Positions 1-64,000 of a stretch of 64,000 nucleotides of DNA are shown here, in pieces. Source of the DNA: Neglectibacter timonensis. Lineage in GTDB: Bacteria > Bacillota > Clostridia > Oscillospirales > Acutalibacteraceae. The DNA lies in assembly GCF_900048895.1 (NCBI RefSeq), contig NZ_LT160640.1, positions 124,001-188,000 on the forward strand, read 5' to 3'. The position numbers and the translations under genes were made by a program. Under the pieces are notes generated by a model. The model had not been told where the DNA came from and searched no databases. It worked only from the letters and a program-made list of their open reading frames with translations. How positions within the stretch are numbered: position 1 is the first letter of the stretch; the number at the start of each line of letters is the position of its first letter.

Positions 1-162
1 CTTCGGCTTTGCGATTCCCATAAACTGCTTATGACACTCCCAGAGATCCATAAGCAAACCAAACGGCATGAGCCACACCTCATCCTGCGAGAGACTCAGA
101 TGGGCCATGCCGTAATACAAAAGCCGGGTAAACAACTCCTCGTCACTTACCCGGCCACCGTG
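1..162 (-). CDS. Tail assembly chaperone GT extension (partial, reached by -1 frameshift)
   Basis: This is an open frame of 54 codons with no stop, offset by -1 from the tail chaperone gene immediately upstream. It has no start codon or ribosome binding site of its own at its 5' end. It begins exactly where a slippery run (162-171) would shift ribosomes, so it is read as the T part of a G-T fusion and continues past the left edge of the window. It is rich in Leu, Met and aromatic residues, for example VWLMPFGLLMDLWECHKQ near its visible end. In long-tailed phages the GT fusion recruits the tape measure protein and the tail tube protein. The assignment rests on position, between the major tail protein and the expected tape measure gene, and on the slippery site. 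Confidence 0.72.
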
Positions 163-527
163 TTTTTTCCCTCCGGCTCACTTTCCACGTTCCGCTTGGT
201 ACCACGGTACATTGCCTCCATGATGGCGTCCTTGTAGTCGGTCAGCTCCATCGGGGAGGTGAGAAGCTCCACCTCATCGGCGGTCAGTTCCGGCTTTTTA
301 TCCTCTGGGTGCTTCAGGTTGTGGACGAGGATGGGCTGGTTGCACAGAAGGGTGATGAGCCACACAATCTCGTCCAGCGCCATTTCAAAATTCTCTGCTT
401 TCATCAGCTTCTCGCCCAGGTTTTCCAGGCCGCCGTAGCGTCCGGCGATCTGCTTTGTAGCACGGGTGGTCAGAAGCATCTCATATTCCACGCCGCCGAT
501 GGTGACCATCGCTGTTCTTTCATCCAT
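147..527 (-). CDS. Phage tail assembly chaperone (gpG-like)
   Basis: This 126-residue protein is encoded directly downstream of the major tail protein, the standard place for the G chaperone of siphophages. It starts with ATG after GGAGG spaced nine bases upstream. The sequence is mostly helical and acidic. It has a conserved-looking centre (about residues 30-100) and a charged tail ending EPEGKNTVAG. The slippery run lies in the last ten codons. The likely role is to coat the tape measure protein and prevent tail subunits from premature assembly. Sequence similarity alone is weak, so the call depends mostly on synteny and the frameshift. Confidence 0.75.
   Translation of the reverse strand: MDERTAMVTIGGVEYEMLLTTRATKQIAGRYGGLENLGEKLMKAENFEMALDEIVWLITLLCNQPILVHNLKHPEDKKPELTADEVELLTSPMELTDYKDAIMEAMYRGTKRNVESEPEGKNTVAG
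162..171 (-). promoter_or_regulatory. Programmed -1 frameshift slippery site in the tail chaperone gene
   Basis: On the coding strand the run is GGGAAAAAAC. In the zero frame the codons are GGA AAA AAC, so two overlapping heptamers of the X XXY YYZ type, GGGAAAA and AAAAAAC, lie in the correct phase. The zero-frame stop (147-149) follows four codons after AAC. A -1 slip opens the 54-codon frame that runs off the window. This arrangement is typical of the G/GT tail chaperone pair. Confidence 0.8.
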
Positions 528-541
528 GACTCAGATCCTCC

Positions 542-1156
542 TTAACCTTCGCCGTCCAGAGAGGCCGCAGTGGTTTCCGCATAGGACGGTTCGTAGACTT
601 CCTGGTACCAGTTGGTGATAGTCGATGCGGACACGCCAGCGTCCCCCTCGGTGACCTCGGCTTTCCAGGGGTGCTTGCCCTGGCCGTCCACCTTGTTGCG
701 GCGCATGACCGTCCCCTCGATGGTGGGCGTGGAGAACTCAATGCTCTCGCCCTTGGTAGTCAGGTTGGTAGCAGGGATGCCGAACTTCACCTTGTACAGC
801 CAGAAGTATCGGTACTTGCCGTTTGCTTTCTTTGCACGAAAGCCAATGGCTACAGGAGCGCCGCCGTCCTCGCTGGCGGAGATGATGACGCCGTTCTGGT
901 CGATCACCGCTCCCGTCAGGTCAGATGCGGCGGCTGCGCCGATATCATCCACGCCAAGGGTGAGGGTGCCGCTCTGGAACTCCTTCACCACCTCCGCAGC
1001 GCCATCGTCCGCATACAGCGTTGCCTCCGCAAGCTCCACGGAAAGCTCTGCGGTCATGGCTTTCGCAAGGGATGTAGGGGTGGCATAGGTCTCGTTGCCG
1101 TCCTCGTCCTCCGTGATTTTTGAATAGAAAAGTTTATCAAGGCCAATGGTAGCCAT
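542..1156 (-). CDS. Major tail tube protein (phi13-type)
   Basis: This 204-residue protein begins MATIGLDKLFYSKI and has an acidic loop soon after (TEDEDGNETYATP), features of the phi13-like major tail protein family. It polymerises into the tube of the long non-contractile tail. The middle has the alternating beta pattern of tail-tube folds, and the C-terminus (YQEVYEPSYAE) is tyrosine- and acid-rich. The start is ATG with GGAGG eight bases upstream. Upstream comes the tail-completion gene and downstream the G/GT chaperone, which is the canonical order. The upstream gap of about 100 bases contains a short CCGGCG/CGCCGG hairpin, perhaps setting high expression of this abundant protein. Confidence 0.88.
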   Translation of the reverse strand: MATIGLDKLFYSKITEDEDGNETYATPTSLAKAMTAELSVELAEATLYADDGAAEVVKEFQSGTLTLGVDDIGAAAASDLTGAVIDQNGVIISASEDGGAPVAIGFRAKKANGKYRYFWLYKVKFGIPATNLTTKGESIEFSTPTIEGTVMRRNKVDGQGKHPWKAEVTEGDAGVSASTITNWYQEVYEPSYAETTAASLDGEG

Positions 1157-1175
1157 ATCTCATTCCTCCAATCTA

Positions 1176-1190
1176 CCGGCGAGCCGCCGG
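1176..1190. promoter_or_regulatory. Short GC hairpin upstream of the major tail gene
   Basis: CCGGCG and CGCCGG form a 6-bp stem with a three-base loop just upstream of the ribosome binding site of the major tail gene. No T run follows. It may protect a processed mRNA end or may be incidental; I cannot tell which. Confidence 0.3.
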
Positions 1191-1258
1191 GAGCAATTCG
1201 CGCACCAGCTTTTGCGCTGATTTGACTTTATCGCCCGCGCCGTTACGCCGTTCATACT

Positions 1259-1594
1259 TTAAAGTCCGTATAGTTTCGCCACGTCAATGGCATAGTGGTG
1301 GTAGCCGGTATCATCCTCATGCCCGATATACCGTCTGTCCGTAATGGTAAAATCAGCGGCAAGCAGGGTCTTGGAAAGCTGCTTTTTCCGCTTCAGATAA
1401 TTTCCCCTGGAGAACAGGGAGAGCCGTGCTTCCTGAGTCTCATATTCCGGCAGATTATCGGCATGAAGCTCGTAGGTATCCGCAAGCGGCGTGACCACCA
1501 CGTACTCCTCCGGCGGCTCATCGGAGAACACGCCAGTCTCCACAGGCAGGCCGCAGTTTGTGACTGCTGCCTTGATTTCCGAAAGTAAACTCAA
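1259..1594 (-). CDS. Tail terminator / tail-completion protein
   Basis: This 111-residue protein lies between the HK97 gp10-like gene and the major tail protein, where siphophages encode the tail terminator that caps the tube and joins the head. The start codon is TTG, overlapping the upstream stop in a TTGA arrangement, with GGAGG nine bases upstream; this points to translational coupling. The sequence shows a compact alpha/beta pattern (VVVTPLADTYELHAD, then RYIGHEDDTGYHHYAIDV) resembling minor tail proteins of this position. The function is inferred from synteny and length. Confidence 0.65.
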   Translation of the reverse strand: MSLLSEIKAAVTNCGLPVETGVFSDEPPEEYVVVTPLADTYELHADNLPEYETQEARLSLFSRGNYLKRKKQLSKTLLAADFTITDRRYIGHEDDTGYHHYAIDVAKLYGL

Positions 1595-2022
1595 ATATTC
1601 TCCACCTCCTCGCCCAGCTTTGCCTTCATGGCGCTGATACAGGCGTTTTTGGATGCCGATCGGGCGGGCTTCAGAAACGGCTTTGCAGGCTGGCCGCTTT
1701 TGCCGTATTCCAGGATGGTGGCGATTTTGGCGTTGCTGTCGCCGTCAGAACGGGGTTCGGAAAAGCCCACCTTTATGTCAAAATCCCCGTTCCTGTCCTG
1801 CAGGGCGGGAGAAGTGCCAAGGGAGCGTAAAAGCTCCCCAGTGCTTCTGGAGTCATACTTTGTCCCGCTGCCAATGACAGACTGCAAATTGGAGCGCACC
1901 TTGTCCTCCACGACCTCTGCGCCTGCCTCCAGCACTTTCGGGATGATCTCATCCGTCTTATCCGCCAGCCGGGATACCTTCATCAGAAAGTCCTCCGGCA
2001 TTTTCCATGTTGCTTTAGCCAC
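1591..2022 (-). CDS. HK97 gp10-family tail-completion protein
   Basis: The 143-residue product has the features of the HK97 gp10 family: an N-terminal amphipathic helix, a helix with AGAEVVEDKVRSNL, then KVGFSEP and a C-terminal ILEYGKSGQPAKPFLKPA block. The EYG...PFLRPA-like segment is the family hallmark. These proteins sit at the head-tail interface. The start is GTG with GGAGG nine bases upstream, and it overlaps the upstream head-tail adaptor gene by eight bases, so the genes are probably translated as a coupled set. Confidence 0.85.
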   Translation of the reverse strand: MAKATWKMPEDFLMKVSRLADKTDEIIPKVLEAGAEVVEDKVRSNLQSVIGSGTKYDSRSTGELLRSLGTSPALQDRNGDFDIKVGFSEPRSDGDSNAKIATILEYGKSGQPAKPFLKPARSASKNACISAMKAKLGEEVENI

Positions 2023-2347
2023 CCGCTTTCACCTCCGTCCCCAGTACCTCCAGATACATCCCTCTGCCTTTGACATCCTCTACAGAAGTGATCTCGAAGG
2101 TATGCCCGTCACAGAGGATTCGCATATCCGTTGTTATTTCCACACCTGGAATGACTCGGAATCGGAACAGATCGGTGGCCGTAGAGAAGGACGCCATGTT
2201 TGCCCATTTCTCACTGCCATGCCGACCTTCCCGGTATGCCCGCACCTCTGCCACGGTCACATCTGTTTCCGTCTTGAAGCCGTCCTCATCCTGAGTAAAC
2301 TGTTTCTCTACGATGGAAATGAAGGTGTTCATCTTGCCAAAGCTCAT
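2015..2347 (-). CDS. Phage head-tail adaptor (head closure) protein
   Basis: The 110-residue protein resembles the SPP1 gp16-type head closure family. It is a small beta-barrel protein with a long loop carrying RAYREGRHGSEKW, followed by FRFRVIPGVEITTDMRIL, a GHTFEITSVEDV strand pair and YLEVLGTEV. It closes the portal channel after packaging and joins the tail. I chose the ATG at 2347, two bases after the upstream stop and preceded by GGAAGGTG; a TTG five codons earlier would overlap the upstream gene and lacks a ribosome binding site. Confidence 0.83.
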   Translation of the reverse strand: MSFGKMNTFISIVEKQFTQDEDGFKTETDVTVAEVRAYREGRHGSEKWANMASFSTATDLFRFRVIPGVEITTDMRILCDGHTFEITSVEDVKGRGMYLEVLGTEVKAGG

Positions 2348-2349
2348 GG

Positions 2350-2661
2350 TCACACCTTCCAATCCCGGTCAAGCCGCAGCAGAAGATTGACTGTGTTCCA
2401 CACCTGCTGTGCCGCATTGGTGTTGTCTGCGAAGAAGCCGCCTGTGGAGCCATCCCTGGACTCATAGAAATGCGATGCCAGCATGATCACCGCCTGTTCG
2501 GTAGTGGCTGGCATCGTATTTTCTGAGTAGTAGCCCTCCGGGATATGCTGGTAGCTCTCCGCATAGGAAACAGCGGCAGTGATGTAGCCCTTCAGTAGCT
2601 CATCGTCCGCCGAATGCGCCAGGATGAGATTGGCTTTGACCTTAGAAAGAAGTGCATCCAT
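2350..2661 (-). CDS. Head-tail connector protein (gp6-like)
   Basis: This 103-residue helical protein sits directly downstream of the major capsid gene. The pattern MDALLSKVKANLILAHSADD, then LKGYITAAVSYAESYQ, then a C-terminal helix with WNTVNLLLRLDRDW, is that of the gp6-like connector family that rings the portal. The ATG is eight bases from GGAGG; a GTG one codon earlier is less well spaced. Coupling to the next gene is tight. Confidence 0.82.
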   Translation of the reverse strand: MDALLSKVKANLILAHSADDELLKGYITAAVSYAESYQHIPEGYYSENTMPATTEQAVIMLASHFYESRDGSTGGFFADNTNAAQQVWNTVNLLLRLDRDWKV

Positions 2662-2679
2662 CACCGCCGCCTCCTCTCA

Positions 2680-3882
2680 TTAGCCCGCAGACTTCTGCGC
2701 CAGCACCTTGATGGCCTCCGGCAGGATCAGCTTGCCGTCCACACGCTGGGAGGCAAGGAAGCCAACCTGGCCGGTAGCGGCATACAGTTCGTTGAGACGC
2801 TTGAAGGAACGCCCCTGGCGGTCAGCGATCCAGTAATAGCTGAAATCACCGAAGGCGATGGTCTTGGCGTCTGCGGCAATGGCAGGCATATACGCAGAGG
2901 TACGTACCGGCTTGCCAAGCAGCAGATCAGGAGCGCCTGCGGTCAGGGAAGGCTGCCAGAGGTACTGACCCTGGTTGTCCTTCAGCTTGCGGATAGCCTT
3001 GATAGTGGAATCGTTCAGCACCCACACAGCGTTTCTGCGGTAAGGGGCTTTCAGGGAGTAGAACAGGTCGATCAGCTCATCGGCAGTGATCGCCGTAGCG
3101 GATGCAGCAGTCACACCGACTTCTGCACCTCCGGTCTCTGCCAGCACACCGAGGGGTTTGCCAGTACCGTCTCCGGTGAAGAAGGACTCCTCTTCCTTGG
3201 CACCGATACGGCGGGCAAACTCACGGGAGATGTAGCTCTCCAGGTCAAAGACGCTGTCGTTGAGCAGTTCCTCGGAAACCTTGATCATGGTGCCCAGCTT
3301 GTAAGCACCGATAGACACCTGCCCGAAGGAATCATCGCTCTCCAGGTATGCGCCCTCCTCATCGATCCAGGACGCAGTGCCCTTGGTGGCTACCACGGGG
3401 ATCTTGCGGTCACCGCTGGAGGTCTGGATGATCTTCGCCAGCTGACGGAAGATGTTCTCTTCCTCCAGAGCTTCTACCAGAGTACGCTCATACTCGTCAG
3501 GAACCAGATACCCACCCTCGGAATCGGTGCCGATCTGCAGGGCGTTCATCACGGTGGGCATAGGAGTCTTAGAGCGCATCATGTTCCAAAAGTTCTGGAG
3601 GTACTCATCCGTGGCACGGCCGGTCTTGGCAGTTTCCTTGCCGTTCATGGGCTTGCCGGTGAGGGGCTTGTTTACCGGGCGGTTCAGCTCCGCATCCAGC
3701 GCCTCCTGACGCTCCAGACGGGCGATCTCCTTGCCCAGGTCGGTAATTTCCTGCTCCATGCGGGAGTAGGTGGCATCGTCCTCAGCGGACAGAGTGCCCT
3801 TGTCGGTACGATGGGAATCCAGGAATGCCTTGGTGGCCTCCCAGGCTTTGGCGCGCTTTTCGCGCAGTTCAAGAATAGTCAT
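2680..3882 (-). CDS. Major capsid protein, HK97 fold
   Basis: The 400-residue protein has a strongly charged, coiled-coil N-terminus (about 1-65) that acts as the scaffolding delta domain in this family. A linker rich in Gly and Lys (about 65-85) follows, then the HK97-fold body. Recognisable body segments include SEGGYLVPDEYERTLVEALEE, RKIPVVATKGTASWIDEEGA, VSEELLNDSVFDLESYISRE, and a C-terminal GFLASQRVDGKLILPEA. The delta domain is normally removed by the prohead protease encoded just upstream. The start is ATG with GGAGG nine bases upstream. Length and order (portal, protease, capsid) are standard for the group. Confidence 0.95.
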   Translation of the reverse strand: MTILELREKRAKAWEATKAFLDSHRTDKGTLSAEDDATYSRMEQEITDLGKEIARLERQEALDAELNRPVNKPLTGKPMNGKETAKTGRATDEYLQNFWNMMRSKTPMPTVMNALQIGTDSEGGYLVPDEYERTLVEALEEENIFRQLAKIIQTSSGDRKIPVVATKGTASWIDEEGAYLESDDSFGQVSIGAYKLGTMIKVSEELLNDSVFDLESYISREFARRIGAKEEESFFTGDGTGKPLGVLAETGGAEVGVTAASATAITADELIDLFYSLKAPYRRNAVWVLNDSTIKAIRKLKDNQGQYLWQPSLTAGAPDLLLGKPVRTSAYMPAIAADAKTIAFGDFSYYWIADRQGRSFKRLNELYAATGQVGFLASQRVDGKLILPEAIKVLAQKSAG

Positions 3883-3896
3883 AGTCGTTATCCTCC

Positions 3897-4649
3897 TTAA
3901 AATTTCATCAAATTAAGCCGCTCGTAGAGACTATCCACGGAGCGGCCCTGGGGTTTGGGGTCTTCAGTTTTCTTCGGGTTGGTCTTGCACTTCGCTGCAA
4001 TCTTATCCATGAGGGAATTGACCACAGCGGCTTTGGAATACAGCATGGACACCGCAGGCGGCTCCATATCCTCCGGCACTTCGGAGCGTTTCATGACTTC
4101 ATCTGCAAAGCCAAGTTCTATTGCCTTGCTCGCGTCCATCCAGGTTTCGGCATCCATGAGATGAGAGAGACGTGCGCGGGAGAGACCGGTCTTGATCTCA
4201 TAGGCATTGATGATGGAATCTTTCACGCTCCCAAGCATCTCGATGGCTTTCTGCATCTCTGCGGTATCGCCCATTGCCACGGTCATAGGGTTGTGGATCA
4301 TCATCATGGATACCGGAGATACCAGTACGCGGGTACCAGCCATAGCGATCACGCTTGCCGCAGATGCCGCAATGCCATCAATCTTGACCGTGACATTGCC
4401 CTTGTAGTCCATCAGCATATTGTAGATTTGTGCCGCTGCCACGCAGTCGCCGCCGGGGCTGTTGATCCAGACGGTGATGTCGCCGGAGCCTGCCATCAGT
4501 TCTTCTTTGAAAAGCTGGGGCGTGATATCATCGTCAAACCAGCTTTCCTCGGCGATGGTGCCGTTCAGGAACAGCGTTCTCTCCACTGTTTCCGTCTGAT
4601 TCTCCTGATTCGTCACCGTCCTGTTCTTCCACTTCCAGAACTTCTTCAT
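3897..4649 (-). CDS. ClpP-type prohead maturation protease
   Basis: This is a 250-residue serine peptidase of the S14 (ClpP-like) family used by HK97-type phages to cleave the scaffold part of the capsid protein. INSPGGD (about 63-69) forms the oxyanion region, GIAASAAS (about 92-99) carries the nucleophilic serine (about Ser96), and MMIHNP (about 116-121) carries the catalytic histidine. I chose the ATG at 4649 because AAGGAGG lies just upstream. The frame stays open 35 codons further upstream but lacks a good site. The first 116 bases overlap the 3' end of the portal gene in another frame. Confidence 0.93.
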   Translation of the reverse strand: MKKFWKWKNRTVTNQENQTETVERTLFLNGTIAEESWFDDDITPQLFKEELMAGSGDITVWINSPGGDCVAAAQIYNMLMDYKGNVTVKIDGIAASAASVIAMAGTRVLVSPVSMMMIHNPMTVAMGDTAEMQKAIEMLGSVKDSIINAYEIKTGLSRARLSHLMDAETWMDASKAIELGFADEVMKRSEVPEDMEPPAVSMLYSKAAVVNSLMDKIAAKCKTNPKKTEDPKPQGRSVDSLYERLNLMKF

Positions 4650-5913
4650 CGGGGTTTTCCTCCTTTCCGTCATCGTTCGGTTGTGTATCTGCAAAAGCTC
4701 CGGCGTTGCCAAGCGGGAGCATATTGCCGTTGATAAGGTAAAGATCGCCGCCATCCTCGGCAGGGATGCGGTCCATATTCTCCAGTTCCCGGATGTCGTT
4801 GGCGCTCATCCAGCCGTTCTGCCTTGCCGTAGCATAGCCGTTCATGCGGCTGGCATAATCCCCTCGGAGCAGACCTTCCACATTGAACTTGGTAAAATAC
4901 TGTTTCTTTTCCTCTGCGGAAAAGAGCGTCCGCTGGATGGACTGCTCCCAGCGCACCAGCCAGGGCTCCAGCGTGTATTTCACGAACTCCAGCGACTGCT
5001 GCTCAATATTGGAGAAGCTGGACTTTTCCAGGTCGCCAACCATATGGGGCGGTACTCGGAAAATACGGGCGATCTCGTTGATCTGGAACTTTCTCGTTTC
5101 CAAAAACTGCGCCTGTTCCGGGGAGATGCCAATGGGCGTATATTTCATACCTTCCTCTAAGACAGCGATCTTGTTGGCGTTGCCGCTGCCGCCGAAGGTG
5201 GACTGCCAGCTTTCCCGGACACGCTGTGGGTCTTTGATGGTTCCCGGATGCTCCAGCACCCCACCAGGAGCAGCACCGTTGGCAAAGAATTTTGCCCCAT
5301 ATTCTTCACAGGCAATGGCCATGCCGATGGCGTTTTTCGCCATAGCGATAGGGGAATAGCCCACCAGCCCATCAAATCCAAGCCCTGGGATATGCAGCAC
5401 GTCCGAGGGCTTCAGCCGCACGACTGTGCCCTTGACTGTGGGCGCATCGTCCGTGCTGAACGTGTATTCGTAGTAGAGTTTGCCGTCCCTGTCACGGTCT
5501 ACCGTCATCCTGTCCGGCATCAGCGGATAAAGGGCAATGACCTCACCTTTACCGTTGCGGATGATCTGGGCGTAGGCATTACCCCACAGCAATAGGTGGG
5601 TCATGAGCGTTTCCCGGAACACGAAAGAACTCATCTCCGGGTTCGGCTCATCGTGGAGAAGCAGATACAGCGGGTGGTCGATGGCCTTTTCCTTGCCGCC
5701 ATCCTCTTTGTAGCGGTAGAGGTGGAGCGGCAGTCCCGCCACAGCCTCCGCCAGGATACGGACGCAGGAATAAACTGCTGTCATCTGCATGGCGGAGCGT
5801 TCATTGACACGCTTGCCCGCCGAGCTATTGCCAAAGAAAAAGCTGTAGGCGCTGCCCGTGGTGCGATTCTGGGGCTTATCCCGGGAACGGAAAAGCCCTG
5901 AAAAGATACCCAT
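4534..5913 (-). CDS. Portal protein, HK97 family
   Basis: The 459-residue portal forms the dodecameric ring through which DNA is packaged. Family features are the N-terminal SAMQMTAVYSCVRILAEAVAGL segment, LLLWGNAYAQIIRN, the FGGSGNANKIAVLEEGMKY block and RVPPHMVGDLEKSSFSNIE before the long C-terminal helix region. The last about 50 residues are very acidic (EEVLEVEEQDGDESGESDG) and are encoded where the protease gene starts in another frame. The start is ATG. The gene lies between TerL and the protease. Confidence 0.95.
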   Translation of the reverse strand: MGIFSGLFRSRDKPQNRTTGSAYSFFFGNSSAGKRVNERSAMQMTAVYSCVRILAEAVAGLPLHLYRYKEDGGKEKAIDHPLYLLLHDEPNPEMSSFVFRETLMTHLLLWGNAYAQIIRNGKGEVIALYPLMPDRMTVDRDRDGKLYYEYTFSTDDAPTVKGTVVRLKPSDVLHIPGLGFDGLVGYSPIAMAKNAIGMAIACEEYGAKFFANGAAPGGVLEHPGTIKDPQRVRESWQSTFGGSGNANKIAVLEEGMKYTPIGISPEQAQFLETRKFQINEIARIFRVPPHMVGDLEKSSFSNIEQQSLEFVKYTLEPWLVRWEQSIQRTLFSAEEKKQYFTKFNVEGLLRGDYASRMNGYATARQNGWMSANDIRELENMDRIPAEDGGDLYLINGNMLPLGNAGAFADTQPNDDGKEENPDEEVLEVEEQDGDESGESDGNSGENAVPERHHRRGKLV

Positions 5914-5932
5914 ATGTGATCACCGTCCTTCC

Positions 5933-7534
5933 TCAAATAAACAAAAGGCCCCGGCTGTCATAAACCGAAGCTCCCGTATCATTGCCACAGCGGATCGCAC
6001 GATCAAGCCCCATAATGGTGGCGATGGCTCCGTCGATCTTCTCTGTGGATTTTTCCTTGTCCGCCTTGATGTTGCCTGCCGGGTCGGTGCGGATGTAGAT
6101 GTTGTCCATCATCCACCGCAGCACTGGGTGCCCGCCGTGGGCGATTTTCTCCTCCAGCACCAGCTTCATCAGTTCCTTGGTCGGTGGGGACATATCCTTA
6201 AAACCCTGACCGAAGGGAACGACTGTAAAGCCCATGCCCTCCAGGTTCTGCACCATCTGCACCGCGCCCCAGCGGTCAAAGGCGATCTCCCGAATATTGA
6301 ACCGTTCACCCAGCTGTTCGATGAATTTCTCGATGTAGCCGTAGTGGACCACATTGCCTTCAGTAGTCTGCAAAAAGCCCTGACGTTCCCAAAGGTCATA
6401 GGGAACGTGGTCACGGCGGACACGCAGATCCATCTGTTCCTCCGGTATCCAGAAGTATGGAAGGATCACATATTTGTCATCTTCATCCTCCGGTGGGAAC
6501 ACCAGCACAAAAGCCGTGATATCCGTAGTAGAGGACAGGTCCAGACCGCCATAGCAGACGCGACCTTCCAGATCATTCTCGTTTACGGCAAAGGAGCATT
6601 TATCCCATTTATCCATCGGCATCCATCTGATAGCCTGCTTTACCCATTGATTGAGCCTGAGCTGCCGGAAAGCATTCTCCTCAGCGGGATTTTGTTTTGC
6701 GGACTCGCAGGCGGCTTTTACCTTATCGATGCCGACCGTAATACCGAGAGAGGGGTTTGCCTTTTTCCACACTTTTGGGTCCGTCCAATCATCAGACTCA
6801 TCTGCGCCATAGATCACCGGATAGAAGGTCGGATCGATTTTGCGTCCGGCCAGAATATCCTGTGCCTTCTGGTGCGTTTCATAGCAGATAGACTTTGTAT
6901 CCGTACCGGCAGTCGTGATAAGGAAATATAAAGGCTGCATACGCGCATCGCCAGAGCCCTTGGTCATAACATCAAAGAGCTTTCGGTTGGGCTGCGTGTG
7001 CAGCTCATCAAATACCACGCCGTGGATATTAAAGCCGTGTTTACTGTAGGCTTCTGCAGAAAGCACCTGATAGAAGCTGTTGGTAGGAGCGTAAACTATA
7101 CGCTTGGTGGCCGTTAGGATTTTGACGCGCCGGTTAAGCGCCGGACACATCCTGACCATATCGGCTGCCACTTCAAAAACAATGGACGCCTGCTGACGAT
7201 CCGCAGCGCAGCCGTAGACCTCTGCACGTTCCTCACCGTCGCCGCATGTGAGCAGGAGTGCCACCGCAGCGGCCAGCTCCGATTTGCCCTGTTTCTTCGG
7301 TATCTCGATGTACGCCGTATTGAACTGCCGATAGCCGTTGGGCTTCAGAACTCCAAACAGGTCTCGGATGATCTGCTCCTGCCAGTCGATCAGCTCAAAG
7401 GGCTTGCCTGCCCAGGTGCCCTTGGTATGGCTGAGAGACTCGATAAACATCACTGCAAAATCGGCAGCGTCCTTATCGTAGTGTGAGGTCTTCGCCATAA
7501 ACCGGGTAGGCGTGTATTTCTTCAGTTTTCGCAT
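5933..7534 (-). CDS. Terminase large subunit
   Basis: This protein of about 533 residues has the two-domain structure of phage terminases. The ATPase domain carries Walker A PKKQGKSE (about 79-86) and Walker B VVFDE (about 173-177). The C-terminal nuclease domain carries GGLDLSSTTD, FDRWGAVQMV and a terminal ATIMGLDRA. It cuts and pumps DNA into the prohead with TerS and the portal. The ATG at 7534 has GGAGG eight bases upstream, while the TTG five codons earlier lies inside that site. TerS is not adjacent but about 7.6 kb away, which is unusual. Confidence 0.95.
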   Translation of the reverse strand: MRKLKKYTPTRFMAKTSHYDKDAADFAVMFIESLSHTKGTWAGKPFELIDWQEQIIRDLFGVLKPNGYRQFNTAYIEIPKKQGKSELAAAVALLLTCGDGEERAEVYGCAADRQQASIVFEVAADMVRMCPALNRRVKILTATKRIVYAPTNSFYQVLSAEAYSKHGFNIHGVVFDELHTQPNRKLFDVMTKGSGDARMQPLYFLITTAGTDTKSICYETHQKAQDILAGRKIDPTFYPVIYGADESDDWTDPKVWKKANPSLGITVGIDKVKAACESAKQNPAEENAFRQLRLNQWVKQAIRWMPMDKWDKCSFAVNENDLEGRVCYGGLDLSSTTDITAFVLVFPPEDEDDKYVILPYFWIPEEQMDLRVRRDHVPYDLWERQGFLQTTEGNVVHYGYIEKFIEQLGERFNIREIAFDRWGAVQMVQNLEGMGFTVVPFGQGFKDMSPPTKELMKLVLEEKIAHGGHPVLRWMMDNIYIRTDPAGNIKADKEKSTEKIDGAIATIMGLDRAIRCGNDTGASVYDSRGLLFI

Positions 7535-7560
7535 AGGCACCACCTCCAAAATGGCATAAA

Positions 7561-7630
7561 AATAGCACCGGCTATTTCTAACCGATGCTTAAAAATACAG
7601 GTTGACAAACTGGAAATTGTATTACCAGTT
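7561..7630. other. Short gap between TerL and kinase gene with inverted repeats
   Basis: Within this AT-rich gap AAACTGG and CCAGTTT form a 7-bp inverted repeat (about 7604-7628) just downstream of the kinase stop on the minus strand; it could terminate the kinase transcript weakly. AATAGC and GGCTATT pair nearby. No T run follows, so a terminator is only a possibility. Confidence 0.35.
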
Positions 7631-8185
7631 TTAAAGCGATTCAAGAAGTAAGGTCGCTTTATTTGCAACTTTCTCTTTAATAGCAGAAACTGTATCTTCA
7701 ACGGAAAGTTGTGTTGTATCTAAAATATTTTTCTCGTATGCTCCCAAATTATTAAATTGCTCCCACATGATTTCTACTAACTCAATATTAGTTTTTCTAT
7801 CTAATTTTGAGCGTTCAATCGCCCGCTTCATGGTTTCTTCCTTATTAGCCCTCAAAACGATATAATGCACTTCATATCCCTCTCGTACAATGTTTAGCCA
7901 CGGCTCTAAAAACCACGGACCGATAATACCGTCTACAATCACATCATATCCTCCACGGACATAACGCTTTGCGGCTTCTAAAAAAGCCTCAATCACAATT
8001 AGATTTTGCTCATTAGATTCCGGCAAATGTGGGGGGATTGCTCCTTTACTAAGATAATGGTAAAAATCATCCGTGTGCATATGCACAGATTTTTCCATAG
8101 TGGATTCTTTGGCAACAATAGCTGATGTTGTGGTTTTTCCTGTTCCTGGTGCGCCAGTAATTACAATAATTCTTCCGCTCTTCAT
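7631..8185 (-). CDS. P-loop nucleotide kinase-like protein (AAA family)
   Basis: The 184-residue protein starts with a Walker A motif, ITGAPGTGKTTT (about residues 9-20). HTDDFYHYL and a VIVDGIIGPWF segment follow, as in small-molecule phosphotransferases of the shikimate kinase, chloramphenicol phosphotransferase and zeta-toxin superfamily. LRANKEETMKRAIERS resembles the lid region. The substrate is unknown. It is clearly AT-richer than the flanking phage genes and has loose spacing on both sides, so it is probably a cargo gene (moron) inserted between TerL and the amidoligase cassette. The ATG follows GAGGGGAT. A role in resistance, toxin chemistry or nucleotide metabolism cannot be separated from sequence alone. 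Confidence 0.7.
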   Translation of the reverse strand: MKSGRIIVITGAPGTGKTTTSAIVAKESTMEKSVHMHTDDFYHYLSKGAIPPHLPESNEQNLIVIEAFLEAAKRYVRGGYDVIVDGIIGPWFLEPWLNIVREGYEVHYIVLRANKEETMKRAIERSKLDRKTNIELVEIMWEQFNNLGAYEKNILDTTQLSVEDTVSAIKEKVANKATLLLESL

Positions 8186-8257
8186 TTATTTTTATCCCCT
8201 CAATTCCGATTTGTCCCCACCAAGATTACTTTATTATACAGCAAAATTGTGAATTTT

Positions 8258-8467
8258 TCAACGCTCCCGGCTTTCCATATGGCGGTGGATCGTCTCGATG
8301 ATCTGCTCCTGCTCGGCAGTGTCCACGCCGATGGACCGGAGCGCCTGCCTGGTGCCGCAGTCCGGGCAGATGAGGGTCTTGTTGTCCTCCCTGGAAAGCG
8401 CCGGAGCGCCGTGGTAGGTCCTGCCGCAAAGCGGGCAGACCGCCGTCCTTATGATGTTATCCTTCAT
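8258..8467 (-). CDS. Small zinc-ribbon protein
   Basis: This 69-residue protein has two CxxC knuckles, CPLCG near residue 11 and CPDCG near residue 33, typical of a zinc ribbon. A C-terminal helix, AEQEQIIETIHRHMES, follows. The start ATG overlaps the stop of the cyclotransferase gene by 11 bases and has GGGAGG nine bases upstream inside that gene, so the two are translationally coupled. It probably belongs to the amidoligase-cyclotransferase cassette. No enzymatic motif is visible. Confidence 0.7.
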   Translation of the reverse strand: MKDNIIRTAVCPLCGRTYHGAPALSREDNKTLICPDCGTRQALRSIGVDTAEQEQIIETIHRHMESRER

Positions 8468-8933
8468 AGCCGCATACCTCCCTGCATTTATCGTAGGCAT
8501 CGATCAGAATGTTCTTGTTGAAGTAAAAGGTGTCGTACCCCTCCAGGCAGGTCCTCATGTAAAAGTTGGAGGGGATTCCAATGGGCCTGTCCTCATGCAT
8601 GACGTAGGCAAAAGCCGTCACCGTTCTGCGCTTACCTGTACGGATGCCCTTGTATTGGAGCTTGATGTCTTTCTTGTAGTAGAAATTGGGGAATCCCTCA
8701 TAGCGGTCGAGGGCGGCTTCATCTGCAGCCGTCACCTCCCAGATCACCACAGGGACCGTGCCGCCAGTACATTCCTCAATCGTGAGGTAAGAGCCAGTCT
8801 TGCTTCCTTTGAACAGCAGCTCCCACCCCTTAAGGTTAGCCGTGCCGAGGATCGTGGCGTGAGGGCAGCGCATCCGCATCTGCGGTACATTGAGGTTGCT
8901 GCCGTAGGCGATGTAGTATCTTTTTTCTTTCAT
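8457..8933 (-). CDS. Gamma-glutamylcyclotransferase-like (GGCT/AIG2) protein
   Basis: The 158-residue protein starts with the signature YYIAYGSNLNVPQM, which binds the gamma-glutamyl group in this family. VVIWEVTAADEAALDRYEGF follows and contains the conserved glutamate region. Family members cyclise gamma-glutamyl amines to 5-oxoproline. It lies one gene downstream of an amidoligase, a pairing already noted by Iyer and colleagues in mobile elements, where the two are thought to make and unmake isopeptide-like bonds. The ATG follows AAAGGA. The intercistronic region upstream can fold into a strong structure. Confidence 0.88.
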   Translation of the reverse strand: MKEKRYYIAYGSNLNVPQMRMRCPHATILGTANLKGWELLFKGSKTGSYLTIEECTGGTVPVVIWEVTAADEAALDRYEGFPNFYYKKDIKLQYKGIRTGKRRTVTAFAYVMHEDRPIGIPSNFYMRTCLEGYDTFYFNKNILIDAYDKCREVCGYEG

Positions 8934-8953
8934 GTGTATCCATCCTTTCCTGG

Positions 8954-9030
8954 AGGACTTAGGTTACTTGTCCTTCTACCACCCTAAGACCGCCGAAGCG
9001 GTCAGGGGCAGGGCATTTAACCTAAATCCT
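8954..9030 (-). promoter_or_regulatory. Structured intercistronic RNA between amidoligase and GGCT genes
   Basis: In the mRNA sense, AGGATTTAGGTTA begins right after the amidoligase stop codon and pairs with TAACCTAAGTCCT (one mismatch), closing a structure of about 77 bases. Inside it, GACCGC and GCGGTC enclose a TTCG tetraloop, extended by a CCCT/AGGG pairing. There is no terminator T run. The element lies upstream of the cyclotransferase ribosome binding site and could control its translation or protect processed mRNA. Confidence 0.55.
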
Positions 9031-9981
9031 TCAAGCGGCTGCTCTGCCGTGCCGGAAGGCTGTATCTCCTGAAAGGTTACGGGTCAGGAAATCTCTGGCC
9101 GTTGCGAACTCCTCGCCGATGAAGCCCAGGCGTAGGAGCCAGGTTCTCATGGCGTATTTGGGGTTCTCGCTCTGCTGGGGTTTGGGGCTTGCCGTCCGCA
9201 CATCCTTCGCCATCTGGCTCAGCGCCAGGCAAAGCTGAATGTAGCTTTTGAGCTGTCCTGCGTGGATGCCGCCCCGGCGCTCTGCGGTCGGCTCATCAAA
9301 CTGGAAGAGCCGGAACTCGACCGTCCCTTTGGTGAAGGTGGCGTGGAGGTTGAGCATATGGTAGCGGCTGTCGTTGTAGTGCTGGTTTCTGCCGTAGCTC
9401 GCGCCGTGGCTGGTGTACCAGATGTCCGCAAGCTGCGCCATCGTCTTGGGCTTTCTGCTGTTGACCTTGGCGAGGAAGTTGGGGTCTACCGTGCGGCAGT
9501 AGCGGCTCATGCGGCTGCGGTCAAGCTTCAGGGCTTCTGCGATCAGGCTTTCGTGGCTTGCCATAATGTTGGCGAGGTTCCGAAGGCTCTGCGGTGTGTG
9601 GCCCTGCGCTCCAATGTGGATGTGAACTCCGCATCCTCTGGAGGCGTCGCTTTTCGCTCCTGCGTGTCTGAGCTGTCTGCAAAGCTCCTGCAGGGTTTCG
9701 ATGTCCCCGTAGGTCAGGATCGGGGTGACCAGTTCGCATTTCTGCTCGTCCGGCCCTGCGATGGAAACGTCCTTCTGGAATTTCCACTCGCGCCCCTGTG
9801 CGTCCCAGGCGCTCCAGGTGCTGTAGCCGTTGCGGCCTGCGGTATTCTCGTATCTGCCTGTGCCGAAGAAGTCGGCGGCAACCTTTGCTGCCTTCTGACG
9901 GGTGATGTTGTTCATCTCGACCTCGACCCCGATGGTCTGGTTTTTCATCTCTGCGATCTGCCTTGCTGTTTTCTCGTTCAT
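9031..9981 (-). CDS. Amidoligase family enzyme
   Basis: This 316-residue protein has the motif series of the glutamine-synthetase-like amidoligase family: GVEVEM (about 18-23), CGVHIHIG (about 117-124) and VEFRLFQ (about 221-227). The family is predicted to form amide or isopeptide bonds using ATP. The C-terminal about 40 residues (KYAMRTWLLRLGFIGEE onwards) are shared with the 236-residue protein two genes upstream. I chose the ATG at 9981, seven bases after GGAGG. A separate promoter (TAGCAA and ATATTC on the plus strand, spaced 17) lies just upstream. The GGCT gene downstream may act on the same bonds. The substrate is unknown. Confidence 0.88.
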   Translation of the reverse strand: MNEKTARQIAEMKNQTIGVEVEMNNITRQKAAKVAADFFGTGRYENTAGRNGYSTWSAWDAQGREWKFQKDVSIAGPDEQKCELVTPILTYGDIETLQELCRQLRHAGAKSDASRGCGVHIHIGAQGHTPQSLRNLANIMASHESLIAEALKLDRSRMSRYCRTVDPNFLAKVNSRKPKTMAQLADIWYTSHGASYGRNQHYNDSRYHMLNLHATFTKGTVEFRLFQFDEPTAERRGGIHAGQLKSYIQLCLALSQMAKDVRTASPKPQQSENPKYAMRTWLLRLGFIGEEFATARDFLTRNLSGDTAFRHGRAAA

Positions 9982-10029
9982 GGTGAATCCTCCGTTTTCG
10001 TTTGGTGTGTTTTCCCTTTCGGTGTACAC

Positions 10030-10058
10030 ATATTCGCTCTAAAAGAGGATAATAGCAA
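10030..10058 (-). promoter_or_regulatory. Promoter of the amidoligase gene (copy 1 of a repeated element)
   Basis: On the minus strand TTGCTA (10053-10058) and GAATAT (10030-10035) are 17 bases apart. The same boxes, the same spacing and flanking AGAGCG and CGGAAAT segments recur upstream of the 236-residue gene at 11086-11114, which supports a real, co-regulated promoter. Confidence 0.6.
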
Positions 10059-10110
10059 GGCCATTTCCGATAATATACTACACAAAGATGACCGCAAGAT
10101 ATTGTGTAAT

Positions 10111-10359
10111 TCACACCCGCTTACCACCATCAGATGTGTTCTTGACCTTTCGGCACAAATCCTCTCCAAACGCCACGGAAAGGCCGCTGCCGTTGTCCCA
10201 CGCGACCATGATGGAGCCGATATCATCCACGCCCATCACAGTGCCCTGTGTGCCGATTGGCGGTGCCTGGGGATCGTCCATCCGCAGCAGCTCTACTCGG
10301 GTGCCGGACGGAAACTCCTTGCGGATACGCTCCACGATTTCTCTACTTGGAAACTTCAT
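10111..10359 (-). CDS. DUF4314 protein
   Basis: The 82-residue protein matches what I know as DUF4314: FPSGTRVELLRMDDPQAPP, then GTQGTVMGVDDIGSIMVAWDNGSGL, then GEDLCRK. It looks like a small beta-barrel (SH3-like) domain common in Firmicutes phages and conjugative elements, with no known activity. Its ATG overlaps the end of the 236-residue upstream gene by 17 bases, with GGGGGTG upstream, so the two are coupled. Confidence 0.82.
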   Translation of the reverse strand: MKFPSREIVERIRKEFPSGTRVELLRMDDPQAPPIGTQGTVMGVDDIGSIMVAWDNGSGLSVAFGEDLCRKVKNTSDGGKRV

Positions 10360-11053
10360 GGTCTACACCCCCGTTCTTGAATGCCGAGGAGCCGGAGAGG
10401 TTCTTCAGCAGGATCTTGCGTTCGACTTTGTATTCGCTGCCGATGAAGCCCAGGCGCAGGAGAAAGCAGCGGAAGGCGTACTTCTCATTGTCCACAGCTT
10501 TTTCCGTGACCGTCACGCGCTTGGCGTTTTTGCTCATCTCGCAGAGTGCGGAAATGAAATGGGTGTAGGCTTTGACCGCATCGGCGCCTGGTAGCTCGAT
10601 AAACCAGGGAAATGCCACCCGGTCTTCCTGAATCTCGATTGGCAGAGCGTCCACACCGAGCGCCTTTTTGATAAGGCTGCCCTTGGCATCCAGCAGTTTG
10701 GTGAGGTTGCCTACTGCCACCTTGTCCAGCGGAATCTCCACTGTCAGCCCCACGTTTGCCTCCTGTGGCGCAGTGTCGGCGGCTTCGGATTCTTCCTCGA
10801 AGAACTGTTCCTCGCCGTCCTGTGCCTCGCATTCAAAGCCTGCGACGGTGATAGCTTCAAGTACCTGCTCGACCTCCTCGCTGTCGGCGCGGTCGTCAAA
10901 CAGGAGCGTCCCTTCCTTGGTGACCGTGAAGTAGTCGATCTCATAATTGCAGGTGGGCATGAATTTGTATTCCGCCCTGGCACCTGTGGCATCCGAAATG
11001 ACCTTGACCAGCTCCTTGCGTTTTGCGCCTGTCACATTGTATCTAATTTCCAT
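10343..11053 (-). CDS. Degenerate amidoligase-like protein (often labelled virulence-related)
   Basis: In this 236-residue protein the N-terminal about 90 residues look unrelated to the amidoligase and end in an acidic stretch. Residues about 101-236 align by eye with the amidoligase two genes downstream. VGLTVEIPL replaces the catalytic-type CGVHIHIG, NLTKLLDAKGSLIKKALGVD matches NLANIMASHESLIAEALKLD, VAFPWF replaces VEFRLF, and the last 38 residues share 22 identities. The two His residues and the EFR triad are lost, so a catalytically inactive paralogue is likely. The start is ATG with GGAGG nine bases upstream. It may be a binding partner or decoy for the same substrate. Confidence 0.7.
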   Translation of the reverse strand: MEIRYNVTGAKRKELVKVISDATGARAEYKFMPTCNYEIDYFTVTKEGTLLFDDRADSEEVEQVLEAITVAGFECEAQDGEEQFFEEESEAADTAPQEANVGLTVEIPLDKVAVGNLTKLLDAKGSLIKKALGVDALPIEIQEDRVAFPWFIELPGADAVKAYTHFISALCEMSKNAKRVTVTEKAVDNEKYAFRCFLLRLGFIGSEYKVERKILLKNLSGSSAFKNGGVDHEVSK

Positions 11054-11085
11054 GTGCGAAAACCTCCTTTGTTTTTGGTAGTCAC

Positions 11086-11114
11086 ATATTCGCTCTGAAC
11101 CCCTGAAATAGCAA
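11086..11114 (-). promoter_or_regulatory. Promoter of the degenerate amidoligase gene (copy 2 of a repeated element)
   Basis: TTGCTA (minus strand, 11109-11114) and GAATAT (11086-11091) are separated by 17 bases, as in the copy at 10030-10058. The surrounding sequence is also similar, including AGAGCGAATATGTG, suggesting duplication together with the gene or a shared regulator. Confidence 0.6.
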
Positions 11115-11152
11115 GCGATTTCCGCACATTTTGCTGTAGAATAGCTGCCGGA

Positions 11153-13075
11153 TCATTCGCCGGATAACTGTGCATAGTACACGATGCCGGAAAGCACAAA
11201 ACAGACGTTAGGCAGCGCCACGCCGTTGCCCCACATCTTGTATTCCGCAGAATCGGAGTGAGGGGCTTTCAGCCACTTGATGATCTGATTGCGGCTCTTC
11301 GGCTTGGAGGACGCTCCCATGACCTTTCGGTGTGTTTCAAATACTTCCGTCCAGGACTCTACTTCATCCTCGGTCGGATTGGCCGTGCCAAGGTCGGAAC
11401 ACCACCAGTCCGGGAATCCCTGCAGTCTGGCGCATTCGGTGGGCGTCAGTCTGCGAACGATGTACTCAGGCTCGGTTTCGTTCACCACAGGCGGGTCTTT
11501 ATAGTCCCTTGCCATCAAGGTTGGTGACTGTTCTTCAAGCGCCTGGGTATAGGAGCCGGTGGTCATGCAGTAGGCCACTGCGCCCGGTCCTTTTGCCACT
11601 ATCGTAGGCTCCAGTTCTTCCTCAATTCCAAGACTGAACTTAGCGTTCCGTCCCATGTTGTATGTGGTGCGGTCGATTCCGTAAGCCACCGCATGACGGT
11701 CGGTGGCATCCAGCGTAAAGGACACATCCTCATTCACGCCGCTGCCCTGGGGGCCGTTCTTATCCGCCCTGCCGATCATGGAACCCTGCAGGGCCACTAC
11801 AGCCATGCCGCCCTGGTTGCAGGTAGGATTGCCACCGTTCGCATCCAGGCATCTGGAAGTTTCCGCTTCGTAGAATCCGCTCTTGGGATTCTCCGATTTC
11901 ATGGCGTTGCTGTCCTTGGAGCAGATACCATAGACCTTCGGCACGAACAGTGTCTGGTCATTGTTGCAGCCCAGAGTGGCGGATTTATTATCCTGGATCA
12001 GCGCGCCCTTGCCGCCGCCCTCACAGCCGGAGCGGATCTTCAGCGTCTTAGGCGTCTCCACTACAAAGGGCTGGTTGTTCCCGCCCATACCATAAGTGGC
12101 ATTGACCGTGGGCGCTGTCTCCAGAGGGCCGATGTATCTGGTGTCCTGGCTATGGTTCTCATAGACCGCCGCCGGCACCGTACCGGCACGGAGGGTGGGC
12201 GAGGTTTCCTCCCCATACCCGATGCCCCTGGCTTGTGCGGAATGCTCGGTACAGAAGCCGGCGGCACCCATCACGCAAGGCGGGTGCCCGTGGTTTTCCG
12301 CCCGGAGAGTTGCCGCGACATCCTCCGTCACATCTATGCGGCTGCCGCCCTGGTCGTTTAGGCAGACGCAGCCTGACGCTCCAGCGCCTTCCGCAAAAGC
12401 TCCGGCAACTCCTTGCCACGGGCGGAAGCCCTGCGGAGTATACCCAGACACGCCTTCGGACTCAAATAGTATTTTTCCGGCACTCCCGCCTGCAAAATCT
12501 GCGACAAGGTAGATGCGTTTTCTGCGCTGGGGGACTCCCCAGTACTGCGCATCAAATACCCGCCATGCGAGACTGAAATCGTCTGCCACGATCTCCCCGG
12601 CGTTTGCCCATCTCTCAGGTCGAGCAGGATCAATTTCGTATCCTTTGACCGAGCAGATCTCTTCGAGGACGGACTGGAAGTCCGCGCCCTTGTTGGAACT
12701 GAACGCGCCGGGGACGTTCTCCCAGACAATGTACCTTGGATATCTGCCATCAGTTGCACACCTCATTTCCTTTACGATCCGGACGGCTTCATAGAACAAG
12801 CTGGAACGGGAGCCGTCCAATCCTTCCCGCCGACCCGCAATGCTCATATCTTGGCAAGGCGAGCCGAAGGTGATGATATCCACCGGTTCAATCTTCCTGC
12901 CGTCCATCCGGGAGACATCGCCATAGTGCTTCATAAAAGGCAGCCGCTTTGTGGTCACCCGGATGGGGAACGGCTCGATCTCCGAAGCCCACACGGGGGT
13001 AATGCCGGAGAGCAGGCCGCCCAAGGGGAAACCGCCGGAGCCGTCAAAGAGGCTGCCGAGAGTCAATTTATTCAT
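11153..13075 (-). CDS. DNA (cytosine-5) methyltransferase with repeat-rich insert
   Basis: The 640-residue enzyme has C5-methyltransferase motif I DGSGGFPLGG (11-20), catalytic GSPCQ (about 71-75), ENV (119-121), motif VIII QRRKRIYLVA (183-192), motif IX RRLTPTECARLQGFP (541-555) and motif X GNGVALP (616-622). About 340 residues between motifs VIII and IX, the position of the target recognition domain, hold eight degenerate units of the form E-x-S-P-T-L-x-A followed by Gly-rich stretches (near 251, 289, 318, 362, 405, 449, 487 and 514). It probably modifies phage DNA against host restriction. The ATG overlaps the upstream methyltransferase stop by eight bases. Confidence 0.92.
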   Translation of the reverse strand: MNKLTLGSLFDGSGGFPLGGLLSGITPVWASEIEPFPIRVTTKRLPFMKHYGDVSRMDGRKIEPVDIITFGSPCQDMSIAGRREGLDGSRSSLFYEAVRIVKEMRCATDGRYPRYIVWENVPGAFSSNKGADFQSVLEEICSVKGYEIDPARPERWANAGEIVADDFSLAWRVFDAQYWGVPQRRKRIYLVADFAGGSAGKILFESEGVSGYTPQGFRPWQGVAGAFAEGAGASGCVCLNDQGGSRIDVTEDVAATLRAENHGHPPCVMGAAGFCTEHSAQARGIGYGEETSPTLRAGTVPAAVYENHSQDTRYIGPLETAPTVNATYGMGGNNQPFVVETPKTLKIRSGCEGGGKGALIQDNKSATLGCNNDQTLFVPKVYGICSKDSNAMKSENPKSGFYEAETSRCLDANGGNPTCNQGGMAVVALQGSMIGRADKNGPQGSGVNEDVSFTLDATDRHAVAYGIDRTTYNMGRNAKFSLGIEEELEPTIVAKGPGAVAYCMTTGSYTQALEEQSPTLMARDYKDPPVVNETEPEYIVRRLTPTECARLQGFPDWWCSDLGTANPTEDEVESWTEVFETHRKVMGASSKPKSRNQIIKWLKAPHSDSAEYKMWGNGVALPNVCFVLSGIVYYAQLSGE

Positions 13076-14327
13076 CTGGTACCTCCACCTCTTTTACAAG
13101 GTCGGAGTACATCATCTTTTCTCCGTTTCTCTCCACAAAAATATCCTCCGGCGGGATGCCGTTCTCCACGGCCCTGCGGAGGATGACCGATGCGTACTTC
13201 TCGTCCAGTTCCATCATGCAGCAGACACGGTTCATCTGCTCACAGGCCATCATGGTGGAGCCGCTGCCGCCGAAGGTGTCGATCACCACGGCATTCTCTT
13301 GGGTGGAATTCCCGATGGGATATCCCAGCAGGTCCAGCGGCTTGGAGGTCGGGTGGTTTGCATTGCGCTTCGGTTTGTCGTAGTTCCAGATGGTGGTCTG
13401 CTTGCGGTCGGAATACCACGGGTGCTTGCCATTCTGCAGGAAGCCATACAGCACAGGCTCATGCTGCCACTGGTAATCCGAGCGTCCCAGCACCAGGGAG
13501 TTCTTCACCCAGATACACACGCCAGCCAGATGGAACCCGGCGTCAATGAACGCCTTTCGGAAGTTCAAGCCCTCAGTGTCCGCATGGAACACATAAGCTG
13601 CGCCGCCTTTCTCCAGATGCTCCGCCATGCACTGAAAAGCGGAGAGGAGGAAGTTATAAAACTCCTCGTCTTTCATGGAATCGTTCTGGATGGTCAGACC
13701 ACTGGAACTTTTGAAGGAAACGCCATAGGGCGGGTCCGTCACGATGAGATTGGCCTTCCTGCCGTCCATGAGCAGAGTCACATCCTCGGCGGAGGTGACA
13801 TCCCCGCATACAAGGCGGTGCCGGCCCACCGTCCAGATATCACCCCGCTCCACAAAGGAGGCTTTCTCAAGCGCGGCGGTCAGGTCAAAATCATCATCCC
13901 TGGCTTCGCTGCCGGAATCATCCGCAAACAGGTCGGCCAGTTCCTTCTCGTCAAAGCCGGTCAGCAGGGGATCAAAGTCCATGCCCTGCAGAGACTCGAT
14001 CTCCACCCGCAGAAGCTCCTCATCCCATCCGGCGTCCATCGCCATGCGGTTATCCGCAATGATATACGCTTTCTTCTGAGCTTCGGTGAGGTGGTCAGCA
14101 AAGACGCACGGCACTTCCTTGATGCCTTCCTCCTTTGCCGCCAGGATTCTGCCGTGGCCTGCAATCACGCCATAGTCACGATCGATGATGACGGGATTAA
14201 TAAAACCGAACTCCCGGAGAGACGAGCGGAGCTTGGTGATCTGCTCCGGGGAGTGGGTGCGGGCATTGTTTACATAGGGTACCAGCTTAGTAATGGGTAC
14301 AAGCTGCATCTCGGTCGTTGTCTTCAT
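13068..14327 (-). CDS. ParB-domain fused adenine/cytosine-N4 DNA methyltransferase
   Basis: In this protein of 419 residues, residues about 1-100 form a ParB/sulfiredoxin-like domain (VYNARTH-type segment, VIAGHGRILAAKEEG). The rest is an amino-methyltransferase with DPPYGVSF (motif IV) before TFGGSGSTMMACEQ (motif I), the beta-class order. ANHPTSKPLDLL is the expected PTSKP element. The ATG at 14327 overlaps the preceding stop as ATGA. With the C5 enzyme downstream and a SAM synthetase upstream it forms a DNA-modification module. N4-cytosine and N6-adenine targets cannot be distinguished here. Confidence 0.9.
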   Translation of the reverse strand: MKTTTEMQLVPITKLVPYVNNARTHSPEQITKLRSSLREFGFINPVIIDRDYGVIAGHGRILAAKEEGIKEVPCVFADHLTEAQKKAYIIADNRMAMDAGWDEELLRVEIESLQGMDFDPLLTGFDEKELADLFADDSGSEARDDDFDLTAALEKASFVERGDIWTVGRHRLVCGDVTSAEDVTLLMDGRKANLIVTDPPYGVSFKSSSGLTIQNDSMKDEEFYNFLLSAFQCMAEHLEKGGAAYVFHADTEGLNFRKAFIDAGFHLAGVCIWVKNSLVLGRSDYQWQHEPVLYGFLQNGKHPWYSDRKQTTIWNYDKPKRNANHPTSKPLDLLGYPIGNSTQENAVVIDTFGGSGSTMMACEQMNRVCCMMELDEKYASVILRRAVENGIPPEDIFVERNGEKMMYSDLVKEVEVPDE

Positions 14328-15109
14328 CGCACCAGCCCCCATTCCGCAAATTTCTCAAAACCGCCAAGGCTCTGGATGTATCTCCGGGCAGTCTCCACGA
14401 TCTCTCTATAGAGAATGCCGTCCACCGTATCATCCCCGATGGCGCAGCACAGTTCCACGGGCTTTCCCGTTTCCTGCGCCTTCAGCCATGCGTAGATATT
14501 GACAGACACATCTGCTTTGGAGAGGTCTTTCCCGTGAAGGCCGCCGCCCGTCACGGAATCGGCCATGTCGCTGCCCAGCTTCCGGTTGGCTGCGCCGGAG
14601 TCCACATCCGTGCCGCCCGTCCAGTCGCCCAGGGGATTGACCTCGGCGGAGGGATATAACCTTTTTAGTTCTTCCGTAGGCGCATTGCTCTGGCAGAGGA
14701 TCAGCCTTGCCTCATCAATGATGTACTTCCCATCCGAGGGATATGTGTGATACACATTTTTGGCAATCTCGCAGAGGGCTTTCTGCTCCTCCGTGACCGG
14801 CATTCCTTTGAAGATACCGTTGTCGCCGCAGCGGATTCCTTCTGCCTGGTTGTTGGCAAGGCGTCCGTCCTGCGGCACTTCCACATAATCCGGGTGCAAA
14901 TTCCCGCCGATACGCTTCACAATGGCGTCCACCTCATCCTGCGAAATGTGTACGGAACTCTCCGCGATGATGTGACAGACACCGTGGCCGATGAGGACTT
15001 CCACAGCAATCCTGGGATTTTCTTCTTTCCTGTACGCCGCATCCACCAGTGCGCCGGCGATTCGGTCGGCCACCTTATCCGGGTGGCACGGATTTACTTT
15101 CTCAAACAT
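14324..15109 (-). CDS. Phage-encoded S-adenosylmethionine synthetase (short form)
   Basis: This protein of 261 residues has MetK motifs: NPCHPDKVADRIAGALVDA near the start, GHGVCHIIAESSV, and GGTDVDSGAANRKLGSDMADS with GGGLHGKDLSKADVSVNIY. Cellular MetK is about 390 residues, so this is a much shortened member seen in prophages. It would make S-adenosylmethionine from methionine and ATP for the two DNA methyltransferases encoded immediately downstream. I chose the ATG just after the TerS stop, with AAGGGGTG upstream. Whether it is active without the missing parts is open. Confidence 0.87.
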   Translation of the reverse strand: MFEKVNPCHPDKVADRIAGALVDAAYRKEENPRIAVEVLIGHGVCHIIAESSVHISQDEVDAIVKRIGGNLHPDYVEVPQDGRLANNQAEGIRCGDNGIFKGMPVTEEQKALCEIAKNVYHTYPSDGKYIIDEARLILCQSNAPTEELKRLYPSAEVNPLGDWTGGTDVDSGAANRKLGSDMADSVTGGGLHGKDLSKADVSVNIYAWLKAQETGKPVELCCAIGDDTVDGILYREIVETARRYIQSLGGFEKFAEWGLVR

Positions 15110-15113
15110 GGCT

Positions 15114-15662
15114 TCACCCCTTCCTTGCACGGAGCAGACGCTCCATCAAATCGTCCTGGGGAGATATCTCCCCATAATCGGTGCTGCAGTTTTCCTTCAC
15201 GATCTGGAAGATTTCGTTCCAGAGCCGCACCGCCTGGTTCATGTAGTTAATGCCGATGTTAATGAACGGGGATGGGATCGGCTTCTGGGTGGTAGGATGC
15301 TTGGAGAGGAAACCCATGCGGTTGGTCATCTCCTCGCACTGAATCCAGCGGGCGCTGCACATGGCGTACCGCTCCAATAGCTGGGGAGACACCTTCGCCG
15401 CACAGCCCACCTTCTTTAACCACTCCCAGGTTTCCGTGTATATCTCCTCCGCCTGGAGCGTGCTTCCGTCACGCTGCTCGGCGGAGAGGAACTCATGGGG
15501 CTTTGGCATATCAACACCCTCGACTTCGGGAATATCCAGCACTTCCAATCTGCGCCCGCCCGGATTGCCGTTCTCGGCTTTCTCCTTGACCGCGGACTTT
15601 TTTCTTCCCGCACCGGGTCTCGCGCCGCCGCGCCCGCCTGTGTTATTAGATTTTGTCGGCAT
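15114..15662 (-). CDS. Terminase small subunit, P27 family
   Basis: The 182-residue protein starts with the basic, Gly-rich GGRGGARPGAGRKK segment typical of the P27 family. A helical region follows, with QLLERYAMCSARWIQCEEMT and INYMNQAVRLWNEIF. It recognises the packaging site and delivers DNA to TerL. The ATG follows AGGGG. TerS is separated from TerL by the methylation and amidoligase cassettes (about 7.6 kb), whereas they usually adjoin. Confidence 0.88.
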   Translation of the reverse strand: MPTKSNNTGGRGGARPGAGRKKSAVKEKAENGNPGGRRLEVLDIPEVEGVDMPKPHEFLSAEQRDGSTLQAEEIYTETWEWLKKVGCAAKVSPQLLERYAMCSARWIQCEEMTNRMGFLSKHPTTQKPIPSPFINIGINYMNQAVRLWNEIFQIVKENCSTDYGEISPQDDLMERLLRARKG

Positions 15663-15802
15663 TTTCTCACCCCTTTCCTTGAAAAAATGAGCAGCCGCAG
15701 CCGGCCGCCCTTAATTACCCTTTTGATTTCGCCTTTTTCGCGCACGAAGCCCCAGGCCGCTGTCCGCTCATGAAGGTCCCGGAGATTTTGACCGCCCCAC
15801 GG
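15663..15802. other. Gap between HNH and TerS genes, candidate cos region
   Basis: These 140 bases lie between the HNH nuclease and TerS genes, where HK97-like cos phages of Gram-positive hosts usually keep their cohesive end site. I see no gene and no strong hairpin. The assignment is positional only. Confidence 0.35.
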
Positions 15803-16150
15803 TCACCGGTCGCCAAGCTCGTGATGCAGCTTTGTGTGGCAGGACTGGCAGAGAGACATCAGATTGTCATTCCGATGCGTCCCGCCCTGCGAGAGGGGGA
15901 CAATGTGATGGACTTCCTCCACAGGAGTCAGCCGACCCTCCTTCAGGCACATCTCACACAAAGGGTGCGCCGCAGCGTAGCGGTCGCGGATTCGTTTCCA
16001 AGCCCTGCCGTACTTCTTGTTGTTGTCAGCAGGGCGGCCGTACTTGTTGTACCGTTTCCGGGCAATAGCTTCATGCTCCTCACAGTACTGCCCGTCCGTG
16101 AGGTTTGGACAGCCGGGGTAGGAGCATGGGCGTTTTGGTTTCTTTGGCAC
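15803..16150 (-). CDS. HNH endonuclease
   Basis: The 115-residue protein has an N-terminal CxxxC zinc knuckle (CSYPGCPN), a second pair CEMCL, the HNH core EEVHHIVPLSQGGTHRNDN and a closing CQSCHTKLH. In cos phages an HNH protein next to TerS acts with the terminase in DNA cleavage. The start is GTG, with GAGG six bases upstream. Its place directly upstream of TerS supports a packaging role. Confidence 0.9.
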   Translation of the reverse strand: MPKKPKRPCSYPGCPNLTDGQYCEEHEAIARKRYNKYGRPADNNKKYGRAWKRIRDRYAAAHPLCEMCLKEGRLTPVEEVHHIVPLSQGGTHRNDNLMSLCQSCHTKLHHELGDR

Positions 16151-16271
16151 GCTGCACCTCGCTTTCCGGGCAAAAGGAAAGCCCTGCAGGATTGCTCCCG
16201 CAAGGCTCGTTCCTTGTCCTGTTTTTCTGATTCTAACTATATCACAGGGACAAGGTGTATTGCAGTGGCTT

Positions 16272-16697
16272 TTAGTGGCTTATTTCAGAAACGGCGTCCA
16301 ACGCCCTGTGATGGAGACGGTACAGCCACCGAAGTTCATATCCCATGTCCACGGCGATCTGCTCCCAGGACTTAAAGCACAGATACCGCAGTTCCAGAAG
16401 GGTCTGGTACTCCGTGTTCTGGACAGCCTTGATCTTATGGACGATGTCTTTTTTCGTCTGCACCAGTTTGCAGATGTCCCCATTGATCTCCGCCTCCAGC
16501 TCAATGATGGAAAGGATGGCGTCCTCCATGCGGTGGAGGTTCCTCGTCTCACTTCCGGGCATATCCGAATAGGTCGCAGTTGCCCGTGTGGCGAGGTCAT
16601 TCAGTGACGCCACCTGCTCCATCTTGCTCTGTATCCGCTGGTCAATGCGGAACGCCTGGGAAAGGTACTCCTTCATTTCCGTCTGCTGCTTGTTCAT
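16272..16697 (-). CDS. Sigma-70 region 4-like phage late regulator (DUF1492-type)
   Basis: In this 141-residue protein a long N-terminal coiled coil (about 1-90) is followed by a helix-turn-helix with LLELRYLCFKSWEQIAVDMGYELRWLYRLHHRAL. This resembles sigma region 4 and the DUF1492/ArpU-like regulators encoded upstream of packaging genes in Gram-positive phages. It probably activates late transcription. ATG at 16697 is preceded by GGAGG at eight bases. Confidence 0.82.
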   Translation of the reverse strand: MNKQQTEMKEYLSQAFRIDQRIQSKMEQVASLNDLATRATATYSDMPGSETRNLHRMEDAILSIIELEAEINGDICKLVQTKKDIVHKIKAVQNTEYQTLLELRYLCFKSWEQIAVDMGYELRWLYRLHHRALDAVSEISH

Positions 16698-16751
16698 AGG
16701 CACTACCTCCGAAAAAGAAATTTCTTCCCTCGGATTTGCCTTGATTGACTC

Positions 16752-18110
16752 TCATTTTCTTAGGTTTGCCCGGACCGCATCGATCAGCGCCGACTGCGTC
16801 CTGTCCTTATACTGCAGGGCTTTCATAATGCGCTCATCAATGGTGCCGTCCGTGATGATGTGCTGTACAACCACGGTCCCCGCCGTCTGCCCCTGCCGGT
16901 AAAGCCGCGCCACCGTCTGCTGGTACAGTTCCAGGCTCCAGGTGATGCCAAACCAGCAGAGGGCGGAACCGCCGCTCTGGAGATTCAGCCCGTGGCCGGC
17001 AGAAGCGGGATGGATCAGCGCCACGGGGATTTCACCCCGGTTCCACTTTGCGATACTGGCGTCAGAATCCAGCCTTGCAAAGCCGATTTTCCGCATCCGC
17101 AGCCGATCCTCGATGCGGTCAAGGTCGTGCTGGTACCAGTAGGCCACCAGCAGGGGCTTTCCATTCATGCTCTCGATGATGTCCTCCAGGGCGTCCAGTT
17201 TCCGGTCGTGGATATATTCCACATCCCCGTCATCCGTATAGACCGCCCCATTTGCCATCTGGCAGAGTTTTCCGGACAGCACTCCGGCATTTGCCGCCGT
17301 CACCTCGCCCTTGTCAAGCTGTGCCGCCAGATCTTCGCACATCTCATCATAAATGGCTCGTTCCGACTCCTCCATGTACACCCGGTACTCGCTGTTTACA
17401 AGTTCCGGCATCTTGAGGTGGTCGGCGGCTTTCATGGAGATGGTAATATCGGAGATCTTGTCATAGATCCGTTTCTCTGCTCCCGGCAGAGGCTTATAGG
17501 AATACACCACCTGACCGTTCATCCGATCCGGCCGGAAATAGTCCTGGCGGTACTTGGTGATAAACCGCCCCAATCGCTGTCCCATATCCAGCACCTTAAA
17601 CTCGGCGAACAGGTCCATCAGCCCGTTCCCGGACGGGGTACCCGTAAGGCCAATGACGCGCTTTGCCCTGGGGCGCACCTTCATCAGCGATTTGAACCGC
17701 TTGCTGTTCCAGTTTTTGAAGGACGAAAGCTCGTCCACCACGATGGCGTCAAATTCAAAGGGGACATTCTCCACCATCCATTGGACATTCTCCCGGTTGA
17801 TGATGTAGATGTCTGCATCCCTGCGGAACGCCTCCAGCCGTTCCTTTTCGGTACCGACCGCCACGGAATAGCGGACATCCTTCAGATGATCCCACTTTTC
17901 GATCTCCTGGGGCCAGGTATTCCTCGCTACCCGCAGCGGCGCGATCACCAGGACGTGGGTAATCTCGAAGTAGTCGAACAGCAGGTCGTACAATGCCGTC
18001 AGCGTGATGGCTGTCTTGCCAAGGCCCATGTCAAGCAGAATGGCGGCAATCTCGTGCGTTTCGATATACTTAATGGCGTACTGCTGATAATCGTGCGGTT
18101 TAAACTCCAC
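16752..18110 (-). CDS. SNF2-family DNA helicase/translocase
   Basis: This 452-residue protein is a superfamily 2 ATPase of the SNF2 type: LDMGLGKTA (about 26-34), DELSSFKN (126-133), GLTGTPSGNG, and a C-terminal half with ARLYRQGQ (motif VI). It is commonly encoded beside a VRR-NUC nuclease in Firmicutes phages and acts in replication or recombination. The start is GTG at 18110, eight bases after GGAGG and overlapping the VRR-NUC stop by 11 bases. The frame is open far upstream, but that part overlaps the nuclease gene. Confidence 0.92.
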   Translation of the reverse strand: MEFKPHDYQQYAIKYIETHEIAAILLDMGLGKTAITLTALYDLLFDYFEITHVLVIAPLRVARNTWPQEIEKWDHLKDVRYSVAVGTEKERLEAFRRDADIYIINRENVQWMVENVPFEFDAIVVDELSSFKNWNSKRFKSLMKVRPRAKRVIGLTGTPSGNGLMDLFAEFKVLDMGQRLGRFITKYRQDYFRPDRMNGQVVYSYKPLPGAEKRIYDKISDITISMKAADHLKMPELVNSEYRVYMEESERAIYDEMCEDLAAQLDKGEVTAANAGVLSGKLCQMANGAVYTDDGDVEYIHDRKLDALEDIIESMNGKPLLVAYWYQHDLDRIEDRLRMRKIGFARLDSDASIAKWNRGEIPVALIHPASAGHGLNLQSGGSALCWFGITWSLELYQQTVARLYRQGQTAGTVVVQHIITDGTIDERIMKALQYKDRTQSALIDAVRANLRK

Positions 18111-18393
18111 CGCTGTCACCTCCGATCTCAGAAAGGATGTGGGGAATCTCGCTCTCGTCGTCCAGAACGAATGCCAGGAATCCCAACCGCCGCAAAAGCC
18201 GTATCCTTGACTGCTGTAGCGGCCGTGGTTTCCTGCCAGGGGTCTTGACTTCCACGAAGCCGCATTTCCCATCCGGCAATAGGATAAGGCGGTCAGGAAC
18301 CCCGGAAAATCCCGGCGACACAAACTTTGGCGCAATCCCGCCTTTTGCCCTGACCGCTTTAACCAGCTTCTGTTCGATGACTTTCTCTCTCAT
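18100..18393 (-). CDS. VRR-NUC domain nuclease
   Basis: This 97-residue single-domain nuclease of the PD-(D/E)XK superfamily shows GVPDRLILLPDG (about 31-42), FVEVKTPG (about 47-54) and a Q in PLQQSRI. These residues provide the D, E-x-K and Q of the VRR-NUC active site. Such proteins occur with SNF2 helicases and may resolve branched DNA. ATG at 18393 has GGGAGG about twelve bases upstream, slightly far. The next gene's ribosome site is within its 3' end. Confidence 0.9.
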   Translation of the reverse strand: MREKVIEQKLVKAVRAKGGIAPKFVSPGFSGVPDRLILLPDGKCGFVEVKTPGRKPRPLQQSRIRLLRRLGFLAFVLDDESEIPHILSEIGGDSGGV

Positions 18394-18595
18394 GGTTTTC
18401 GTATTCCTCCCAACACTCCACAAGGGCATCCATAACTTCTTGGCTTGCGCCGCGATGTTCAAGATACCCGACCAGCGTTTTTAAGCGCCGCCTTTTAGGG
18501 AATCCATTTCCTTCTGCTTTCATGCTCCTGGCAAGAAGCCCCTTGGCGGAATTGCCCTTTAAATGGTTCTTTATCATCCATGTGTAAAAAAGCAT
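18359..18595 (-). CDS. YozE SAM-like domain protein
   Basis: In this 78-residue protein MLFYTWMIKNHLKGNSAKGLLA, then FPKRRRLKTLVGYLEHRGAS and VMDALVECWEEYE match the helical YozE_SAM_like fold found in phages and genomes of Firmicutes. Its function is unknown. ATG is seven bases from GGAGG. Its 3' end overlaps the VRR-NUC start by 35 bases in another frame. Confidence 0.8.
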   Translation of the reverse strand: MLFYTWMIKNHLKGNSAKGLLARSMKAEGNGFPKRRRLKTLVGYLEHRGASQEVMDALVECWEEYENHERESHRTEAG

Positions 18596-18623
18596 TTTTC
18601 AACCTCCGTTTTTCCTGTGTGAC

Positions 18624-18707
18624 GGTCATGTACCTCTTCCCCCGATTCTCTCTTATATATTGTTTTTTTATCTCCTTAGAGCAACTCTGGTAGAGAGGTA
18701 CATGACC
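18624..18707. repeat. 14-bp perfect inverted repeat downstream of the primase gene
   Basis: GGTCATGTACCTCT (18624-18637) and AGAGGTACATGACC (18694-18707) are exact reverse complements, separated by 56 bases of AT-rich sequence. TGTGT and ACACA segments outside the arms continue the pairing with a small bulge. It occupies nearly the whole gap between the primase stop and the YozE-like gene. It could be an mRNA hairpin, a regulator site or part of a replication origin. Confidence 0.6.
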
Positions 18708-18717
18708 TACACACCTG

Positions 18718-20955
18718 TTAATCCTCAAACTCCGATTTGAGTTTCAGCCCGTAAATGATCACGCCTGTACGGGTACGTTTTCTCACCACTCCCGTGGATT
18801 CCAGCGCGGAGTAGAAATCAGTCGTACTCCGGGTGTATTCGCCCATCTGCAGACAGTAGCTCCTGTAGGCGTTATAAAACTCCCCGGATTTTGCTTCAAA
18901 ATCGTCCCCTACCTCACAGCAGTCATCCAGGAAATGGGCCAGCCAGTCATTGTTCTCCTTGTATTTCTGGATGGCGTCCTGCACTACCTTGGGCTGGACG
19001 ATTTTGTAATCGCTGGCAATGACGCGCTTTGCGCCCTCGATGATCCACGAAAGCACAGCGCCGCCCGCCGTTTTGAACAGGAAGTCCGAATAGTTCTTGA
19101 TGTCGGCCTTGCCCTCAATCTTGGCGTTGAAGGGGATTACGATGAGCCGGCGCCAGGTGCCCTGGTCAATCGCCCCGACCCTGGGCAGATGATTGGTATA
19201 CAGCACCAGCGTATGGGTGGGGACATAGGAGAACGGCGCCTTGTACTTTTTCTCCGCATAGATCTCATCTGTGGAGCAGAGCTGCTTGACGTTGGAGGTG
19301 TTCAGGCGCATCCCTTCCTCAAGCTCGGCGGCAATGATCATCCTCTTGCCCTTGGCTTCCGCCAGTTCCGGTTTCACGTTGCGCTTGCAGCCCACGGTCA
19401 GGGTGTCTGCGGACATATTGCCGGAGTAGGTGCCAAGCACACGGGCGATGGTGTTCCAGAAGGTGGATTTGCCGTTCCTGCCCTCGCCATAGGCAATGAC
19501 CAGCGCTTCAATGTAGACCTTGCCGATAGCGGCAAGCCCCACGATCTCCTGCACATAGCGGATCAGGTCGGTGTCCCCCTGGAAGAAGGTTTGGAGGGCA
19601 TCCTCCCAGACATCCATGCCATCCCCGGACGGGTCCACCGCCGTCTGCTTCGTGATATAGTCCTGGGCATTGTGTTCCCGAACAGCCCCCGTCCTCAGAT
19701 CGCAGGTGCCGGACGGCAGGTTCAGTAAAAACTCATCCGCATCCAAGACACGCTGTTCGATCTGGATCATCGGGCGGGCTTCCTTTAAGGCGGCCGAGAT
19801 GTATTTCGTATCCCGGCGCTTGATGGCGTACTTCCGATAGGTTTCCGCCCGCTCATACTTTTCAAAGGAGCGCCGCTGGGCTTCGCTGAACGCCGCCATC
19901 GCTTTCTTGGCGCCCATCGCGGCAAGCATGGCCCACGCGCCGTTTTCCGACATTTCCTTCATGCACCGCTGTATCTCTGTTTCCGCTTCCTCAAGCTGTC
20001 TCGCGGTCAGCTCCTGGGCAATGCCCTGGGCGTTAGGCTGGGATTCCTCCCAGAACGAGCCGTTGAACACAATGTAATCCGTAGCCGGGGAGAAGCGGAG
20101 CCGATCCATGTACTCCCTTGACAGCACAATGGCCTGTCCCACATCCGAGAAATCCTCTGGCATGAGCAGGAAGTCCTGGTTATACTGCTCCGGCGGGATA
20201 TATCCCTCCTGGGCGGCTACCTTCGCACCGAACTTCACAGCGCTGGCCCAGATGCCCGCAAGCTCCGCGTCATCCAGCGGCGGGCTGCATTTTTCCGCCT
20301 CCTTCAGGAACTGCTTGTGGGCTTCTTCTGTATTCCCCAGCCGCTTGATGATCCGGCCGGCGTAATGGGACATGGTCTTATTCCGGGAACCCTCCGGGAT
20401 CTGCCCCTGCGCCGCGTCCCACTCCGCAAAACTGTCTGCCAGGAACTCATCAATGGTAATCTCGCCGTCATACACCTCGACCACCGCGTTCTTTACCCCA
20501 AACAGGAACCGGGCGCTGTCCTTGGCCCCGTCATCGAAATAAGGGTAATCGGCGATCAATCTGTCTTTCCATGAGCTGTAAATCTCTGAATTTGTTGTCT
20601 CCGTGCAGATAAAATACACATGGAACCGGGGCCTGGGGCCGCGTTTTCCTTTCTGCTTCATGTGGCTCCTGCTGTAGACAAAGATCATCCCCACGCCCGG
20701 AAAATCCATCGCCACATCAAAGGGCGTGAGCCAATCGTCAGGGTCATCTGAGTGGTCGTTGTCGCAGTCCATCGGCAGACAGTCCGCTTTCAGGAAATTG
20801 TCCACGCTGCGGTAGTTCTGCTTATATGCCGCGCACACATGGTCGAAGGCTGCAGCCTGCCGCATGGTGTCCGCATCCGTGACCGTCACGGGATTCGGAT
20901 ACACGCAGTTTGACCGGCTCCCCACCGTCACGGCGTCATAAATTGTCATCTGCAT
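18718..20955 (-). CDS. Phage primase-helicase (AEP primase, D5/P4-type helicase)
   Basis: In this 745-residue protein the N-terminal part has the archaeo-eukaryotic primase pattern (PMDCDNDHSDD near 61-70, PRPRFHVYFIC near 108-117). A D5-N region follows, and then a superfamily 3 helicase with Walker A GEGRNGKST near 487 and a downstream TRRLIVIPF-like segment (GTWRRLIVIPFN). It unwinds and primes phage DNA for the family A polymerase encoded on the other strand at 25.2-27.2 kb. ATG is seven bases from GGAGG and overlaps the upstream stop by ten bases. Confidence 0.93.
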   Translation of the reverse strand: MQMTIYDAVTVGSRSNCVYPNPVTVTDADTMRQAAAFDHVCAAYKQNYRSVDNFLKADCLPMDCDNDHSDDPDDWLTPFDVAMDFPGVGMIFVYSRSHMKQKGKRGPRPRFHVYFICTETTNSEIYSSWKDRLIADYPYFDDGAKDSARFLFGVKNAVVEVYDGEITIDEFLADSFAEWDAAQGQIPEGSRNKTMSHYAGRIIKRLGNTEEAHKQFLKEAEKCSPPLDDAELAGIWASAVKFGAKVAAQEGYIPPEQYNQDFLLMPEDFSDVGQAIVLSREYMDRLRFSPATDYIVFNGSFWEESQPNAQGIAQELTARQLEEAETEIQRCMKEMSENGAWAMLAAMGAKKAMAAFSEAQRRSFEKYERAETYRKYAIKRRDTKYISAALKEARPMIQIEQRVLDADEFLLNLPSGTCDLRTGAVREHNAQDYITKQTAVDPSGDGMDVWEDALQTFFQGDTDLIRYVQEIVGLAAIGKVYIEALVIAYGEGRNGKSTFWNTIARVLGTYSGNMSADTLTVGCKRNVKPELAEAKGKRMIIAAELEEGMRLNTSNVKQLCSTDEIYAEKKYKAPFSYVPTHTLVLYTNHLPRVGAIDQGTWRRLIVIPFNAKIEGKADIKNYSDFLFKTAGGAVLSWIIEGAKRVIASDYKIVQPKVVQDAIQKYKENNDWLAHFLDDCCEVGDDFEAKSGEFYNAYRSYCLQMGEYTRSTTDFYSALESTGVVRKRTRTGVIIYGLKLKSEFED

Positions 20956-21365
20956 TCCGTTTCCTCCATATCCTCCGTAAAATAACGGATTGTCATATTT
21001 TTCTGCTTCGCCTTTCCAATCTCCCGGCGCATCCCGTCTGACACCTCGCCGCCGAACACCCAGAGCTGCTCACACTTGCCCAGCAGCACCAGATCCATAA
21101 AAATCGCCAGCTCCCGCTCCGTTTCCTCTGATAAGAACTGCGGGAACAGCAGGTGCGGCGCAATGGGGATCATGCCGGCGTCTGCTGCAAACCGGCTGTA
21201 CCGCCTTGCTTTTTTGGTATTGCCCTCCGTATCCCCGGAGTACGGGGAGCAGATATACACCAACGGCCGGTATCTCGCCGCCTTTTCCTCCTGGGCAACT
21301 TTCGTGAGGGCTTCATAGGCAGTCGGGTCGTAGTAACCTTCACTGTTATATTTACTGACTCCCAT
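20946..21365 (-). CDS. SLOG/DUF4406-like protein
   Basis: This 139-residue protein carries VYICSPYSGDTEGNTKKARRY, PIAPHLLFPQFL and LWVFGGEVSDGMRREI, matching the DUF4406-like branch of the nucleoside deoxyribosyltransferase/SLOG superfamily often found in phages. These folds bind nucleotides; the role in phages is not known. The start is ATG after GAGGGG. It overlaps both the upstream Cys-rich gene and the downstream primase. Confidence 0.82.
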   Translation of the reverse strand: MGVSKYNSEGYYDPTAYEALTKVAQEEKAARYRPLVYICSPYSGDTEGNTKKARRYSRFAADAGMIPIAPHLLFPQFLSEETERELAIFMDLVLLGKCEQLWVFGGEVSDGMRREIGKAKQKNMTIRYFTEDMEETECR

Positions 21366-21594
21366 AAGCGCCCCTCACTTTATACAGCTCAATTAGATCC
21401 GTGCGGCCAAGCTGCACCAGCCGCTCGTAGCTTTTCTGCCTGTCTGCGTCACACTGCGCCGTGGTCTTATAAAACGGGCAGTCCTTCCCGTGGAAGTCAT
21501 TGTCACCCAGGCAGACGCACACGCCATCCTTATTGGCAAAGCAGTCCCTGTGCGCAGTACAGCGCGGCAGGCCTTTTGATTTCGCTGTTTTCAT
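21352..21594 (-). CDS. Small Cys-rich protein
   Basis: This 80-residue protein has six cysteines in about 50 residues (CTAHRDCFANKDGVCVCL, then CPFYKTTAQCDAD), so a metal site is plausible. It is the first gene of the long minus-strand replication-packaging operon and lies next to a presumed control region. I prefer the ATG at 21594, since the ATG four codons earlier has AAAGG directly abutting. No known domain is recognised. Confidence 0.65.
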   Translation of the reverse strand: MKTAKSKGLPRCTAHRDCFANKDGVCVCLGDNDFHGKDCPFYKTTAQCDADRQKSYERLVQLGRTDLIELYKVRGAYGSQ

Positions 21595-21648
21595 AGCTTT
21601 TTCCATCCTTTCTCTGAAAATTGAGCGGCTTACACCTCTCTAACTGTG

Positions 21649-21692
21649 AAAGGACAGAAACCCTCCGTTTCAGCGGTGGGTGTCTGTCCTTT
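21649..21692. promoter_or_regulatory. Hairpin in the divergent control region
   Basis: AAAGGACAGA (21649-21658) pairs perfectly with TCTGTCCTTT (21683-21692), with further inner pairings (ACCC/GGGT, CCG/CGG). A T run follows on the plus strand. It lies in the leader of the minus-strand operon and may be an attenuator or an operator. TGTCCTTT recurs near 22634 and 22696. Confidence 0.5.
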
Positions 21693-21817
21693 TTCAAAAT
21701 CCAAGGGCGGAAAGCCCATATTTCAAGAGAAAACAGCCAGACTGAGGGTAACTTGCCCTGCAAACACTTGATAGCCAGAATCTTCTAAAAATAATTTTTG
21801 CACCGTTATTCAATACC

Positions 21818-21846
21818 TTGACTATCGCCAATGTATATGGTATATT
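21818..21846 (+). promoter_or_regulatory. Promoter of the DUF3796/repressor/replication operon
   Basis: TTGACT (21818-21823) and TATATT (21841-21846) are 17 bases apart, near consensus for sigma-A. It lies about 45 bases before the ATG of the membrane protein gene, with GGAGG in between. Confidence 0.8.
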
Positions 21847-21890
21847 TATCTCATAAAGAGCGAAATACACCACATTTTGGAGGATAGTTT

Positions 21891-22262
21891 ATGAAATCAA
21901 AACGCTATTTATATGGGCTTATGGGCTTGCTCTCTCTATTAGGTTTTATTGGCATTTTCACAGAAGCGAAGTCTTTTCTTGGCTTCTTTGCCTTTGCAGT
22001 TGATTTTGAATATTTCTTCATCAAATCAGATGAAATGTTGGAGGAATACATGAACAAGTCAGCTTCACGCGCATTTTATTGCGGAATGATTTCCGTGGCA
22101 CTTGTTTCTTTTGTCTGTTTCTTTGCTGGGATGAAAGAAGAAAACGAAGTGCTGATAACAGGTCTTGCCTCTGGCTGGGCGGTGTCTGTCGCAATCTATG
22201 CTTTATCTACTGCTTACTATGGCTTCAAAGAAAAATGGGGGCTGGAAAATGATAAAGAATAG
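21891..22262 (+). CDS. DUF3796-like small membrane protein
   Basis: The 123-residue protein has three or four hydrophobic segments (about 7-22, 25-40, 60-80 and 88-108), starting MKSKRYLYGLMGLLSLLGFIG. It resembles DUF3796-type proteins that are co-transcribed with a small XRE regulator in Firmicutes. It has a consensus promoter and GGAGG seven bases before the ATG. Its end overlaps the repressor gene by 14 bases. The function is unknown; sensing for, or control of, the linked regulator is plausible. It is AT-richer than most of the prophage. Confidence 0.72.
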   Translation: MKSKRYLYGLMGLLSLLGFIGIFTEAKSFLGFFAFAVDFEYFFIKSDEMLEEYMNKSASRAFYCGMISVALVSFVCFFAGMKEENEVLITGLASGWAVSVAIYALSTAYYGFKEKWGLENDKE

Positions 22263-22446
22263 AATTAAGGAGTATCGGGCCAAATATGACATGAAGCAGG
22301 AAGATTTGGCAAAGTTAGTGGGTGTCCGTAGAGAAACCATAGGGAATTTAGAAAAAGGCAGATATAATCCATCACTGGTATTAGCGTGGAACATAGCAAA
22401 AGCATTCAATGTCTCAATCGAAGATATTTTTACTGTAGAGAATTAA
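22249..22446 (+). CDS. XRE-family transcriptional regulator
   Basis: This 65-residue protein consists almost only of a helix-turn-helix: IKEYRAKYDMKQEDLAKLVG, VRRETIGNLEKGRYNPSL and AWNIAKAFNVSIEDIF. Such compact Cro/YozG-like proteins act as dimeric repressors or activators. It is coupled to the upstream membrane protein gene (14-base overlap). It may control the two divergent early operons, with operators likely in the 21.6-21.9 kb region. Confidence 0.88.
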   Translation: MIKNRIKEYRAKYDMKQEDLAKLVGVRRETIGNLEKGRYNPSLVLAWNIAKAFNVSIEDIFTVEN

Positions 22447-22749
22447 ACATCAGCCGCAACCGGCAGCACCACCGAGCAGGAAATCTTGAAAGAGGTTCCC
22501 TGCTCTTTTTATGCCCGGATGCCGGGAGAAAGGCAATCACGAACCGTCGTTCCACCATGCCCGCATCCTGCTGAAATGCGAACTGCCGCTGTCAGATTTT
22601 CCGCAAAAACACCGCTAAAAAATGCCGTCCTTGTCCTTTCAGAAGTGAGAGGCACAGGGACGGCAAATTTTTCTCCGCTGAAAAAATCCGGTTCTGTCCT
22701 TTCAGAGACAGAGGGGCAGGAAAGCCGCTCGGAAACGGAGGTGCTGCGG
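22447..22749. other. Gap downstream of the XRE regulator with two hairpins
   Basis: About 300 bases without a convincing gene. GCCGTCC (22624-22630) and GGACGGC (22658-22664) enclose a long hairpin followed by T runs on both strands, so it can terminate transcription in either direction. A second hairpin, TCTGTC with GACAGA (22693-22712), follows. Both contain the TGTCCTTTCAGA motif. Confidence 0.55.
22624..22672 (+). terminator. Intrinsic terminator-like hairpin after the regulator gene
   Basis: GCCGTCC/GGACGGC stem with additional inner pairs, followed by AAATTTTT. On the opposite strand the stem is also followed by a T run, so it may separate the repressor cistron from the replication genes. 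Confidence 0.55.
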
Positions 22750-22920
22750 ATGCAGGAAAACACGGAGACAACCAGAGACAGGCAGCTTGACGAGGAACTC
22801 GCCGATGTGCTGATTGCCATCAGCGTGATTGCGAAGCGTCTCGCCAGAAAGCTGCAGACGGCCAATCAGGAAGGAGGAACGCCGGATGGGGAAATTGAGC
22901 GACCTGGACTTACAGATTAA
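22750..22920 (+). CDS. Small hypothetical phage protein
   Basis: This 56-residue protein begins MQENTETTRDRQLDEELADV, with a hydrophobic-basic helix LIAISVIAKRLARKLQT. ATG at 22750 has GGAGG eight bases upstream. It overlaps the next gene start by 35 bases. No family is recognised. It is the first gene of the DUF2800/DUF2815/polymerase cluster, where such tiny helical proteins are common. Confidence 0.6.
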   Translation: MQENTETTRDRQLDEELADVLIAISVIAKRLARKLQTANQEGGTPDGEIERPGLTD

Positions 22921-23215
22921 GGAGCTGCGCTCCTGCGGGGAGACCATCATCGAAATCGCCAACACGCTGGCGGGGATGTTTTCTTCCCAGGCGGCAGAGG
23001 ATGCGCCGCCGAAGGAGAAGCCGAAAGCACTCACCCTTGAGGAGGTGCGCCACCGCATGACGGTGATCGCCCAGGCAGGGCACTCAGCAGAGGTGAAAGC
23101 CCTCATTACGAAGTACGGAGCGAGGAAGCTGTCGGACATCGACCCTTCTAAATTCGAAGGGCTTCTGAAGGAAGCGGACGCGCTCGGAAAGCCGGAGGCG
23201 GGGACCGATGGGTAA
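22886..23215 (+). CDS. Hypothetical phage protein (often mislabelled rRNA biogenesis rrp5)
   Basis: The 109-residue helical protein starts MGKLSDLDLQIKELRSCGE and has LTLEEVRHRMTVIAQAGHSAEV and ITKYGARKLSDIDPSKFEGLL. A protein of this size and pattern precedes DUF2800 genes in many Firmicutes prophages, often with the label rrp5, which has no basis here. ATG is eight bases from GGAGG. The stop overlaps the next start as ATGGGTAA. Confidence 0.75.
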   Translation: MGKLSDLDLQIKELRSCGETIIEIANTLAGMFSSQAAEDAPPKEKPKALTLEEVRHRMTVIAQAGHSAEVKALITKYGARKLSDIDPSKFEGLLKEADALGKPEAGTDG

Positions 23216-24368
23216 GCATTCCTTCCTTTCCGCCTCCGCAAGCCACAGGTGGATCAATTGCCCGCCGTCGGCGCGGCTCTGCGAGGAGTATGCGGACAGG
23301 CCCAGCGAATACGCCCAGGAGGGTACCGACTGCCATGAGCTGTGTGCTTATAAGGTGGAAAAAGCCCTTGGCCGCAGGGTGAAGGACCCTACGGAGAACC
23401 TGACCTACTACTCCCAGGAGATGGAGGACTGCGCCGACGGCTACTGTGCCTTCGTGATGGAGGAAGTGGCAAAGGCCAGGGAACGCTGCGCCGACCCGCT
23501 GGTGCTTGTGGAGCAGCGGCTCGACTATTCCCGCTATGTGGGGATCGAGGGCAGCTTCGGCACCGGGGACTGCGTCATTGTTTCGGACGGGCTTCTCCAC
23601 ATCATCGACTACAAGCACGGGCTTGGCGTCCTGGTGTCTGCGGAGAAGAACAGCCAGCTTTCCTGCTATGCGCTGGGCGCCCTCGACCTGTTCGATGGCA
23701 TCTACGATATCGCGCAGGTCAGCCTTACCATCTACCAGCCCCGCCGGGAGAACGTCAGCACATACACCATGAGCCGGGAAGAACTTCTGGCCTGGGCTGA
23801 GACCGTGCTTGCCCCTGCCGCAAAGCTGGCATACGAGGGCAAGGGCGAGTTTAAAGCCGGGAATCACTGCCAGTTCTGCAAGGCAAAAGCTACCTGCCGC
23901 AAACGGGCGGAATATAACCTGGAACTGGCACGGTATGACTTCGAGATGCCCGCGCTCCTGGGAGATGATGAGGTCGCCGCTATTCTTACCAAAGCGGACG
24001 AGCTGGTCTCCTGGGCCGGGGACATCAAGGACTACGCCCTGCAGAAAGCCCTGTCCGGGACGAAGTTCACAGGATTCAAAGTGGTCGAGGGCCGCTCCAA
24101 CCGGAAGTACACCGATGAAGCCGCAGTCGCCAAAGCGGTCGAGGATGCCGGTTACGAGCCTTATGAGAAGAAACTGCTGGGCATCACGGCCATGAGCCAG
24201 GCCCTTGGCCGGAAGAAGTTTGAAGAGCTGCTCGGCGGCCTTGTCTACAAGCCGCCCGGCAAACCCGTACTTGTGCCGGAGAGCGATAAGCGCCCGGCCA
24301 TGAACACAGCCATTAACGATTTCAAAGAAAATGAGGAGGACAACAACTATGGCAAAGATCGTAAATAA
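23208..24368 (+). CDS. DUF2800 protein, PD-(D/E)XK (Cas4/RecB-like) nuclease
   Basis: In this 386-residue protein the start SASASHRWINCPPSARL, GTDCHELCAY, the GSFGTGDCVIVSDGLLHIIDYK block and a C-terminal CQFCKAKATCRKR cluster match DUF2800. The GD...DYK residues suggest a Cas4/RecB-like nuclease active site, and the Cys pairs an iron-sulfur or zinc site. It probably acts in phage recombination together with the DUF2815 protein that follows. Confidence 0.88.
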   Translation: MGKHSFLSASASHRWINCPPSARLCEEYADRPSEYAQEGTDCHELCAYKVEKALGRRVKDPTENLTYYSQEMEDCADGYCAFVMEEVAKARERCADPLVLVEQRLDYSRYVGIEGSFGTGDCVIVSDGLLHIIDYKHGLGVLVSAEKNSQLSCYALGALDLFDGIYDIAQVSLTIYQPRRENVSTYTMSREELLAWAETVLAPAAKLAYEGKGEFKAGNHCQFCKAKATCRKRAEYNLELARYDFEMPALLGDDEVAAILTKADELVSWAGDIKDYALQKALSGTKFTGFKVVEGRSNRKYTDEAAVAKAVEDAGYEPYEKKLLGITAMSQALGRKKFEELLGGLVYKPPGKPVLVPESDKRPAMNTAINDFKENEEDNNYGKDRK

Positions 24369-24912
24369 GACGAAGGTAATCACCGGCCCCAGAACCCGCT
24401 GGAGCTATGCGAATGTCTGGGACCCCAAGAGCATCAACGGCGGCACGCCCAAGTACAGCGTCAGCCTGATCATCCCGAAGTCCGACAAGAAAACCGTGGA
24501 AGCCATCAAGGCGGCGATCCAGGCGGCCTATGAGGAGGGCGAGTCCAAACTGAAGGGCAACGGCAAGACCGTCCCCGCGCTCTCAGTCATCAAGACCCCG
24601 CTGCGTGACGGCGATGCGGAGCGCCCCGATGATCCAGTCTATGCGGATGCGTACTTCATCAACGCCAATTCCGCCACCGCCCCCGGCATCGTGGATGCGG
24701 ACCTGAACCCCATCCTGGAGCGTTCCGAGGTGTACTCCGGCGTGTACGGCAGGGCCAGCATCAACCTGTATGCCTTTAACTCCAACGGAAACCGGGGCAT
24801 CGCCTGCGGGCTGAACAACCTGCAGAAGATCTCCGATGGGGAGCCGCTGGGCGGCAAGAGCCGTGCCGAGGATGATTTCTCCACCGAGGACGATGACGAT
24901 TATCTTTCCTGA
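24349..24912 (+). CDS. DUF2815 protein, probable single-strand DNA-binding protein
   Basis: In this 187-residue protein SYANVWDPKSINGGTPKYSV, SLIIPKSDKKTVEAIKAAI and an EVYSGVYGRASINLYAFN segment are typical of DUF2815, predicted to have an OB-like fold. The tail is very acidic (DDFSTEDDDDYLS), like the C-termini of SSB proteins. ATG at 24349 has GGAGG nine bases upstream and overlaps the DUF2800 end by 20 bases. Confidence 0.87.
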   Translation: MAKIVNKTKVITGPRTRWSYANVWDPKSINGGTPKYSVSLIIPKSDKKTVEAIKAAIQAAYEEGESKLKGNGKTVPALSVIKTPLRDGDAERPDDPVYADAYFINANSATAPGIVDADLNPILERSEVYSGVYGRASINLYAFNSNGNRGIACGLNNLQKISDGEPLGGKSRAEDDFSTEDDDDYLS

Positions 24913-24977
24913 GACAACACAGGGCGGCAGTCACCGCTGCCGCCCGCCCATTCAAAGAAAATGCGAGGTAAATGGAT

Positions 24978-25157
24978 ATGACAGAGTTTTATGAGTTCGC
25001 AAAACAGTTTGATGTGATCGTGATTTTCATTCTCCTGTACGGATTTGCCGTCGGCAGCATCGTGTACTGGATCACCGACTTCCTGCACTGGTGCTGGACA
25101 AAGTTCAAGAAGCACAGGGAGAAAAAACGCCAGGCGGCAAAACAGCCGGAGGAATAA
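24978..25157 (+). CDS. Small single-span membrane protein
   Basis: This protein of about 59 residues has one hydrophobic helix (VIVIFILLYGFAVGSIVYWI, about 13-32), followed by aromatic residues and a basic tail (KKHREKKRQAAKQ). I prefer the second ATG, nine bases after GAGG. It lies between the SSB-like and polymerase genes, so a membrane-anchoring role in replication is possible. It is not a recognisable holin. Confidence 0.55.
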   Translation: MTEFYEFAKQFDVIVIFILLYGFAVGSIVYWITDFLHWCWTKFKKHREKKRQAAKQPEE

Positions 25158-25219
25158 GCAATGCGCACCGGGCGGCAGGAACAGCACTCCTGCCGCCTGT
25201 TTTTATGGAGGTAAAACAC

Positions 25220-27208
25220 ATGGCAATCCACACCCTATCAATCGACTTGGAGACCTTTTCCGATGTCGATCTGAAAAAATGCGGCGTGTATAAATACGCC
25301 GAGTCCCATGATTTTGAAATCCTGCTCTTCGGCGTGTCCGTGGATGGCGGCGAGGTCACCGTATATGATCTGGCGTCCGGCGACATCGTACCGGAGGAGA
25401 TTATCAAAGCCCTCTCGGACGATTCCGTCATCAAGTGGGCGTACAATGCGTCCTTCGAGCGTATTTGCCTTTCTGTCTGGCTGCGCCGAAACTATCCGCA
25501 GTATTTTTCTTCCTACAGCATAGAGGACGATACCGTCCGGAATTACCTTGACCCGTCCTCCTGGCGCTGCTCCCTGGTATGGGGCGCGTACATGGGGCTG
25601 CCCCTCTCTCTGGAGGGGATCGGCAAAGTCCTGAAGCTGGAAAACCAGAAGATGGCAGAAGGCAAGGCGCTCATCCGCTATTTCTGCGTCCCCTGCAAGC
25701 CTACCAAGGCCAACGGCGGCAGGATGCGTAATCTTCCGGAGCATGACCCGGTGAAGTGGTCAACCTTCATCGCGTATAACAAGCGGGATGTGGAAACCGA
25801 GATGGCGATCCAGCAGAAGCTGTCGAAGTTCCCCGTGCCGGATTTCCTATGGGAGGAATATCATCTCGACCAGGAGATCAACGACCGGGGCATACAGCTT
25901 GACATGGTGCTGGTGGAACAGGCCATCGACATTGATGAGCGTTCCAGGGAAGAACTCTCCGCAAAGATGCGGCAGCTCACCGCCCTGGAAAACCCGAACT
26001 CCGTCCAGCAGATGAAGGAATGGCTCACAAAGCACGGCCTTGAGGTGGACTCCCTGGACAAGAAAGCCGTGAAGGAACTATTGAAAACTGCGCCGCCGGA
26101 GCTTGCCGAGGTGCTGGAACTGCGCCGGCAGCTTGCCAAGTCCTCTGTAAAGAAGTACCAGGCGATGCAGAACGCCGTATGTGCGGACGGCAGGGCGAGA
26201 GGGATGTTCCAGTTTTATGGCGCGAACCGCAGTGGCCGCTGGGCGGGCCGGCTGATCCAATTGCAGAACCTACCGCAGAACCACATGGCGCATCTGGAAG
26301 ATGCGAGAAGCCTTGTCCGTTCCGGGGATTACGCCTTGCTCTCTGCACTGTATGACTCCGTGCCGGAAGTCCTGTCGGAACTCATCCGCACAGCGTTTGT
26401 GCCGAGGGACGGGTACAAATTCATCGTTTCTGACTTTTCCGCCATCGAAGCCAGAGTGCTTTCCTTTCTGGCCGGCGAGTCCTGGCGGCTGAAGGTCTTT
26501 GCGGAGAACGGCGACATCTACTGTGCCAGCGCCTCCGCCATGTTCCATGTCCCGGTGGAAAAGCACGGACAGAACGCACATCTGAGACAGAAAGGTAAAA
26601 TCGCCGAACTCGCCCTCGGATATGGCGGATCGGTGGGCGCGCTCAAGTCGATGGGCGCGCTGGAAATGGGGCTTTCCGAGGAGGAACTCCAGCCCCTTGT
26701 GGATGCGTGGCGCACCTCCAATCCGAACATCGTGCAGCTTTGGTGGGATGTGGACAATGCGGTAAAAACCACCGTCCGCCAGCGGCTTGACACAGAGACG
26801 CACGGCATCCGGTTCCGTTACCGCAGCGGGATGCTGTTCATCATTCTGCCTTCCGGCCGCCAGCTCTGCTATGTGAAGCCGAAGATGGGGACAAATAAAT
26901 TCGGCGGCGATTCCGTCACCTATGAGGGCATCGGCAGCACAAAGAAGTGGGAGCGCATCGAATCTTACGGCCCGAAATTCACGGAAAACGTCGTCCAGGC
27001 CATCTCCAGGGATATTCTCATGCATGCTATACGGACGCTGTCTCACTGCTTTATCGTCGGCCATGTCCACGATGAGCTGATCATTGAGTGTGGCATGGAT
27101 GTCTCCCTAAACGCTGTCTGTAAACAGATGGGAAGGACGCCGCTGTGGATAGAGGGGCTAAATCTCCGGGCGGACGGCTATGAAACCATGTTTTACAAGA
27201 AGGACTGA
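25220..27208 (+). CDS. Phage DNA polymerase, family A
   Basis: In this 662-residue protein the N-terminus has a 3'-5' exonuclease motif, IDLETFSDVDL (about 8-18). The polymerase domain has motif A SDFSAIEARVLSFLAGE (about 404-420), motif B with KIAELALGYGGS (about 458-469) and motif C HVHDELIIE (about 613-621). It is the replicative polymerase of the prophage. ATG is eight bases from GGAGG. It is convergent with a sigma-like gene and followed by a bidirectional hairpin. Confidence 0.95.
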   Translation: MAIHTLSIDLETFSDVDLKKCGVYKYAESHDFEILLFGVSVDGGEVTVYDLASGDIVPEEIIKALSDDSVIKWAYNASFERICLSVWLRRNYPQYFSSYSIEDDTVRNYLDPSSWRCSLVWGAYMGLPLSLEGIGKVLKLENQKMAEGKALIRYFCVPCKPTKANGGRMRNLPEHDPVKWSTFIAYNKRDVETEMAIQQKLSKFPVPDFLWEEYHLDQEINDRGIQLDMVLVEQAIDIDERSREELSAKMRQLTALENPNSVQQMKEWLTKHGLEVDSLDKKAVKELLKTAPPELAEVLELRRQLAKSSVKKYQAMQNAVCADGRARGMFQFYGANRSGRWAGRLIQLQNLPQNHMAHLEDARSLVRSGDYALLSALYDSVPEVLSELIRTAFVPRDGYKFIVSDFSAIEARVLSFLAGESWRLKVFAENGDIYCASASAMFHVPVEKHGQNAHLRQKGKIAELALGYGGSVGALKSMGALEMGLSEEELQPLVDAWRTSNPNIVQLWWDVDNAVKTTVRQRLDTETHGIRFRYRSGMLFIILPSGRQLCYVKPKMGTNKFGGDSVTYEGIGSTKKWERIESYGPKFTENVVQAISRDILMHAIRTLSHCFIVGHVHDELIIECGMDVSLNAVCKQMGRTPLWIEGLNLRADGYETMFYKKD

Positions 27209-27213
27209 AAAAG

Positions 27214-27251
27214 GCGGTGCCTATCGTAATGATAAGCACCGCTCACTTTTT
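27214..27251. terminator. Bidirectional terminator between polymerase and sigma-like genes
   Basis: GCGGTGC (27214-27220) and GCACCGC (27236-27242), with an inner TATC/GATA pairing, form a strong hairpin right after the polymerase stop and before the stop of the convergent gene. Plus-strand transcription meets TTTTT afterwards. Confidence 0.75.
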
Positions 27252-27855
27252 AACGGTTGAAAATGTCTTTCACCAGCGGCTGCACCAGGCTGCGGATTTT
27301 TTTAATGTCATCCGACACCGTCCGTTGCTTGATGCCCAGCTCGTCCGCCATTTCCTGCTGGGTGGCTCCGTCATAGAGCAGACGGAAGATCCTGCCATAC
27401 TTCGGCTTGATTTCTGTCAGCATGGAAATAAGGTCTTCCAAGATGGTCTCATAAATCACATCATCATCAAACGCCCCTTCTGCGGTCGGCTCTGTTCCCT
27501 CATCCATCAGTACGGAGAGCGAAGCTGGCTTATTCCGCTCACGGCTGGCCTCTGAGAAGTGCTTGCACTCCTCACAGCGGTTACTTTCCGGGCAGCGGAT
27601 CAGCTTGCCGTTTTTGCCCTTTACCATACAGCGGCCATCCCGGTCTTCCCGTTTGATTTCCGCCCAGATCGGCGTCATATACGCCCGATACTCCTTCTCG
27701 GTTGCGTCCACCATCACTACACGATACTTGCGGTTACCGATGCGCCGCCAGGTGACTTCCTCCGGTTTGAAGCCAAAATCGCGGATGACCTCGTCCGTTA
27801 CTGCCATAGGGATCTGATACTGCCTGTCCTGCTTTTTACTCTGATTTACTGTCAT
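27250..27855 (-). CDS. Sigma-70-like RNA polymerase sigma factor with Cys motif
   Basis: In this 201-residue protein the C-terminus is a sigma region 4 HTH (IFRLLYDGATQQEMADELGIKQRTVSDDIKKIRSL). The N-terminal half is basic and has a Cys group (CMVKGKNGKLIRCPESNRC and ECKHF). Similar proteins are encoded on gut Firmicutes mobile elements. I chose the ATG at 27855 after AAAGGA; the GTG five codons earlier overlaps that site. It may drive late or transfer genes of this or a nested element. Confidence 0.78.
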   Translation of the reverse strand: MTVNQSKKQDRQYQIPMAVTDEVIRDFGFKPEEVTWRRIGNRKYRVVMVDATEKEYRAYMTPIWAEIKREDRDGRCMVKGKNGKLIRCPESNRCEECKHFSEASRERNKPASLSVLMDEGTEPTAEGAFDDDVIYETILEDLISMLTEIKPKYGRIFRLLYDGATQQEMADELGIKQRTVSDDIKKIRSLVQPLVKDIFNR

Positions 27856-27870
27856 TTCGTGTCCTTTCAC

Positions 27871-28322
27871 CGCTCATCGAGCGGTAGACACGAAGAAAGC
27901 CGGTGCATCTGATGACACACCGACTCCGGCAGCCTTGTGAGGGCATGGCGAGAAAACGGTGGACATCGGATTTTCCGAACCGGCTCACTAACGCCAGTTT
28001 CAGACTTCCGTATGTATCCACCGCTCTGCTTAACGCGCGTACTTCACAAAGCGGATTTGATTTATTTCAAAGGTGTTCCCTTTGATAATTCCATTTTAGC
28101 CGCTTCGTGCAGGACACGGAATTGTAAGCACATTTCCATGTTCGGCTCCTAAAACCCCTGAAAAAAGGCAAAAAATTAGAGCCATACATGACCGTTAAGG
28201 TCACATATGGCTCTGTCAGGCGCTTTTCATATTAATTTGAGCATGGTAATCGGATTTCCATATTATCGTATTTTCGCATCAAATTTTTTCAAATCCATAG
28301 GCTGATTCTCAAAAAGGCATGA
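27871..28322. other. Intergenic region with imperfect inverted repeat
   Basis: About 450 bases with no supported gene. AGAGCCAT (28178-28185) and ATGGCTCT (28207-28214) flank TGACC/GGTCA inner arms with a 3-base mismatch, forming an imperfect 37-base palindrome that could be a regulator site or hairpin. The region is a transition from GC-rich prophage to AT-rich cargo. Confidence 0.45.
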
Positions 28323-28808
28323 TCATCGTTTGCCTTTTTCAACCCAGCTATATTTTTCGTTTTTATATTGGCAGATAAACTCGTCTCTATCATTAAAATG
28401 ATGCCCCATTAAATTCGGACGAATATAATCGCGGGCAGCAAGAATCAAGTCTTCATCAGCATTGTTATCTACCATCGCCATCATAGCGAGGGCATATCCA
28501 ACATAAAGTCCGTCCAGATACCCCGTCTGATGGAGGTTGTCAATTAGCAATTTGTCAGGCAGACCGCTATATCCCTTGGGGATAAGCCCTTCTTCAAAAA
28601 GTTGCTCTGACCATAATGTCTCTACTTTCTGTTCCAATTCTGGATTATTGCGTAACCGCTTGATAGTATCCGGGAGGTCTTTCATCTGACTCTCCAGATA
28701 ATCAAAAAACATATTGACTGACATCTTAACCAGTTCTTTTATCCTGTTGTTAGCCTCAGCTTTTGCTTCATCCACAACGCCATCACCAAGACGTACATTT
28801 TCACTCAT
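28323..28808 (-). CDS. Hypothetical protein of the restriction/IrrE operon
   Basis: The 161-residue, mostly helical, acidic protein starts MSENVRLGDGVVDEAKAEAN and has VNMFFDYLESQMKDLPDTIK and LDGLYVGYALAMMAMVDN. No family is recognised. It is the last gene of a minus-strand operon behind the IrrE-type protein (gap of 31 bases, GGAGG seven bases from ATG). Its conservation with the upstream genes would show whether it is part of the defence system. Confidence 0.7.
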   Translation of the reverse strand: MSENVRLGDGVVDEAKAEANNRIKELVKMSVNMFFDYLESQMKDLPDTIKRLRNNPELEQKVETLWSEQLFEEGLIPKGYSGLPDKLLIDNLHQTGYLDGLYVGYALAMMAMVDNNADEDLILAARDYIRPNLMGHHFNDRDEFICQYKNEKYSWVEKGKR

Positions 28809-28839
28809 AGGGTTTCCTCCTCATGTTATAATCCCGTAT

Positions 28840-30705
28840 TTATAGCGGACTGGCTCCCTGTTCCTGCAGGAACGCCTGTATTTCCGGTATTTCTTTTGGA
28901 TACATATTCTTCAGTACAAACCGATACCAATTGTGGTCATCGTTGTTTAAGAGCAGCTTATGCCCGGAGCGTTGAATCAAGTAGTCGCTCATTTCCCAGG
29001 GCAGATGGGCAGCAAGACACATCAGCACCACATTGTTGAGCGTTCCGATAGTATCGCCATTGATGATATGCCCGATGGTCTTTTCCGTGATCGTGGTGCG
29101 GCGGGCAAGTTCTGCCTGTGAAATGCCCCTCCACTTCAGCAGTTCTTTCCATGCTTTCGTGTAGTTGTTGGAAAGACCGTCCAGTACCCTGGCCTCCTCC
29201 ATAACCGTATCACGGATCAATTTCTTCCTGCTTTCCGCATCAAGCTCACCATTTTCTCCCTTATACACAATATCGAAGTCAATAGGGGAGCTTTTATCAC
29301 GGTTCAGGAAGCATTCCCTGTGGTAGCGTTCCTCGACCCGGCCACGGATGGAAAGATCAAATGCCAGACAGCATTCATCCACATGATACCGGGCATAGTC
29401 GGTCATCAAAGTCTCGCCTGCTTCATTCTGATACACATACCTTGGATGGTTCAGAACAAAGTGCGAATCGATATAAACATAATGGTCGGCGTCTTTCAGC
29501 TTGGGATTGATAATGCTCTGGATTGCTGCGTCCTGCGCCGGGATAGAATAGGTCTGGTTATGCTTGATCGAGCCTTTCTTATAGGCGTGGGGTTTTACAT
29601 AATGCCCGTCTATGTAAATGAACGCTCCCGCCGCTTCCTCGTACCCGGCATCGATCATCCGCAGCTTTGCCGCTGTCCGGGAAACCATGAAAAAGGTCGC
29701 AAGTTCTTCAATGACGAAAGGCATCAACTCGCACAGTTCAAAAACACCCAGCTCGTCACGGTATTTCCGGATTGTAGCGGAAGCCTGCCGCTTAAACATA
29801 GCGAGAGGCATCTGGATGCGGGGAGCAAGGGCATTCGCCTGCCATTCCATCCACTTAGTGTCATCGTTGCTCGGTCCTTCTATGCCACCGACAACCTTAC
29901 ACTTTATTTGGCTTGCTTCCTCGTTGAATAACTGCTCCAATGCAAACGCTTTTTTATGAAGTTCCCAGTGGACACACTCATGAACGATGGTATTATTATA
30001 TGCTCCGAGATTTCTCTGGAAAGCCACGGACGGGTCAACAACAATAGTTCCTGGGAAGACATGTTTTTCAATTTCTTCTGCCTTATCGTCATCATACAGT
30101 TTAGCGTCCGTTTCCCGAAAATAAATCTGTCCGAAAACGCTCAGATCCTCTGAGATACGGTGTGGGATTACTGTCAAATCCATCCGCTTTGCCAATTCGG
30201 TGGGGTTAACCCACATTGGCTGCAGAAGCGCCTCTTTGTAGTATTTCCGCAGGAACGCTTCGGCTTCTTTTTCCAGATTGTCTTTATAGATGATTGGCAC
30301 GAGCGCATTGGACAGCGGGCGTTTCTGACGGTTACGGCTGTCATATACAAGAACATCATAAATATCCAGATCACTCAGTCCGCAGTCCAGATCCCCACGG
30401 CAACGGAGCATGAACCATTGATGCGTTGCTTCGGTCTCGTCATTATAGTACTGGTCTTCATCGTGGACAATCAGCGTGGTATCCATTACCACATCAAATT
30501 CTATGGCTGAGCCGGGGAGGTCAGATACATCGACAAACTGCAAATCTGTATCGTAAAGCTCAATTTCGCCGACATTCCGGACTCTGTTAAGGCGCAAATC
30601 AAGAACAGAAGGGTCAACAGAAGTCAGAAAATCCTCAATTGCCCTCCACATCTGATTGTCAAGGTTATTCTTAACATACTCCTTGAATGATCGGCTTTGT
30701 CTCAC
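28840..30705 (-). CDS. ImmA/IrrE metallopeptidase with C-terminal HTH
   Basis: In this 621-residue protein the centre contains the zinc protease motif HECVH (242-246) with a downstream glutamate in WMEWQANALAPR (about 285-296), typical of ImmA/IrrE peptidases. The C-terminal part holds an XRE-like HTH (WRGISQAELARRTTITEKTI). The N-terminal about 150 residues are unrelated to known domains that I recognise. IrrE-type proteases cleave repressors in response to stress, so this protein could regulate the methyltransferase/nuclease genes or act as an effector. The start is GTG, eight bases after GGAGG. ImmA itself is only about 130 residues. Confidence 0.8.
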   Translation of the reverse strand: MRQSRSFKEYVKNNLDNQMWRAIEDFLTSVDPSVLDLRLNRVRNVGEIELYDTDLQFVDVSDLPGSAIEFDVVMDTTLIVHDEDQYYNDETEATHQWFMLRCRGDLDCGLSDLDIYDVLVYDSRNRQKRPLSNALVPIIYKDNLEKEAEAFLRKYYKEALLQPMWVNPTELAKRMDLTVIPHRISEDLSVFGQIYFRETDAKLYDDDKAEEIEKHVFPGTIVVDPSVAFQRNLGAYNNTIVHECVHWELHKKAFALEQLFNEEASQIKCKVVGGIEGPSNDDTKWMEWQANALAPRIQMPLAMFKRQASATIRKYRDELGVFELCELMPFVIEELATFFMVSRTAAKLRMIDAGYEEAAGAFIYIDGHYVKPHAYKKGSIKHNQTYSIPAQDAAIQSIINPKLKDADHYVYIDSHFVLNHPRYVYQNEAGETLMTDYARYHVDECCLAFDLSIRGRVEERYHRECFLNRDKSSPIDFDIVYKGENGELDAESRKKLIRDTVMEEARVLDGLSNNYTKAWKELLKWRGISQAELARRTTITEKTIGHIINGDTIGTLNNVVLMCLAAHLPWEMSDYLIQRSGHKLLLNNDDHNWYRFVLKNMYPKEIPEIQAFLQEQGASPL

Positions 30706-30717
30706 ATGAACACCCTC

Positions 30718-32220
30718 CTACAATGCATTAAAAAACATCATGCTGTTTTGCACTTGTGGCCAGTTTATTTCCAATCCGACACCGACCCGATATGCTGCCG
30801 AGCGACCATTTTCTTTAACAAACCCCATCTTTTTCAAAAATGACAATTCTGCCTGAAATGGCTTTCTCGTGCCACCAGCACGGATAGTGCTTTTCTTTGC
30901 CAAGTGTAGTGTGTTCGTAAACTCGTCATCCAACCACGACAAATAGGCCCCGGAATCAAACTTGTAATTTCCGCGGCTATCCTTCGTTGCGAATGCGAAT
31001 AAATCCGATTCGAATTTCTCCTCAGATAGTTTGTAGAAATAGTGAAGCATCGCACCATACTGCCCGTTCTGTAATACTGCCGCCCTCAAAATTTCCATAG
31101 GAACGCCTGCATAAGCGCTTGCAACTCTTTCACAGGCATCAACATACTTATAGCCCAAATCTGTTAAGGTCCCACCTGGAGCAAGAAAACCTATATGATA
31201 CAGTCCAGAATCAATAACTTCCCGGTAGCTATGAGAATCTTTTCTGACCTTTGCGGCATATTCCTCCCAAATAGCATCCTCGTCAGCAGGATTTGCATTC
31301 AGTTTGTTCACCAGCTTAGACTTTATCGAATCACTCCGGCCAGAAAAGAGTCCCTGATAATGTCCATCGTCATCCAGGCGAATTCTTGTAGGCATATCAT
31401 TTACCGTGAACGGACTGGTGCCCCGATAGATTGGCATAAGATCGTTCCAAAAATAATAATGAAACCAGACATACCTCCACGCCATATCGGAGACAGTATC
31501 CCCAGGGGTATTCGACAAATATTTATAAACATCCACAGAAGGATCAATTCTCTTCACTGCTTCGGAAAGTTTGATGGGGATACTGACCCCACTCAAATCC
31601 TCGCCCATTGCAGTAACGATTTTTACTGCCTGACAGAATCTGAAAAAGGCATCTGGGTGGCTCATTCCCTCACGCATATGAGCCCATAAGGTTGATACAC
31701 TTCCTGTAGTAGAAGCGATCGTAGTAGAGCCGATACTCCGACAACTTGGTAGGGATATATCTCTAACGCAGTTCAATTTTCCTTGGAAGGGGCGAACGGC
31801 GGAGAGATTTGGCGCTGCATATGTATATATGCTGATCGGAATATCCGGTGCGGTCGCGTCGATAACTCTCTTAATGTGCGCGCCTGGTGTACTGTGGGAT
31901 GAATACTTATCTGGAATCACCATAACGGATGCATCGTATCCTTTTTCCAGATAAGCAAAAGACTGTCCCAATGCGGTGAGTATGCCGTGAACGCCCTCGT
32001 TAGGCCGTTTATACTCAAATGCTATTTTTATATCGCTGTGAGTGGTATTCTCAGCAAGAATGACACCATCAGCAAGCGGCCACTGATGTCCGCCTTCGCG
32101 CATCGCATAAACCGACCACAGCCCACTTGTACCCATCGTCCCAAAGAATGCGTCCTGGTTAAGCATAATCATATCCGCTACTTCAGATGAAGCATATGCG
32201 GCTTCTGTATCATGGCTCAT
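30718..32220 (-). CDS. Probable PD-(D/E)XK restriction endonuclease
   Basis: This 500-residue protein is of unknown family. Near the N-terminus LADGVILAENT (Asp51) followed by IKIAFEYKRPNEG (Glu69, Lys71) has the D...E-x-K spacing of PD-(D/E)XK nucleases. The rest is helical, with YVWFHYYFWNDLMPIYRG and a C-terminal winged-helix-like KKMGFVKENGRSAAYRV. It starts at an ATGA overlap with the second cytosine methyltransferase. This order, two C5 methyltransferases then this gene, suggests it is the restriction enzyme of the locus. The nuclease call is inference from context and a short motif. Confidence 0.62.
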   Translation of the reverse strand: MSHDTEAAYASSEVADMIMLNQDAFFGTMGTSGLWSVYAMREGGHQWPLADGVILAENTTHSDIKIAFEYKRPNEGVHGILTALGQSFAYLEKGYDASVMVIPDKYSSHSTPGAHIKRVIDATAPDIPISIYTYAAPNLSAVRPFQGKLNCVRDISLPSCRSIGSTTIASTTGSVSTLWAHMREGMSHPDAFFRFCQAVKIVTAMGEDLSGVSIPIKLSEAVKRIDPSVDVYKYLSNTPGDTVSDMAWRYVWFHYYFWNDLMPIYRGTSPFTVNDMPTRIRLDDDGHYQGLFSGRSDSIKSKLVNKLNANPADEDAIWEEYAAKVRKDSHSYREVIDSGLYHIGFLAPGGTLTDLGYKYVDACERVASAYAGVPMEILRAAVLQNGQYGAMLHYFYKLSEEKFESDLFAFATKDSRGNYKFDSGAYLSWLDDEFTNTLHLAKKSTIRAGGTRKPFQAELSFLKKMGFVKENGRSAAYRVGVGLEINWPQVQNSMMFFNAL

Positions 32221-33290
32221 GGCGTTACCTCCTCACTGTTTTCAATATATTCCCGTATTTTCTTTAAAAATGGTTCAGCCATTTTAGGAGGAACCGCATT
32301 GCCGACTTGAATGCACTGTTCCTGCCTTGTTCCGAAGAAAATATGTGTGTCTGGAAAAGTCTGTATTCTAGCAGCTTCCCTTGCAGTAAGCGTTCTATTT
32401 AATATCGGATGAATTGGGAATGCGTTATGCCCCGGGACCATTGTCGTTGACGGCTTGTTTCTGTCCAGCCGTTTATAGACGTGGCTGTAATTTGACACTT
32501 TCCCCGTCTTTGAGTCTCTCCGTGTAGCTACCGCAAGTTCGGGAGGGAGATCATCAACATTCAGTTTGCATCCCTCTTTAACATACCCATACCTCGCGGC
32601 CACAATTGGCTTATGGGCCAAAGGAACATGGTTAGGTATCTGGTTTTCTTTTCCCATCAAATCCATGATTGCGCTACCAACTGTAGCGTACACCGGCATT
32701 TTTCCAGAACCGATTGGGAAATTCGTCTTCTCCGGCGGCTCATAATTCACTCCAATTCTGTTCCCAATCATAAACATACGATATCGTTCTTGCGGTACAC
32801 CGTAATCAGCAGAACAGACGATTTCACACCAAATATTTTCATATCCGATTTCTCTAAATCGCTCTTCGATTTTTTTTACAAATAGACCTTTGTCAAGATT
32901 TGTAAATCCCTTTACATTCTCCATAAAGAAAAATTTCGGTTTTAGCATCTCCACAATTCTAATATACTCATACACAAGCGCATTCCGAGGATCGTTCTGC
33001 GGTTCATATCCCTGCGTATTGATAAATCTTCGTTTTCCGAAAACCGAAAAGCCCTGACAAGGCGGGCCGCCGACTACTAAATCGACATCACGCCCCTTTA
33101 GTATAGCCTCCAGTTTATCTCGTCCCAGGTGCTTGATATCCTCCAGAATTAAAGGAATATCGGGGAAATTATAACTGTGTGTTTCGGCGAACCGCGCATT
33201 TATCTCATTTGCCAGTAACACATTAAATCCACTGTTTTTTAGTGCCAGAGTCAAACCGCCGGCTCCTGAAAATAAATCAATTGCGTTCAT
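32217..33290 (-). CDS. DNA (cytosine-5) methyltransferase 2
   Basis: The 357-residue enzyme has motif I AIDLFSGAGGLTLAL, catalytic GGPPCQGFSVFG, MENVKG (motif VI), QERYRMFMIGNR (motif VIII) and QVGNAVPP (motif X). The presumed target recognition region includes NHVPLAHKP, LPPELAVATRRDSKTGK and YKRLDRNKPSTTMVPGHNAF. Much of this is shared with the preceding methyltransferase. Its ATG overlaps the end of that gene by 14 bases. Paired C5 enzymes protect an asymmetric site, one strand each, in known type II systems. Confidence 0.93.
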   Translation of the reverse strand: MNAIDLFSGAGGLTLALKNSGFNVLLANEINARFAETHSYNFPDIPLILEDIKHLGRDKLEAILKGRDVDLVVGGPPCQGFSVFGKRRFINTQGYEPQNDPRNALVYEYIRIVEMLKPKFFFMENVKGFTNLDKGLFVKKIEERFREIGYENIWCEIVCSADYGVPQERYRMFMIGNRIGVNYEPPEKTNFPIGSGKMPVYATVGSAIMDLMGKENQIPNHVPLAHKPIVAARYGYVKEGCKLNVDDLPPELAVATRRDSKTGKVSNYSHVYKRLDRNKPSTTMVPGHNAFPIHPILNRTLTAREAARIQTFPDTHIFFGTRQEQCIQVGNAVPPKMAEPFLKKIREYIENSEEVTP

Positions 33291-34338
33291 CCTTTTCCTC
33301 CTCCGAGGCTTTTTCTAACTGCAAGAGCAAGAATTTAGCCAGTTTCTCGGAGAAGAGCGGGGGCACCGCGTTTCCCACTTGGTGTCCTTGCTGTCTTCGA
33401 TTCCCTTCAAAAATCATTTCATCGGGGAATGTCTGAATCCTGGCTGCTTCACGGACAGTAAGGCTTCTGTTCAGTTCTGGGTGTATTGGAAACGCATCAT
33501 TTCCTGGAACCATCGTTAGCGCAGGCCGTGACCGATTAAGCCTCTTGTATGTGTTGCCAAAATTTTTTCTGTACAGCTCTGGCGGTAATGAATCTTCTGG
33601 AAGACGCCCGCCTTCCGGAATCATCTTATACCTCGCTATTATTTTATCTGTATGTTTTAAAGCTACATGGTTGAATTCCGGCATATCCTTCAGACCAACC
33701 AAGTCCTTAATAACATCCCAGCACGGTACCCATCCTGGCAAGCCGTCATTAGGATTGTCCGAATGATCCGGTTCGGGAAATGCAACGGGAAGCCCCATGC
33801 GGTTTCCTATTATTATGACTCTCTCTCTAATTTGAGGTACCCCGTAGTCGGCCATGTTTATAAGTCTATAGTCTACATTATATCCTGCACCCTTTAATTC
33901 CTTGAGAACAGTTGCAAGATATGCTCCACCTTTCATAGTAAGGATACCTTTTACGTTTTCCATAACAATAAACTTTGGACGCAATTCACGGATGAGTCTT
34001 GCATACGTCAGTACCAGTTCATTGCGAGGATCGTGTTCGGCCCTCACTTCAGGATTGGAGGATACTCGCTTACCAATTGTTGAAAAGCCTTGACACGGGG
34101 GACCACCAATGACGATGTCTACATCGCTACCATCGAGATATTTCTTGACTTCGTCCGATGACAATTCCCTGATATCTTTATTGATGAAAGGAATGTTCGG
34201 GAAGTTCCTTTTATGCGTTTTTTCTACAAGGTTATCGTTATCAACACAAAGCCTGATGTCATACCCGGTCTTTTCAAATCCCATGTGAAGTCCGCCTGCT
34301 CCACAGAATAAATCTACTACTTTGAATTGTTTGCCCAT
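33277..34338 (-). CDS. DNA (cytosine-5) methyltransferase 1
   Basis: In this 353-residue protein motif I is VVDLFCGAGGLHMGFEKTGY, the catalytic loop GGPPCQGFSTIG, motif VI MENVKGIL, motif VIII QIRERVIIIGNR, and motif X QVGNAVPP. The recognition region (NHVALKHTDKIIARYKMIPE, LPPELYRKNFGNTYKRLN) is similar to, but distinct from, that of the next gene. ATG at 34338 follows AAGGAG by eight bases; an earlier TTG lacks a site. It is AT-richer than the prophage core. Confidence 0.93.
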   Translation of the reverse strand: MGKQFKVVDLFCGAGGLHMGFEKTGYDIRLCVDNDNLVEKTHKRNFPNIPFINKDIRELSSDEVKKYLDGSDVDIVIGGPPCQGFSTIGKRVSSNPEVRAEHDPRNELVLTYARLIRELRPKFIVMENVKGILTMKGGAYLATVLKELKGAGYNVDYRLINMADYGVPQIRERVIIIGNRMGLPVAFPEPDHSDNPNDGLPGWVPCWDVIKDLVGLKDMPEFNHVALKHTDKIIARYKMIPEGGRLPEDSLPPELYRKNFGNTYKRLNRSRPALTMVPGNDAFPIHPELNRSLTVREAARIQTFPDEMIFEGNRRQQGHQVGNAVPPLFSEKLAKFLLLQLEKASEEEKDERN

Positions 34339-34374
34339 GCTACCAACTCCTTGCTTGCTGTGGTATATCAAAAA

Positions 34375-34569
34375 TCACTCCATTGCGCTTTTGCCGCTGT
34401 TTACCCAAGCGTCCAACTCTGAATATTTGAATTTCCATTGTTTTCCGATTTTATGGGCAGGGATGTTTTTTCCTTTTCGAATCCAATCCCTAACAGTTGC
34501 AGGCTTCACACTAAGATAGTTGGCAGCCTCATCAATGTTAATCCATTTTTCCTCAATTCTTTCGCTCAT
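34375..34569 (-). CDS. Small HTH protein (excisionase-like)
   Basis: In this 64-residue protein INIDEAANYLSVKPATVRDW and the following KIGKQWKFKYSELDAWV are the HTH_17 / excisionase-family pattern. It heads the operon of the methyltransferases and nuclease. It could be a control protein for the restriction-like genes or an excisionase for the prophage, as it lies at the presumed right end. ATG follows GAGGTGG. A promoter with direct repeats lies just upstream. Confidence 0.8.
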   Translation of the reverse strand: MSERIEEKWINIDEAANYLSVKPATVRDWIRKGKNIPAHKIGKQWKFKYSELDAWVNSGKSAME

Positions 34570-34585
34570 GGTTCCACCTCAACCA

Positions 34586-34603
34586 GCTTAAAATCGCTTA
34601 AAA
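34586..34603 (-). promoter_or_regulatory. Tandem TTTTAAGC operator-like repeat
   Basis: On the minus strand TTTTAAGC occurs twice with a ten-base period, between the promoter and the ribosome binding site of the HTH gene. Spacing of one helical turn suggests cooperative binding, perhaps by the HTH protein itself. Confidence 0.5.
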
Positions 34604-34616
34604 CTTACCGAATATT

Positions 34617-34645
34617 ATCATATCACAAACCAGAAAAGTTTTCAA
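34617..34645 (-). promoter_or_regulatory. Promoter of the HTH/methyltransferase/nuclease operon
   Basis: TTGAAA (minus strand, 34640-34645) and TATGAT (34617-34622) are 17 bases apart. It is the only good promoter seen for the six genes to 28,323. Confidence 0.75.
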
Positions 34646-34748
34646 GTGTTTTTTGTAATTTGTATATGTTTGTATCTGTTTGTGTATTTAAACACACATT
34701 TGCAAGGACACTATTTTGAAAACAACAACACCTACATCTTAACGATGA

Positions 34749-34791
34749 TTCTACTCTGTAACGATAAGAAAGTTATCGTTACAGAGTAGAA
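34749..34791. repeat. Perfect 19-bp inverted repeat
   Basis: TTCTACTCTGTAACGATAA (34749-34767) is exactly complementary to the arm at 34773-34791, with a five-base GAAAG loop. No T run follows, so it is not a normal terminator. It lies between the cargo operon and the chromosome and could be a recombination or regulator site. Confidence 0.85.
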
Positions 34792-34943
34792 CTGGAAAGC
34801 GTATCTGTTTCGGCTGAATGACCTTTCTGCCTATGCCGCCACAGTGCCGAAAATAGAAAAACCGCCCAGAAACGGCGGATTTACGGCATTTTTGAGGGTA
34901 TGGAATTGTATCAATCTCGGTGTGGTTTTGTCCATTAAACTTA

Positions 34944-35013
34944 TCAACTCCACATACCATTTATCCAACCTGTCAACTCAACACCCCCAATATCAAAATC
35001 AACCACTCAACTC
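34944..35013. repeat. TCAACTC direct repeats, candidate integrase arm sites
   Basis: TCAACTC occurs at 34944, 34973 and 35007, with related TCAAC at 34978 and 34999. Spaced short repeats next to an element end resemble arm-type integrase sites, but no core has been identified. Confidence 0.4.
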
Positions 35014-35059
35014 TCCGCCATTTTTCACAGTAGACCAGTTCCCACTTACCCGTAAAATT

Positions 35060-35109
35060 AAAAAATCCGGGAACCAGAACCTGTCTTATGACAAGCCCCG
35101 ACTCCCGGA
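35060..35109 (-). terminator. Intrinsic terminator of the rlmCD-like gene
   Basis: On the minus strand TCCGGGA and TCCCGGA enclose a second stem (CTTGTC/GACAGG around ATAA), followed by TTTTTT. It lies 30 bases past the stop codon. It belongs to the chromosome, so it limits where the prophage can end. Confidence 0.82.
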
Positions 35110-35140
35110 AATTCCTTGTTTTCTACACTTTTTCGCTATC

Positions 35141-36508
35141 TTATTCTTTGACTTTTGACATCAATACTACGCACTCCACATGACTGGTACCGGGAAACAT
35201 GTCTACTGGAGCGGCTTCTATAAGCGGGTAACCCAGTCTGGCAAACTGCTTCAAATCCCGTGCCAGGGTGGCGGGGTCGCAGGAAACGTATACAATGCGT
35301 TTTGGATCAAAGGAAACCACCGTATCGATCAAATCCGCTCCGCAACCCTTTCGGGGAGGGTCCAGGATGACCACATCGGGGAATTCTCCCCGCTCAGCCA
35401 GTAATTTTGCAGCCTGGGCGGCGTCTCTGCAAAGGAATTCTGCATTGTGTATCCCGTTGCTTTCCGCGTTCTTTTTTGCATTTTCAATTGCTTCCGGCAC
35501 AATTTCCACCCCGATCAGCTTTTGAATGCGGTGCGCCATGGAAAGCCCGATTGTTCCGGTTCCGCAGTAAAGGTCCAGAAGTGTCTCGGCGCCGGTGAGG
35601 GCTGCGTATTCTGCCGCCTGCAGGTAAAGCCGTTCCGCCTGACCGCGGTTGACCTGATAAAAGGAGAGAGGGGAAATATGGAATTCCAGACCGCAAAGCT
35701 GATCCCGGATGGTACTTGAACCATAGACGGTGCGGCATTTCTTCCCCAACGCCACATTGGTGCGCTCCCTGTTGGAGTTTATCACCACGCTGGCAAGGGT
35801 TGGAAGCGCCTCTTTCAGCATTCTGGTAAGTTCTGCCTCATGGTGAAGCCCATTGCCATTGACCACCACGCATACCATAATTTCGCCGGTTATTTCCCCT
35901 TTGCGCAGGTACAGGCGGCGCATTGTACCGCTGTGGGAGGCCTCGTCGTAGACAGGATCCCCGTATTGTTCGGCCCAGCGGCGAAATACGTTCATAGCCA
36001 GCCGAAATTCCTCCGGCTGCAGTGCGCAGGCCTCGCAGTTTACAATCCTGTGGGAGTTAACAGCATAGAATCCCATCTGAAGAGCACCTGCTTTGCCCTG
36101 CCCGAGAGGGAGCAAAGCCTTGTTTCGGTAGCCGTCCCTGGAATCAGCCCCAAGAATAGGTTTGAGCTGGGGATCGGAAAGGCCCCCGATGCGCGTCAGG
36201 GCGTCCCGCACCCGCTCTTCCTTGATCCGCAGCTCTGCCGCGTAGCTGATATGGCGGTAGCAGCAGCCTCCGCACTGGGCAAAGACAGGGCAGTCAGGTT
36301 CGGTACGGTCCTGGGATGGGGTGATTAGCTTTTCCAACCGGCCGTAGGCAAAACGCTTTTCCGTTTTCACAATGCGTATCTCGGCAATATCGCCGGGAGC
36401 CGTTAAGGGAACAAAAACAGCGATTCCGTGGATTCTGCCAACGCCGAAACCTTCTGCTGTCATACCGGTTATATGAATTTGTAAGAGTTCGTTTTTGTGA
36501 AGTTCCAT
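35141..36508 (-). CDS. rlmCD: 23S rRNA (uracil-C5) methyltransferase, RlmCD/RumA type
   Basis: This 455-residue protein has an N-terminal TRAM domain (LQIHITGMTAEGFGVGRI), an iron-sulfur cluster motif CPVFAQCGGCCYRH (about 74-87), and a SAM methyltransferase domain with LLDLYCGTGTIGLSM, LDPPRKGC and the catalytic-Cys segment IVYVSCDPATLARD. It makes 5-methyluridine in 23S rRNA. In Gram-positive bacteria a single RlmCD enzyme can do both sites, which I cannot judge here. ATG follows AGGAG by six bases. A promoter TTGTAA-18-TATAAT lies about 60 bases upstream. Confidence 0.92.
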   Translation of the reverse strand: MELHKNELLQIHITGMTAEGFGVGRIHGIAVFVPLTAPGDIAEIRIVKTEKRFAYGRLEKLITPSQDRTEPDCPVFAQCGGCCYRHISYAAELRIKEERVRDALTRIGGLSDPQLKPILGADSRDGYRNKALLPLGQGKAGALQMGFYAVNSHRIVNCEACALQPEEFRLAMNVFRRWAEQYGDPVYDEASHSGTMRRLYLRKGEITGEIMVCVVVNGNGLHHEAELTRMLKEALPTLASVVINSNRERTNVALGKKCRTVYGSSTIRDQLCGLEFHISPLSFYQVNRGQAERLYLQAAEYAALTGAETLLDLYCGTGTIGLSMAHRIQKLIGVEIVPEAIENAKKNAESNGIHNAEFLCRDAAQAAKLLAERGEFPDVVILDPPRKGCGADLIDTVVSFDPKRIVYVSCDPATLARDLKQFARLGYPLIEAAPVDMFPGTSHVECVVLMSKVKE

Positions 36509-36554
36509 GTTGCTCTCCTGGGTCAGTTACCCTTTTTGATTTATTTCTTTCAGG

Positions 36555-36584
36555 TATTATACTATAGACAGTCTGTTATTTACA
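36555..36584 (-). promoter_or_regulatory. Promoter of the rlmCD-like gene
   Basis: On the minus strand TTGTAA and TATAAT are separated by 18 bases, about 50 bases before the ATG at 36508. The -10 box is perfect. Positions are approximate to one or two bases. Confidence 0.65.
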
Positions 36585-36687
36585 AGAAAACATCCGGAAA
36601 AAAGCAGGATTCAACTGGAATAACCTCCTGAAAATAGCTGTTGGAACTTGTGCAGATTATGCAAAAGGTAGATTCTCTGGAAAATCG

Positions 36688-36716
36688 TTGACAACGGGGA
36701 ATTTTGCCGATATAAT
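36688..36716 (+). promoter_or_regulatory. Consensus promoter of a candidate small RNA
   Basis: TTGACA (36688-36693) and TATAAT (36711-36716) are both perfect and exactly 17 bases apart. No coding gene follows on this strand, only about 110 bases and a terminator. Confidence 0.9.
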
Positions 36717-36721
36717 GTGCT

Positions 36722-36828
36722 TGTAAAAAAGATTACAAGCCTCGCGGCTGAAGCAAAGCCGCACTTTTCAATACAACTCCTCCCCAAAAGAAGGAAAAGG
36801 ACCGGTTTACCGGTCCTTTTCCTTTTTC
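36722..36828 (+). ncRNA. Candidate small RNA with C-rich loop
   Basis: A transcript of about 105 bases is bounded by a consensus promoter and an intrinsic terminator, in a 346-base gap with no open frame. It would start with a CTTGTAA/TTACAAG hairpin (36720-36739) and then GCGGCT/AGCCGC (about 36744-36762). A single-stranded region follows that contains ACTCCTCCCC (36776-36785), which is complementary to Shine-Dalgarno sequences. The last part is the terminator hairpin. Such C-rich loops are the targeting elements of Gram-positive trans-acting small RNAs such as RsaE/RoxS. I recognise no known family. Confidence 0.7.
36791..36827 (+). terminator. Strong terminator of the candidate small RNA
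   Basis: GGAAAAGGACCGGT and ACCGGTCCTTTTCC form a 14-bp stem (36793-36822), followed by TTTTT. On the other strand it can also stop the convergent amidohydrolase transcript. Confidence 0.88.
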
Positions 36829-36854
36829 CAATTTTTTCATGGGAAAAGAATACT

Positions 36855-38438
36855 TTATTTCTGCCGGTATACGGCTGTCCCGTCTTTTATTGTGGCCAAT
36901 ACCCGAAGGCTGCGCAGCTCTTTCGGCGGGCAGCTCAGCGGGTTCTGATCCAAAACCACAAGATCAGCTCTCTTTCCGAGGGTGAGCGTTCCCTTTTCCT
37001 GCTCTTCAAAAATGGCAAAGGCAGCATTGGCGGTGACGGCTTTTAGTGCTTGAAAAGTGGAAATACATTCCACTTTTCCCAATTGCCTTCCTTCGCGGGT
37101 AATCCGGTTCACAGCACACCAGACAGTCTCCAGCATATTGGGGGAAATAACGGGGGTGTCCTGATGAAAATCGAACAGAACGCCGTGTTCTAATGCGGAT
37201 TTTGCTGGGCTGATCTGTTCCGCCCTGGCAGGTCCGAAATTTTTTACATGGATATCGCCCCAGTAGTAAGTGTGTGCGGTGAAGAAGGAAGCGATCATGT
37301 GCAGCCGTTTCAAAGCTGGAAGCTGATCCGGACGCAGCAGCTGTGCGTGGATCATTACCGGACGGATTTCATTTTTATATTCCCGGTAAGCCTTTTCGTA
37401 GCAGGCTAGAAATTGAGCCGCCGCAGCGTCTCCGTTGCAGTGTACATGGATGGGCTCGTCTTCCCGCTGAGCCCGGTCCAGAAAGCGAAGCACTTCGGCG
37501 TCGCTATAGATGGGATAGCCGCAGTATCCCTTTTCTCCATTCAGATAGGGCTCCGTCACCCAGGCGGTCCTGCCTTGCGGAGAACCGTCCAAAAAGAGCT
37601 TATAACCTCCGATTTTCAGCCTGTTTTTATACTGCTTATGATAGGCTGGGTTCCGGGCAATCAAATCCGCATGGTCCCGAATGTCGATATAGGAGACGAT
37701 ATCTGCCCGCAGGCGGCCCTGTTCAGAGGCGGCCCGGAGAAGCTGCCATTCAAGGGTTTTGGTCAGTCCGTCATGAATTGTGGCAATTCCGTTTGAAAGA
37801 TAGATATCTTCTGCCTTTTGCAGGTTTGTCAGGGCGGATTCCGGGTCTGAGGGAATACGGGAACCCAGAGTGGTGAAAGCAGTCTCTTCCAGGTATCCGT
37901 TTGGCTGATTCGACCCGGGAATCCTTCCAATTCTGCCGCCTTCTGGGTCAGCTGTATCTGCGGTGATATGCAGGGCCTGCAGGGCCAAACTGTTTAGCAC
38001 GCCCATATGTCCGGAAGCATGGCCCATCATAAAGGGGCGGTCGGGACAGATCAAATCCAACTCGGCTGCAGTAGGATGACGCTTTTCGTCCAGAAAGTTC
38101 TGATCGTAACCGAAACCGATGATCCAGTCCTGCGCACGGAGTGCGGCGTTCCTACGGAAGGCCGCGACCCGCTCTCCAATATCCCGCAGGCTTTCAGCGC
38201 CGTTGAGCTGCACCAGGCCCATCGTCTGCGCCAGGGCAGTGATGTGACTGTGCCCGTCAATGAAAGCGGGCATCAGGGCGGCGCCGTGCAGGTCCACGAG
38301 GTCTGCACCGTCTGCCAAAGGCGCTACTTCAGAGCAGCTCCCACAGGCTGTGATTCTGCTGTCCTCCACCAGCAATGCCTCTGCCGTACGCTCCTGATCC
38401 ATGGGTAAAATAGTTCCATTCTGATACAGTGTTTTCAT
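36855..38438 (-). CDS. Amidohydrolase family protein (YtcJ-like)
   Basis: This 527-residue protein has a metal-binding GHSHI (His63, His65) after the family's N-terminal beta-domain. FGYDQNFLDEKRHPTAAELD, ASGHMGVLNSLAL, IHVHCNGDAAAAQFLACYE and a C-terminal GTLTLGKRADLVVLDQNPL match YtcJ/metallo-dependent hydrolases. The substrate is unknown (amide or cyclic amide hydrolysis). I chose the ATG at 38438 after AAAGGA; the frame is open 102 codons further upstream but without family similarity. There is no signal peptide, so it is cytoplasmic. It stands alone, convergent with the small RNA. Confidence 0.9.
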   Translation of the reverse strand: MKTLYQNGTILPMDQERTAEALLVEDSRITACGSCSEVAPLADGADLVDLHGAALMPAFIDGHSHITALAQTMGLVQLNGAESLRDIGERVAAFRRNAALRAQDWIIGFGYDQNFLDEKRHPTAAELDLICPDRPFMMGHASGHMGVLNSLALQALHITADTADPEGGRIGRIPGSNQPNGYLEETAFTTLGSRIPSDPESALTNLQKAEDIYLSNGIATIHDGLTKTLEWQLLRAASEQGRLRADIVSYIDIRDHADLIARNPAYHKQYKNRLKIGGYKLFLDGSPQGRTAWVTEPYLNGEKGYCGYPIYSDAEVLRFLDRAQREDEPIHVHCNGDAAAAQFLACYEKAYREYKNEIRPVMIHAQLLRPDQLPALKRLHMIASFFTAHTYYWGDIHVKNFGPARAEQISPAKSALEHGVLFDFHQDTPVISPNMLETVWCAVNRITREGRQLGKVECISTFQALKAVTANAAFAIFEEQEKGTLTLGKRADLVVLDQNPLSCPPKELRSLRVLATIKDGTAVYRQK

Positions 38439-38558
38439 TGTGTATCCTTTCTCCCTCACAGGGGAACCTTCGGTTTGTCTTTCCGTATTCATCATAGCGT
38501 GAACTGCCTGCGGAAACAAGCCGCATTTAGTACAGTGCGGCAAAATTCCCGGCACATA

Positions 38559-38587
38559 TTGAATAATTTCCCAAACAATGATAAAAT
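38559..38587 (+). promoter_or_regulatory. Promoter of the recJ-relA-hemZ gene cluster
   Basis: TTGAAT (38559-38564) and TAAAAT (38582-38587) are 17 bases apart, about 35 bases before the recJ start. The next three genes follow closely on the same strand. Confidence 0.7.
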
Positions 38588-38621
38588 ATGATTTCAAGTT
38601 CAGGTGGGGAGAGGTCATGTG

Positions 38622-40670
38622 GTGAATATTAAAAAATGGGAGGTTTCCCATCTCGACAAGGATAGGGCCGCACAGTTGGCTGAGCGATATGCCATCCCTT
38701 TTTTTCTTGCCATGATGATTGAAATCCGAGGTTTTGCGAAGCATATGGATGAAATTTTGGAGACGGAGATTGCCTTATCTGACCCTTTCCTGATGAAGGA
38801 TATGGATAGGGCGGTGGAACGGATCCGGAATGCCATAGACAGCTTTGAAAGAATTGCTGTTTATGGGGACTACGATGCAGACGGCGTCACCTCCACCTCC
38901 ATGCTATACACCTATCTTGAGGCTCGGGGAGCCGACGTGATGTATTATATTCCGCAGCGGGAAGGCGAAGGATATGGCATGAACCCTGCCGCCGTCAGGT
39001 CGCTTTATGAGGCGGGGGTGAAGCTGATCATCACGGTGGACAACGGCATTTCTTCCATAGCCGAAGCGGCTTTGGCCAGGGAGTTGGGAATGGACGTGGT
39101 GGTAACCGACCATCACCGTCCGCAGAAGCAGCTTCCGGAGGCCGCAGCTGTGGTAGATGCCTACCGGAAGGATGATCTCAGCCCTTTCAAGGATTTTTCC
39201 GGCGCAGGCGTAGTGCTGAAGCTGCTCATCGCACTGGAAGACGGAGACCAGGAAGCGGTTTTAGAGGAATTCTCCGATTTGGCGGCGTTGGGCACCGTAG
39301 GAGATGTGGTGCCCCTATTGGGAGAAAACAGGGCGATTGTAAAGGCGGGGCTGAAACTTTTGTCCCAGGGGGTGCGTCCTGGGGTTGAGGCATTGTTTGC
39401 CAATTGCTCCGGCAGCGCGAAGACGGCTACAGCCACATCGTTGGCATTTACGGCGATACCGCGGATCAACGCCACCGGCCGTATGGGCTCTCCAGAGCGT
39501 GCGGTACGGCTTCTGACGTGCGATTATGAGGAGGAAGCAGTCCTTTTGGCCGAGGAAATCTGCGCCGATAACGAGGAACGGCGGCGCGTGGAGGCGGAGA
39601 TTGCAAAAGAAGCCATTGCGAAGGTGGAACAGGATTCAGCGCTGCTTTACTCCCGTGTTATCATCGTTTCCGGCAAAGATTGGCATCCCGGGGTGATCGG
39701 AATCGTGGCGTCCCGGGTGACGGAACGGTTTGGAAAGCCCTGTTTTGTCATTTCAGAGGACGGGGAAAGTGCAAAGGGAAGTGGCCGCAGTGTAGAGGGT
39801 TTTTCTCTGTTTGATGCGGTTTCCGCCTGTTCGGAACTGCTGGAAAAATTCGGCGGTCATCCAATGGCGGCCGGAATCAATCTTAAGGCGGAGAATATCC
39901 CACTTTTTCGGGAAAAGATAAATGAATACGCAAAAGAGGCCGTCGCGGAAATGCCGGCGCCGGTACTCCGGCTTGACTGTAAGCTGAATCCGGCTTCTCT
40001 ATCGGTTCAGATGCCTGCTCAGCTTCAGCTTTTGGAACCTTTTGGCACGGGAAATCCCTGTCCGCTGTTCGGCCTTTACGGCATGGAGCTGGTCGAGATC
40101 GTCCCGGTGGGGGGCGGCAACCATCTGCGGCTGGTCTGCCGTCGCGGAGGAGCCTCTGTTACTTGTATGAAATTTGGCATGCGTGCAGAGGAATTTCCTT
40201 TTCTGCCGGGTTCGGTGCTGGATCTGGCCGTATCTCTCGAGCAGCGGGAATTTCGCGGGGAGTCTCAGCTGACGGTTTTAGTCAAAGACCTCAAGCTTTC
40301 TGCGCTGGATTCGGAGCTGTGCATCCACAGTTACCGTGTCTATGAAAAATACCGCCGGGGAGAGCATATGCAGCAGCAGGAAGCGCGGATATTGGCTCCA
40401 ACCAGAGATGATCTGGCTATGCTGTACCGGATGCTGGTTGCCCGGAAAGAGACACCTTTTCCTATTCAGGCTTTATTAGGCACTCTGGATCTGAAAAGAT
40501 TCAATCTGGGAAAGCTTTTACTGTGCCTTGAAGCGCTTGAGGAGAGGAAGCTGATCTCCAGCGAAACCGAGGGGGATCTCTGGACGGTCCATGTTTTGGA
40601 GACGGCGGGAAAGGTGGACGTTTTTGCGTCTGGTGTGTTCGAGACGATGCGCACATTGATACATCGGTAA
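38622..40670 (+). CDS. recJ: Single-stranded-DNA-specific exonuclease RecJ
   Basis: In this protein of about 682 residues the DHH domain has YGDYDADGVTSTSML (motif I) and VVTDHHRPQ (the DHH triad). DHHA1 shows GKDWHPGVIGIVASR and FGGHPMAAGINL, and a C-terminal OB region has LLEPFGTGNPCPLFGL. RecJ degrades single-stranded DNA 5' to 3' in recombination and repair. I place the start at the GTG at 38622 (seven bases from GAGAGG); the adjoining GTG at 38619 is also possible. RelA is encoded 15 bases downstream, a common clostridial neighbour. Confidence 0.94.
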   Translation: MNIKKWEVSHLDKDRAAQLAERYAIPFFLAMMIEIRGFAKHMDEILETEIALSDPFLMKDMDRAVERIRNAIDSFERIAVYGDYDADGVTSTSMLYTYLEARGADVMYYIPQREGEGYGMNPAAVRSLYEAGVKLIITVDNGISSIAEAALARELGMDVVVTDHHRPQKQLPEAAAVVDAYRKDDLSPFKDFSGAGVVLKLLIALEDGDQEAVLEEFSDLAALGTVGDVVPLLGENRAIVKAGLKLLSQGVRPGVEALFANCSGSAKTATATSLAFTAIPRINATGRMGSPERAVRLLTCDYEEEAVLLAEEICADNEERRRVEAEIAKEAIAKVEQDSALLYSRVIIVSGKDWHPGVIGIVASRVTERFGKPCFVISEDGESAKGSGRSVEGFSLFDAVSACSELLEKFGGHPMAAGINLKAENIPLFREKINEYAKEAVAEMPAPVLRLDCKLNPASLSVQMPAQLQLLEPFGTGNPCPLFGLYGMELVEIVPVGGGNHLRLVCRRGGASVTCMKFGMRAEEFPFLPGSVLDLAVSLEQREFRGESQLTVLVKDLKLSALDSELCIHSYRVYEKYRRGEHMQQQEARILAPTRDDLAMLYRMLVARKETPFPIQALLGTLDLKRFNLGKLLLCLEALEERKLISSETEGDLWTVHVLETAGKVDVFASGVFETMRTLIHR

Positions 40671-40685
40671 AGGAGGCAGGCAGGA

Positions 40686-42890
40686 ATGGCGGTAGCGGTA
40701 CAGATCGGCACGTATGAGGAGCTGCAGAAAATTATAGCGGACAGCGATAAAGAATATGACCGGGAACGCATCGAACAGGCCTATCTGCTGGCTGCTGAGA
40801 AGCACAGGGAGCAGCGGCGCAGTTCCGGCGAGCCCTATATTATCCACCCCCTGTCGGTGGCGGCAATATTGGTGGGCCTTGGTATGGATTCTGAATCCGT
40901 CATGGCGGGGCTGCTGCACGACGTGGTGGAGGATACCGACTGCGCTCTGGACGAGATCGCGAAGAAGTTCGGGAGAGAGGTGGCTCAGCTGGTAGACGGC
41001 GTCACCAAGCTGGGAAAGATTCCTTTTTCTTCCAGAGAAGAGCAGCAGGCGGAAAACCTGCGAAAAATGCTCATGGCCATGGCGGAGGATATCCGGGTCA
41101 TTATCATCAAATTTGCAGACCGCATGCATAATCTGACCACTTTGGAATATGTCTCCCCCCAGAAGCAGAGGGACAAGGCGCTGGAATGCCTGGAGGTATA
41201 TGCCCCAATTGCGCATCGTCTGGGTATCCGGACGGTCAAGGAATTTATGGAGGATATTTCTCTGAAATATCTGGACCCGCTGGCCTATCATGAAATCGAG
41301 GAGGATCTGGAGGCGAGAGGGGAAAGCCGGAAGCAGTTTATCGCAACTACTAAGGCGTTGATCAAGGAGAGGGTGGAGCTCTCTATTCCCAATGTCTATA
41401 TTGAAGGACGGGTGAAGAGCGTCTACGGTATCTACCGAAAGATGTTCATTCAAGGAAAGACATTTGAGGAAATCTATGATGTTTTTGCGGTGCGTATAAT
41501 CGTAGACACAATTGAGGACTGTTATAATGTGCTGGGAATCGTACATGATATGTTCCAGCCTCTGCCTAATCGGTTTAAAGACTATATCTCGATGCCTAAG
41601 CCAAACATGTACCAATCCCTGCACACCACTGTCATCAATAAGGCGGGGGTTCCCTTTGAAGTGCAGATCAGAACCTGGGAGATGCACCATACGGCGGAAT
41701 ACGGTATCGCGGCGCATTGGAAATATAAGTTGGGCATGTCCGCCAAGGAAGCGGACAATAACATGCTGGACGACCGCTTGGCCTGGATTCGCCAAATGCT
41801 GGAAAATCAGGCGGAAAGCGAAGATGTGACGGATCTGGTTCATTCGATCAAGAGCGACCTTATCCCGGAGGAAGTCTTTGTGTTTACCCCCAAGGGGGAC
41901 GTCATCAATCTGCCCATGGGTTCCACTGTGATCGATTTTGCCTATGCGATACACAGTGCGGTGGGCAATCGGATGATCGGCGCAAAGGTAGACAAACGTA
42001 TCGTTCCGCTGGATTACAAGGTGAAGACTGGGGAAATTATCGAAATTCTCACCACCAAGGAGGCTGGAAAAGGGCCGAATCGGGATTGGCTTACACTGGT
42101 GCGTACCAGTGAAGCGCGCAATAAAATACGCGCCTGGTTTAAAAAAGAAAAACGGGATGAGAATATTGTAGAGGGCAAAGCAGAGCTGGAACGGGAGTTC
42201 CGCCGCAGCAATATCGTGCTTTCGCCTGAATTGATGGACTATATGCTGGAGAGCGTGGGAAAACGGCACAACTGCAGCACAGAGGAGGATTTTTACGCAG
42301 CCATAGGATACGGCGGAATCCAACTTTGGAAGGTCCTTCCAAGAGTGAAGGAGGAATATCTCCGCCTTGCTAAGAATGGCTCTGAGGAGGGGATAGAAGC
42401 TGCACAGCCTGCCGTACCGGAGCCCAAGACGCGGGTGGCGAGCGGGGTTTTGGTAGAGGGGGAAGACAACTGCCTGATCAAGTTTTCCCGCTGCTGTAAT
42501 CCGCTGCCGGGAGACGACATTATCGGCTTTATTACCAGAGGCTTCGGTGTATCCATTCACAAGCGAAATTGTTCCAATGTGCCGAAGGATCTTTCCCTCT
42601 GTCCGGAGCCGGAGCGATGGGTAAACGCCCACTGGGCTGGGGAGATCAAGGATGATTTCAAATCCACCCTGCATATTGTGGCGGTGGACAGAGCCGGGTT
42701 GCTGGCCGATGTCACACAGCTGCTATCAAATATGCATATCTTCATTCATTCTTTGAACTCACGGCAGGAGCGCAACAGCCTCAATGCGTTTATCTCTGCT
42801 ACAATTACCATCAACGGTTTGCCTCAGCTTCAGACGATTATCGAGAGGCTCTCCAAAATTCAGGGAGTGCTCTCCATCGACCGCACCTGA
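40686..42890 (+). CDS. relA: Bifunctional (p)ppGpp synthetase/hydrolase
   Basis: This 734-residue Rel enzyme has an HD hydrolase domain with YIIHPLSVAAILVGLG and LLHDVVEDTD (HD at 78-79). The synthetase domain has RVKSVYGIYRKMF and VFAVRIIVDTIEDCYNVLG. TGS (VFTPKGDVINLPMGSTVIDF), a zinc-finger-like CLIKFSRCCNPLPGD and a C-terminal ACT domain follow. It makes and degrades the stringent response alarmone. ATG is nine bases after GGAGG. Its order after recJ and before hemZ is typical for clostridia. Confidence 0.95.
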   Translation: MAVAVQIGTYEELQKIIADSDKEYDRERIEQAYLLAAEKHREQRRSSGEPYIIHPLSVAAILVGLGMDSESVMAGLLHDVVEDTDCALDEIAKKFGREVAQLVDGVTKLGKIPFSSREEQQAENLRKMLMAMAEDIRVIIIKFADRMHNLTTLEYVSPQKQRDKALECLEVYAPIAHRLGIRTVKEFMEDISLKYLDPLAYHEIEEDLEARGESRKQFIATTKALIKERVELSIPNVYIEGRVKSVYGIYRKMFIQGKTFEEIYDVFAVRIIVDTIEDCYNVLGIVHDMFQPLPNRFKDYISMPKPNMYQSLHTTVINKAGVPFEVQIRTWEMHHTAEYGIAAHWKYKLGMSAKEADNNMLDDRLAWIRQMLENQAESEDVTDLVHSIKSDLIPEEVFVFTPKGDVINLPMGSTVIDFAYAIHSAVGNRMIGAKVDKRIVPLDYKVKTGEIIEILTTKEAGKGPNRDWLTLVRTSEARNKIRAWFKKEKRDENIVEGKAELEREFRRSNIVLSPELMDYMLESVGKRHNCSTEEDFYAAIGYGGIQLWKVLPRVKEEYLRLAKNGSEEGIEAAQPAVPEPKTRVASGVLVEGEDNCLIKFSRCCNPLPGDDIIGFITRGFGVSIHKRNCSNVPKDLSLCPEPERWVNAHWAGEIKDDFKSTLHIVAVDRAGLLADVTQLLSNMHIFIHSLNSRQERNSLNAFISATITINGLPQLQTIIERLSKIQGVLSIDRT

Positions 42891-42932
42891 AGGAATAAAC
42901 TCAGAAACTCGGTATAGAAAAGGATAAATTAC

Positions 42933-44405
42933 ATGCAGCTAATTCTCAGCGGACACTCCTACCGTTATGAATGTGAAAACCTGTGCCGGCTCTTTTTTCC
43001 CTACAGCCCGGTTAGGGTGGGAGAGGCGGAACCGGAGATACGGGCAGAAGAACCCTGTGCCTTTGCGGGCATAGAACGGAAGGGCGGACAATATCATTAT
43101 ACAGCCAAGGTGTCCGATGGAAAAAATACCGTGGAAAGCTCCTGTGAGCGGGAGGTTATGGAGGAATACTCCATGACAAATCTGCTCTATCGGGCTTTTG
43201 TAGAACTGACGGGTTACCAGCCGGCTTGGGGCATGCTGACAGGAATTCACCCTGTCAAGCTTCTCCGCCAGTATTGCGGGGAACTGGGGGAAGAACGTGG
43301 TACAGAGAAGTTTCGTACGCGCTGCCATGTCAGCGCGGGGAAGACGGAGTTGGCTCTGCGAACCCTTCGGGCCCAGAGCGCGGCTGTAGAGGCATTGGAA
43401 GAGAACGATTTCAATTTATATGTATCAATTCCCTTTTGTCCCACCCGTTGTGCGTACTGTTCCTTTGTGTCACAAAGTGTGGAACAGGCGAAAAAGCTGA
43501 TCGCCCCCTACTTCGAACTGCTGCTGCTGGAAATTGAAAAAACAGCGGCGGTTACCCGCGCTTTGGGGCTTACTCTCTCTACCGTCTATATTGGCGGAGG
43601 AACGCCCACTACCCTTTCTGCGGCGCAGCTTGCCGTTCTCTGTGAGAAGATTCGGGAGCAGTTCGATTTTTCCCGCTGCGATGAATTTACAGTGGAGGCG
43701 GGCAGACCGGATACGATTACCAGGGAGAAGCTGGAAGCCTTGAAAGCCGGCGGTGTAACCCGCATCAGTATTAACCCGCAATCCCTTTCCGACCGGGTCC
43801 TGCAAAATATTGGCAGGAAGCACACGGCAAAGGATGTGACTGACGCTTTTGCGCTGGCGGATTCTCTTGCTTTCCGGGAAATCAATGCTGATTTGATCGT
43901 AGGACTTCCGGGGGATGATCTGTTGAGCTTCCAGAGAACGCTTCAGGGGGTGATTTCCTTAGGGGCCTCCAACATCACGGTGCACTCTCTGGCATTGAAG
44001 CGTTCCGCCCGGCTGGTATCGGAGGGCGGTGACCTTTCTCTCCACCGGAAGGGAGAAGAGACGGCGGCTATGATGGACTATTCGATCAGCCGCCTGACGA
44101 AAGAGGGTTACGAGCCCTATTATCTTTACAGGCAGACGCGTATGGCAGGAAACTTGGAAAATACCGGATGGGCCAAGCCCGGCAGTATCTGCCGGTACAA
44201 CATTTACACCATGGATGAATCGAGTTCGGTGATAGCCTGTGGAGCGGGAGGCGTATCCAAACTGAAGGACCCCTACAGCGATAGATTGGAACGGATTTTC
44301 AATTTTAAATATCCCTATGAATACATCGCAAGAAACAGTGAAATCCTGCAGAGAAAGGACGGTGTGACAGCGCTTTATGAGCAATTTCGCCAGCGGATAC
44401 ATTAA
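42933..44405 (+). CDS. hemZ: Radical SAM coproporphyrinogen dehydrogenase-like HemZ
   Basis: The 490-residue protein has the radical SAM cluster CPTRCAYCSF (about 167-176), YIGGGTPTTLSAAQL, and ISINPQSLSDRVLQNIGRKH, as in HemN-type enzymes. The extra N-terminal about 150 residues, with AWGMLTGIHPVKLLRQY, and the end RYNIYTMDESSSVIACGAGG are characteristic of clostridial HemZ. True coproporphyrinogen oxidation activity is unproven in many such organisms. ATG follows AAGGA. Its 3' end overlaps the next gene by 29 bases. Confidence 0.9.
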   Translation: MQLILSGHSYRYECENLCRLFFPYSPVRVGEAEPEIRAEEPCAFAGIERKGGQYHYTAKVSDGKNTVESSCEREVMEEYSMTNLLYRAFVELTGYQPAWGMLTGIHPVKLLRQYCGELGEERGTEKFRTRCHVSAGKTELALRTLRAQSAAVEALEENDFNLYVSIPFCPTRCAYCSFVSQSVEQAKKLIAPYFELLLLEIEKTAAVTRALGLTLSTVYIGGGTPTTLSAAQLAVLCEKIREQFDFSRCDEFTVEAGRPDTITREKLEALKAGGVTRISINPQSLSDRVLQNIGRKHTAKDVTDAFALADSLAFREINADLIVGLPGDDLLSFQRTLQGVISLGASNITVHSLALKRSARLVSEGGDLSLHRKGEETAAMMDYSISRLTKEGYEPYYLYRQTRMAGNLENTGWAKPGSICRYNIYTMDESSSVIACGAGGVSKLKDPYSDRLERIFNFKYPYEYIARNSEILQRKDGVTALYEQFRQRIH

Positions 44406-45321
44406 ATACATCAATCATTTGGAACAGATCAACGACGCGGCGGTATCAAATCCGGAGCGAATGATTCGGGAGGTGGAGGAATCCTATCACGAACATCTCT
44501 GTAACATTGCACGAAATGTGACGGAACACCACAAAAAGGTGAAAATCTGCATGCTGTCCGGACCCAGTAGCAGCGGGAAAACAACAACGGCTCATCTGCT
44601 CAAGGCATATTTGGCTGAGTTCGGCGTGAGGTCTGTTATTATCTCTTTAGACGATTTCTATCGCGGAACAGGCCTTGCCCCGGTACTTCCAAATGGGAAA
44701 TATGACTATGAGTCCGTGGAGGCGCTGGACGAAAAAAAGATCAAAACCTGTCTTTCCAATGTGATCACCACGGGAAAATTCAGTGTGCCTAAATACAGTT
44801 TTCTGTTGGGCAGGCCGGAGGGCGAGGAGCGATGTTTTGAAATCGGAACGCATGATATTGTGATCGTAGAAGGAATACATGGATTAAATCCGATTTTCAC
44901 AAAAGAGCTTCCTGAGGAAAGCTGCATCAAGCTTTATGTCAGCGTCAAGCAGCAGATTAAGGATGCCAACGGAGAGGTGATGGCGCCCCAGGACCTGCGG
45001 CTGGTCCGCAGGATCGTCAGGGACATCAAGTTTCGGAACACCACGCCGGAGCACACACTTTCCATGTGGCCGGAAGTGGTTTCGGGAGAGGATAAATATA
45101 TCCGTCCCTATCGTATCAGTGCTGATTATACCGTAAACTCCATTCATATTTATGAACCTTGCGTGCTGCGTACGATAGCCATTCCGCTGCTGCGGGATAT
45201 CGCAGCGGACAGCCCCCATTACCGAAAGGCCCGGGATTTGGAGTCTAGGCTGATGAGGTTTGAACCTGTCAGTCCCGAACTGGTACCAAGGAATTCCATG
45301 CTGCGGGAATTTCTTGGTTAA
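44377..45321 (+). CDS. Uridine kinase-like nucleoside kinase
   Basis: In this 314-residue protein Walker A GPSSSGKTTTAHLL (about 61-74), DDFYRG and a VIVEGIHGLNP motif are those of the uridine kinase/phosphoribulokinase superfamily. Later segments include LRLVRRIVRDIKFRNTTPEH. The N-terminal helical extension (about 1-55) is usual for the clostridial form. It would phosphorylate uridine or another nucleoside. The start overlaps hemZ by 29 bases, with AAAGGA some 20 bases upstream, so coupling is likely. It is about 100 residues longer than Udk. Confidence 0.85.
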   Translation: MSNFASGYIKYINHLEQINDAAVSNPERMIREVEESYHEHLCNIARNVTEHHKKVKICMLSGPSSSGKTTTAHLLKAYLAEFGVRSVIISLDDFYRGTGLAPVLPNGKYDYESVEALDEKKIKTCLSNVITTGKFSVPKYSFLLGRPEGEERCFEIGTHDIVIVEGIHGLNPIFTKELPEESCIKLYVSVKQQIKDANGEVMAPQDLRLVRRIVRDIKFRNTTPEHTLSMWPEVVSGEDKYIRPYRISADYTVNSIHIYEPCVLRTIAIPLLRDIAADSPHYRKARDLESRLMRFEPVSPELVPRNSMLREFLG

Positions 45322-45383
45322 ATGAGTTGTGACGAAGTAAGGGAACTTTAAGGGAATCGTAATATTTCTCCCGGGAAAATTGC

Positions 45384-45411
45384 TTTACATTCCGGGGCGG
45401 TGTGTTATAAT
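45384..45411 (+). promoter_or_regulatory. Promoter of the zinc-ribbon protein gene
   Basis: TTTACA (45384-45389) and a perfect TATAAT (45406-45411) are 16 bases apart, about 69 bases before the ATG. Confidence 0.72.
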
Positions 45412-45479
45412 GAAACCATAGGAAACGGCGGTAAGTTTCCGAAATTTCATGTGATCAGATAAAAGGAGGAATCACTGTC

Positions 45480-45842
45480 ATGGGAATTCTTGATGATGTA
45501 GTCATAAACGCAAAGTCAGCTGCTGAGGCGGTCGGAAAAAAGGCGGGGCAGATTATGGATGTTTCCAAACTGCGCATCAACGCCGCTGAACTCAACTCTG
45601 AAATCAGCAAGCGCTATCAGGCTTTGGGTCAGTATGTGTATGAAAGCTGCAGGGAACAGCTTGCAGGAGATGGAGAAGTTGTTGGCAAGATGGCTGAAAT
45701 CGATGAACTGGCTGCCCAGTATGCGGCTGTTTCAAAGGAATTGGGAGACAAGCAGAACAAAGTGACTTGCCCCGGCTGCGGACGGCAGTGTTCTTCTTCT
45801 GAGGCCTATTGCGGCACCTGCGGTGCAAAACTGGGAGAATAA
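45480..45842 (+). CDS. Zinc-ribbon helical protein
   Basis: The 120-residue protein has a long helical part (AAEAVGKKAGQIMDVSKL, then AELNSEISKRYQALGQYVYE) and a C-terminal zinc ribbon with CPGCGRQCSSSEAYCGTCG. Similar small proteins are widespread in clostridia and are of unknown role. It is monocistronic, with its own promoter and terminator. ATG lies ten bases after GGAGG. Confidence 0.78.
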   Translation: MGILDDVVINAKSAAEAVGKKAGQIMDVSKLRINAAELNSEISKRYQALGQYVYESCREQLAGDGEVVGKMAEIDELAAQYAAVSKELGDKQNKVTCPGCGRQCSSSEAYCGTCGAKLGE

Positions 45843-45866
45843 TCAGATCTGTCTGAAAGAAAAGGG

Positions 45867-45905
45867 TCCGGCAGTGCCTTTCCGCACTGCCGGATTTTCT
45901 TTTTA
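45867..45905 (+). terminator. Terminator after the zinc-ribbon gene
   Basis: TCCGGCAGTGC and GCACTGCCGGA form an 11-bp perfect stem with a six-base loop, followed by a T-rich run. Confidence 0.92.
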
Positions 45906-45924
45906 GGCGGGAGGGGTTCTTCTC

Positions 45925-45954
45925 TTGACAGAACGGCGGGAATATCTCTATAAT
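45925..45954 (+). promoter_or_regulatory. Promoter of the GH42 beta-galactosidase gene
   Basis: TTGACA (45925-45930) and TATAAT (45949-45954), both consensus, are 18 bases apart, 48 bases before the ATG. I see no clear repressor operator. Confidence 0.8.
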
Positions 45955-46001
45955 GAACTCAATTTGACAGGAAGGCCGCAGGGCTGGAAAGGGGCAGGAG
46001 T

Positions 46002-48056
46002 ATGGAAAAGGCAATTGATCTACAGGGATTGACGCTGGGTGTCTGTTATTACCCGGAGCATTGGCCGGAAACACTGTGGGAAAGTGATCTTGACAGGATG
46101 TTGGAGGCAGGAATCAAGGTCTGCAGAATAGCGGAGTTTGCTTGGAGCAAATTTGAGAGGACCGAGGGGATCTTTACCTTTGATTTTTTTGACCGTTTTC
46201 TGGATCTGGCGCAGAGCAAGGGAATGAAAGTGATTTTCTGTACGCCGACCGCGACGCCGCCGGCTTGGCTGACGGAGAAGTATCCGGAGGTCCTCAATGC
46301 TTTCCAGGACGGAACCTTAGTCCGGCACGGCATGCGGGGGCACTGCAACCACACTTCTCCAGTATTCTTGGAGCTGTGCGCCCGGCTGGTGGAGCAGCTG
46401 GCTTCTCACTATGGAAAGCATCCGGCGATCATAGGCTGGCAGATCGATAATGAGCTCAACTGCGAGACCAACATGTATTATGCCGAAAGCGATTCCAAGG
46501 CGTTTCGTGCATATCTCAAGGATAAATTCGGAACGTTGGAAGCTTTGAACGACGCTATGGGCACGGTGTTCTGGAATCAGGAGTACACCGACTGGGAGGA
46601 GGTTTTTGTGGCCAGGCCCACCTTGGCGGATTCTCCCAATCCCCATTTGCTGCTGGAACAGAAGCGCTTTGTCTCCAAAGTGACCATTGATTTCTGCAGG
46701 ATGCAGGCCGACATTCTCCGGAGCCATTGCAAACCTGGAGATTTTATCACGACAAACGGGATGTTCGGCCATTTGGACAATGTGCAGATGACCGAAGAAG
46801 CACTGGACTTTTTTACGTATGACAGCTATCCTAATTTTGCCTATTCGCTGAACCAGTCTGTCAACGCCAATGCTGCTGCAGCTGGAAGGCTTCGCGACAG
46901 GACAAGCGGGCTGGCATTGTCCAAAGTGAGGTCTATTTCGCCCAATTTCGGCATTATGGAGCAGCAGTCCGGTGGAGGTGGCTGGCAGACCAGAATGCCT
47001 CAGCCTGCGCCCAGGCCCGGCCAAATGCGCCTTTGGGCGATGCAGTCTATTGCCCATGGCGCCGATTATATCAGCTTTTTCCGTTGGCGTACCTGCAGTG
47101 TGGGAACAGAAATCTATTGGAACGGTATTCTTGACTGGGATAATCGGGACACGCGCAGGCTGCAGGAACTCAGAGAAATTCATAAGGAGACGGAAAAGCT
47201 CTCTTCTGTAGTAGGAAGCCGTTATCAGGCCAAAATAGCCCTTGCTTATCACTATGCCACCGAGTGGGACGGGGAGGCGGATATTTTCCATGGACCGCTT
47301 GACGGCGTCTCCGTGATGAACTGGTTTGCCGCTTGCCAGACGGCCCATGCGCCGATGGACCTGCTATGTCTGAGGGATCAGCTTACCCTGGAACAGCTGC
47401 TTCCTTACGAACTGTTGATTTTGCCTCATATTTCTCTTCTTTCCGATATGGTCTGTGATGTATTGAAGGCTTATCTGGAGCAGGGAGGGAAAATCATCTT
47501 CGGTGCCCGTACAGGCTATAAGGACGAATATGGCCGCTGCCCGATGCGCCCGGCTCCGGGTGGGGCCGCATCGCTGATAGGAGGCACGGTGAAGGAGTAT
47601 ACGCTGGTACCGGAAGGCGGCGGAGGTACAGCTTCTTATGCGGGCAAATCTCTTCCGATGCCGCTTTTGAATGAAGTGTTGGGAGCTTCCGGCGGAGAGG
47701 TACTGGCCGTTTATGAAAGGGAGTATTATGCTGGGCAGCCTGCTATACTTTGCAGGCGTGTCGGGCAGGGAGAAGCGGTTTACGTGGGCTCGGCTTTCTC
47801 GGAAGAATTGGCAGCCGCGCTGCTGTGCCGTGTCGGCTTGGAGGAACCTTATGCTGCTGAACTGGAGCTGCCGCCGGAAGTGGAGTTGGCCGTACGGGTC
47901 AAGGGAGACAAAGTCTATCGTTTCCTGCTGAATTATACGGCAGAAAACAGTATCTTTACCTGTAAAAAGCCGCTCGCAGATGTGCTCAGTGGGTTGCAAT
48001 ACAGCGGAAGGGTAACTCTGCCTCCCTATGGTGTGATGGTATTGACTGATTTATAA
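46002..48056 (+). CDS. Beta-galactosidase, glycoside hydrolase family 42
   Basis: This 684-residue protein has a GH42 TIM barrel with LGVCYYPEHWPETLWESDL at the start. The acid/base glutamate is in WQIDNEL (Glu151) and the nucleophile in GIMEQQSG (Glu320). A GH42 trimerisation domain and a beta C-terminal domain follow (residues about 400-684). There is no signal peptide, so it is a cytoplasmic enzyme for galactosides brought in by a transporter. It has its own promoter. ATG lies after a purine-rich GGGGCAGGAG stretch. No galactoside transporter is adjacent; the ABC system at 59.8 kb is 12 kb away. Confidence 0.94.
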   Translation: MEKAIDLQGLTLGVCYYPEHWPETLWESDLDRMLEAGIKVCRIAEFAWSKFERTEGIFTFDFFDRFLDLAQSKGMKVIFCTPTATPPAWLTEKYPEVLNAFQDGTLVRHGMRGHCNHTSPVFLELCARLVEQLASHYGKHPAIIGWQIDNELNCETNMYYAESDSKAFRAYLKDKFGTLEALNDAMGTVFWNQEYTDWEEVFVARPTLADSPNPHLLLEQKRFVSKVTIDFCRMQADILRSHCKPGDFITTNGMFGHLDNVQMTEEALDFFTYDSYPNFAYSLNQSVNANAAAAGRLRDRTSGLALSKVRSISPNFGIMEQQSGGGGWQTRMPQPAPRPGQMRLWAMQSIAHGADYISFFRWRTCSVGTEIYWNGILDWDNRDTRRLQELREIHKETEKLSSVVGSRYQAKIALAYHYATEWDGEADIFHGPLDGVSVMNWFAACQTAHAPMDLLCLRDQLTLEQLLPYELLILPHISLLSDMVCDVLKAYLEQGGKIIFGARTGYKDEYGRCPMRPAPGGAASLIGGTVKEYTLVPEGGGGTASYAGKSLPMPLLNEVLGASGGEVLAVYEREYYAGQPAILCRRVGQGEAVYVGSAFSEELAAALLCRVGLEEPYAAELELPPEVELAVRVKGDKVYRFLLNYTAENSIFTCKKPLADVLSGLQYSGRVTLPPYGVMVLTDL

Positions 48057-48061
48057 AGAAT

Positions 48062-48097
48062 GAAAGCCTGTTTCTCATCTGCAGAGAACAGGCTTTC
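48062..48097 (+). terminator. Terminator-like hairpin after the GH42 gene
   Basis: GAAAGCCTGTT and AACAGGCTTTC, with inner TCTC/GAGA, form a strong stem. The T run is weak, so termination is probable but not certain. Confidence 0.7.
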
Positions 48098-48365
48098 TAA
48101 GTTTGCCGAAAAAGAGCACTCCGCCTAGCTGTTCAAAGATTGCAGGGGGAAATTGTTTTCTCAGAAAGCATCTTTCTACGAAAACTTGCGTCGAAAAATC
48201 AACGCGGGAGGGGGGAGCAATTCTGCTTTTCCTGGGGAAACCCTGACGGCGCCCTCCTTTTCTTCCCTCCGAAAACGTTGGATTTCAGGTTTATCGACAG
48301 GCTTGCTTTCAAAAAAAGGGACTGAACGGACATCCTGCTTCATAGATATCGGATAGCAGAGGGGG
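48098..48365. other. Intergenic region before the spoVB-like gene
   Basis: About 270 bases with no supported gene. Two short overlapping open frames here have no ribosome binding site and no recognisable product. I see no clear promoter for the downstream gene. Confidence 0.5.
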
Positions 48366-50150
48366 ATGATCTGTTTGACAAAAGCGGAGAAGAAAAAGGA
48401 GAGAGGCGCAAGGCAGAGCTTTCTGCAAGGGGCGTTAATCCTGACAGCCGGCATGGCTGTTGTGAAAGTGATCGGGGCACTGTTCAAAATCCCGCTGAAG
48501 TATGCCATAGGGGAATATGGCATGGGGCTTTTCAATGTGGCTTATAATTTTTACGGTCCTATCTTCAGCCTGGCTACGGCAGGTTTCCCCATCGCCATTG
48601 CCAGAATGGTATCGGAAGACAGCACGTTGGGCCGCTGGAACGACGTACGGCAGGTCAAACGGGTTTCCCTGCCGGCTTTCCTTTTGGCTGGCCTGCTTGG
48701 CATGGTGCTGATAACCCTGGCAGCGCCTGATTATTGTGAAAAAATTGTTGGAAACCAAAATGCGCTTCTGCCCATGCTCGCTCTGGCCCCGGCAATTTTA
48801 TTCGCCTGTGTTGGAGCGGTTTTCCGTGGGCATTATGAGGGGCTGCGCAACATGATTCCCACAGCAGTGTCGGAAATTGTAGAGGCGGTGGCTAAGCTTT
48901 TGATTGGACTCTCCGCCGCCTGCGCGGTGGTCTCCGCGTGTACGGAGGAGTATGCGGCCAATGGAACTGTCTTTGCAGTACATCCGGCTTCACCGGACGA
49001 AGCCGTTTTTCTTACCCTGGCCTTTGCCGCCGCCGCTGCCGTCTTGGGCGTGACCTGCGGGTCGATTTTTTCCCTGTTCTATCTGGCACTGCGTTATCGT
49101 TTCCGGGGTGACGGCATCACTGCCCGGATGTACCGGGAAGCGCCGCCGGCCAGAGGGAAAAGGGAAACGATGAAAAAACTTGTCGCCACCACGCTTCCCA
49201 TTGCTGTGGGGTCTATTGCGATGAATGTGGCTGGGCTGATCGACGCTACATTTCTTCAGAACCGGATTGGCCACATTATGGAAACGGCGCCGCAGGCCCT
49301 GCTCGCCTGTTACAAGGGACAGATTCCAGAAATTTATTTGGATTCTCCATCCTCTGTCTCCACGTTTCTTTACGGATGTTACACGCTGGCGCTCACCATC
49401 TATCTGCTGGTTCCTGCTATTACACAGGCCTTTGGCGTCAGCGCTCTGCCCAGCGTGACGGAAGCGTGGACCCGGGGCAACAAAAAGGAAATCAAGTCCA
49501 GTATGGAATCTGTAATCCGGGTGACTGCACTTTTCTGTTTTCCTGCTGGGTTGGGGATCAGCGCCCTGGCGGAACCCATTGTACAGGTTTTATATGGAAA
49601 GGGGCAGTCCAGTTCCATCATAGCAGGCGCGTTGTTCCTGTTGGGGCTGGCGTCTTTGGCAGCCGCGCTGAGCACGCCGCTTTCCAGTATGCTTCAGGCG
49701 GTAGGAAGGATGGATCTTCCGGTAAAGCTGTTGTTTGCGGCTATGGGTATTAAGATTGCTGTAAATTTCTGGCTTTGCGGGATTCCGGAAATCAATATTG
49801 CAGGCGCCGGGGTCGGCACGCTCTGCTGTTATCTGTTTCTGGTAGTATCGCAGCTTTGGTGCCTACAAAAGGTAACGGGGGTCAAAATTTCTGCAGGGTT
49901 GTTGCTGAGACCGCTGGCTTCAGCCGGCGTCTGCGCATGCGGCGCATACTTTATCTATGAGCTTTTCAGCAGACAATTTGTCCTGAACAGTTTTGGGGAG
50001 GCTGCTGCTCTGGCTGCAGGAATAGCCGTAGGAGCAGTCGTTTATGTGATAAGTTTGGGCCTTTTGCATGCAGTTGACAGGAACGACGTATTGATGCTTC
50101 CGAAAGGACAAAAAATTGCAAAAATGCTTGAAAAACGTGGATGGATATGA
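48366..50150 (+). CDS. SpoVB-like MOP-superfamily flippase
   Basis: The 594-residue membrane protein has about 14 hydrophobic segments and starts SFLQGALILTAGMAVVKVIGA, IGEYGMGLFNVAYNFY and AGFPIAIARMVSE, as in the SpoVB/YabM branch of lipid-linked oligosaccharide flippases. It probably exports peptidoglycan or polysaccharide precursors across the membrane, in sporulation for SpoVB. The ATG abuts the GAGGGGG site, so the TTG three codons on (about 48,375) could be the real start. It precedes hup, rqcP, yabP, yabQ and divIC, the order around yabM in Bacillus but without yabN/mazG. Confidence 0.88.
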   Translation: MICLTKAEKKKERGARQSFLQGALILTAGMAVVKVIGALFKIPLKYAIGEYGMGLFNVAYNFYGPIFSLATAGFPIAIARMVSEDSTLGRWNDVRQVKRVSLPAFLLAGLLGMVLITLAAPDYCEKIVGNQNALLPMLALAPAILFACVGAVFRGHYEGLRNMIPTAVSEIVEAVAKLLIGLSAACAVVSACTEEYAANGTVFAVHPASPDEAVFLTLAFAAAAAVLGVTCGSIFSLFYLALRYRFRGDGITARMYREAPPARGKRETMKKLVATTLPIAVGSIAMNVAGLIDATFLQNRIGHIMETAPQALLACYKGQIPEIYLDSPSSVSTFLYGCYTLALTIYLLVPAITQAFGVSALPSVTEAWTRGNKKEIKSSMESVIRVTALFCFPAGLGISALAEPIVQVLYGKGQSSSIIAGALFLLGLASLAAALSTPLSSMLQAVGRMDLPVKLLFAAMGIKIAVNFWLCGIPEINIAGAGVGTLCCYLFLVVSQLWCLQKVTGVKISAGLLLRPLASAGVCACGAYFIYELFSRQFVLNSFGEAAALAAGIAVGAVVYVISLGLLHAVDRNDVLMLPKGQKIAKMLEKRGWI

Positions 50151-50156
50151 TATTAT
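50128..50156 (+). promoter_or_regulatory. Promoter of hup
   Basis: TTGAAA (50128-50133) and TATTAT (50151-50156) are 17 bases apart, partly inside the end of the flippase gene. The 110-base leader before hup ends in GGAGG. Confidence 0.7.
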
Positions 50157-50266
50157 TGCAAATGTTATAGACTTTCCGGGGAAAGATAAGGAAAGTCATA
50201 GTGAATTCGCGGCCGGTATTGTAGAATTGGGAATGCCGCATAAAAATTTTTGGAGGTTTCTTTACG

Positions 50267-50545
50267 ATGAACAAATCTGAATTGATCGCTGATGTCGCGA
50301 CTAAAGCTGAAATTACTAAGAAGGATGCAGACGCTGCTGTTAATGCTGTGATTGAGGCTATTACGGAGTCTCTGAAGAAGGGTGATAAGGTTCAGCTCGT
50401 TGGTTTTGGTACCTTTGAGGTTCGTGAGCGCGGCGCCCGCACTGGCCGTGACCCCAGAACCAATCAGGAAATCAAGATTCCTGCCTCCAAGGCACCTGCT
50501 TTTAAAGCCGGCAAGGCTCTGAAGGATACAGTGAACGGAAAGTAA
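50267..50545 (+). CDS. hup: DNA-binding protein HU
   Basis: The 92-residue protein is a complete [42 protein letters not shown], and NPRTNQE-type arm ([13 protein letters not shown]). It coats and bends chromosomal DNA. It has its own promoter and terminator. ATG lies ten bases after GGAGG. Its place between the flippase and rqcP is where Bacillus has mazG/yabN. Confidence 0.97.
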
Positions 50546-50563
50546 TTTGTCAGCGTATGTTTT

Positions 50564-50597
50564 GCAGGTCCGGTGCAGTTTCCGGACCTGCATTTTT
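50564..50597 (+). terminator. Terminator after hup
   Basis: GCAGGTCCGG and CCGGACCTGC form a ten-base perfect stem with an eight-base loop, then ATTTTTA. The rqcP gene follows 60 bases on, so there may be partial read-through. Confidence 0.9.
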
Positions 50598-50660
50598 ATA
50601 TGGCTAGTACCAAAGCAGGTGTGGAAAACCTGTAAGCCGGAGAAAGGAAGCTGGTTTTTT

Positions 50661-50906
50661 ATGCGTCTTGATAAATATCTGAAAGTGTCCCGGATTATTA
50701 AACGCAGGACTGTGGCCAATGAGGCCTGTGACGCCGGGCGCGTTTTTGTGAACGGAAAGCAGGCCAGAGCCTCTTATGACGTCAAAGAAGGGGACATTCT
50801 GGAACTCAAACTGGGTGAGCGTACCATAAAAGCGGAAATCCTTCAGGTTTCTGAAGTGGTCAAGAAGGAGCAGGCGGCGGATCTGTATCGTATGATAGAA
50901 GAATAA
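50661..50906 (+). CDS. rqcP: RqcP-like S4 RNA-binding protein
   Basis: This 81-residue protein is a single S4 domain: MRLDKYLKVSRIIKRRTVAN, AGRVFVNGKQARASYDVKEGD and LELKLGERTIKAEILQV. It matches YabO/RqcP, which binds 50S subunits and helps RqcH add alanine tails to stalled chains. The synteny to yabP and yabQ supports this. ATG is preceded by AAAGGAAG about twelve bases upstream. Paralogous heat-shock S4 proteins (HslR) have longer tails. Confidence 0.9.
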   Translation: MRLDKYLKVSRIIKRRTVANEACDAGRVFVNGKQARASYDVKEGDILELKLGERTIKAEILQVSEVVKKEQAADLYRMIEE

Positions 50907-50958
50907 TTTGAGTGGCGGCGGCATATCCATTTCTTGATAAAAGTAAAGGGGAATGCAT

Positions 50959-51234
50959 ATGCCGGAACTGCAAAGAACCATTAAAAAACATAGCCTTACC
51001 ATAGACGGCAGGGAAAAATTGACGGCTACGGGAATTAAGCGGGTGGATTTTTTCAGCGACGAGCTGATCACCGCCCAGACCGACCTGGGACAATTGAATA
51101 TCAAGGGAGAGGCCCTGCACATTGAAACATTGAATTCCGAGACAGGCGATATGCTGGTGTCTGGGAAGGTGGCAGCTGTTTCCTATACGGAAAGCAACCC
51201 GGCAATGTCCTTTTTCGGCAGGCTGTTTAAATGA
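50959..51234 (+). CDS. yabP: Sporulation protein YabP
   Basis: The 91-residue protein shows HSLTIDGREKLTATGIKRVD, FFSDELITAQTDLGQLNIKG and a C-terminal MSFFGRLFK, typical of YabP, which is needed for spore coat/cortex formation. I use the ATG at 50959 (seven bases after AAAGGGG). It overlaps yabQ as ATGA. It is expected to be under a mother-cell sigma factor, though I see no clear such promoter. Confidence 0.9.
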   Translation: MPELQRTIKKHSLTIDGREKLTATGIKRVDFFSDELITAQTDLGQLNIKGEALHIETLNSETGDMLVSGKVAAVSYTESNPAMSFFGRLFK

Positions 51235-51671
51235 GCGATTGGGCGCTGCGTTGTGTGTTTCTTTGCCTTGCTGTGGGAGCTGTTCTGGGAGGCTTGTTTC
51301 TGATTTTCAAGCTTCTCCGGATTCTGTTGGGGCTGGGAAAAGTGGGGACTGCGGTTCTGGATATGATTTTCTGCGCAGTCTGTTCGGCTGTGGTCTTTCT
51401 CTGCGCGCTTGCGGTTGATAAGGGGCGGCTGCGCTTCTTTCAGGCCGGGTTGCATTTGTTGGGAGCTTTTAGTGTGATTTTGGCGCTGGATCCCTTCGTT
51501 TCTGGAACGGCGGCGGGAATCCGAAAGGCAGCTGACCGGGCCCTTTTCTTTCTGAAAAAGCATCTAAAGCTGCCTTTTTTCAGAAAGAAGAAGAGAAAGC
51601 CAGGAAAGAAGCGGCAAGTGAAGCAAAAAAAGGCGGGGAAAACAAAAAAAGGTCTTGAAAAACTTATGTAG
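51231..51671 (+). CDS. yabQ: Spore cortex protein YabQ
   Basis: The 146-residue protein has three or four membrane helices (about 5-28, 36-57, 68-86), starting near CVFLCLAVGAVLGGLFLIFK. A very basic tail follows (KKKRKPGKKRQVKQKKAGKT). This matches YabQ, required for cortex formation. It is coupled to yabP by a four-base overlap. The basic tail is longer than in Bacillus and is A-rich, leading into the divIC promoter. Confidence 0.88.
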   Translation: MSDWALRCVFLCLAVGAVLGGLFLIFKLLRILLGLGKVGTAVLDMIFCAVCSAVVFLCALAVDKGRLRFFQAGLHLLGAFSVILALDPFVSGTAAGIRKAADRALFFLKKHLKLPFFRKKKRKPGKKRQVKQKKAGKTKKGLEKLM

Positions 51672-51684
51672 ACTATTATATAAT
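51655..51684 (+). promoter_or_regulatory. Promoter of divIC
   Basis: TTGAAA (51655-51660) and TATAAT (51679-51684) with an 18-base spacer lie at the end of yabQ. They allow vegetative expression of divIC independent of the sporulation genes. Confidence 0.72.
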
Positions 51685-51739
51685 ATAGTAACATAAGTGG
51701 ACTGTTTCATTTGGCCATTGGATTATGGGGGTGGCTCCA

Positions 51740-52042
51740 ATGCACGAGATAAAAATAGACCGTTATAAAGGGAGCTGGATCCTAAAATTTGCAGTGCTCT
51801 GTTTTGCCGCTTTTTTTCTTTTTTCATTGGTGAATCAGCAGATGCAGATTCATGACAAGCAGAATACTCTGGATGCACTGCAGTCACAGTTAAAAACACA
51901 GCAGATCAAAAACGAGGAACTGAAAAATTCGCTGGAAAAGGATGAGGATTTGGCGGACTATGCGGAAAAGGTCGCCCGCCGGGATCTCGATTATGCCAAG
52001 CCGGGCGAACGGGTCTTTGTGGATGTCGGTGGAAGCGACTGA
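51740..52042 (+). CDS. divIC: Septum formation initiator DivIC/FtsB
   Basis: In this 100-residue protein a single membrane helix (LKFAVLCFAAFFLFSLVN, about 16-33) is followed by a coiled coil (DALQSQLKTQQIKNEELKNS) and the family C-terminus DYAEKVARRDLDYAKPGERV. It acts in the FtsL-DivIB-DivIC complex of the divisome. ATG at 51740 follows GGGGGTGG. The 3' neighbour is an S1-domain gene, as yabR follows divIC in Bacillus. Confidence 0.93.
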   Translation: MHEIKIDRYKGSWILKFAVLCFAAFFLFSLVNQQMQIHDKQNTLDALQSQLKTQQIKNEELKNSLEKDEDLADYAEKVARRDLDYAKPGERVFVDVGGSD

Positions 52043-52087
52043 TCTGTTAATTTACGTTCGGCACAGCCGAGGAGGAAATTTCTTTTT

Positions 52088-52585
52088 ATGCAGCTTGAGG
52101 TAGGAGAGATCTATGAGGGAAAGGTGACAGGGATCACCAAATTCGGCGCGTTTGTCAGCTTTGAGGGCGGTCAGACAGGAATGGTACATATTTCTGAGGT
52201 TGCGCCCACTTTTGTCAATGAAATTAAAGATTTTGTGACAGAGGGGCAGTCAGTGAAGGTAAAGGTGCTGGCGATAAGTCCTGAGGGAAAGATCAGCCTG
52301 TCTATGAAGAAGGCGCTTCCTGAAGACCAACAGCGCAGACCGGAGCGCCGTTCGGACGGCCCCCGGCGCGATAACCGTTCCCGCCCGCCCAGACAGCCTC
52401 GGCCTGCTCCGCAGCCGGGTCCTGCTCGTCCTGGGGATTTTGAGTGGCAGAGCAAGAAGAATGACAGCGGCAGTTTTGAGGATATGATGTCCCGCTTCAA
52501 GCAGACCAGTGATGAAAAAATTTCTGACCTGAAACGTGGTAACGACACCCGTCGTGGTTATTCACGTCGGGGACAGCAGAAATAA
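52088..52585 (+). CDS. S1 RNA-binding domain protein (YabR-like)
   Basis: The 165-residue protein consists of an N-terminal S1 domain (VGEIYEGKVTGITKFGAFV, MVHISEVA, VKVKVLAISPEGKISLSMK; about 1-75) and a disordered Arg/Pro-rich tail, then a short helix with FEDMMSRFKQTSDEKI. It is similar to YabR/polynucleotide phosphorylase S1 modules. Its role is probably in translation or RNA turnover. ATG lies after GAGGAGG. The tail (RPPRQPRPAPQPGPARPG) is low complexity. Confidence 0.88.
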   Translation: MQLEVGEIYEGKVTGITKFGAFVSFEGGQTGMVHISEVAPTFVNEIKDFVTEGQSVKVKVLAISPEGKISLSMKKALPEDQQRRPERRSDGPRRDNRSRPPRQPRPAPQPGPARPGDFEWQSKKNDSGSFEDMMSRFKQTSDEKISDLKRGNDTRRGYSRRGQQK

Positions 52586-52612
52586 AGGAAGAGTTGATGA
52601 GAGCAACGGTCA

Positions 52613-52650
52613 GGCCCCGCTGATTTTGGGCCTGTCTCGGGGCTCTTTTT
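52613..52650 (+). terminator. Terminator after the S1 gene with an alternative stem
   Basis: GCCCCG (52614-52619) with CGGGGC (52638-52643) is followed by TCTTTTT. A competing stem CAGGCCC/GGGCCTG (52611-52634) would disrupt it, so this could be an attenuator, though a plain terminator is simpler. Confidence 0.72.
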
Positions 52651-52730
52651 CTGTTTCCGAAGCTGAAGAGAAAAAGGAAAGCAGCTTTAGTTTTGCATTG
52701 GGCAATTTAAAGAAAAGAAAGGAAATACAT

Positions 52731-53570
52731 ATGAGGACAATTCAGGCCTGCCAAATTACAGAGGCAGTGAAAAATTTGTGTGTGGAGGCAAACCGCGAAC
52801 TGCCGCCTGATTTGGAACGGCTTGTGCGCGAACAGGTGGGTCAGGAGACGGCGGAGACAGCGGGCGCTGTTCTGTGCGACCTCTGCAGAAATTTGGATGC
52901 GGCGCGTGACATGAAAATTCCGATATGTCAGGATACAGGCATGGCCGTTGTTTTTGCAGAAGTAGGCCAGGAAGTGTATATTGAGGGAAATTTTGAGGAA
53001 GCGGTCAACCTTGGCGTAAGCCGGGGATATGTGGAAGGACTGCTTCGCTGTTCTGTAGTGAGCGACCCCTTACGGCGAGTGAACAGCGGCGATAATACGC
53101 CCGCCGTGCTCCACACCCGCCTGGTACCGGGAGACAAAATCAGCCTTATCGTTGCTCCCAAAGGATTTGGAAGTGAAAATATGAGCAGTATCCGCATGCT
53201 GACTCCGGCGGCAACGGAGGAGGATTTGATAGCTTATGCGGTCGATACGGTCAGGACGGCAGGCGGGAATCCTTGTCCGCCCGTTGTATTGGGAGTTGGG
53301 ATCGGCGGAGATTTTGAACTTTGTGCGTATCTTGCAAAAAAAGCCCTTTGCCGCAGCGTATTGGTGAGACATCCAGATCCGTTTTATGCGCGTCTGGAAG
53401 AAAAAATGCTGGAAGCCGTCAATCGTACGGGTGTCGGCCCACAGGGGTTTGGCGGAGATACGACGGCGCTCGCTGTGAATATAGAAACCTTTGCCACTCA
53501 TATTGCAGGACTGCCGGTAGCTATCAATGTGGGTTGCCATGTCACGCGGCACAAAAGAACTATAATTTAA
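52731..53570 (+). CDS. Fumarate hydratase / tartrate dehydratase alpha subunit
   Basis: In this 279-residue class I hydro-lyase alpha subunit the iron-sulfur cysteines are in [22 protein letters not shown] and NVGCHVTRH. Family blocks include [18 protein letters not shown] and [14 protein letters not shown]. It needs a beta subunit, usually encoded just downstream, but the next gene here is hpf, so the partner must be elsewhere or missing. It would hydrate fumarate to malate or act on tartrate. ATG follows AAAGGA. Confidence 0.9.
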
Positions 53571-53579
53571 AACGTCTTA

Positions 53580-53608
53580 TTGATTTATTTTAGGCATTGT
53601 GTTAAAAT
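53580..53608 (+). promoter_or_regulatory. Promoter of hpf
   Basis: TTGATT (53580-53585) and TAAAAT (53603-53608) are 17 bases apart. Transcription would begin near 53,615, giving a leader of about 115 bases before the start codon. Confidence 0.7.
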
Positions 53609-53614
53609 GTAGAT

Positions 53615-53730
53615 ACGGAGACGGAAGGTGTTCTTCCGGTAGTCCGGAAGAGCTGAAAGTTCCCGGAAATCTGACGAAAGGAAGTGTTTGCCCATATAAG
53701 CTTTAAGGCTTGGGCGGACGGGTGTAAACC
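53615..53730 (+). promoter_or_regulatory. Structured 5' leader of hpf
   Basis: CTTCCGG (53633-53639) and CCGGAAG (53644-53650) form a seven-base stem. GGAAG at 53623 can instead pair with CTTCC at 53633, so two conformations compete. Near the start codon GCCCA and GGGC, with inner AAGC/GCTT, make a second hairpin (about 53690-53715). The ribosome site is weak (GGACGG). Leaders of raiA/hpf genes in Firmicutes include known structured RNAs, but I cannot assign a class. Confidence 0.5.
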
Positions 53731-54258
53731 ATGAAGATTACTATTGTCGGAAGAAAAGTCAATTTGAGGGACAATTTTAAGGAGCTTGCGGAGAAGAAGC
53801 TTTCAAAATTTGATAGGATTTTCGATGAAGATGCGGAGGCGACCGTCACGGTTACTGTGGAACGGAATCGCCAGACGGTTGAAATAACAATCAAACAGCG
53901 TGGGATGATTTACAGGGCGGAAGAGACAACCCAGGAAATGAACGAAGCGTTGGATCATGTGGTGGCGGCTCTGGGAAAGCAGATTCGCAGGAATAAGACA
54001 AAACTGGAGCGCACGAAAAAGATGCAGCCTGTGGAGTTGACGGACACCTATTATGATGAGCCGGATGAAGAGTACCAGTTGGTCAGGACAAAGAGGTTTT
54101 TCGTCAAGGTGATGACGCCGGAGGAGGCTATTTTACAGATGAATTTGCTGGGACATGAGTTTTTTATGTTCCGGGATGATGTCAGCGGCGAGATCAATGT
54201 AGTATACCGGAGAAAAGATGGGGATTATGGCCTGCTGGTTCCAGATATAAAGGCGTAA
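53731..54258 (+). CDS. hpf: Ribosome hibernation promoting factor, long form
   Basis: This 175-residue protein has an N-terminal HPF/RaiA domain (KITIVGRKVNLRDNFKELAE, ERNRQTVEITIKQRGMIYRA) and a C-terminal dimerisation domain (RTKRFFVKVMTPEEAILQMN, LGHEFFMFRDDVSGEINVVY). The long form makes 100S ribosomes. It is monocistronic, with its own promoter, leader and strong terminator. Confidence 0.95.
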   Translation: MKITIVGRKVNLRDNFKELAEKKLSKFDRIFDEDAEATVTVTVERNRQTVEITIKQRGMIYRAEETTQEMNEALDHVVAALGKQIRRNKTKLERTKKMQPVELTDTYYDEPDEEYQLVRTKRFFVKVMTPEEAILQMNLLGHEFFMFRDDVSGEINVVYRRKDGDYGLLVPDIKA

Positions 54259-54268
54259 CGAAACGGGG

Positions 54269-54305
54269 CGGAGGAGATCCTTCACAAGGATCTCCTCCGT
54301 TTTTT
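54269..54305 (+). terminator. Strong terminator after hpf
   Basis: CGGAGGAGATCCTT and AAGGATCTCCTCCG form a 14-bp perfect stem with a CAC loop, followed by TTTTTT. Confidence 0.95.
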
Positions 54306-54431
54306 CGTGCTTTTTTCCATCAGATGTGGTACACTGAAAAAACTGAGAAGAGAGAGTTTCAATTGCGGTATCAGCAATTGAAAGGTCGGGGCTAAAATGC
54401 TGTCTCAGTTTGAAAAAGAGAGGTGTTTGGT

Positions 54432-55556
54432 ATGATGAAAGAAAATATGACGTTTTGTGCGCCCTGTCTGTTGGGTGTTGAAGGCTTGGTGGCTGAAGAG
54501 CTTCGCGATATGGGATGTGAAAATGTTCGGGCTGAAAACGGACGGGTCTTGTTCGAAGGGGATTATGCGACGCTTGTCCGTGCCAATCTCAATTCCCGGT
54601 ATTCGGAGCGCATCCTGATTCTGTTGAAAAGCTTCCGGGCGACTACCTTTGAACAGCTGTTTGAAGGTGTGAAGTCTATCCCCTGGGAGAATTTTCTGCA
54701 TCAGGAGGACGAGTTTCCCGTTTCCGGAAGCAGTCTTTCCAGCAAGCTTTACAGTGTTCCTGATTGCCAGGCAATCATAAAGAAAGCGGTAGTAGAGCGC
54801 CTGAAAACAAAATACCATGTCTCCTGGTTCCAAGAGACGGGGCCCCTGCACAGGATCCGCTTCCGGCTGCTGAAGGATGAAGCCAGCGTTATGCTGGATA
54901 CCAGCGGCGAGGGGCTTCATAAGCGGGGATACCGGCGGAACTCAGCGGAAGCTCCCATCAAGGAGACGCTGGCAGCTTGCCTGGTCAAACTGGCGAGAGT
55001 GAGACCGGACGGCAATTTCATTGATCCCTTCTGTGGGTCCGGCACTCTGCTGATTGAAGCGGCAATGCTTGCCATGAACATGGCGCCCGGGGCTAACCGG
55101 GCATTTCAGGCGGAGCGTTGGTTGGATGCACAGCCAAAGGTATGGCAGGCTGAAAGAGAACGGGCTGTTTCTTTGGCAAAAACTGATGTGGCGTTTCGTG
55201 CTGTCGGATATGATATCGACCCGGCCGCTGTTTCGCTGTCTTTGGAGAACGCTAAAAAAGCGGGTGTCATTGCCCATGTTCGGGCAGAGGTTCGGGATGT
55301 CCGCCAGTTTTCGGAGGAGGGACCCTTCGGATGCGTTGTCTGCAATCCGCCTTATGGAGAGAGGCTGCTGGACCTGCGGGAGGCAGAAAAGCTCTACAAG
55401 GTCATGGGAGAACGGTTTGAACGCAGAAAAGGCTGGAGCTATAGCGTCATTACGCCGGATGAGGAGTTTGAGAACATGTTCGGCAGAAAGGCGGACAAAC
55501 GCCGGAAACTTTATAACGGCATGATCAAATGCCAATACTACCAATATTTTAAGTGA
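54432..55556 (+). CDS. THUMP-domain RNA methyltransferase (RlmL/YpsC-like)
   Basis: In this 374-residue protein the N-terminal part is a THUMP-like RNA-binding region (MTFCAPCLLGVEGLVAEELR). The C-terminal SAM methyltransferase has FIDPFCGSGTLLIEAAMLAM, AVGYDIDPAAVSLSLENAKK and catalytic NPPYGERL. It probably makes N2-methylguanosine in 23S rRNA, as RlmL/YpsC. ATG at 54432 is eight bases after GAGAGG. It is followed closely by a GNAT gene. Confidence 0.92.
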   Translation: MMKENMTFCAPCLLGVEGLVAEELRDMGCENVRAENGRVLFEGDYATLVRANLNSRYSERILILLKSFRATTFEQLFEGVKSIPWENFLHQEDEFPVSGSSLSSKLYSVPDCQAIIKKAVVERLKTKYHVSWFQETGPLHRIRFRLLKDEASVMLDTSGEGLHKRGYRRNSAEAPIKETLAACLVKLARVRPDGNFIDPFCGSGTLLIEAAMLAMNMAPGANRAFQAERWLDAQPKVWQAERERAVSLAKTDVAFRAVGYDIDPAAVSLSLENAKKAGVIAHVRAEVRDVRQFSEEGPFGCVVCNPPYGERLLDLREAEKLYKVMGERFERRKGWSYSVITPDEEFENMFGRKADKRRKLYNGMIKCQYYQYFK

Positions 55557-55566
55557 GGAAGAAAAG

Positions 55567-56175
55567 ATGGGGATCATGAAGCTTTTGCAGAGTCCGATGG
55601 AAACGGAACGGCTGCTGCTGCGGAAATGGCGGTTGTCCGATTTTGATGATTTTGTGCGGCTTGTTTCTGATCCTGAGGTTATGCTGGCCTCAGGCGCAAA
55701 GCCTGCCGCCAACCTGGAAGAGGCAGAGAGAGATTTCCACCGGGCAATGAGGGACAGCGGCTGTTATGCCATTGTCCTGAAGGAGACCATGCACGCAGTG
55801 GGGAAAATCAAATTTCAGAAGGATATTCGCCGTTATAAAGTCAATTCCCTTTCTGTCGGTTATGAGCTTTCCAAAGAATATTGGGGCAGAGGATTGATGC
55901 CAGAAGCTCTGCAGGCAATGATCCGCTGTGCCTTCGAAAAAAAGAAGCTGGATGTGCTGGCCATCAGCCATTTTACCGTGAACGAACGTTCCAGGAGGGT
56001 AATTGAAAAATGCGGGTTCCGGCATGAGGGGACAATCCTTCGTGCGTTTCAGCGTTTTGACGGACAGATTTTCGACGATGAGTCCTATTCCATCCTGAAG
56101 GAAGAATATTTCAACAGAAAAGAAAAGCAGCTTGGCAGCGGGCAATGGCCTGCACGCAGTACGCCGGCTGAATGA
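55567..56175 (+). CDS. GNAT acetyltransferase (RimJ/RimL-like)
   Basis: The 202-residue protein has the RimJ-like start METERLLLRKWRLSDFDDFVRL, the acetyl-CoA segment GYELSKEYWGRGLMPEALQA, and VNERSRRVIEKCGFRHEGTI. The substrate may be a ribosomal protein or another amine. ATG follows GAGGAAGAAAAG. It shares an operon with the methyltransferase upstream and ends at a strong terminator. Confidence 0.92.
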   Translation: MGIMKLLQSPMETERLLLRKWRLSDFDDFVRLVSDPEVMLASGAKPAANLEEAERDFHRAMRDSGCYAIVLKETMHAVGKIKFQKDIRRYKVNSLSVGYELSKEYWGRGLMPEALQAMIRCAFEKKKLDVLAISHFTVNERSRRVIEKCGFRHEGTILRAFQRFDGQIFDDESYSILKEEYFNRKEKQLGSGQWPARSTPAE

Positions 56176-56190
56176 AAATAGGGGTTATAA

Positions 56191-56237
56191 ACGAGCCTGC
56201 CGCCTGGGAAAACGACCCGGGCGGCAGGCTCGTTTTG
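56191..56237 (+). terminator. Long-stem terminator after the GNAT gene
   Basis: Two 18-base arms (56191-56208 and 56216-56233) pair with only one G-U, around a seven-base loop, then TTTTG. The stem includes ACGAGCCTGCCGCC. Confidence 0.9.
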
Positions 56238-56311
56238 TGATACCAGTGGCAGATATTGCTATTTTTTGTCGAATTTACGGGTGATATAATAAAAAAGAAG
56301 GGGGAAATACC

Positions 56312-57862
56312 ATGCGTGTGTTTTTGGCGGATGATGAGGATTTGGAACTGTTCGGGATCGAGAAAATGCTTTCAGACATGCCGTTGGAGCTTGAAATATG
56401 CGGGACGGCGCGAAATGGAGAGGAAGGGCTCCGCCGGATTTTGGAACTCTGCCCCGATGTAGTGATTTCTGATGTAAAAATGCCGAAGCTGGACGGCGTC
56501 GCCATGACAAGGCGGCTGAGGGAACAGGGGTTTTCCGGAGAGATCGTTTTTATTTCGGGATATCAGGATTTTTCCTGTGCGCGGGAGGCGGTAAGCCTGG
56601 GGGCCAGGGAGTATCTGCTCAAGCCGGTGAACAGAATGGAGTTGGAACGGCTGCTTTCCCTGCTGGCCGGAGAGGAGCTTCCGGTCAAGTCCCCGGCTGA
56701 ACGGGAATTTCTGCCGGGCGCGGACATGCAGCGGGAAGTTGTGAGGAGGCTGCTTTCAGGAGACTGGCAGGAGGAGGATGGGCTGTTAAAGAAAGCGGCG
56801 GGGGCGGGACTCTATTTGGAGTCCGGAGAATATGCGGTTATGGCTGCGGACTGCGGCAGGATACCAGAGCAAGGTCTGGAAATTGCAGAACACCTGCGCA
56901 GCCGCTATGGATGCTCCTCCGGCGTCTTGACGGAGGAGGGGATCTTGACGCTGATTTTCTGTTTTTCTTCCATCCTCAAAGAGGAGGCGGTAATGGCACA
57001 CCTCATTGACTGTGGGGAGGAACTATTGCGGGAGTTGCAGCTGGCCTGTGAGGGGGAGTACTGCGTAGGCTTCAGCGAGTTGAGTTCTTCACCCTTGCAG
57101 ATGGGAGCCCTGCTCCTACAGGCCAGCAGCGCCCTGCAGGAGTGCTTTCACATGGGATACGGAAAGGTATTCTTTTTTGAGGAAGCCGTTGCGGAAAAGG
57201 AGGAAAACGACCTGTCCATCTATGCAGATGAGGTGATTTCGGTGCTGGCTGCGGGGGACAGGGAAAAGGTGCGGGAATTTTCCGACCGGGTGTTCAATGC
57301 CTTTGGAAAGCGCCAGTCCCGGGAAAGCATTCTGGGTACCGCTATCGAGATCATCGCCTCTGCCGTAATGGCGGTCAGAAAGCGGGTGGCTCCGGCTGCA
57401 AGCGGGATTTCCACCCATGCGGAATACACCAGGCTGCTCCAGCTGAAGACCAAGGAGGAAATCAAAGCACATCTCGAGGGCGTTCTGAACACGCTGATGG
57501 ATCTGGCTTTCGCTCAGAAGAGCAACTCCAGCAAGTCGGCCGCTGAGCAGATTAAGGAGATCGTGGACAGGGAATATCAAAAGGATCTGTCTGTGGAGGA
57601 GATCGCGGAACGCATCCATTTTTCCCCTTCCTATACCCGCAGGGTCTTTAAAAACAAGATGGGAGTCACTATTCTGGACTATCTACAGTCAGTGAGGATG
57701 GAGAAGGCCCGTGGGTACCTTCTGTCCCCCGAGTATAAGGTGTATGAGATTGGCAATTTAGTAGGATACGAAAATCCCTCCTATTTCAACCTGGTTTTTC
57801 GGAAGTATTACGGTGTAGCGCCCGGCGCCTTCCGGGAGCAGTATTGGGGGAGCAAAAAATGA
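56312..57862 (+). CDS. Response regulator with AraC-type HTH (YesN-like)
   Basis: In this 516-residue protein the N-terminal receiver domain has LADDEDLELFGIEK, the phospho-acceptor in VVISDVKMPKLDG (about Asp54) and REYLLKPVNRMELERLL. A middle region of about 270 residues precedes a C-terminal AraC HTH (YQKDLSVEEIAERIHFSPS, VGYENPSYFNLVFRKYYGVA). It is typical for control of a sugar ABC operon downstream. ATG follows GGGGGAAATACC. It overlaps the sensor kinase gene as ATGA. Confidence 0.93.
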   Translation: MRVFLADDEDLELFGIEKMLSDMPLELEICGTARNGEEGLRRILELCPDVVISDVKMPKLDGVAMTRRLREQGFSGEIVFISGYQDFSCAREAVSLGAREYLLKPVNRMELERLLSLLAGEELPVKSPAEREFLPGADMQREVVRRLLSGDWQEEDGLLKKAAGAGLYLESGEYAVMAADCGRIPEQGLEIAEHLRSRYGCSSGVLTEEGILTLIFCFSSILKEEAVMAHLIDCGEELLRELQLACEGEYCVGFSELSSSPLQMGALLLQASSALQECFHMGYGKVFFFEEAVAEKEENDLSIYADEVISVLAAGDREKVREFSDRVFNAFGKRQSRESILGTAIEIIASAVMAVRKRVAPAASGISTHAEYTRLLQLKTKEEIKAHLEGVLNTLMDLAFAQKSNSSKSAAEQIKEIVDREYQKDLSVEEIAERIHFSPSYTRRVFKNKMGVTILDYLQSVRMEKARGYLLSPEYKVYEIGNLVGYENPSYFNLVFRKYYGVAPGAFREQYWGSKK

Positions 57863-59643
57863 AAGGAATACCTGCGTTCGATAGACTGAAGCTGCGGGGG
57901 AAGATGATCCTCATCTATTTTCTGGCGGTGTTCCTGCCTATTGCGTTGATCGGCGGAATGCTGATTCTCCGGACCCAAAGCATGGAAAGGGAGAAATTGG
58001 AACGCGATATATTCTCTCAGTTCCAACGGATTTCCCGGGAAATGGAAAATTTATTTGAATCTTACGAGCTTCTAGTTAACACGCTGGGTCAAGACCGGAA
58101 TATTTCGGAGCTGCTGGCTGGATCCTATGACGCGCCGATTGACGCCCAGGAAATCTATCTCTCTGTCTATTCAAAATACCTGGAAACACTATACGTCTAT
58201 CCGGATGTCAAGCAGCTGACCTATTACAGCGGCAATCCCACCTTGATTTCTGCGCCGCCATTTTTTGTGAATTTGGAGGAGTATCTGAAAGGCACATCGG
58301 AGGAGGAACGGATTGCGGGTATGGGAGCTACAGGACTTTGGAGCGGCGTCCGGAAGCTGAAACGGAACACAGAATACTGGAATCCCGTCAACAGAAAGAA
58401 CGAGACGGGGGAGCCGGCGATTGCCTACAGCAAGTTTGTAGGAAGCGCTGCAAACGAATATGCCCGGAAGCATCTCCTGACTGTGACGGTTTCGGCGGAA
58501 GTGCTTTCCCATGTGCTTTCTACGGTGGATCCCCTCTATGGAGCGTCGCTTTACGACCTGAATGGGGATCCGGTTCTTTCTGCAGCAGGAAAAATGGAAA
58601 ACGCTGCGGATCAGCCGGATAACGAATTGGTCCGGCTGGGAGAGGACTACCGGATACAGACAGTGCTCGGAAATGGATGGAGGCTTTCCTTCTCCTGCCC
58701 GGTCAGGGAAGCTTCTGCCGGGGCAAGACAGCTGCTTTTTCTCAGTGCGGCCTTTCTGGCTGTCACCGCCCTGCTTTCTCTTCTGCTGATTCTGTTGTTT
58801 ACTCATTCTATCACCAGGCGAACCGGTGCGTTGGCAGAGAAGATGGAACGGCTTCTGGGCGGCGAAGCAGAAATAGGGCCGGCAGAGAGCGGGGCGGATG
58901 AGATCGCTCAGATCGACCGGCATTTCACTTCCCTGGCTGCACGGCTTCAGGAGATGATCCGGCAGAAATATGTTCTGGAGCTGGAAAAGACAAAAGCCCG
59001 CTTGGATTCACTTCAGGCACAGATCAACCCGCACTTTCTGTACAACGCTCTCTCCACTATTTCCTGGCTCACGCTGGACCACAGCCGGGAATCTGTTCGG
59101 AGAAGCGTGGAGCTGCTGGCGCGCTTTTATCGTATTAACCTGAGCCGGGGCAAGGAGATTATCACTCTTGGCCAGGAGATGGAGGGAGTGGAGGCTTATC
59201 TGGAACTGCAGCAGCTGCGGTATGCGGGACGCATCCAGGTGCACTGCCAGGTTCCCGCTGAGCTGGAGGAAGCTGCGGTGCTCAAGCTGACCTTGCAGCC
59301 TTTGGTGGAAAACTGTATCCAGCACGGCATGGCAGGGGAGAAGGAAAAGCTTACCGTTGTGATTTCCGCTGCTGTGAAAGGGGACAGACTCTGCCTCACA
59401 GTGGAAGATGACGGTCTGGGGATCAACAATGTGCGGCTGCAGGCCCTGCTGCAGAGCGTCGTTCCGGAAGGAGAGGGGAATGGTATCGGCTGCCGTAACA
59501 TCGACCAGCGGATCAAGCTGCATTTCGGCTCGGAATTCGGGCTTTCCCTCTGGTCCGAGGAGGGAAAGGGCACCAGGGCTCAGGTGGAGATTCCTTTCTG
59601 TTTTGTATCAGATTTTCAAAGAGATGATCGGAATTTTGGATAG
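57859..59643 (+). CDS. Sensor histidine kinase (YesM-like)
   Basis: In this 594-residue protein two membrane helices (about 15-37 and 295-316) flank an extracellular sensor domain. HAMP follows, and then a His_kinase domain with INPHFLYNALSTISWL (His392) and an ATPase with LVENCIQHGM and DDGLGINNVR. The sensor presumably detects the sugar or its binding protein outside the cell and signals to the overlapping response regulator. The start overlaps that gene as ATGA, with GGGGGAG upstream. Confidence 0.93.
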   Translation: MKGIPAFDRLKLRGKMILIYFLAVFLPIALIGGMLILRTQSMEREKLERDIFSQFQRISREMENLFESYELLVNTLGQDRNISELLAGSYDAPIDAQEIYLSVYSKYLETLYVYPDVKQLTYYSGNPTLISAPPFFVNLEEYLKGTSEEERIAGMGATGLWSGVRKLKRNTEYWNPVNRKNETGEPAIAYSKFVGSAANEYARKHLLTVTVSAEVLSHVLSTVDPLYGASLYDLNGDPVLSAAGKMENAADQPDNELVRLGEDYRIQTVLGNGWRLSFSCPVREASAGARQLLFLSAAFLAVTALLSLLLILLFTHSITRRTGALAEKMERLLGGEAEIGPAESGADEIAQIDRHFTSLAARLQEMIRQKYVLELEKTKARLDSLQAQINPHFLYNALSTISWLTLDHSRESVRRSVELLARFYRINLSRGKEIITLGQEMEGVEAYLELQQLRYAGRIQVHCQVPAELEEAAVLKLTLQPLVENCIQHGMAGEKEKLTVVISAAVKGDRLCLTVEDDGLGINNVRLQALLQSVVPEGEGNGIGCRNIDQRIKLHFGSEFGLSLWSEEGKGTRAQVEIPFCFVSDFQRDDRNFG

Positions 59644-59774
59644 AATTCCGGAAGATATCTCCCGTATAATGGTGACAAATAAACCGGAGGGAGACGGGAG
59701 CAGCCCGGCAGGCTGGAAAGCGGTTTACGACGCTCATGGTCCCGTACCCCCGCGGAAAGGAAGATGGTAAAAGT

Positions 59775-61553
59775 ATGAAACGATGGAAGAGGACAGCGGC
59801 CCTTCTTTTAGCGGCCTCGCTGGGCTGCGGACTGTTTGCAGGCTGTTCCGGCGCGCCTGCGTCCTCCGTCAGCCGGCAGGAGAACGGAAGCGAAGAAAGT
59901 GCTGCCGGCGAGAACAGTGCGGTCCAGCAGGGAACGCGGGAGGAAGACATCGAGTTCACCTATTTTGTACCGGACCCTCTGGCCAAAGCGCCTCCGCAGG
60001 AAGCCCCTGTGATAGAACAGGTTTATGAGGCTACTGGGGTGAGATTGAAATGGATTCTGCCGCCTGCAGAACCGGAGGAGCGCCTGAGGGTTATGCTGGC
60101 CAGCGATGACCTTCCCGACTTGATCGATTTTGGCAATGGAAACCTGACCGATAAAACTCTGATGAAGCAGTATAAGGACGCTGGAAAACTGCTGAAGCTC
60201 AATGAGCTGTTAGAAAAGAACGCTCCTGAAATTCTCGAGAAAAACTGGAAGGATCTCAAGGACAAGATCGCAGACGAAAACGGCGACTTTTATTACATGC
60301 CGGGCGGTTATCAGTTTGCAGATTCCCAAGTTTATCCCGAGGCCGGCATCAGTTTTAACGTACGTACCGAGTACTTTGAGGAAAACGGCTATGACAAGAT
60401 GCCGAAAACTCTGGAGGAATACGAAGCTCTGCTGAATGAGGTGAAAGGAACAAGCCAGGAAATGGTCCCGCTTGCCCTTGCCATGGGTCCCCAGGGAATG
60501 CTGGATACCATCATCTCTACCGGTGCGGCGGCCTATGGACTTTCCTACAGTGACGGCCTTGTTCTGAAGGATGGGAAACTGCAGCACTTTACCCGGAATG
60601 ACGACATGAAAGCCTATTTCCAATTTCTAAACAAGCTGAACACAGAGGGACTGCTGGATGTGGAGAGCTCTGTACTTTCCATGGAGATGCTCAAACAGAA
60701 ATGCGTGGCTGGCAAAGTGTGGTCCTATATCGGTTCAGGCTGGGAGATCAATTCAGAGGTGATCGCTTACGAGGCGGCGAATGGTACAGATACGCAGATG
60801 GTCTACTTCTATCCTGCAGCAAACAGCGATGTGGAGCATACCGCCTACGCGCCCTATACGGTAAACCTCTACAATTCTGGCATGACATTGACCGTAGCCA
60901 ACCGGGATCCCGACCGGTACCTGCGGTTCTACAATTACCTCAATTCGGAAGAGGGATGGCTGACCCAATTGGGTATTGTCAACTATGATTTCGATGGGGA
61001 GAACACCGTTGAGGAGACAGAGGGTTACGACTATATCGTACACAAGGATATCGAGTATCTTCCGGGCCGGCCCTTTGTCGAGGCCACTACCTGGATGGGG
61101 GAGATGTGGGCCTCTGACGAAAACTGGTGGTGGAATCACGGAATTAACAGCTTGTGGGCCTTTACCTACGGTGAAGTGAACCATCCGGACGGACAGTACG
61201 ACTATGTGGGAAAAATGGACGTAGGCATGTGGTGGGATGAAAACACTACACGGGTCAATGGAGAAATGGGCCTGACCGGAGAAAATTATTTCGACAAGCA
61301 CAGGGAAATGAGCGTAGATATTACAGAATTTGCCGGATTGGAGCTGGACCCTAAATCCCAGGAATATGTGGACTCTCTGAATCTCAAAACCCTTTATGAG
61401 AAATATCTTCCACGGGCTGTGATGGCGAAAACGGCAGAAGAATTTGAAACTGAATGGAATACTATGTCGGCAGAACTGGAAAAATCTGGACTCGACGGCG
61501 TAGAGACAGCCTATCAGGCGCTCTATGAGGAAAGAATGGAGACTTGGGACTGA
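59775..61553 (+). CDS. Carbohydrate ABC transporter solute-binding lipoprotein
   Basis: In this 592-residue protein the N-terminus is a lipoprotein signal peptide (MKRWKRTAALLLAASLGCGL, lipobox LFAGC with Cys24), followed by a Ser/Gly-rich linker. The rest is an extracellular solute-binding domain of the LplA-like family, unusually rich in acidic and aromatic residues. It delivers a carbohydrate or other large substrate to the permeases downstream. The start ATG follows GGAAGATGGT. No ATPase is encoded nearby; this transporter class often shares a general MsmX-type ATPase. Confidence 0.92.
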   Translation: MKRWKRTAALLLAASLGCGLFAGCSGAPASSVSRQENGSEESAAGENSAVQQGTREEDIEFTYFVPDPLAKAPPQEAPVIEQVYEATGVRLKWILPPAEPEERLRVMLASDDLPDLIDFGNGNLTDKTLMKQYKDAGKLLKLNELLEKNAPEILEKNWKDLKDKIADENGDFYYMPGGYQFADSQVYPEAGISFNVRTEYFEENGYDKMPKTLEEYEALLNEVKGTSQEMVPLALAMGPQGMLDTIISTGAAAYGLSYSDGLVLKDGKLQHFTRNDDMKAYFQFLNKLNTEGLLDVESSVLSMEMLKQKCVAGKVWSYIGSGWEINSEVIAYEAANGTDTQMVYFYPAANSDVEHTAYAPYTVNLYNSGMTLTVANRDPDRYLRFYNYLNSEEGWLTQLGIVNYDFDGENTVEETEGYDYIVHKDIEYLPGRPFVEATTWMGEMWASDENWWWNHGINSLWAFTYGEVNHPDGQYDYVGKMDVGMWWDENTTRVNGEMGLTGENYFDKHREMSVDITEFAGLELDPKSQEYVDSLNLKTLYEKYLPRAVMAKTAEEFETEWNTMSAELEKSGLDGVETAYQALYEERMETWD

Positions 61554-61568
61554 GAAAAGTATGGGAAA

Positions 61569-61590
61569 GGGGGACAGACCGTTGTCCCCC
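61569..61590 (+). promoter_or_regulatory. Hairpin between binding-protein and permease genes
   Basis: GGGGGAC and GTCCCCC pair around an eight-base loop, without a T run. Such stems after binding-protein genes are known to stabilise processed mRNA and raise binding-protein levels relative to permeases. Confidence 0.65.
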
Positions 61591-61611
61591 GCCCCGAGAG
61601 GAGAATGTGTG

Positions 61612-62553
61612 ATGGAGAAAAAGAAACCCTCTCCGGGGGGAAGGAGACAGGGCTTTGGCGCCAGAATAATCCGGCAGCGCAGGCTGCTTTTGATGATTCT
61701 CCCAGCTTTTGTATTTACGTTCCTGTTTGCCTATTTGCCTATCTGGGGCATGGCCACTGCCTTTTTTGACTACAACCCGGGCCTTGGATTCCAAGGCAGT
61801 GAATTTGTTGGGCTGCGCCATTTCTCTCGCTTTTTTTCAGACGGTAATTTTGGAAATATTCTGCGCAACACCCTGGCGATCAGTTTTCTGAACATCACAT
61901 TTGGCACAGTGTTCCCCATCGGCTTCGCCGTGCTGCTTAACGAGATGGGAAACCTGCGGATGAAGAAGTTGGTACAGACCGTTTCCTATTTGCCGCATTT
62001 TGTGTCCTTTGTAGTGGTGGCGAATATTGCTTTGACATTCCTCTCTCCATCGGGGCAGGTCAACGGGTTGCTCTCTGCGCTGGGGATTATAAAGGAGCCC
62101 GTGATGTTTTTCACTCTTCCCAAGGCCTTCTGGTGGCTGGTGGCGGCCATCAACATTTGGAAGGAAATGGGCTGGTCGGCCATTATCTATATCTGCGCCA
62201 TTTCTGGGATCGATCCCCAGCTTTATGAAGCAGCCATGGTGGACGGCGCAGGGCGGATCAAGCGGATTTTTGCCATCACGTTGCCCGGAATTGCCCCCAC
62301 TATAGTGGTGCTGCTGATTATGGCGGTGCCGGACCTGCTCAACGCAGGCTTTGACGCCTCTTACCTTTTGGGGAACGCCATGGTGTCCGATTACAGCGAA
62401 GTGTTGGATACCTATGTGTATCGCCTGGGTATCCAGCAGGGGCAGTATTCCTACGCCACTGCCATTGGACTGATGCGTCAGGCAGTATCGCTGGTGCTGA
62501 TTCTCTCAGCCAACGCCTTTTCCAGGAAGGTGAGCGAGTACAGTATTTTCTGA
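61612..62553 (+). CDS. Sugar ABC transporter permease 1 (LplB-like)
   Basis: This 313-residue protein has six predicted membrane segments, the first FVFTFLFAYLPIWGMATAF (about 38-56). The EAA loop EAAMVDGAGRIKRIFAITLP (about 205-224) contacts the ATPase. Similar to LplB/YtcP of the CUT1 group. I chose the ATG at 61612, eight bases after GAGGAG. It is followed by the second permease. Confidence 0.92.
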   Translation: MEKKKPSPGGRRQGFGARIIRQRRLLLMILPAFVFTFLFAYLPIWGMATAFFDYNPGLGFQGSEFVGLRHFSRFFSDGNFGNILRNTLAISFLNITFGTVFPIGFAVLLNEMGNLRMKKLVQTVSYLPHFVSFVVVANIALTFLSPSGQVNGLLSALGIIKEPVMFFTLPKAFWWLVAAINIWKEMGWSAIIYICAISGIDPQLYEAAMVDGAGRIKRIFAITLPGIAPTIVVLLIMAVPDLLNAGFDASYLLGNAMVSDYSEVLDTYVYRLGIQQGQYSYATAIGLMRQAVSLVLILSANAFSRKVSEYSIF

Positions 62554-62583
62554 GGTAAAAGAGCAGAAAGGATGGGAGACTTC

Positions 62584-63474
62584 ATGAAAAAAACAAGGGA
62601 GGATTTCGCGCTCAGTGCTGTGATAGCCGTTGTGATGACGGTGGTGGTGGTACTGACCCTGTATCCCTTTTTAAATATCCTGGCAATTTCGCTTAACGAC
62701 GCCAGGGACGCGACAGCGGGAGGGATTTCACTGTGGCCGCGGAAGTTCAGCCTGGACAGTTACCGAACGGTATTCGGCTACGAAAATCTGTACCGGGCTT
62801 TGGGCGTCAGTGTATTGAGAACGGTGATAGGGTCGTTTCTAACCCTGGCGGTAACCTCTATGTGCGCCTATGCGCTGACCAAGAAAAATTTGGTGGGATA
62901 CCGGTTTTTTTATCTTTTTTTCGTCACCTCCATGTTCATTTCCGGCGGCCTGATCCCAACCTTTCTGCTCTACCAGCAGTTGGGCATCTACAACACCTTC
63001 TGGGTCTATATTCTGCCGGGAGCCTTCAGCGCGTACTATATGATTCTGTTCAGAACCTATATCATCCAACTGCCCAAAGGATTGGAGGAGGCGGCTTTTT
63101 TGGATGGGGCCGGGGAATGGGCGGTCTATTTCCGGATTGTGCTGCCCATGTCTACCCCTATGCTGGCTACAGTGGGCCTCTTTGTCGCGGTGGCGCAGTG
63201 GAGCGCCTGGCAGGATACCCTGTACTACGTCACGAACCCCAATCTGGAAAGCCTGCAGTTCGTGCTGATGAAGGTACTGCGCCAGGCAGAGGCTACCGCC
63301 ATTGCAAAGCAGGCGAAATCCACAATGATGCGCCAGATGCGTACGGTGAATATCACCCCCGATTCCATTAAAATGGCCATCACCATTGTGGCTACCCTGC
63401 CCATCCTGCTGGTCTATCCGTTCCTGCAAAAATATTTCGTCAAGGGAATGGTGCTAGGAGCGGTGAAGGAGTGA
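62584..63474 (+). CDS. Sugar ABC transporter permease 2 (LplC-like)
   Basis: In this 296-residue protein FALSAVIAVVMTVVVVLTLY forms the first membrane helix. The family segment LYPFLNILAISLNDARDA and an EEAAFLDGAGEWAVYFRIVLP EAA loop are typical for the LplC/YtcP group. It pairs with the preceding permease. ATG at 62584 follows GGGAG; the ATG four codons earlier abuts its site. Confidence 0.92.
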   Translation: MKKTREDFALSAVIAVVMTVVVVLTLYPFLNILAISLNDARDATAGGISLWPRKFSLDSYRTVFGYENLYRALGVSVLRTVIGSFLTLAVTSMCAYALTKKNLVGYRFFYLFFVTSMFISGGLIPTFLLYQQLGIYNTFWVYILPGAFSAYYMILFRTYIIQLPKGLEEAAFLDGAGEWAVYFRIVLPMSTPMLATVGLFVAVAQWSAWQDTLYYVTNPNLESLQFVLMKVLRQAEATAIAKQAKSTMMRQMRTVNITPDSIKMAITIVATLPILLVYPFLQKYFVKGMVLGAVKE

Positions 63475-63506
63475 CGACGGCTCGGAAAAGAAAGGAGATT
63501 TTATCA

Positions 63507-64000
63507 ATGATTCCTGATAACTATATGGAAAAGCTCTATGCCGGCTGGCTTGGAAAGCTGATCGGCGTCCGGTTCGGTGCCCCTATTGAGGGTTGGAGTT
63601 ACGAACAGATTGAAAAAACCTACGGCGAGGTGGAGGACTACCTGGTGGATTACCGGGAGTTTGCTGCCGATGACGACAGCAACGGACCTATGTTTTTCCT
63701 GCGGGCGCTGGAGGACTACGGTTTGAACGCCACGGCGGAGGAGATGGGGCTCACCTGGCTGAATTATGCGCCCTATGAGCATGGTTTTTACTGGTGGGGT
63801 GGTTATGGAAACTCCACGGAACATACGGCCTATCTAAACCTTCGAAGCGGAATACCTGCCCCGCGCTCCGGTTCCGTGGAGCAAAACGGTGCGGCTGTAG
63901 CGGAGCAGATCGGCGGCCAGATTTTTATTGACACCTGGGGTCTAGTAAACCCTGCTGCTCCGGAGCGGGCGGCTGATTATGCCCGGCGGGCGGCCAGCGT
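63507..64000 (+). CDS. ADP-ribosylglycohydrolase family protein (partial)
   Basis: The visible 164 residues begin MIPDNYMEKLYAGWLGKLIG and include a YREFAADDDSNGPMFFLRAL segment, whose DDDSN acidic group corresponds to the metal-binding TDDT of the DraG/ADP-ribosylglycohydrolase family. In sugar-uptake loci such proteins are likely glycoside or nucleoside-type hydrolases rather than true protein deADP-ribosylases. ATG is nine bases after AAAGGAG. The gene runs off the right edge of the window. Confidence 0.85.
   Translation, partial: MIPDNYMEKLYAGWLGKLIGVRFGAPIEGWSYEQIEKTYGEVEDYLVDYREFAADDDSNGPMFFLRALEDYGLNATAEEMGLTWLNYAPYEHGFYWWGGYGNSTEHTAYLNLRSGIPAPRSGSVEQNGAAVAEQIGGQIFIDTWGLVNPAAPERAADYARRAAS

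Follow-up and report, generated by a model that had tools for sequence, protein, structure and literature searches.

Six open reading frames occupy the minus strand between positions 28323 and 34569 of the window (the whole analysed stretch of 64,000 nucleotides), each at the place given in the original prediction. From the upstream end, they encode a 64-aa helix-turn-helix (HTH) protein (34375..34569), the methylases M1 (33277..34338; 353 aa from the ATG at 34338) and M2 (32217..33290; 357 aa), the nuclease R (30718..32220; 500 aa), an IrrE-type protease fused to an HTH domain, IrrE-HTH (28840..30705; 621 aa, GTG start), and a 161-aa protein, p161 (28323..28808). The longest reading of M1 begins at a TTG at 34371, and the ATG, with a ribosome-binding-like stretch ahead of it, is the likeliest start. 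As had been described, the genes overlap or nearly abut: M1 overlaps M2, M2 overlaps R, and gaps of 12 nt, with no strong terminator seen, and 31 nt separate R from IrrE-HTH and IrrE-HTH from p161, respectively. A minus-strand promoter-like site at 34617..34645 (10 of 12 matches, extended -10) fits the one promoter proposed at 34.62 kb as a consensus match only, such sites numbering 18 against 13.9 expected (sd 4.0). Terminator-like hairpins, likewise consensus matches only (11 found, 6.2 expected, sd 3.0), lie on the same strand 3' of a rumA-like gene (35066..35109) and 3' of p161 (28178..28214), the latter being the probable operon end. These three elements fit the single transcript that had been proposed together with the promoter, and which we infer. 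A perfect inverted repeat with two 19-bp arms (34749..34791), 180 nt upstream of the HTH gene and present in the related locus L058 too, is a possible operator.

The restriction genes and the small HTH protein

Both methylases match the C5-cytosine methyltransferase family PF00145 (M1, E 9.1e-69; M2, E 2.3e-66), are 43% identical to each other and carry readable PPCQ and ENV motifs, bearing out the paralogous pair that had been predicted and agreeing with a Type II system with two methylases. R is a full-length homologue of PaqCI (PDB 8em1/8epx; E 4.5e-79, 269.7 bits), with residues 2-493 aligned on residues 4-505 of the PaqCI chain, so covering the N-terminal nuclease and C-terminal recognition regions; it also matches the PADLOC REase_II model (1.6e-112). 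The predicted nuclease signature D51/E69/K71 is found at exactly these residues and aligns with D54, E73 and K75, named as catalytic in the accessible text on PaqCI (PMC10201449). A PD-(D/E)XK nuclease beside two C5 methylases thus makes a restriction system, PaqCI-like by homology, and the asymmetric recognition site suggested earlier is probable. PaqCI, from Paucibacter aquatile, is a tetramer that recognizes CACCTGC and cleaves at 4/8. R resembles it from end to end, aligned catalytic residues included, but is divergent: a basic stretch near the C-terminus, which we did not match to a particular DNA-contact loop of PaqCI, reads RARPRVR in PaqCI and IRAGGTR in R. As this stretch is only partly kept, the recognition site may differ. 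Avoidance of CACCTGC was discarded as a sign of specificity, counts being near expectation in phage (8 against 8.3) and host DNA (10 against 7.5). R gave no match in plasmid or phage records, and viral contigs returned only the same phage. An M1-M2-R trio at 73-79% identity is present in another genome (G265), a 93%-complete assembly without an IrrE match.

The small HTH protein belongs to HTH_17 (excisionase/MAD1-like; PF12728, 3.3e-16) and is probably the regulator of the cassette; its homologues lead other cassettes (L015, L061, L066-L068, L085, L086, L089). Its position ahead of the methylases is that of MAD1 in MADS systems. Unlike MAD1, however, it scores 61.6 bits with NF047737, under the cut-off of 80, and no other MADS gene was identified at this locus; MADS membership was rejected on that score. 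The PADLOC mad1 model matches the protein at 5.3e-12, and 14 of the 75 ORFs in upstream cargo have a mad2 hit among the matches listed.

The prophage edge

The original prediction had described a candidate restriction/defence operon. Its context needs correcting, since the genes do not form a free-standing chromosomal operon: they make up the edge, on the rumA side, of a prophage of ~52 kb whose relatives include the streptococcal phages phi1207.3 and phi-m46.1. The phage is integrated at the 3' end of a rumA/rlmD-like 23S rRNA uracil methyltransferase gene (35141..36508, minus strand), named after a 35% match to the annotated rum of phi-m46.1. Of 50 loci examined, 15 have a homologue of this gene beside the slot. 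In four genomes of the same genus, rumA is uninterrupted and continues into the DNA found here beyond the other end of the prophage. A candidate attL core, its exact crossover not fixed, lies in the rumA 3' end (35169..35186, minus strand) and shares CATGTGGAG with an attR partner ~52.2 kb away, at window position -17047. The scan returned two further sites with 5 mismatches; that at -17047 is preferred because its flank continues rumA in the relatives. The attL core corresponds to the rum attB of phi-m46.1, which integrates in rum, whereas phi1207.3 integrates in comEC instead, according to the accessible parts of their descriptions.

On the other side of the six genes, a replication block on the plus strand (23208..27208) encodes proteins resembling DUF2800, DUF2815 and family-A DNA polymerase, the first name being our assumption. 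Together with primase and SNF2 genes, this block recurs at 46-72% identity per gene in L088, L090 and L096, the SNF2 match in L096 being cut by the end of the stretch. DUF2815 and the polymerase are so named in phi1207.3, the gene order is that reported for that phage in the available part of PMC4260502, and cargo lies at the edge here too. Between block and operon lies a gene for a sigma-70 region-4-like phage protein (27250..27870, minus strand), whose match to PF08281 is sub-threshold (5.7e-05; 23.1 bits, cut-off 25.7). Of 45 loci that extend far enough, 38 have such a gene downstream of IrrE in the same orientation. Among the matches listed, downstream ORFs also resemble defence genes, helicase-like ones included, with at most 3 members each. 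CE91-St61 keeps all six genes together in 16,095 bp at 99.994% identity, but is not an independent case because it holds the same phage segment. p161 has no Pfam match over cut-off, no PHROG and no NCBIfam match; in viral contigs it is found at two loci only, one being the same phage and the other 89% identical, and it appears limited to the closest phages only.

IrrE-HTH and the exchange of cargo

The predicted fusion is confirmed by IrrE (PF06114, 24.9 bits, cut-off 22) and HTH (PF01381, 25.9 bits, cut-off 23) domains. IrrE-HTH corresponds to phrog_4031, on whose role no literature was found among the matches opened, and conforms to the M78 peptidase profile: HExxH is present, and all 21 sequences compared share H242, E243, H246 and E287, the last presumably the third ligand. 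Its GC content (47.9%) is nearer to the restriction-modification (RM) cassette than to the phage core. A paired XRE repressor was rejected as the regular partner of IrrE: small HTH genes near IrrE vary between loci and some lead methylase cassettes, so that they look like cassette regulators. CapP-CapH membership was rejected as well, the CapP profile (35.6 bits) covering only 68-201 of its 242 positions and no CapH or CBASS gene being among the matches listed for the six proteins. The MPTase-PolyVal profile, which we take to be that of ArdC-type peptidases, reached 13.0 bits against a cut-off of 27.5, and ArdC membership was dropped.

In related phages, IrrE-HTH adjoins Eco29kI, LlaJI, NgoFVII or Type I RM genes, a YhcG gene, resistance genes (in streptococcal phages) or no cargo at all (L006, L073). 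Among locus pairs with differing cargo, homology ends within 60 nt of the IrrE start in 160 of 220, a count that includes near-identical loci, the 160 pairs covering 28 cargo-class pairs. Classes were assigned by hand on mechanical ORF calls, with N6/N4 and HsdM readings confirmed for L071, L074 and L053, not L009. The linkage of IrrE to methylases that the original prediction expected in relatives is therefore real, but mainly positional: on the loci compared, RM genes behave as exchangeable cargo beside a phage-borne IrrE-HTH. The protein stays while RM types swap, lies beside resistance genes or an empty slot and is unmatched in G265, and its assignment to this RM system did not survive.

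Phages that share the backbone and lack IrrE are not RM-less either, as 12 of 16 carry RM genes in the slot (10 of 16 strictly). A first count of 5 of 16 was biased, its cargo panel having been taken from IrrE loci, and was replaced by three Pfam families. C5 methylases adjoin all 6 slots with IrrE against 3 of 16 without (Fisher p 0.0011), or 4 of 6 against 2 of 16 by the strict count (p 0.025), in a small, related sample with three families tested. This sample comprises 22 of 80 polA loci, those orientable with a slot of at least 6 kb; it leaves out 6 of 12 strong-IrrE loci (L116, L134, L143, L144, L169, L188) and counts L114, a weak match, as IrrE-less. The non-strict count extends every slot by 3 kb on its cargo side; under the strict one, L128 and L136 lose their methylase and keep their nuclease genes in the slot.

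This enrichment and the 12-nt spacing from R mean that IrrE-HTH is not plainly independent of RM. It could accompany the cargo RM systems in general, as a protease-regulator by which restriction is delayed or released: methylation might, for example, be allowed to finish first in an unmodified cell, or the cassette be derepressed upon damage through elimination of the small HTH protein. The controller would then stay constant while cassettes differed. IrrE shares the inferred transcript here, HTH_17 proteins lead several IrrE-ended cassettes with differing nucleases, and an EPEC island joins a small repressor, RptR, to a Type I RM system and an M48 metallopeptidase (PMC12255303, as far as its text was available). 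Nevertheless, we consider this companion role unlikely given the resistance genes and empty slots beside IrrE, the RM genes in IrrE-less slots and in phi1207.3, and loci L059 and L003, which keep IrrE without an HTH_17 match, L059 having another small regulator. The same low likelihood applies to a cassette-independent controller that times or tempers any C5-type module in the slot. Still less probable is an ArdC-like anti-restriction protein that shields incoming phage DNA and lies near attP for early expression. ArdC, which binds single-stranded DNA and has a metalloprotease fold like that of IrrE, counters HsdRMS, and the IrrE-HTH gene is close to the phage edge; yet ArdC acts without need of protease activity (both points from the accessible part of PMC7213743), whereas HExxH and third ligand are invariant in IrrE-HTH, and the ArdC-type profile scores far under its cut-off. 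A single six-gene defence system, with IrrE-HTH as RM-specific damage sensor or extra effector, is very improbable despite the tight spacing on one strand and the intact set in CE91-St61, being largely refuted by cassette exchange at the IrrE start; RM genes that differ in the more distant IrrE loci examined and the G265 trio also speak against it.

A restriction cassette as probable prophage cargo

We therefore favour, with good confidence, a PaqCI-like Type IIS RM cassette that is autonomous, made up of the small HTH gene, M1, M2 and R and carried in a prophage slot, beside a phage-borne IrrE-HTH that is likeliest to be ImmA/PprI-like. The cassette (34569-30718) would be cargo of a phi1207.3/phi-m46.1-like prophage, placed after the rumA attachment site and before the backbone genes begin. 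Each methylase would guard one strand of the asymmetric site, R would cut unmodified DNA a few bases beside it, and the small HTH protein would set expression, shielding the lysogen, and hence the prophage, from other DNA. IrrE-HTH, here probably co-transcribed, would keep its place as cassettes swap up to a joint at its start codon. A DNA-damage signal might prompt it to cleave a DNA-binding regulator of the prophage, a role that we offer as a guess, at somewhat less than even chances. A phage-essential regulator is hard to square with two of the streptococcal phages: the first 16 kb of the temperate phi1207.3 gave no match to IrrE, and in the inducible phi-m46.1 the gene is split.

Restriction systems are already known to move between bacteria; here, the loading bay becomes visible. 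Across a broad family of temperate phages in Bacillota, many RM types are exchanged in one slot, from attachment site to first backbone gene, and the joint recurs at one and the same start codon; the streptococcal members of the family hold resistance genes there. Among the literature matches opened, no description of this slot across the family was found. The series offers natural material on how a phage safely delivers restriction to a naive cell, and the slot is a place to seek new nucleases. It also cautions that a conserved neighbour need not belong to a defence system. Were the controller reading true, a phage could acquire restriction systems, or trade one for another, and still leave the cell it enters alive.

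Known systems resemble the locus in parts. A published precedent for RM cargo in this slot, beside the same replication genes, is the SpyI cassette of phi1207.3, a Streptococcus pyogenes prophage described by title as a temperate phage (PMC4260502). SpyI differs in its LlaJI-like make-up, in which the nuclease has two subunits and there is a single C5 methylase (PMC4260502, PMC13293514, both as far as accessible). Phages phi-m46.1 (mitomycin-inducible, according to the part of its description at hand), phi-SsUD.1 and phi-SC181 share the DUF2800/DUF2815/polA block, and in all three an IrrE homologue separates this block from the cargo. The homologue is 27-32% identical in the latter two and divided over two ORFs in phi-m46.1; drug and metal resistance genes make up the cargo seen in these phages. 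With PprI/IrrE-DdrO, ImmA-ImmR and CapP-CapH, IrrE-HTH has the M78 metalloprotease with its conserved HExxH in common; unlike these, it spans 621 aa, with further conserved regions and an HTH of its own.

The six-gene cassette and its nuclease

The six minus-strand genes of the operon in the original prediction (34569–28323) are all present as first described. They encode a 64-aa HTH protein, two C5 methylases (M1 and M2, identified as such by profile search and 43% identical to each other), the nuclease R, the 621-aa M78 metalloprotease-like protein IrrE-HTH (28840–30705), and the 161-aa protein p161, for which no profile in Pfam, NCBIfam or PHROG exceeded its cut-off. The 64-aa leader is HTH_17/excisionase-like by profile search and reaches 61.6 bits against the MAD1 model, below the cut-off of 80. 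A perfect inverted repeat with 19-bp arms (34749–34791) precedes the HTH gene by 180 nt and is likewise present in a related phage of Lachnospiraceae CE91-St61; it is a possible operator of the cassette.

R is homologous to PaqCI end to end (E 4.5e-79), and in PADLOC it hits a model for Type II enzymes (1.6e-112). The proposed nuclease signature D51/E69/K71 was corroborated, as these residues align with D54, E73 and K75, described as catalytic in the PaqCI study (PMC10201449), which also reports an N-terminal nuclease domain and cleavage 4 and 8 bases downstream of the site CACCTGC. A basic stretch near the PaqCI C-terminus is preserved only in part in R, and counts of CACCTGC sites showed no avoidance. 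R is rare: it was identified in 2/398 family genomes and 1/398 phylum genomes, both counts including its own genome, and in one viral contig representing the same phage, and was absent from the 50,697 phage and 72,556 plasmid records searched. The M1-M2-R trio was found again in one related genome (G265; identities of 79, 78 and 73%), in whose assembly no IrrE match was found; the trio is therefore able to exist alone.

The host prophage and its integration site

The window up to ~35.2 kb is prophage, with terminase and portal genes inside the window and two serine recombinases to its left (Pfam). Its attachment sites are probably the rumA 3' end (35169–35186) and window position -17047, ~52.2 kb apart, candidates having only CATGTGGAG in common. 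Judged on sequence only, the left site did not stand out from two other, equally weak matches, and it was checked further in related genomes. In four of the same genus (G826, G217, G819, G822), DNA beyond the left prophage end runs straight on from rumA, constituting an uninterrupted site; the rumA match was absent in three further related loci. At the recombinase end, ~16.1–16.8 kb left of the window, the prophage harbors a minus-strand rRNA adenine dimethylase family ORF (PF00398, 4e-65; L050:3170-3904), presumably an Erm resistance methylase, adjoined by a short fragment that we take to be Mef-like.

The CE91-St61 phage shares 16,095 bp with the window phage at 99.994% identity, but has different recombinases (37–43% identical) and ends at a different insertion site, showing that the integration module has been swapped. 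Its segment, compared at L058:5772 against window 34934, ends not at rumA but in an ORF that looks like cfa.

The polA, DUF2800, DUF2815, primase and SNF2 genes are 46–72% identical to those of streptococcal phages (L088, L090, L096), and their order is the same as that published for phi1207.3 (PMC4260502). The related phage phi-m46.1 integrates in rum (PMC4288039), the same place as the rumA site used here. At 11153–15130, the window also contains an ORF that reads like a C5 methylase; Pfam matches there identify a ParB-N6/N4 methylase and an ORF resembling S-adenosylmethionine synthetase. Corresponding genes appear in phi1207.3, and these methylases look like backbone orphans, separate from the restriction-modification (RM) cassette.

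Restriction cargo and IrrE

IrrE-HTH bounds the cargo slot, the region between the attachment site at rumA and the first backbone gene. Around 37 IrrE loci we collected 75 upstream and 65 downstream non-redundant ORFs. Among the first 25 families listed for each set, 15 of the upstream ORFs were hit by PDLC03279, a methylase model of PADLOC; downstream, methylase models had 1 match each and other defence models, including helicase-like ones, up to 3.

As a sample free of IrrE selection, 80 viral loci were drawn by phage polymerase, of which the 22 whose slot could be oriented and measured 6 kb or more were kept (6 IrrE+ and 16 IrrE-). A C5 or N6/N4 methylase or Type I specificity gene was located in the slot or within 3 kb of it in 6/6 and 12/16, respectively, and strictly within it in 4/6 and 10/16. 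Restriction cargo thus does not require IrrE. Type I and helicase families were the commonest of those listed for the 87 ORFs of the 16 IrrE-free slots, which also include ABC-3C, SacI and others. Four backbone phages (L113, L141, L164, L180) carry none of these methylase or specificity genes in or near their IrrE-free slots. C5 methylases taken separately occur inside the slot or up to 3 kb from it in 6/6 loci with IrrE versus 3/16 without (p 0.0011), and strictly inside in 4/6 versus 2/16 (p 0.025), an association that is a lead only, since the phages are few and related.

Possible role of IrrE-HTH and known precedents

In IrrE-HTH, the catalytic H242, E243, H246 and E287 do not vary across 21/21 relatives, and many positions beyond the protease domain are likewise invariant. 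PprI, of the same family, couples single-stranded DNA binding to repressor cleavage (PMC10904395), and ImmA acts likewise for prophages (PMC12637031). Downstream of IrrE and in the same orientation, 38 of the 45 loci with sufficient sequence have a sigma-70-region-4-like gene, whose product is a possible partner; another 3 loci did not extend far enough. Given the invariant catalytic residues, the PprI/ImmA analogy and this recurrent neighbor, we tentatively favor the reading that IrrE-HTH may be a prophage regulator. Two observations count against a regulator: no IrrE match was found in the first 16 kb of phi1207.3, which is titled a temperate phage, and the homologue is split in phi-m46.1, which is mitomycin-inducible (PMC4288039). 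An additional short ORF resembling part of IrrE-HTH directly precedes the full gene at L015:7185-7979 and L089:8159-8977, both LlaJI-type loci; the one in L089 resembles the C-terminal HTH end.

The presence of IrrE-HTH in the restriction operon, predicted as unusual, stands, and the surprise is mostly accounted for by its position, which borders a cargo slot of the phage. Our literature search found no description of the breadth of this slot across phages; a published precedent for the slot is SpyI, the RM cassette of phi1207.3 (PMC4260502, PMC13293514), and the RM system itself belongs to an already known kind.
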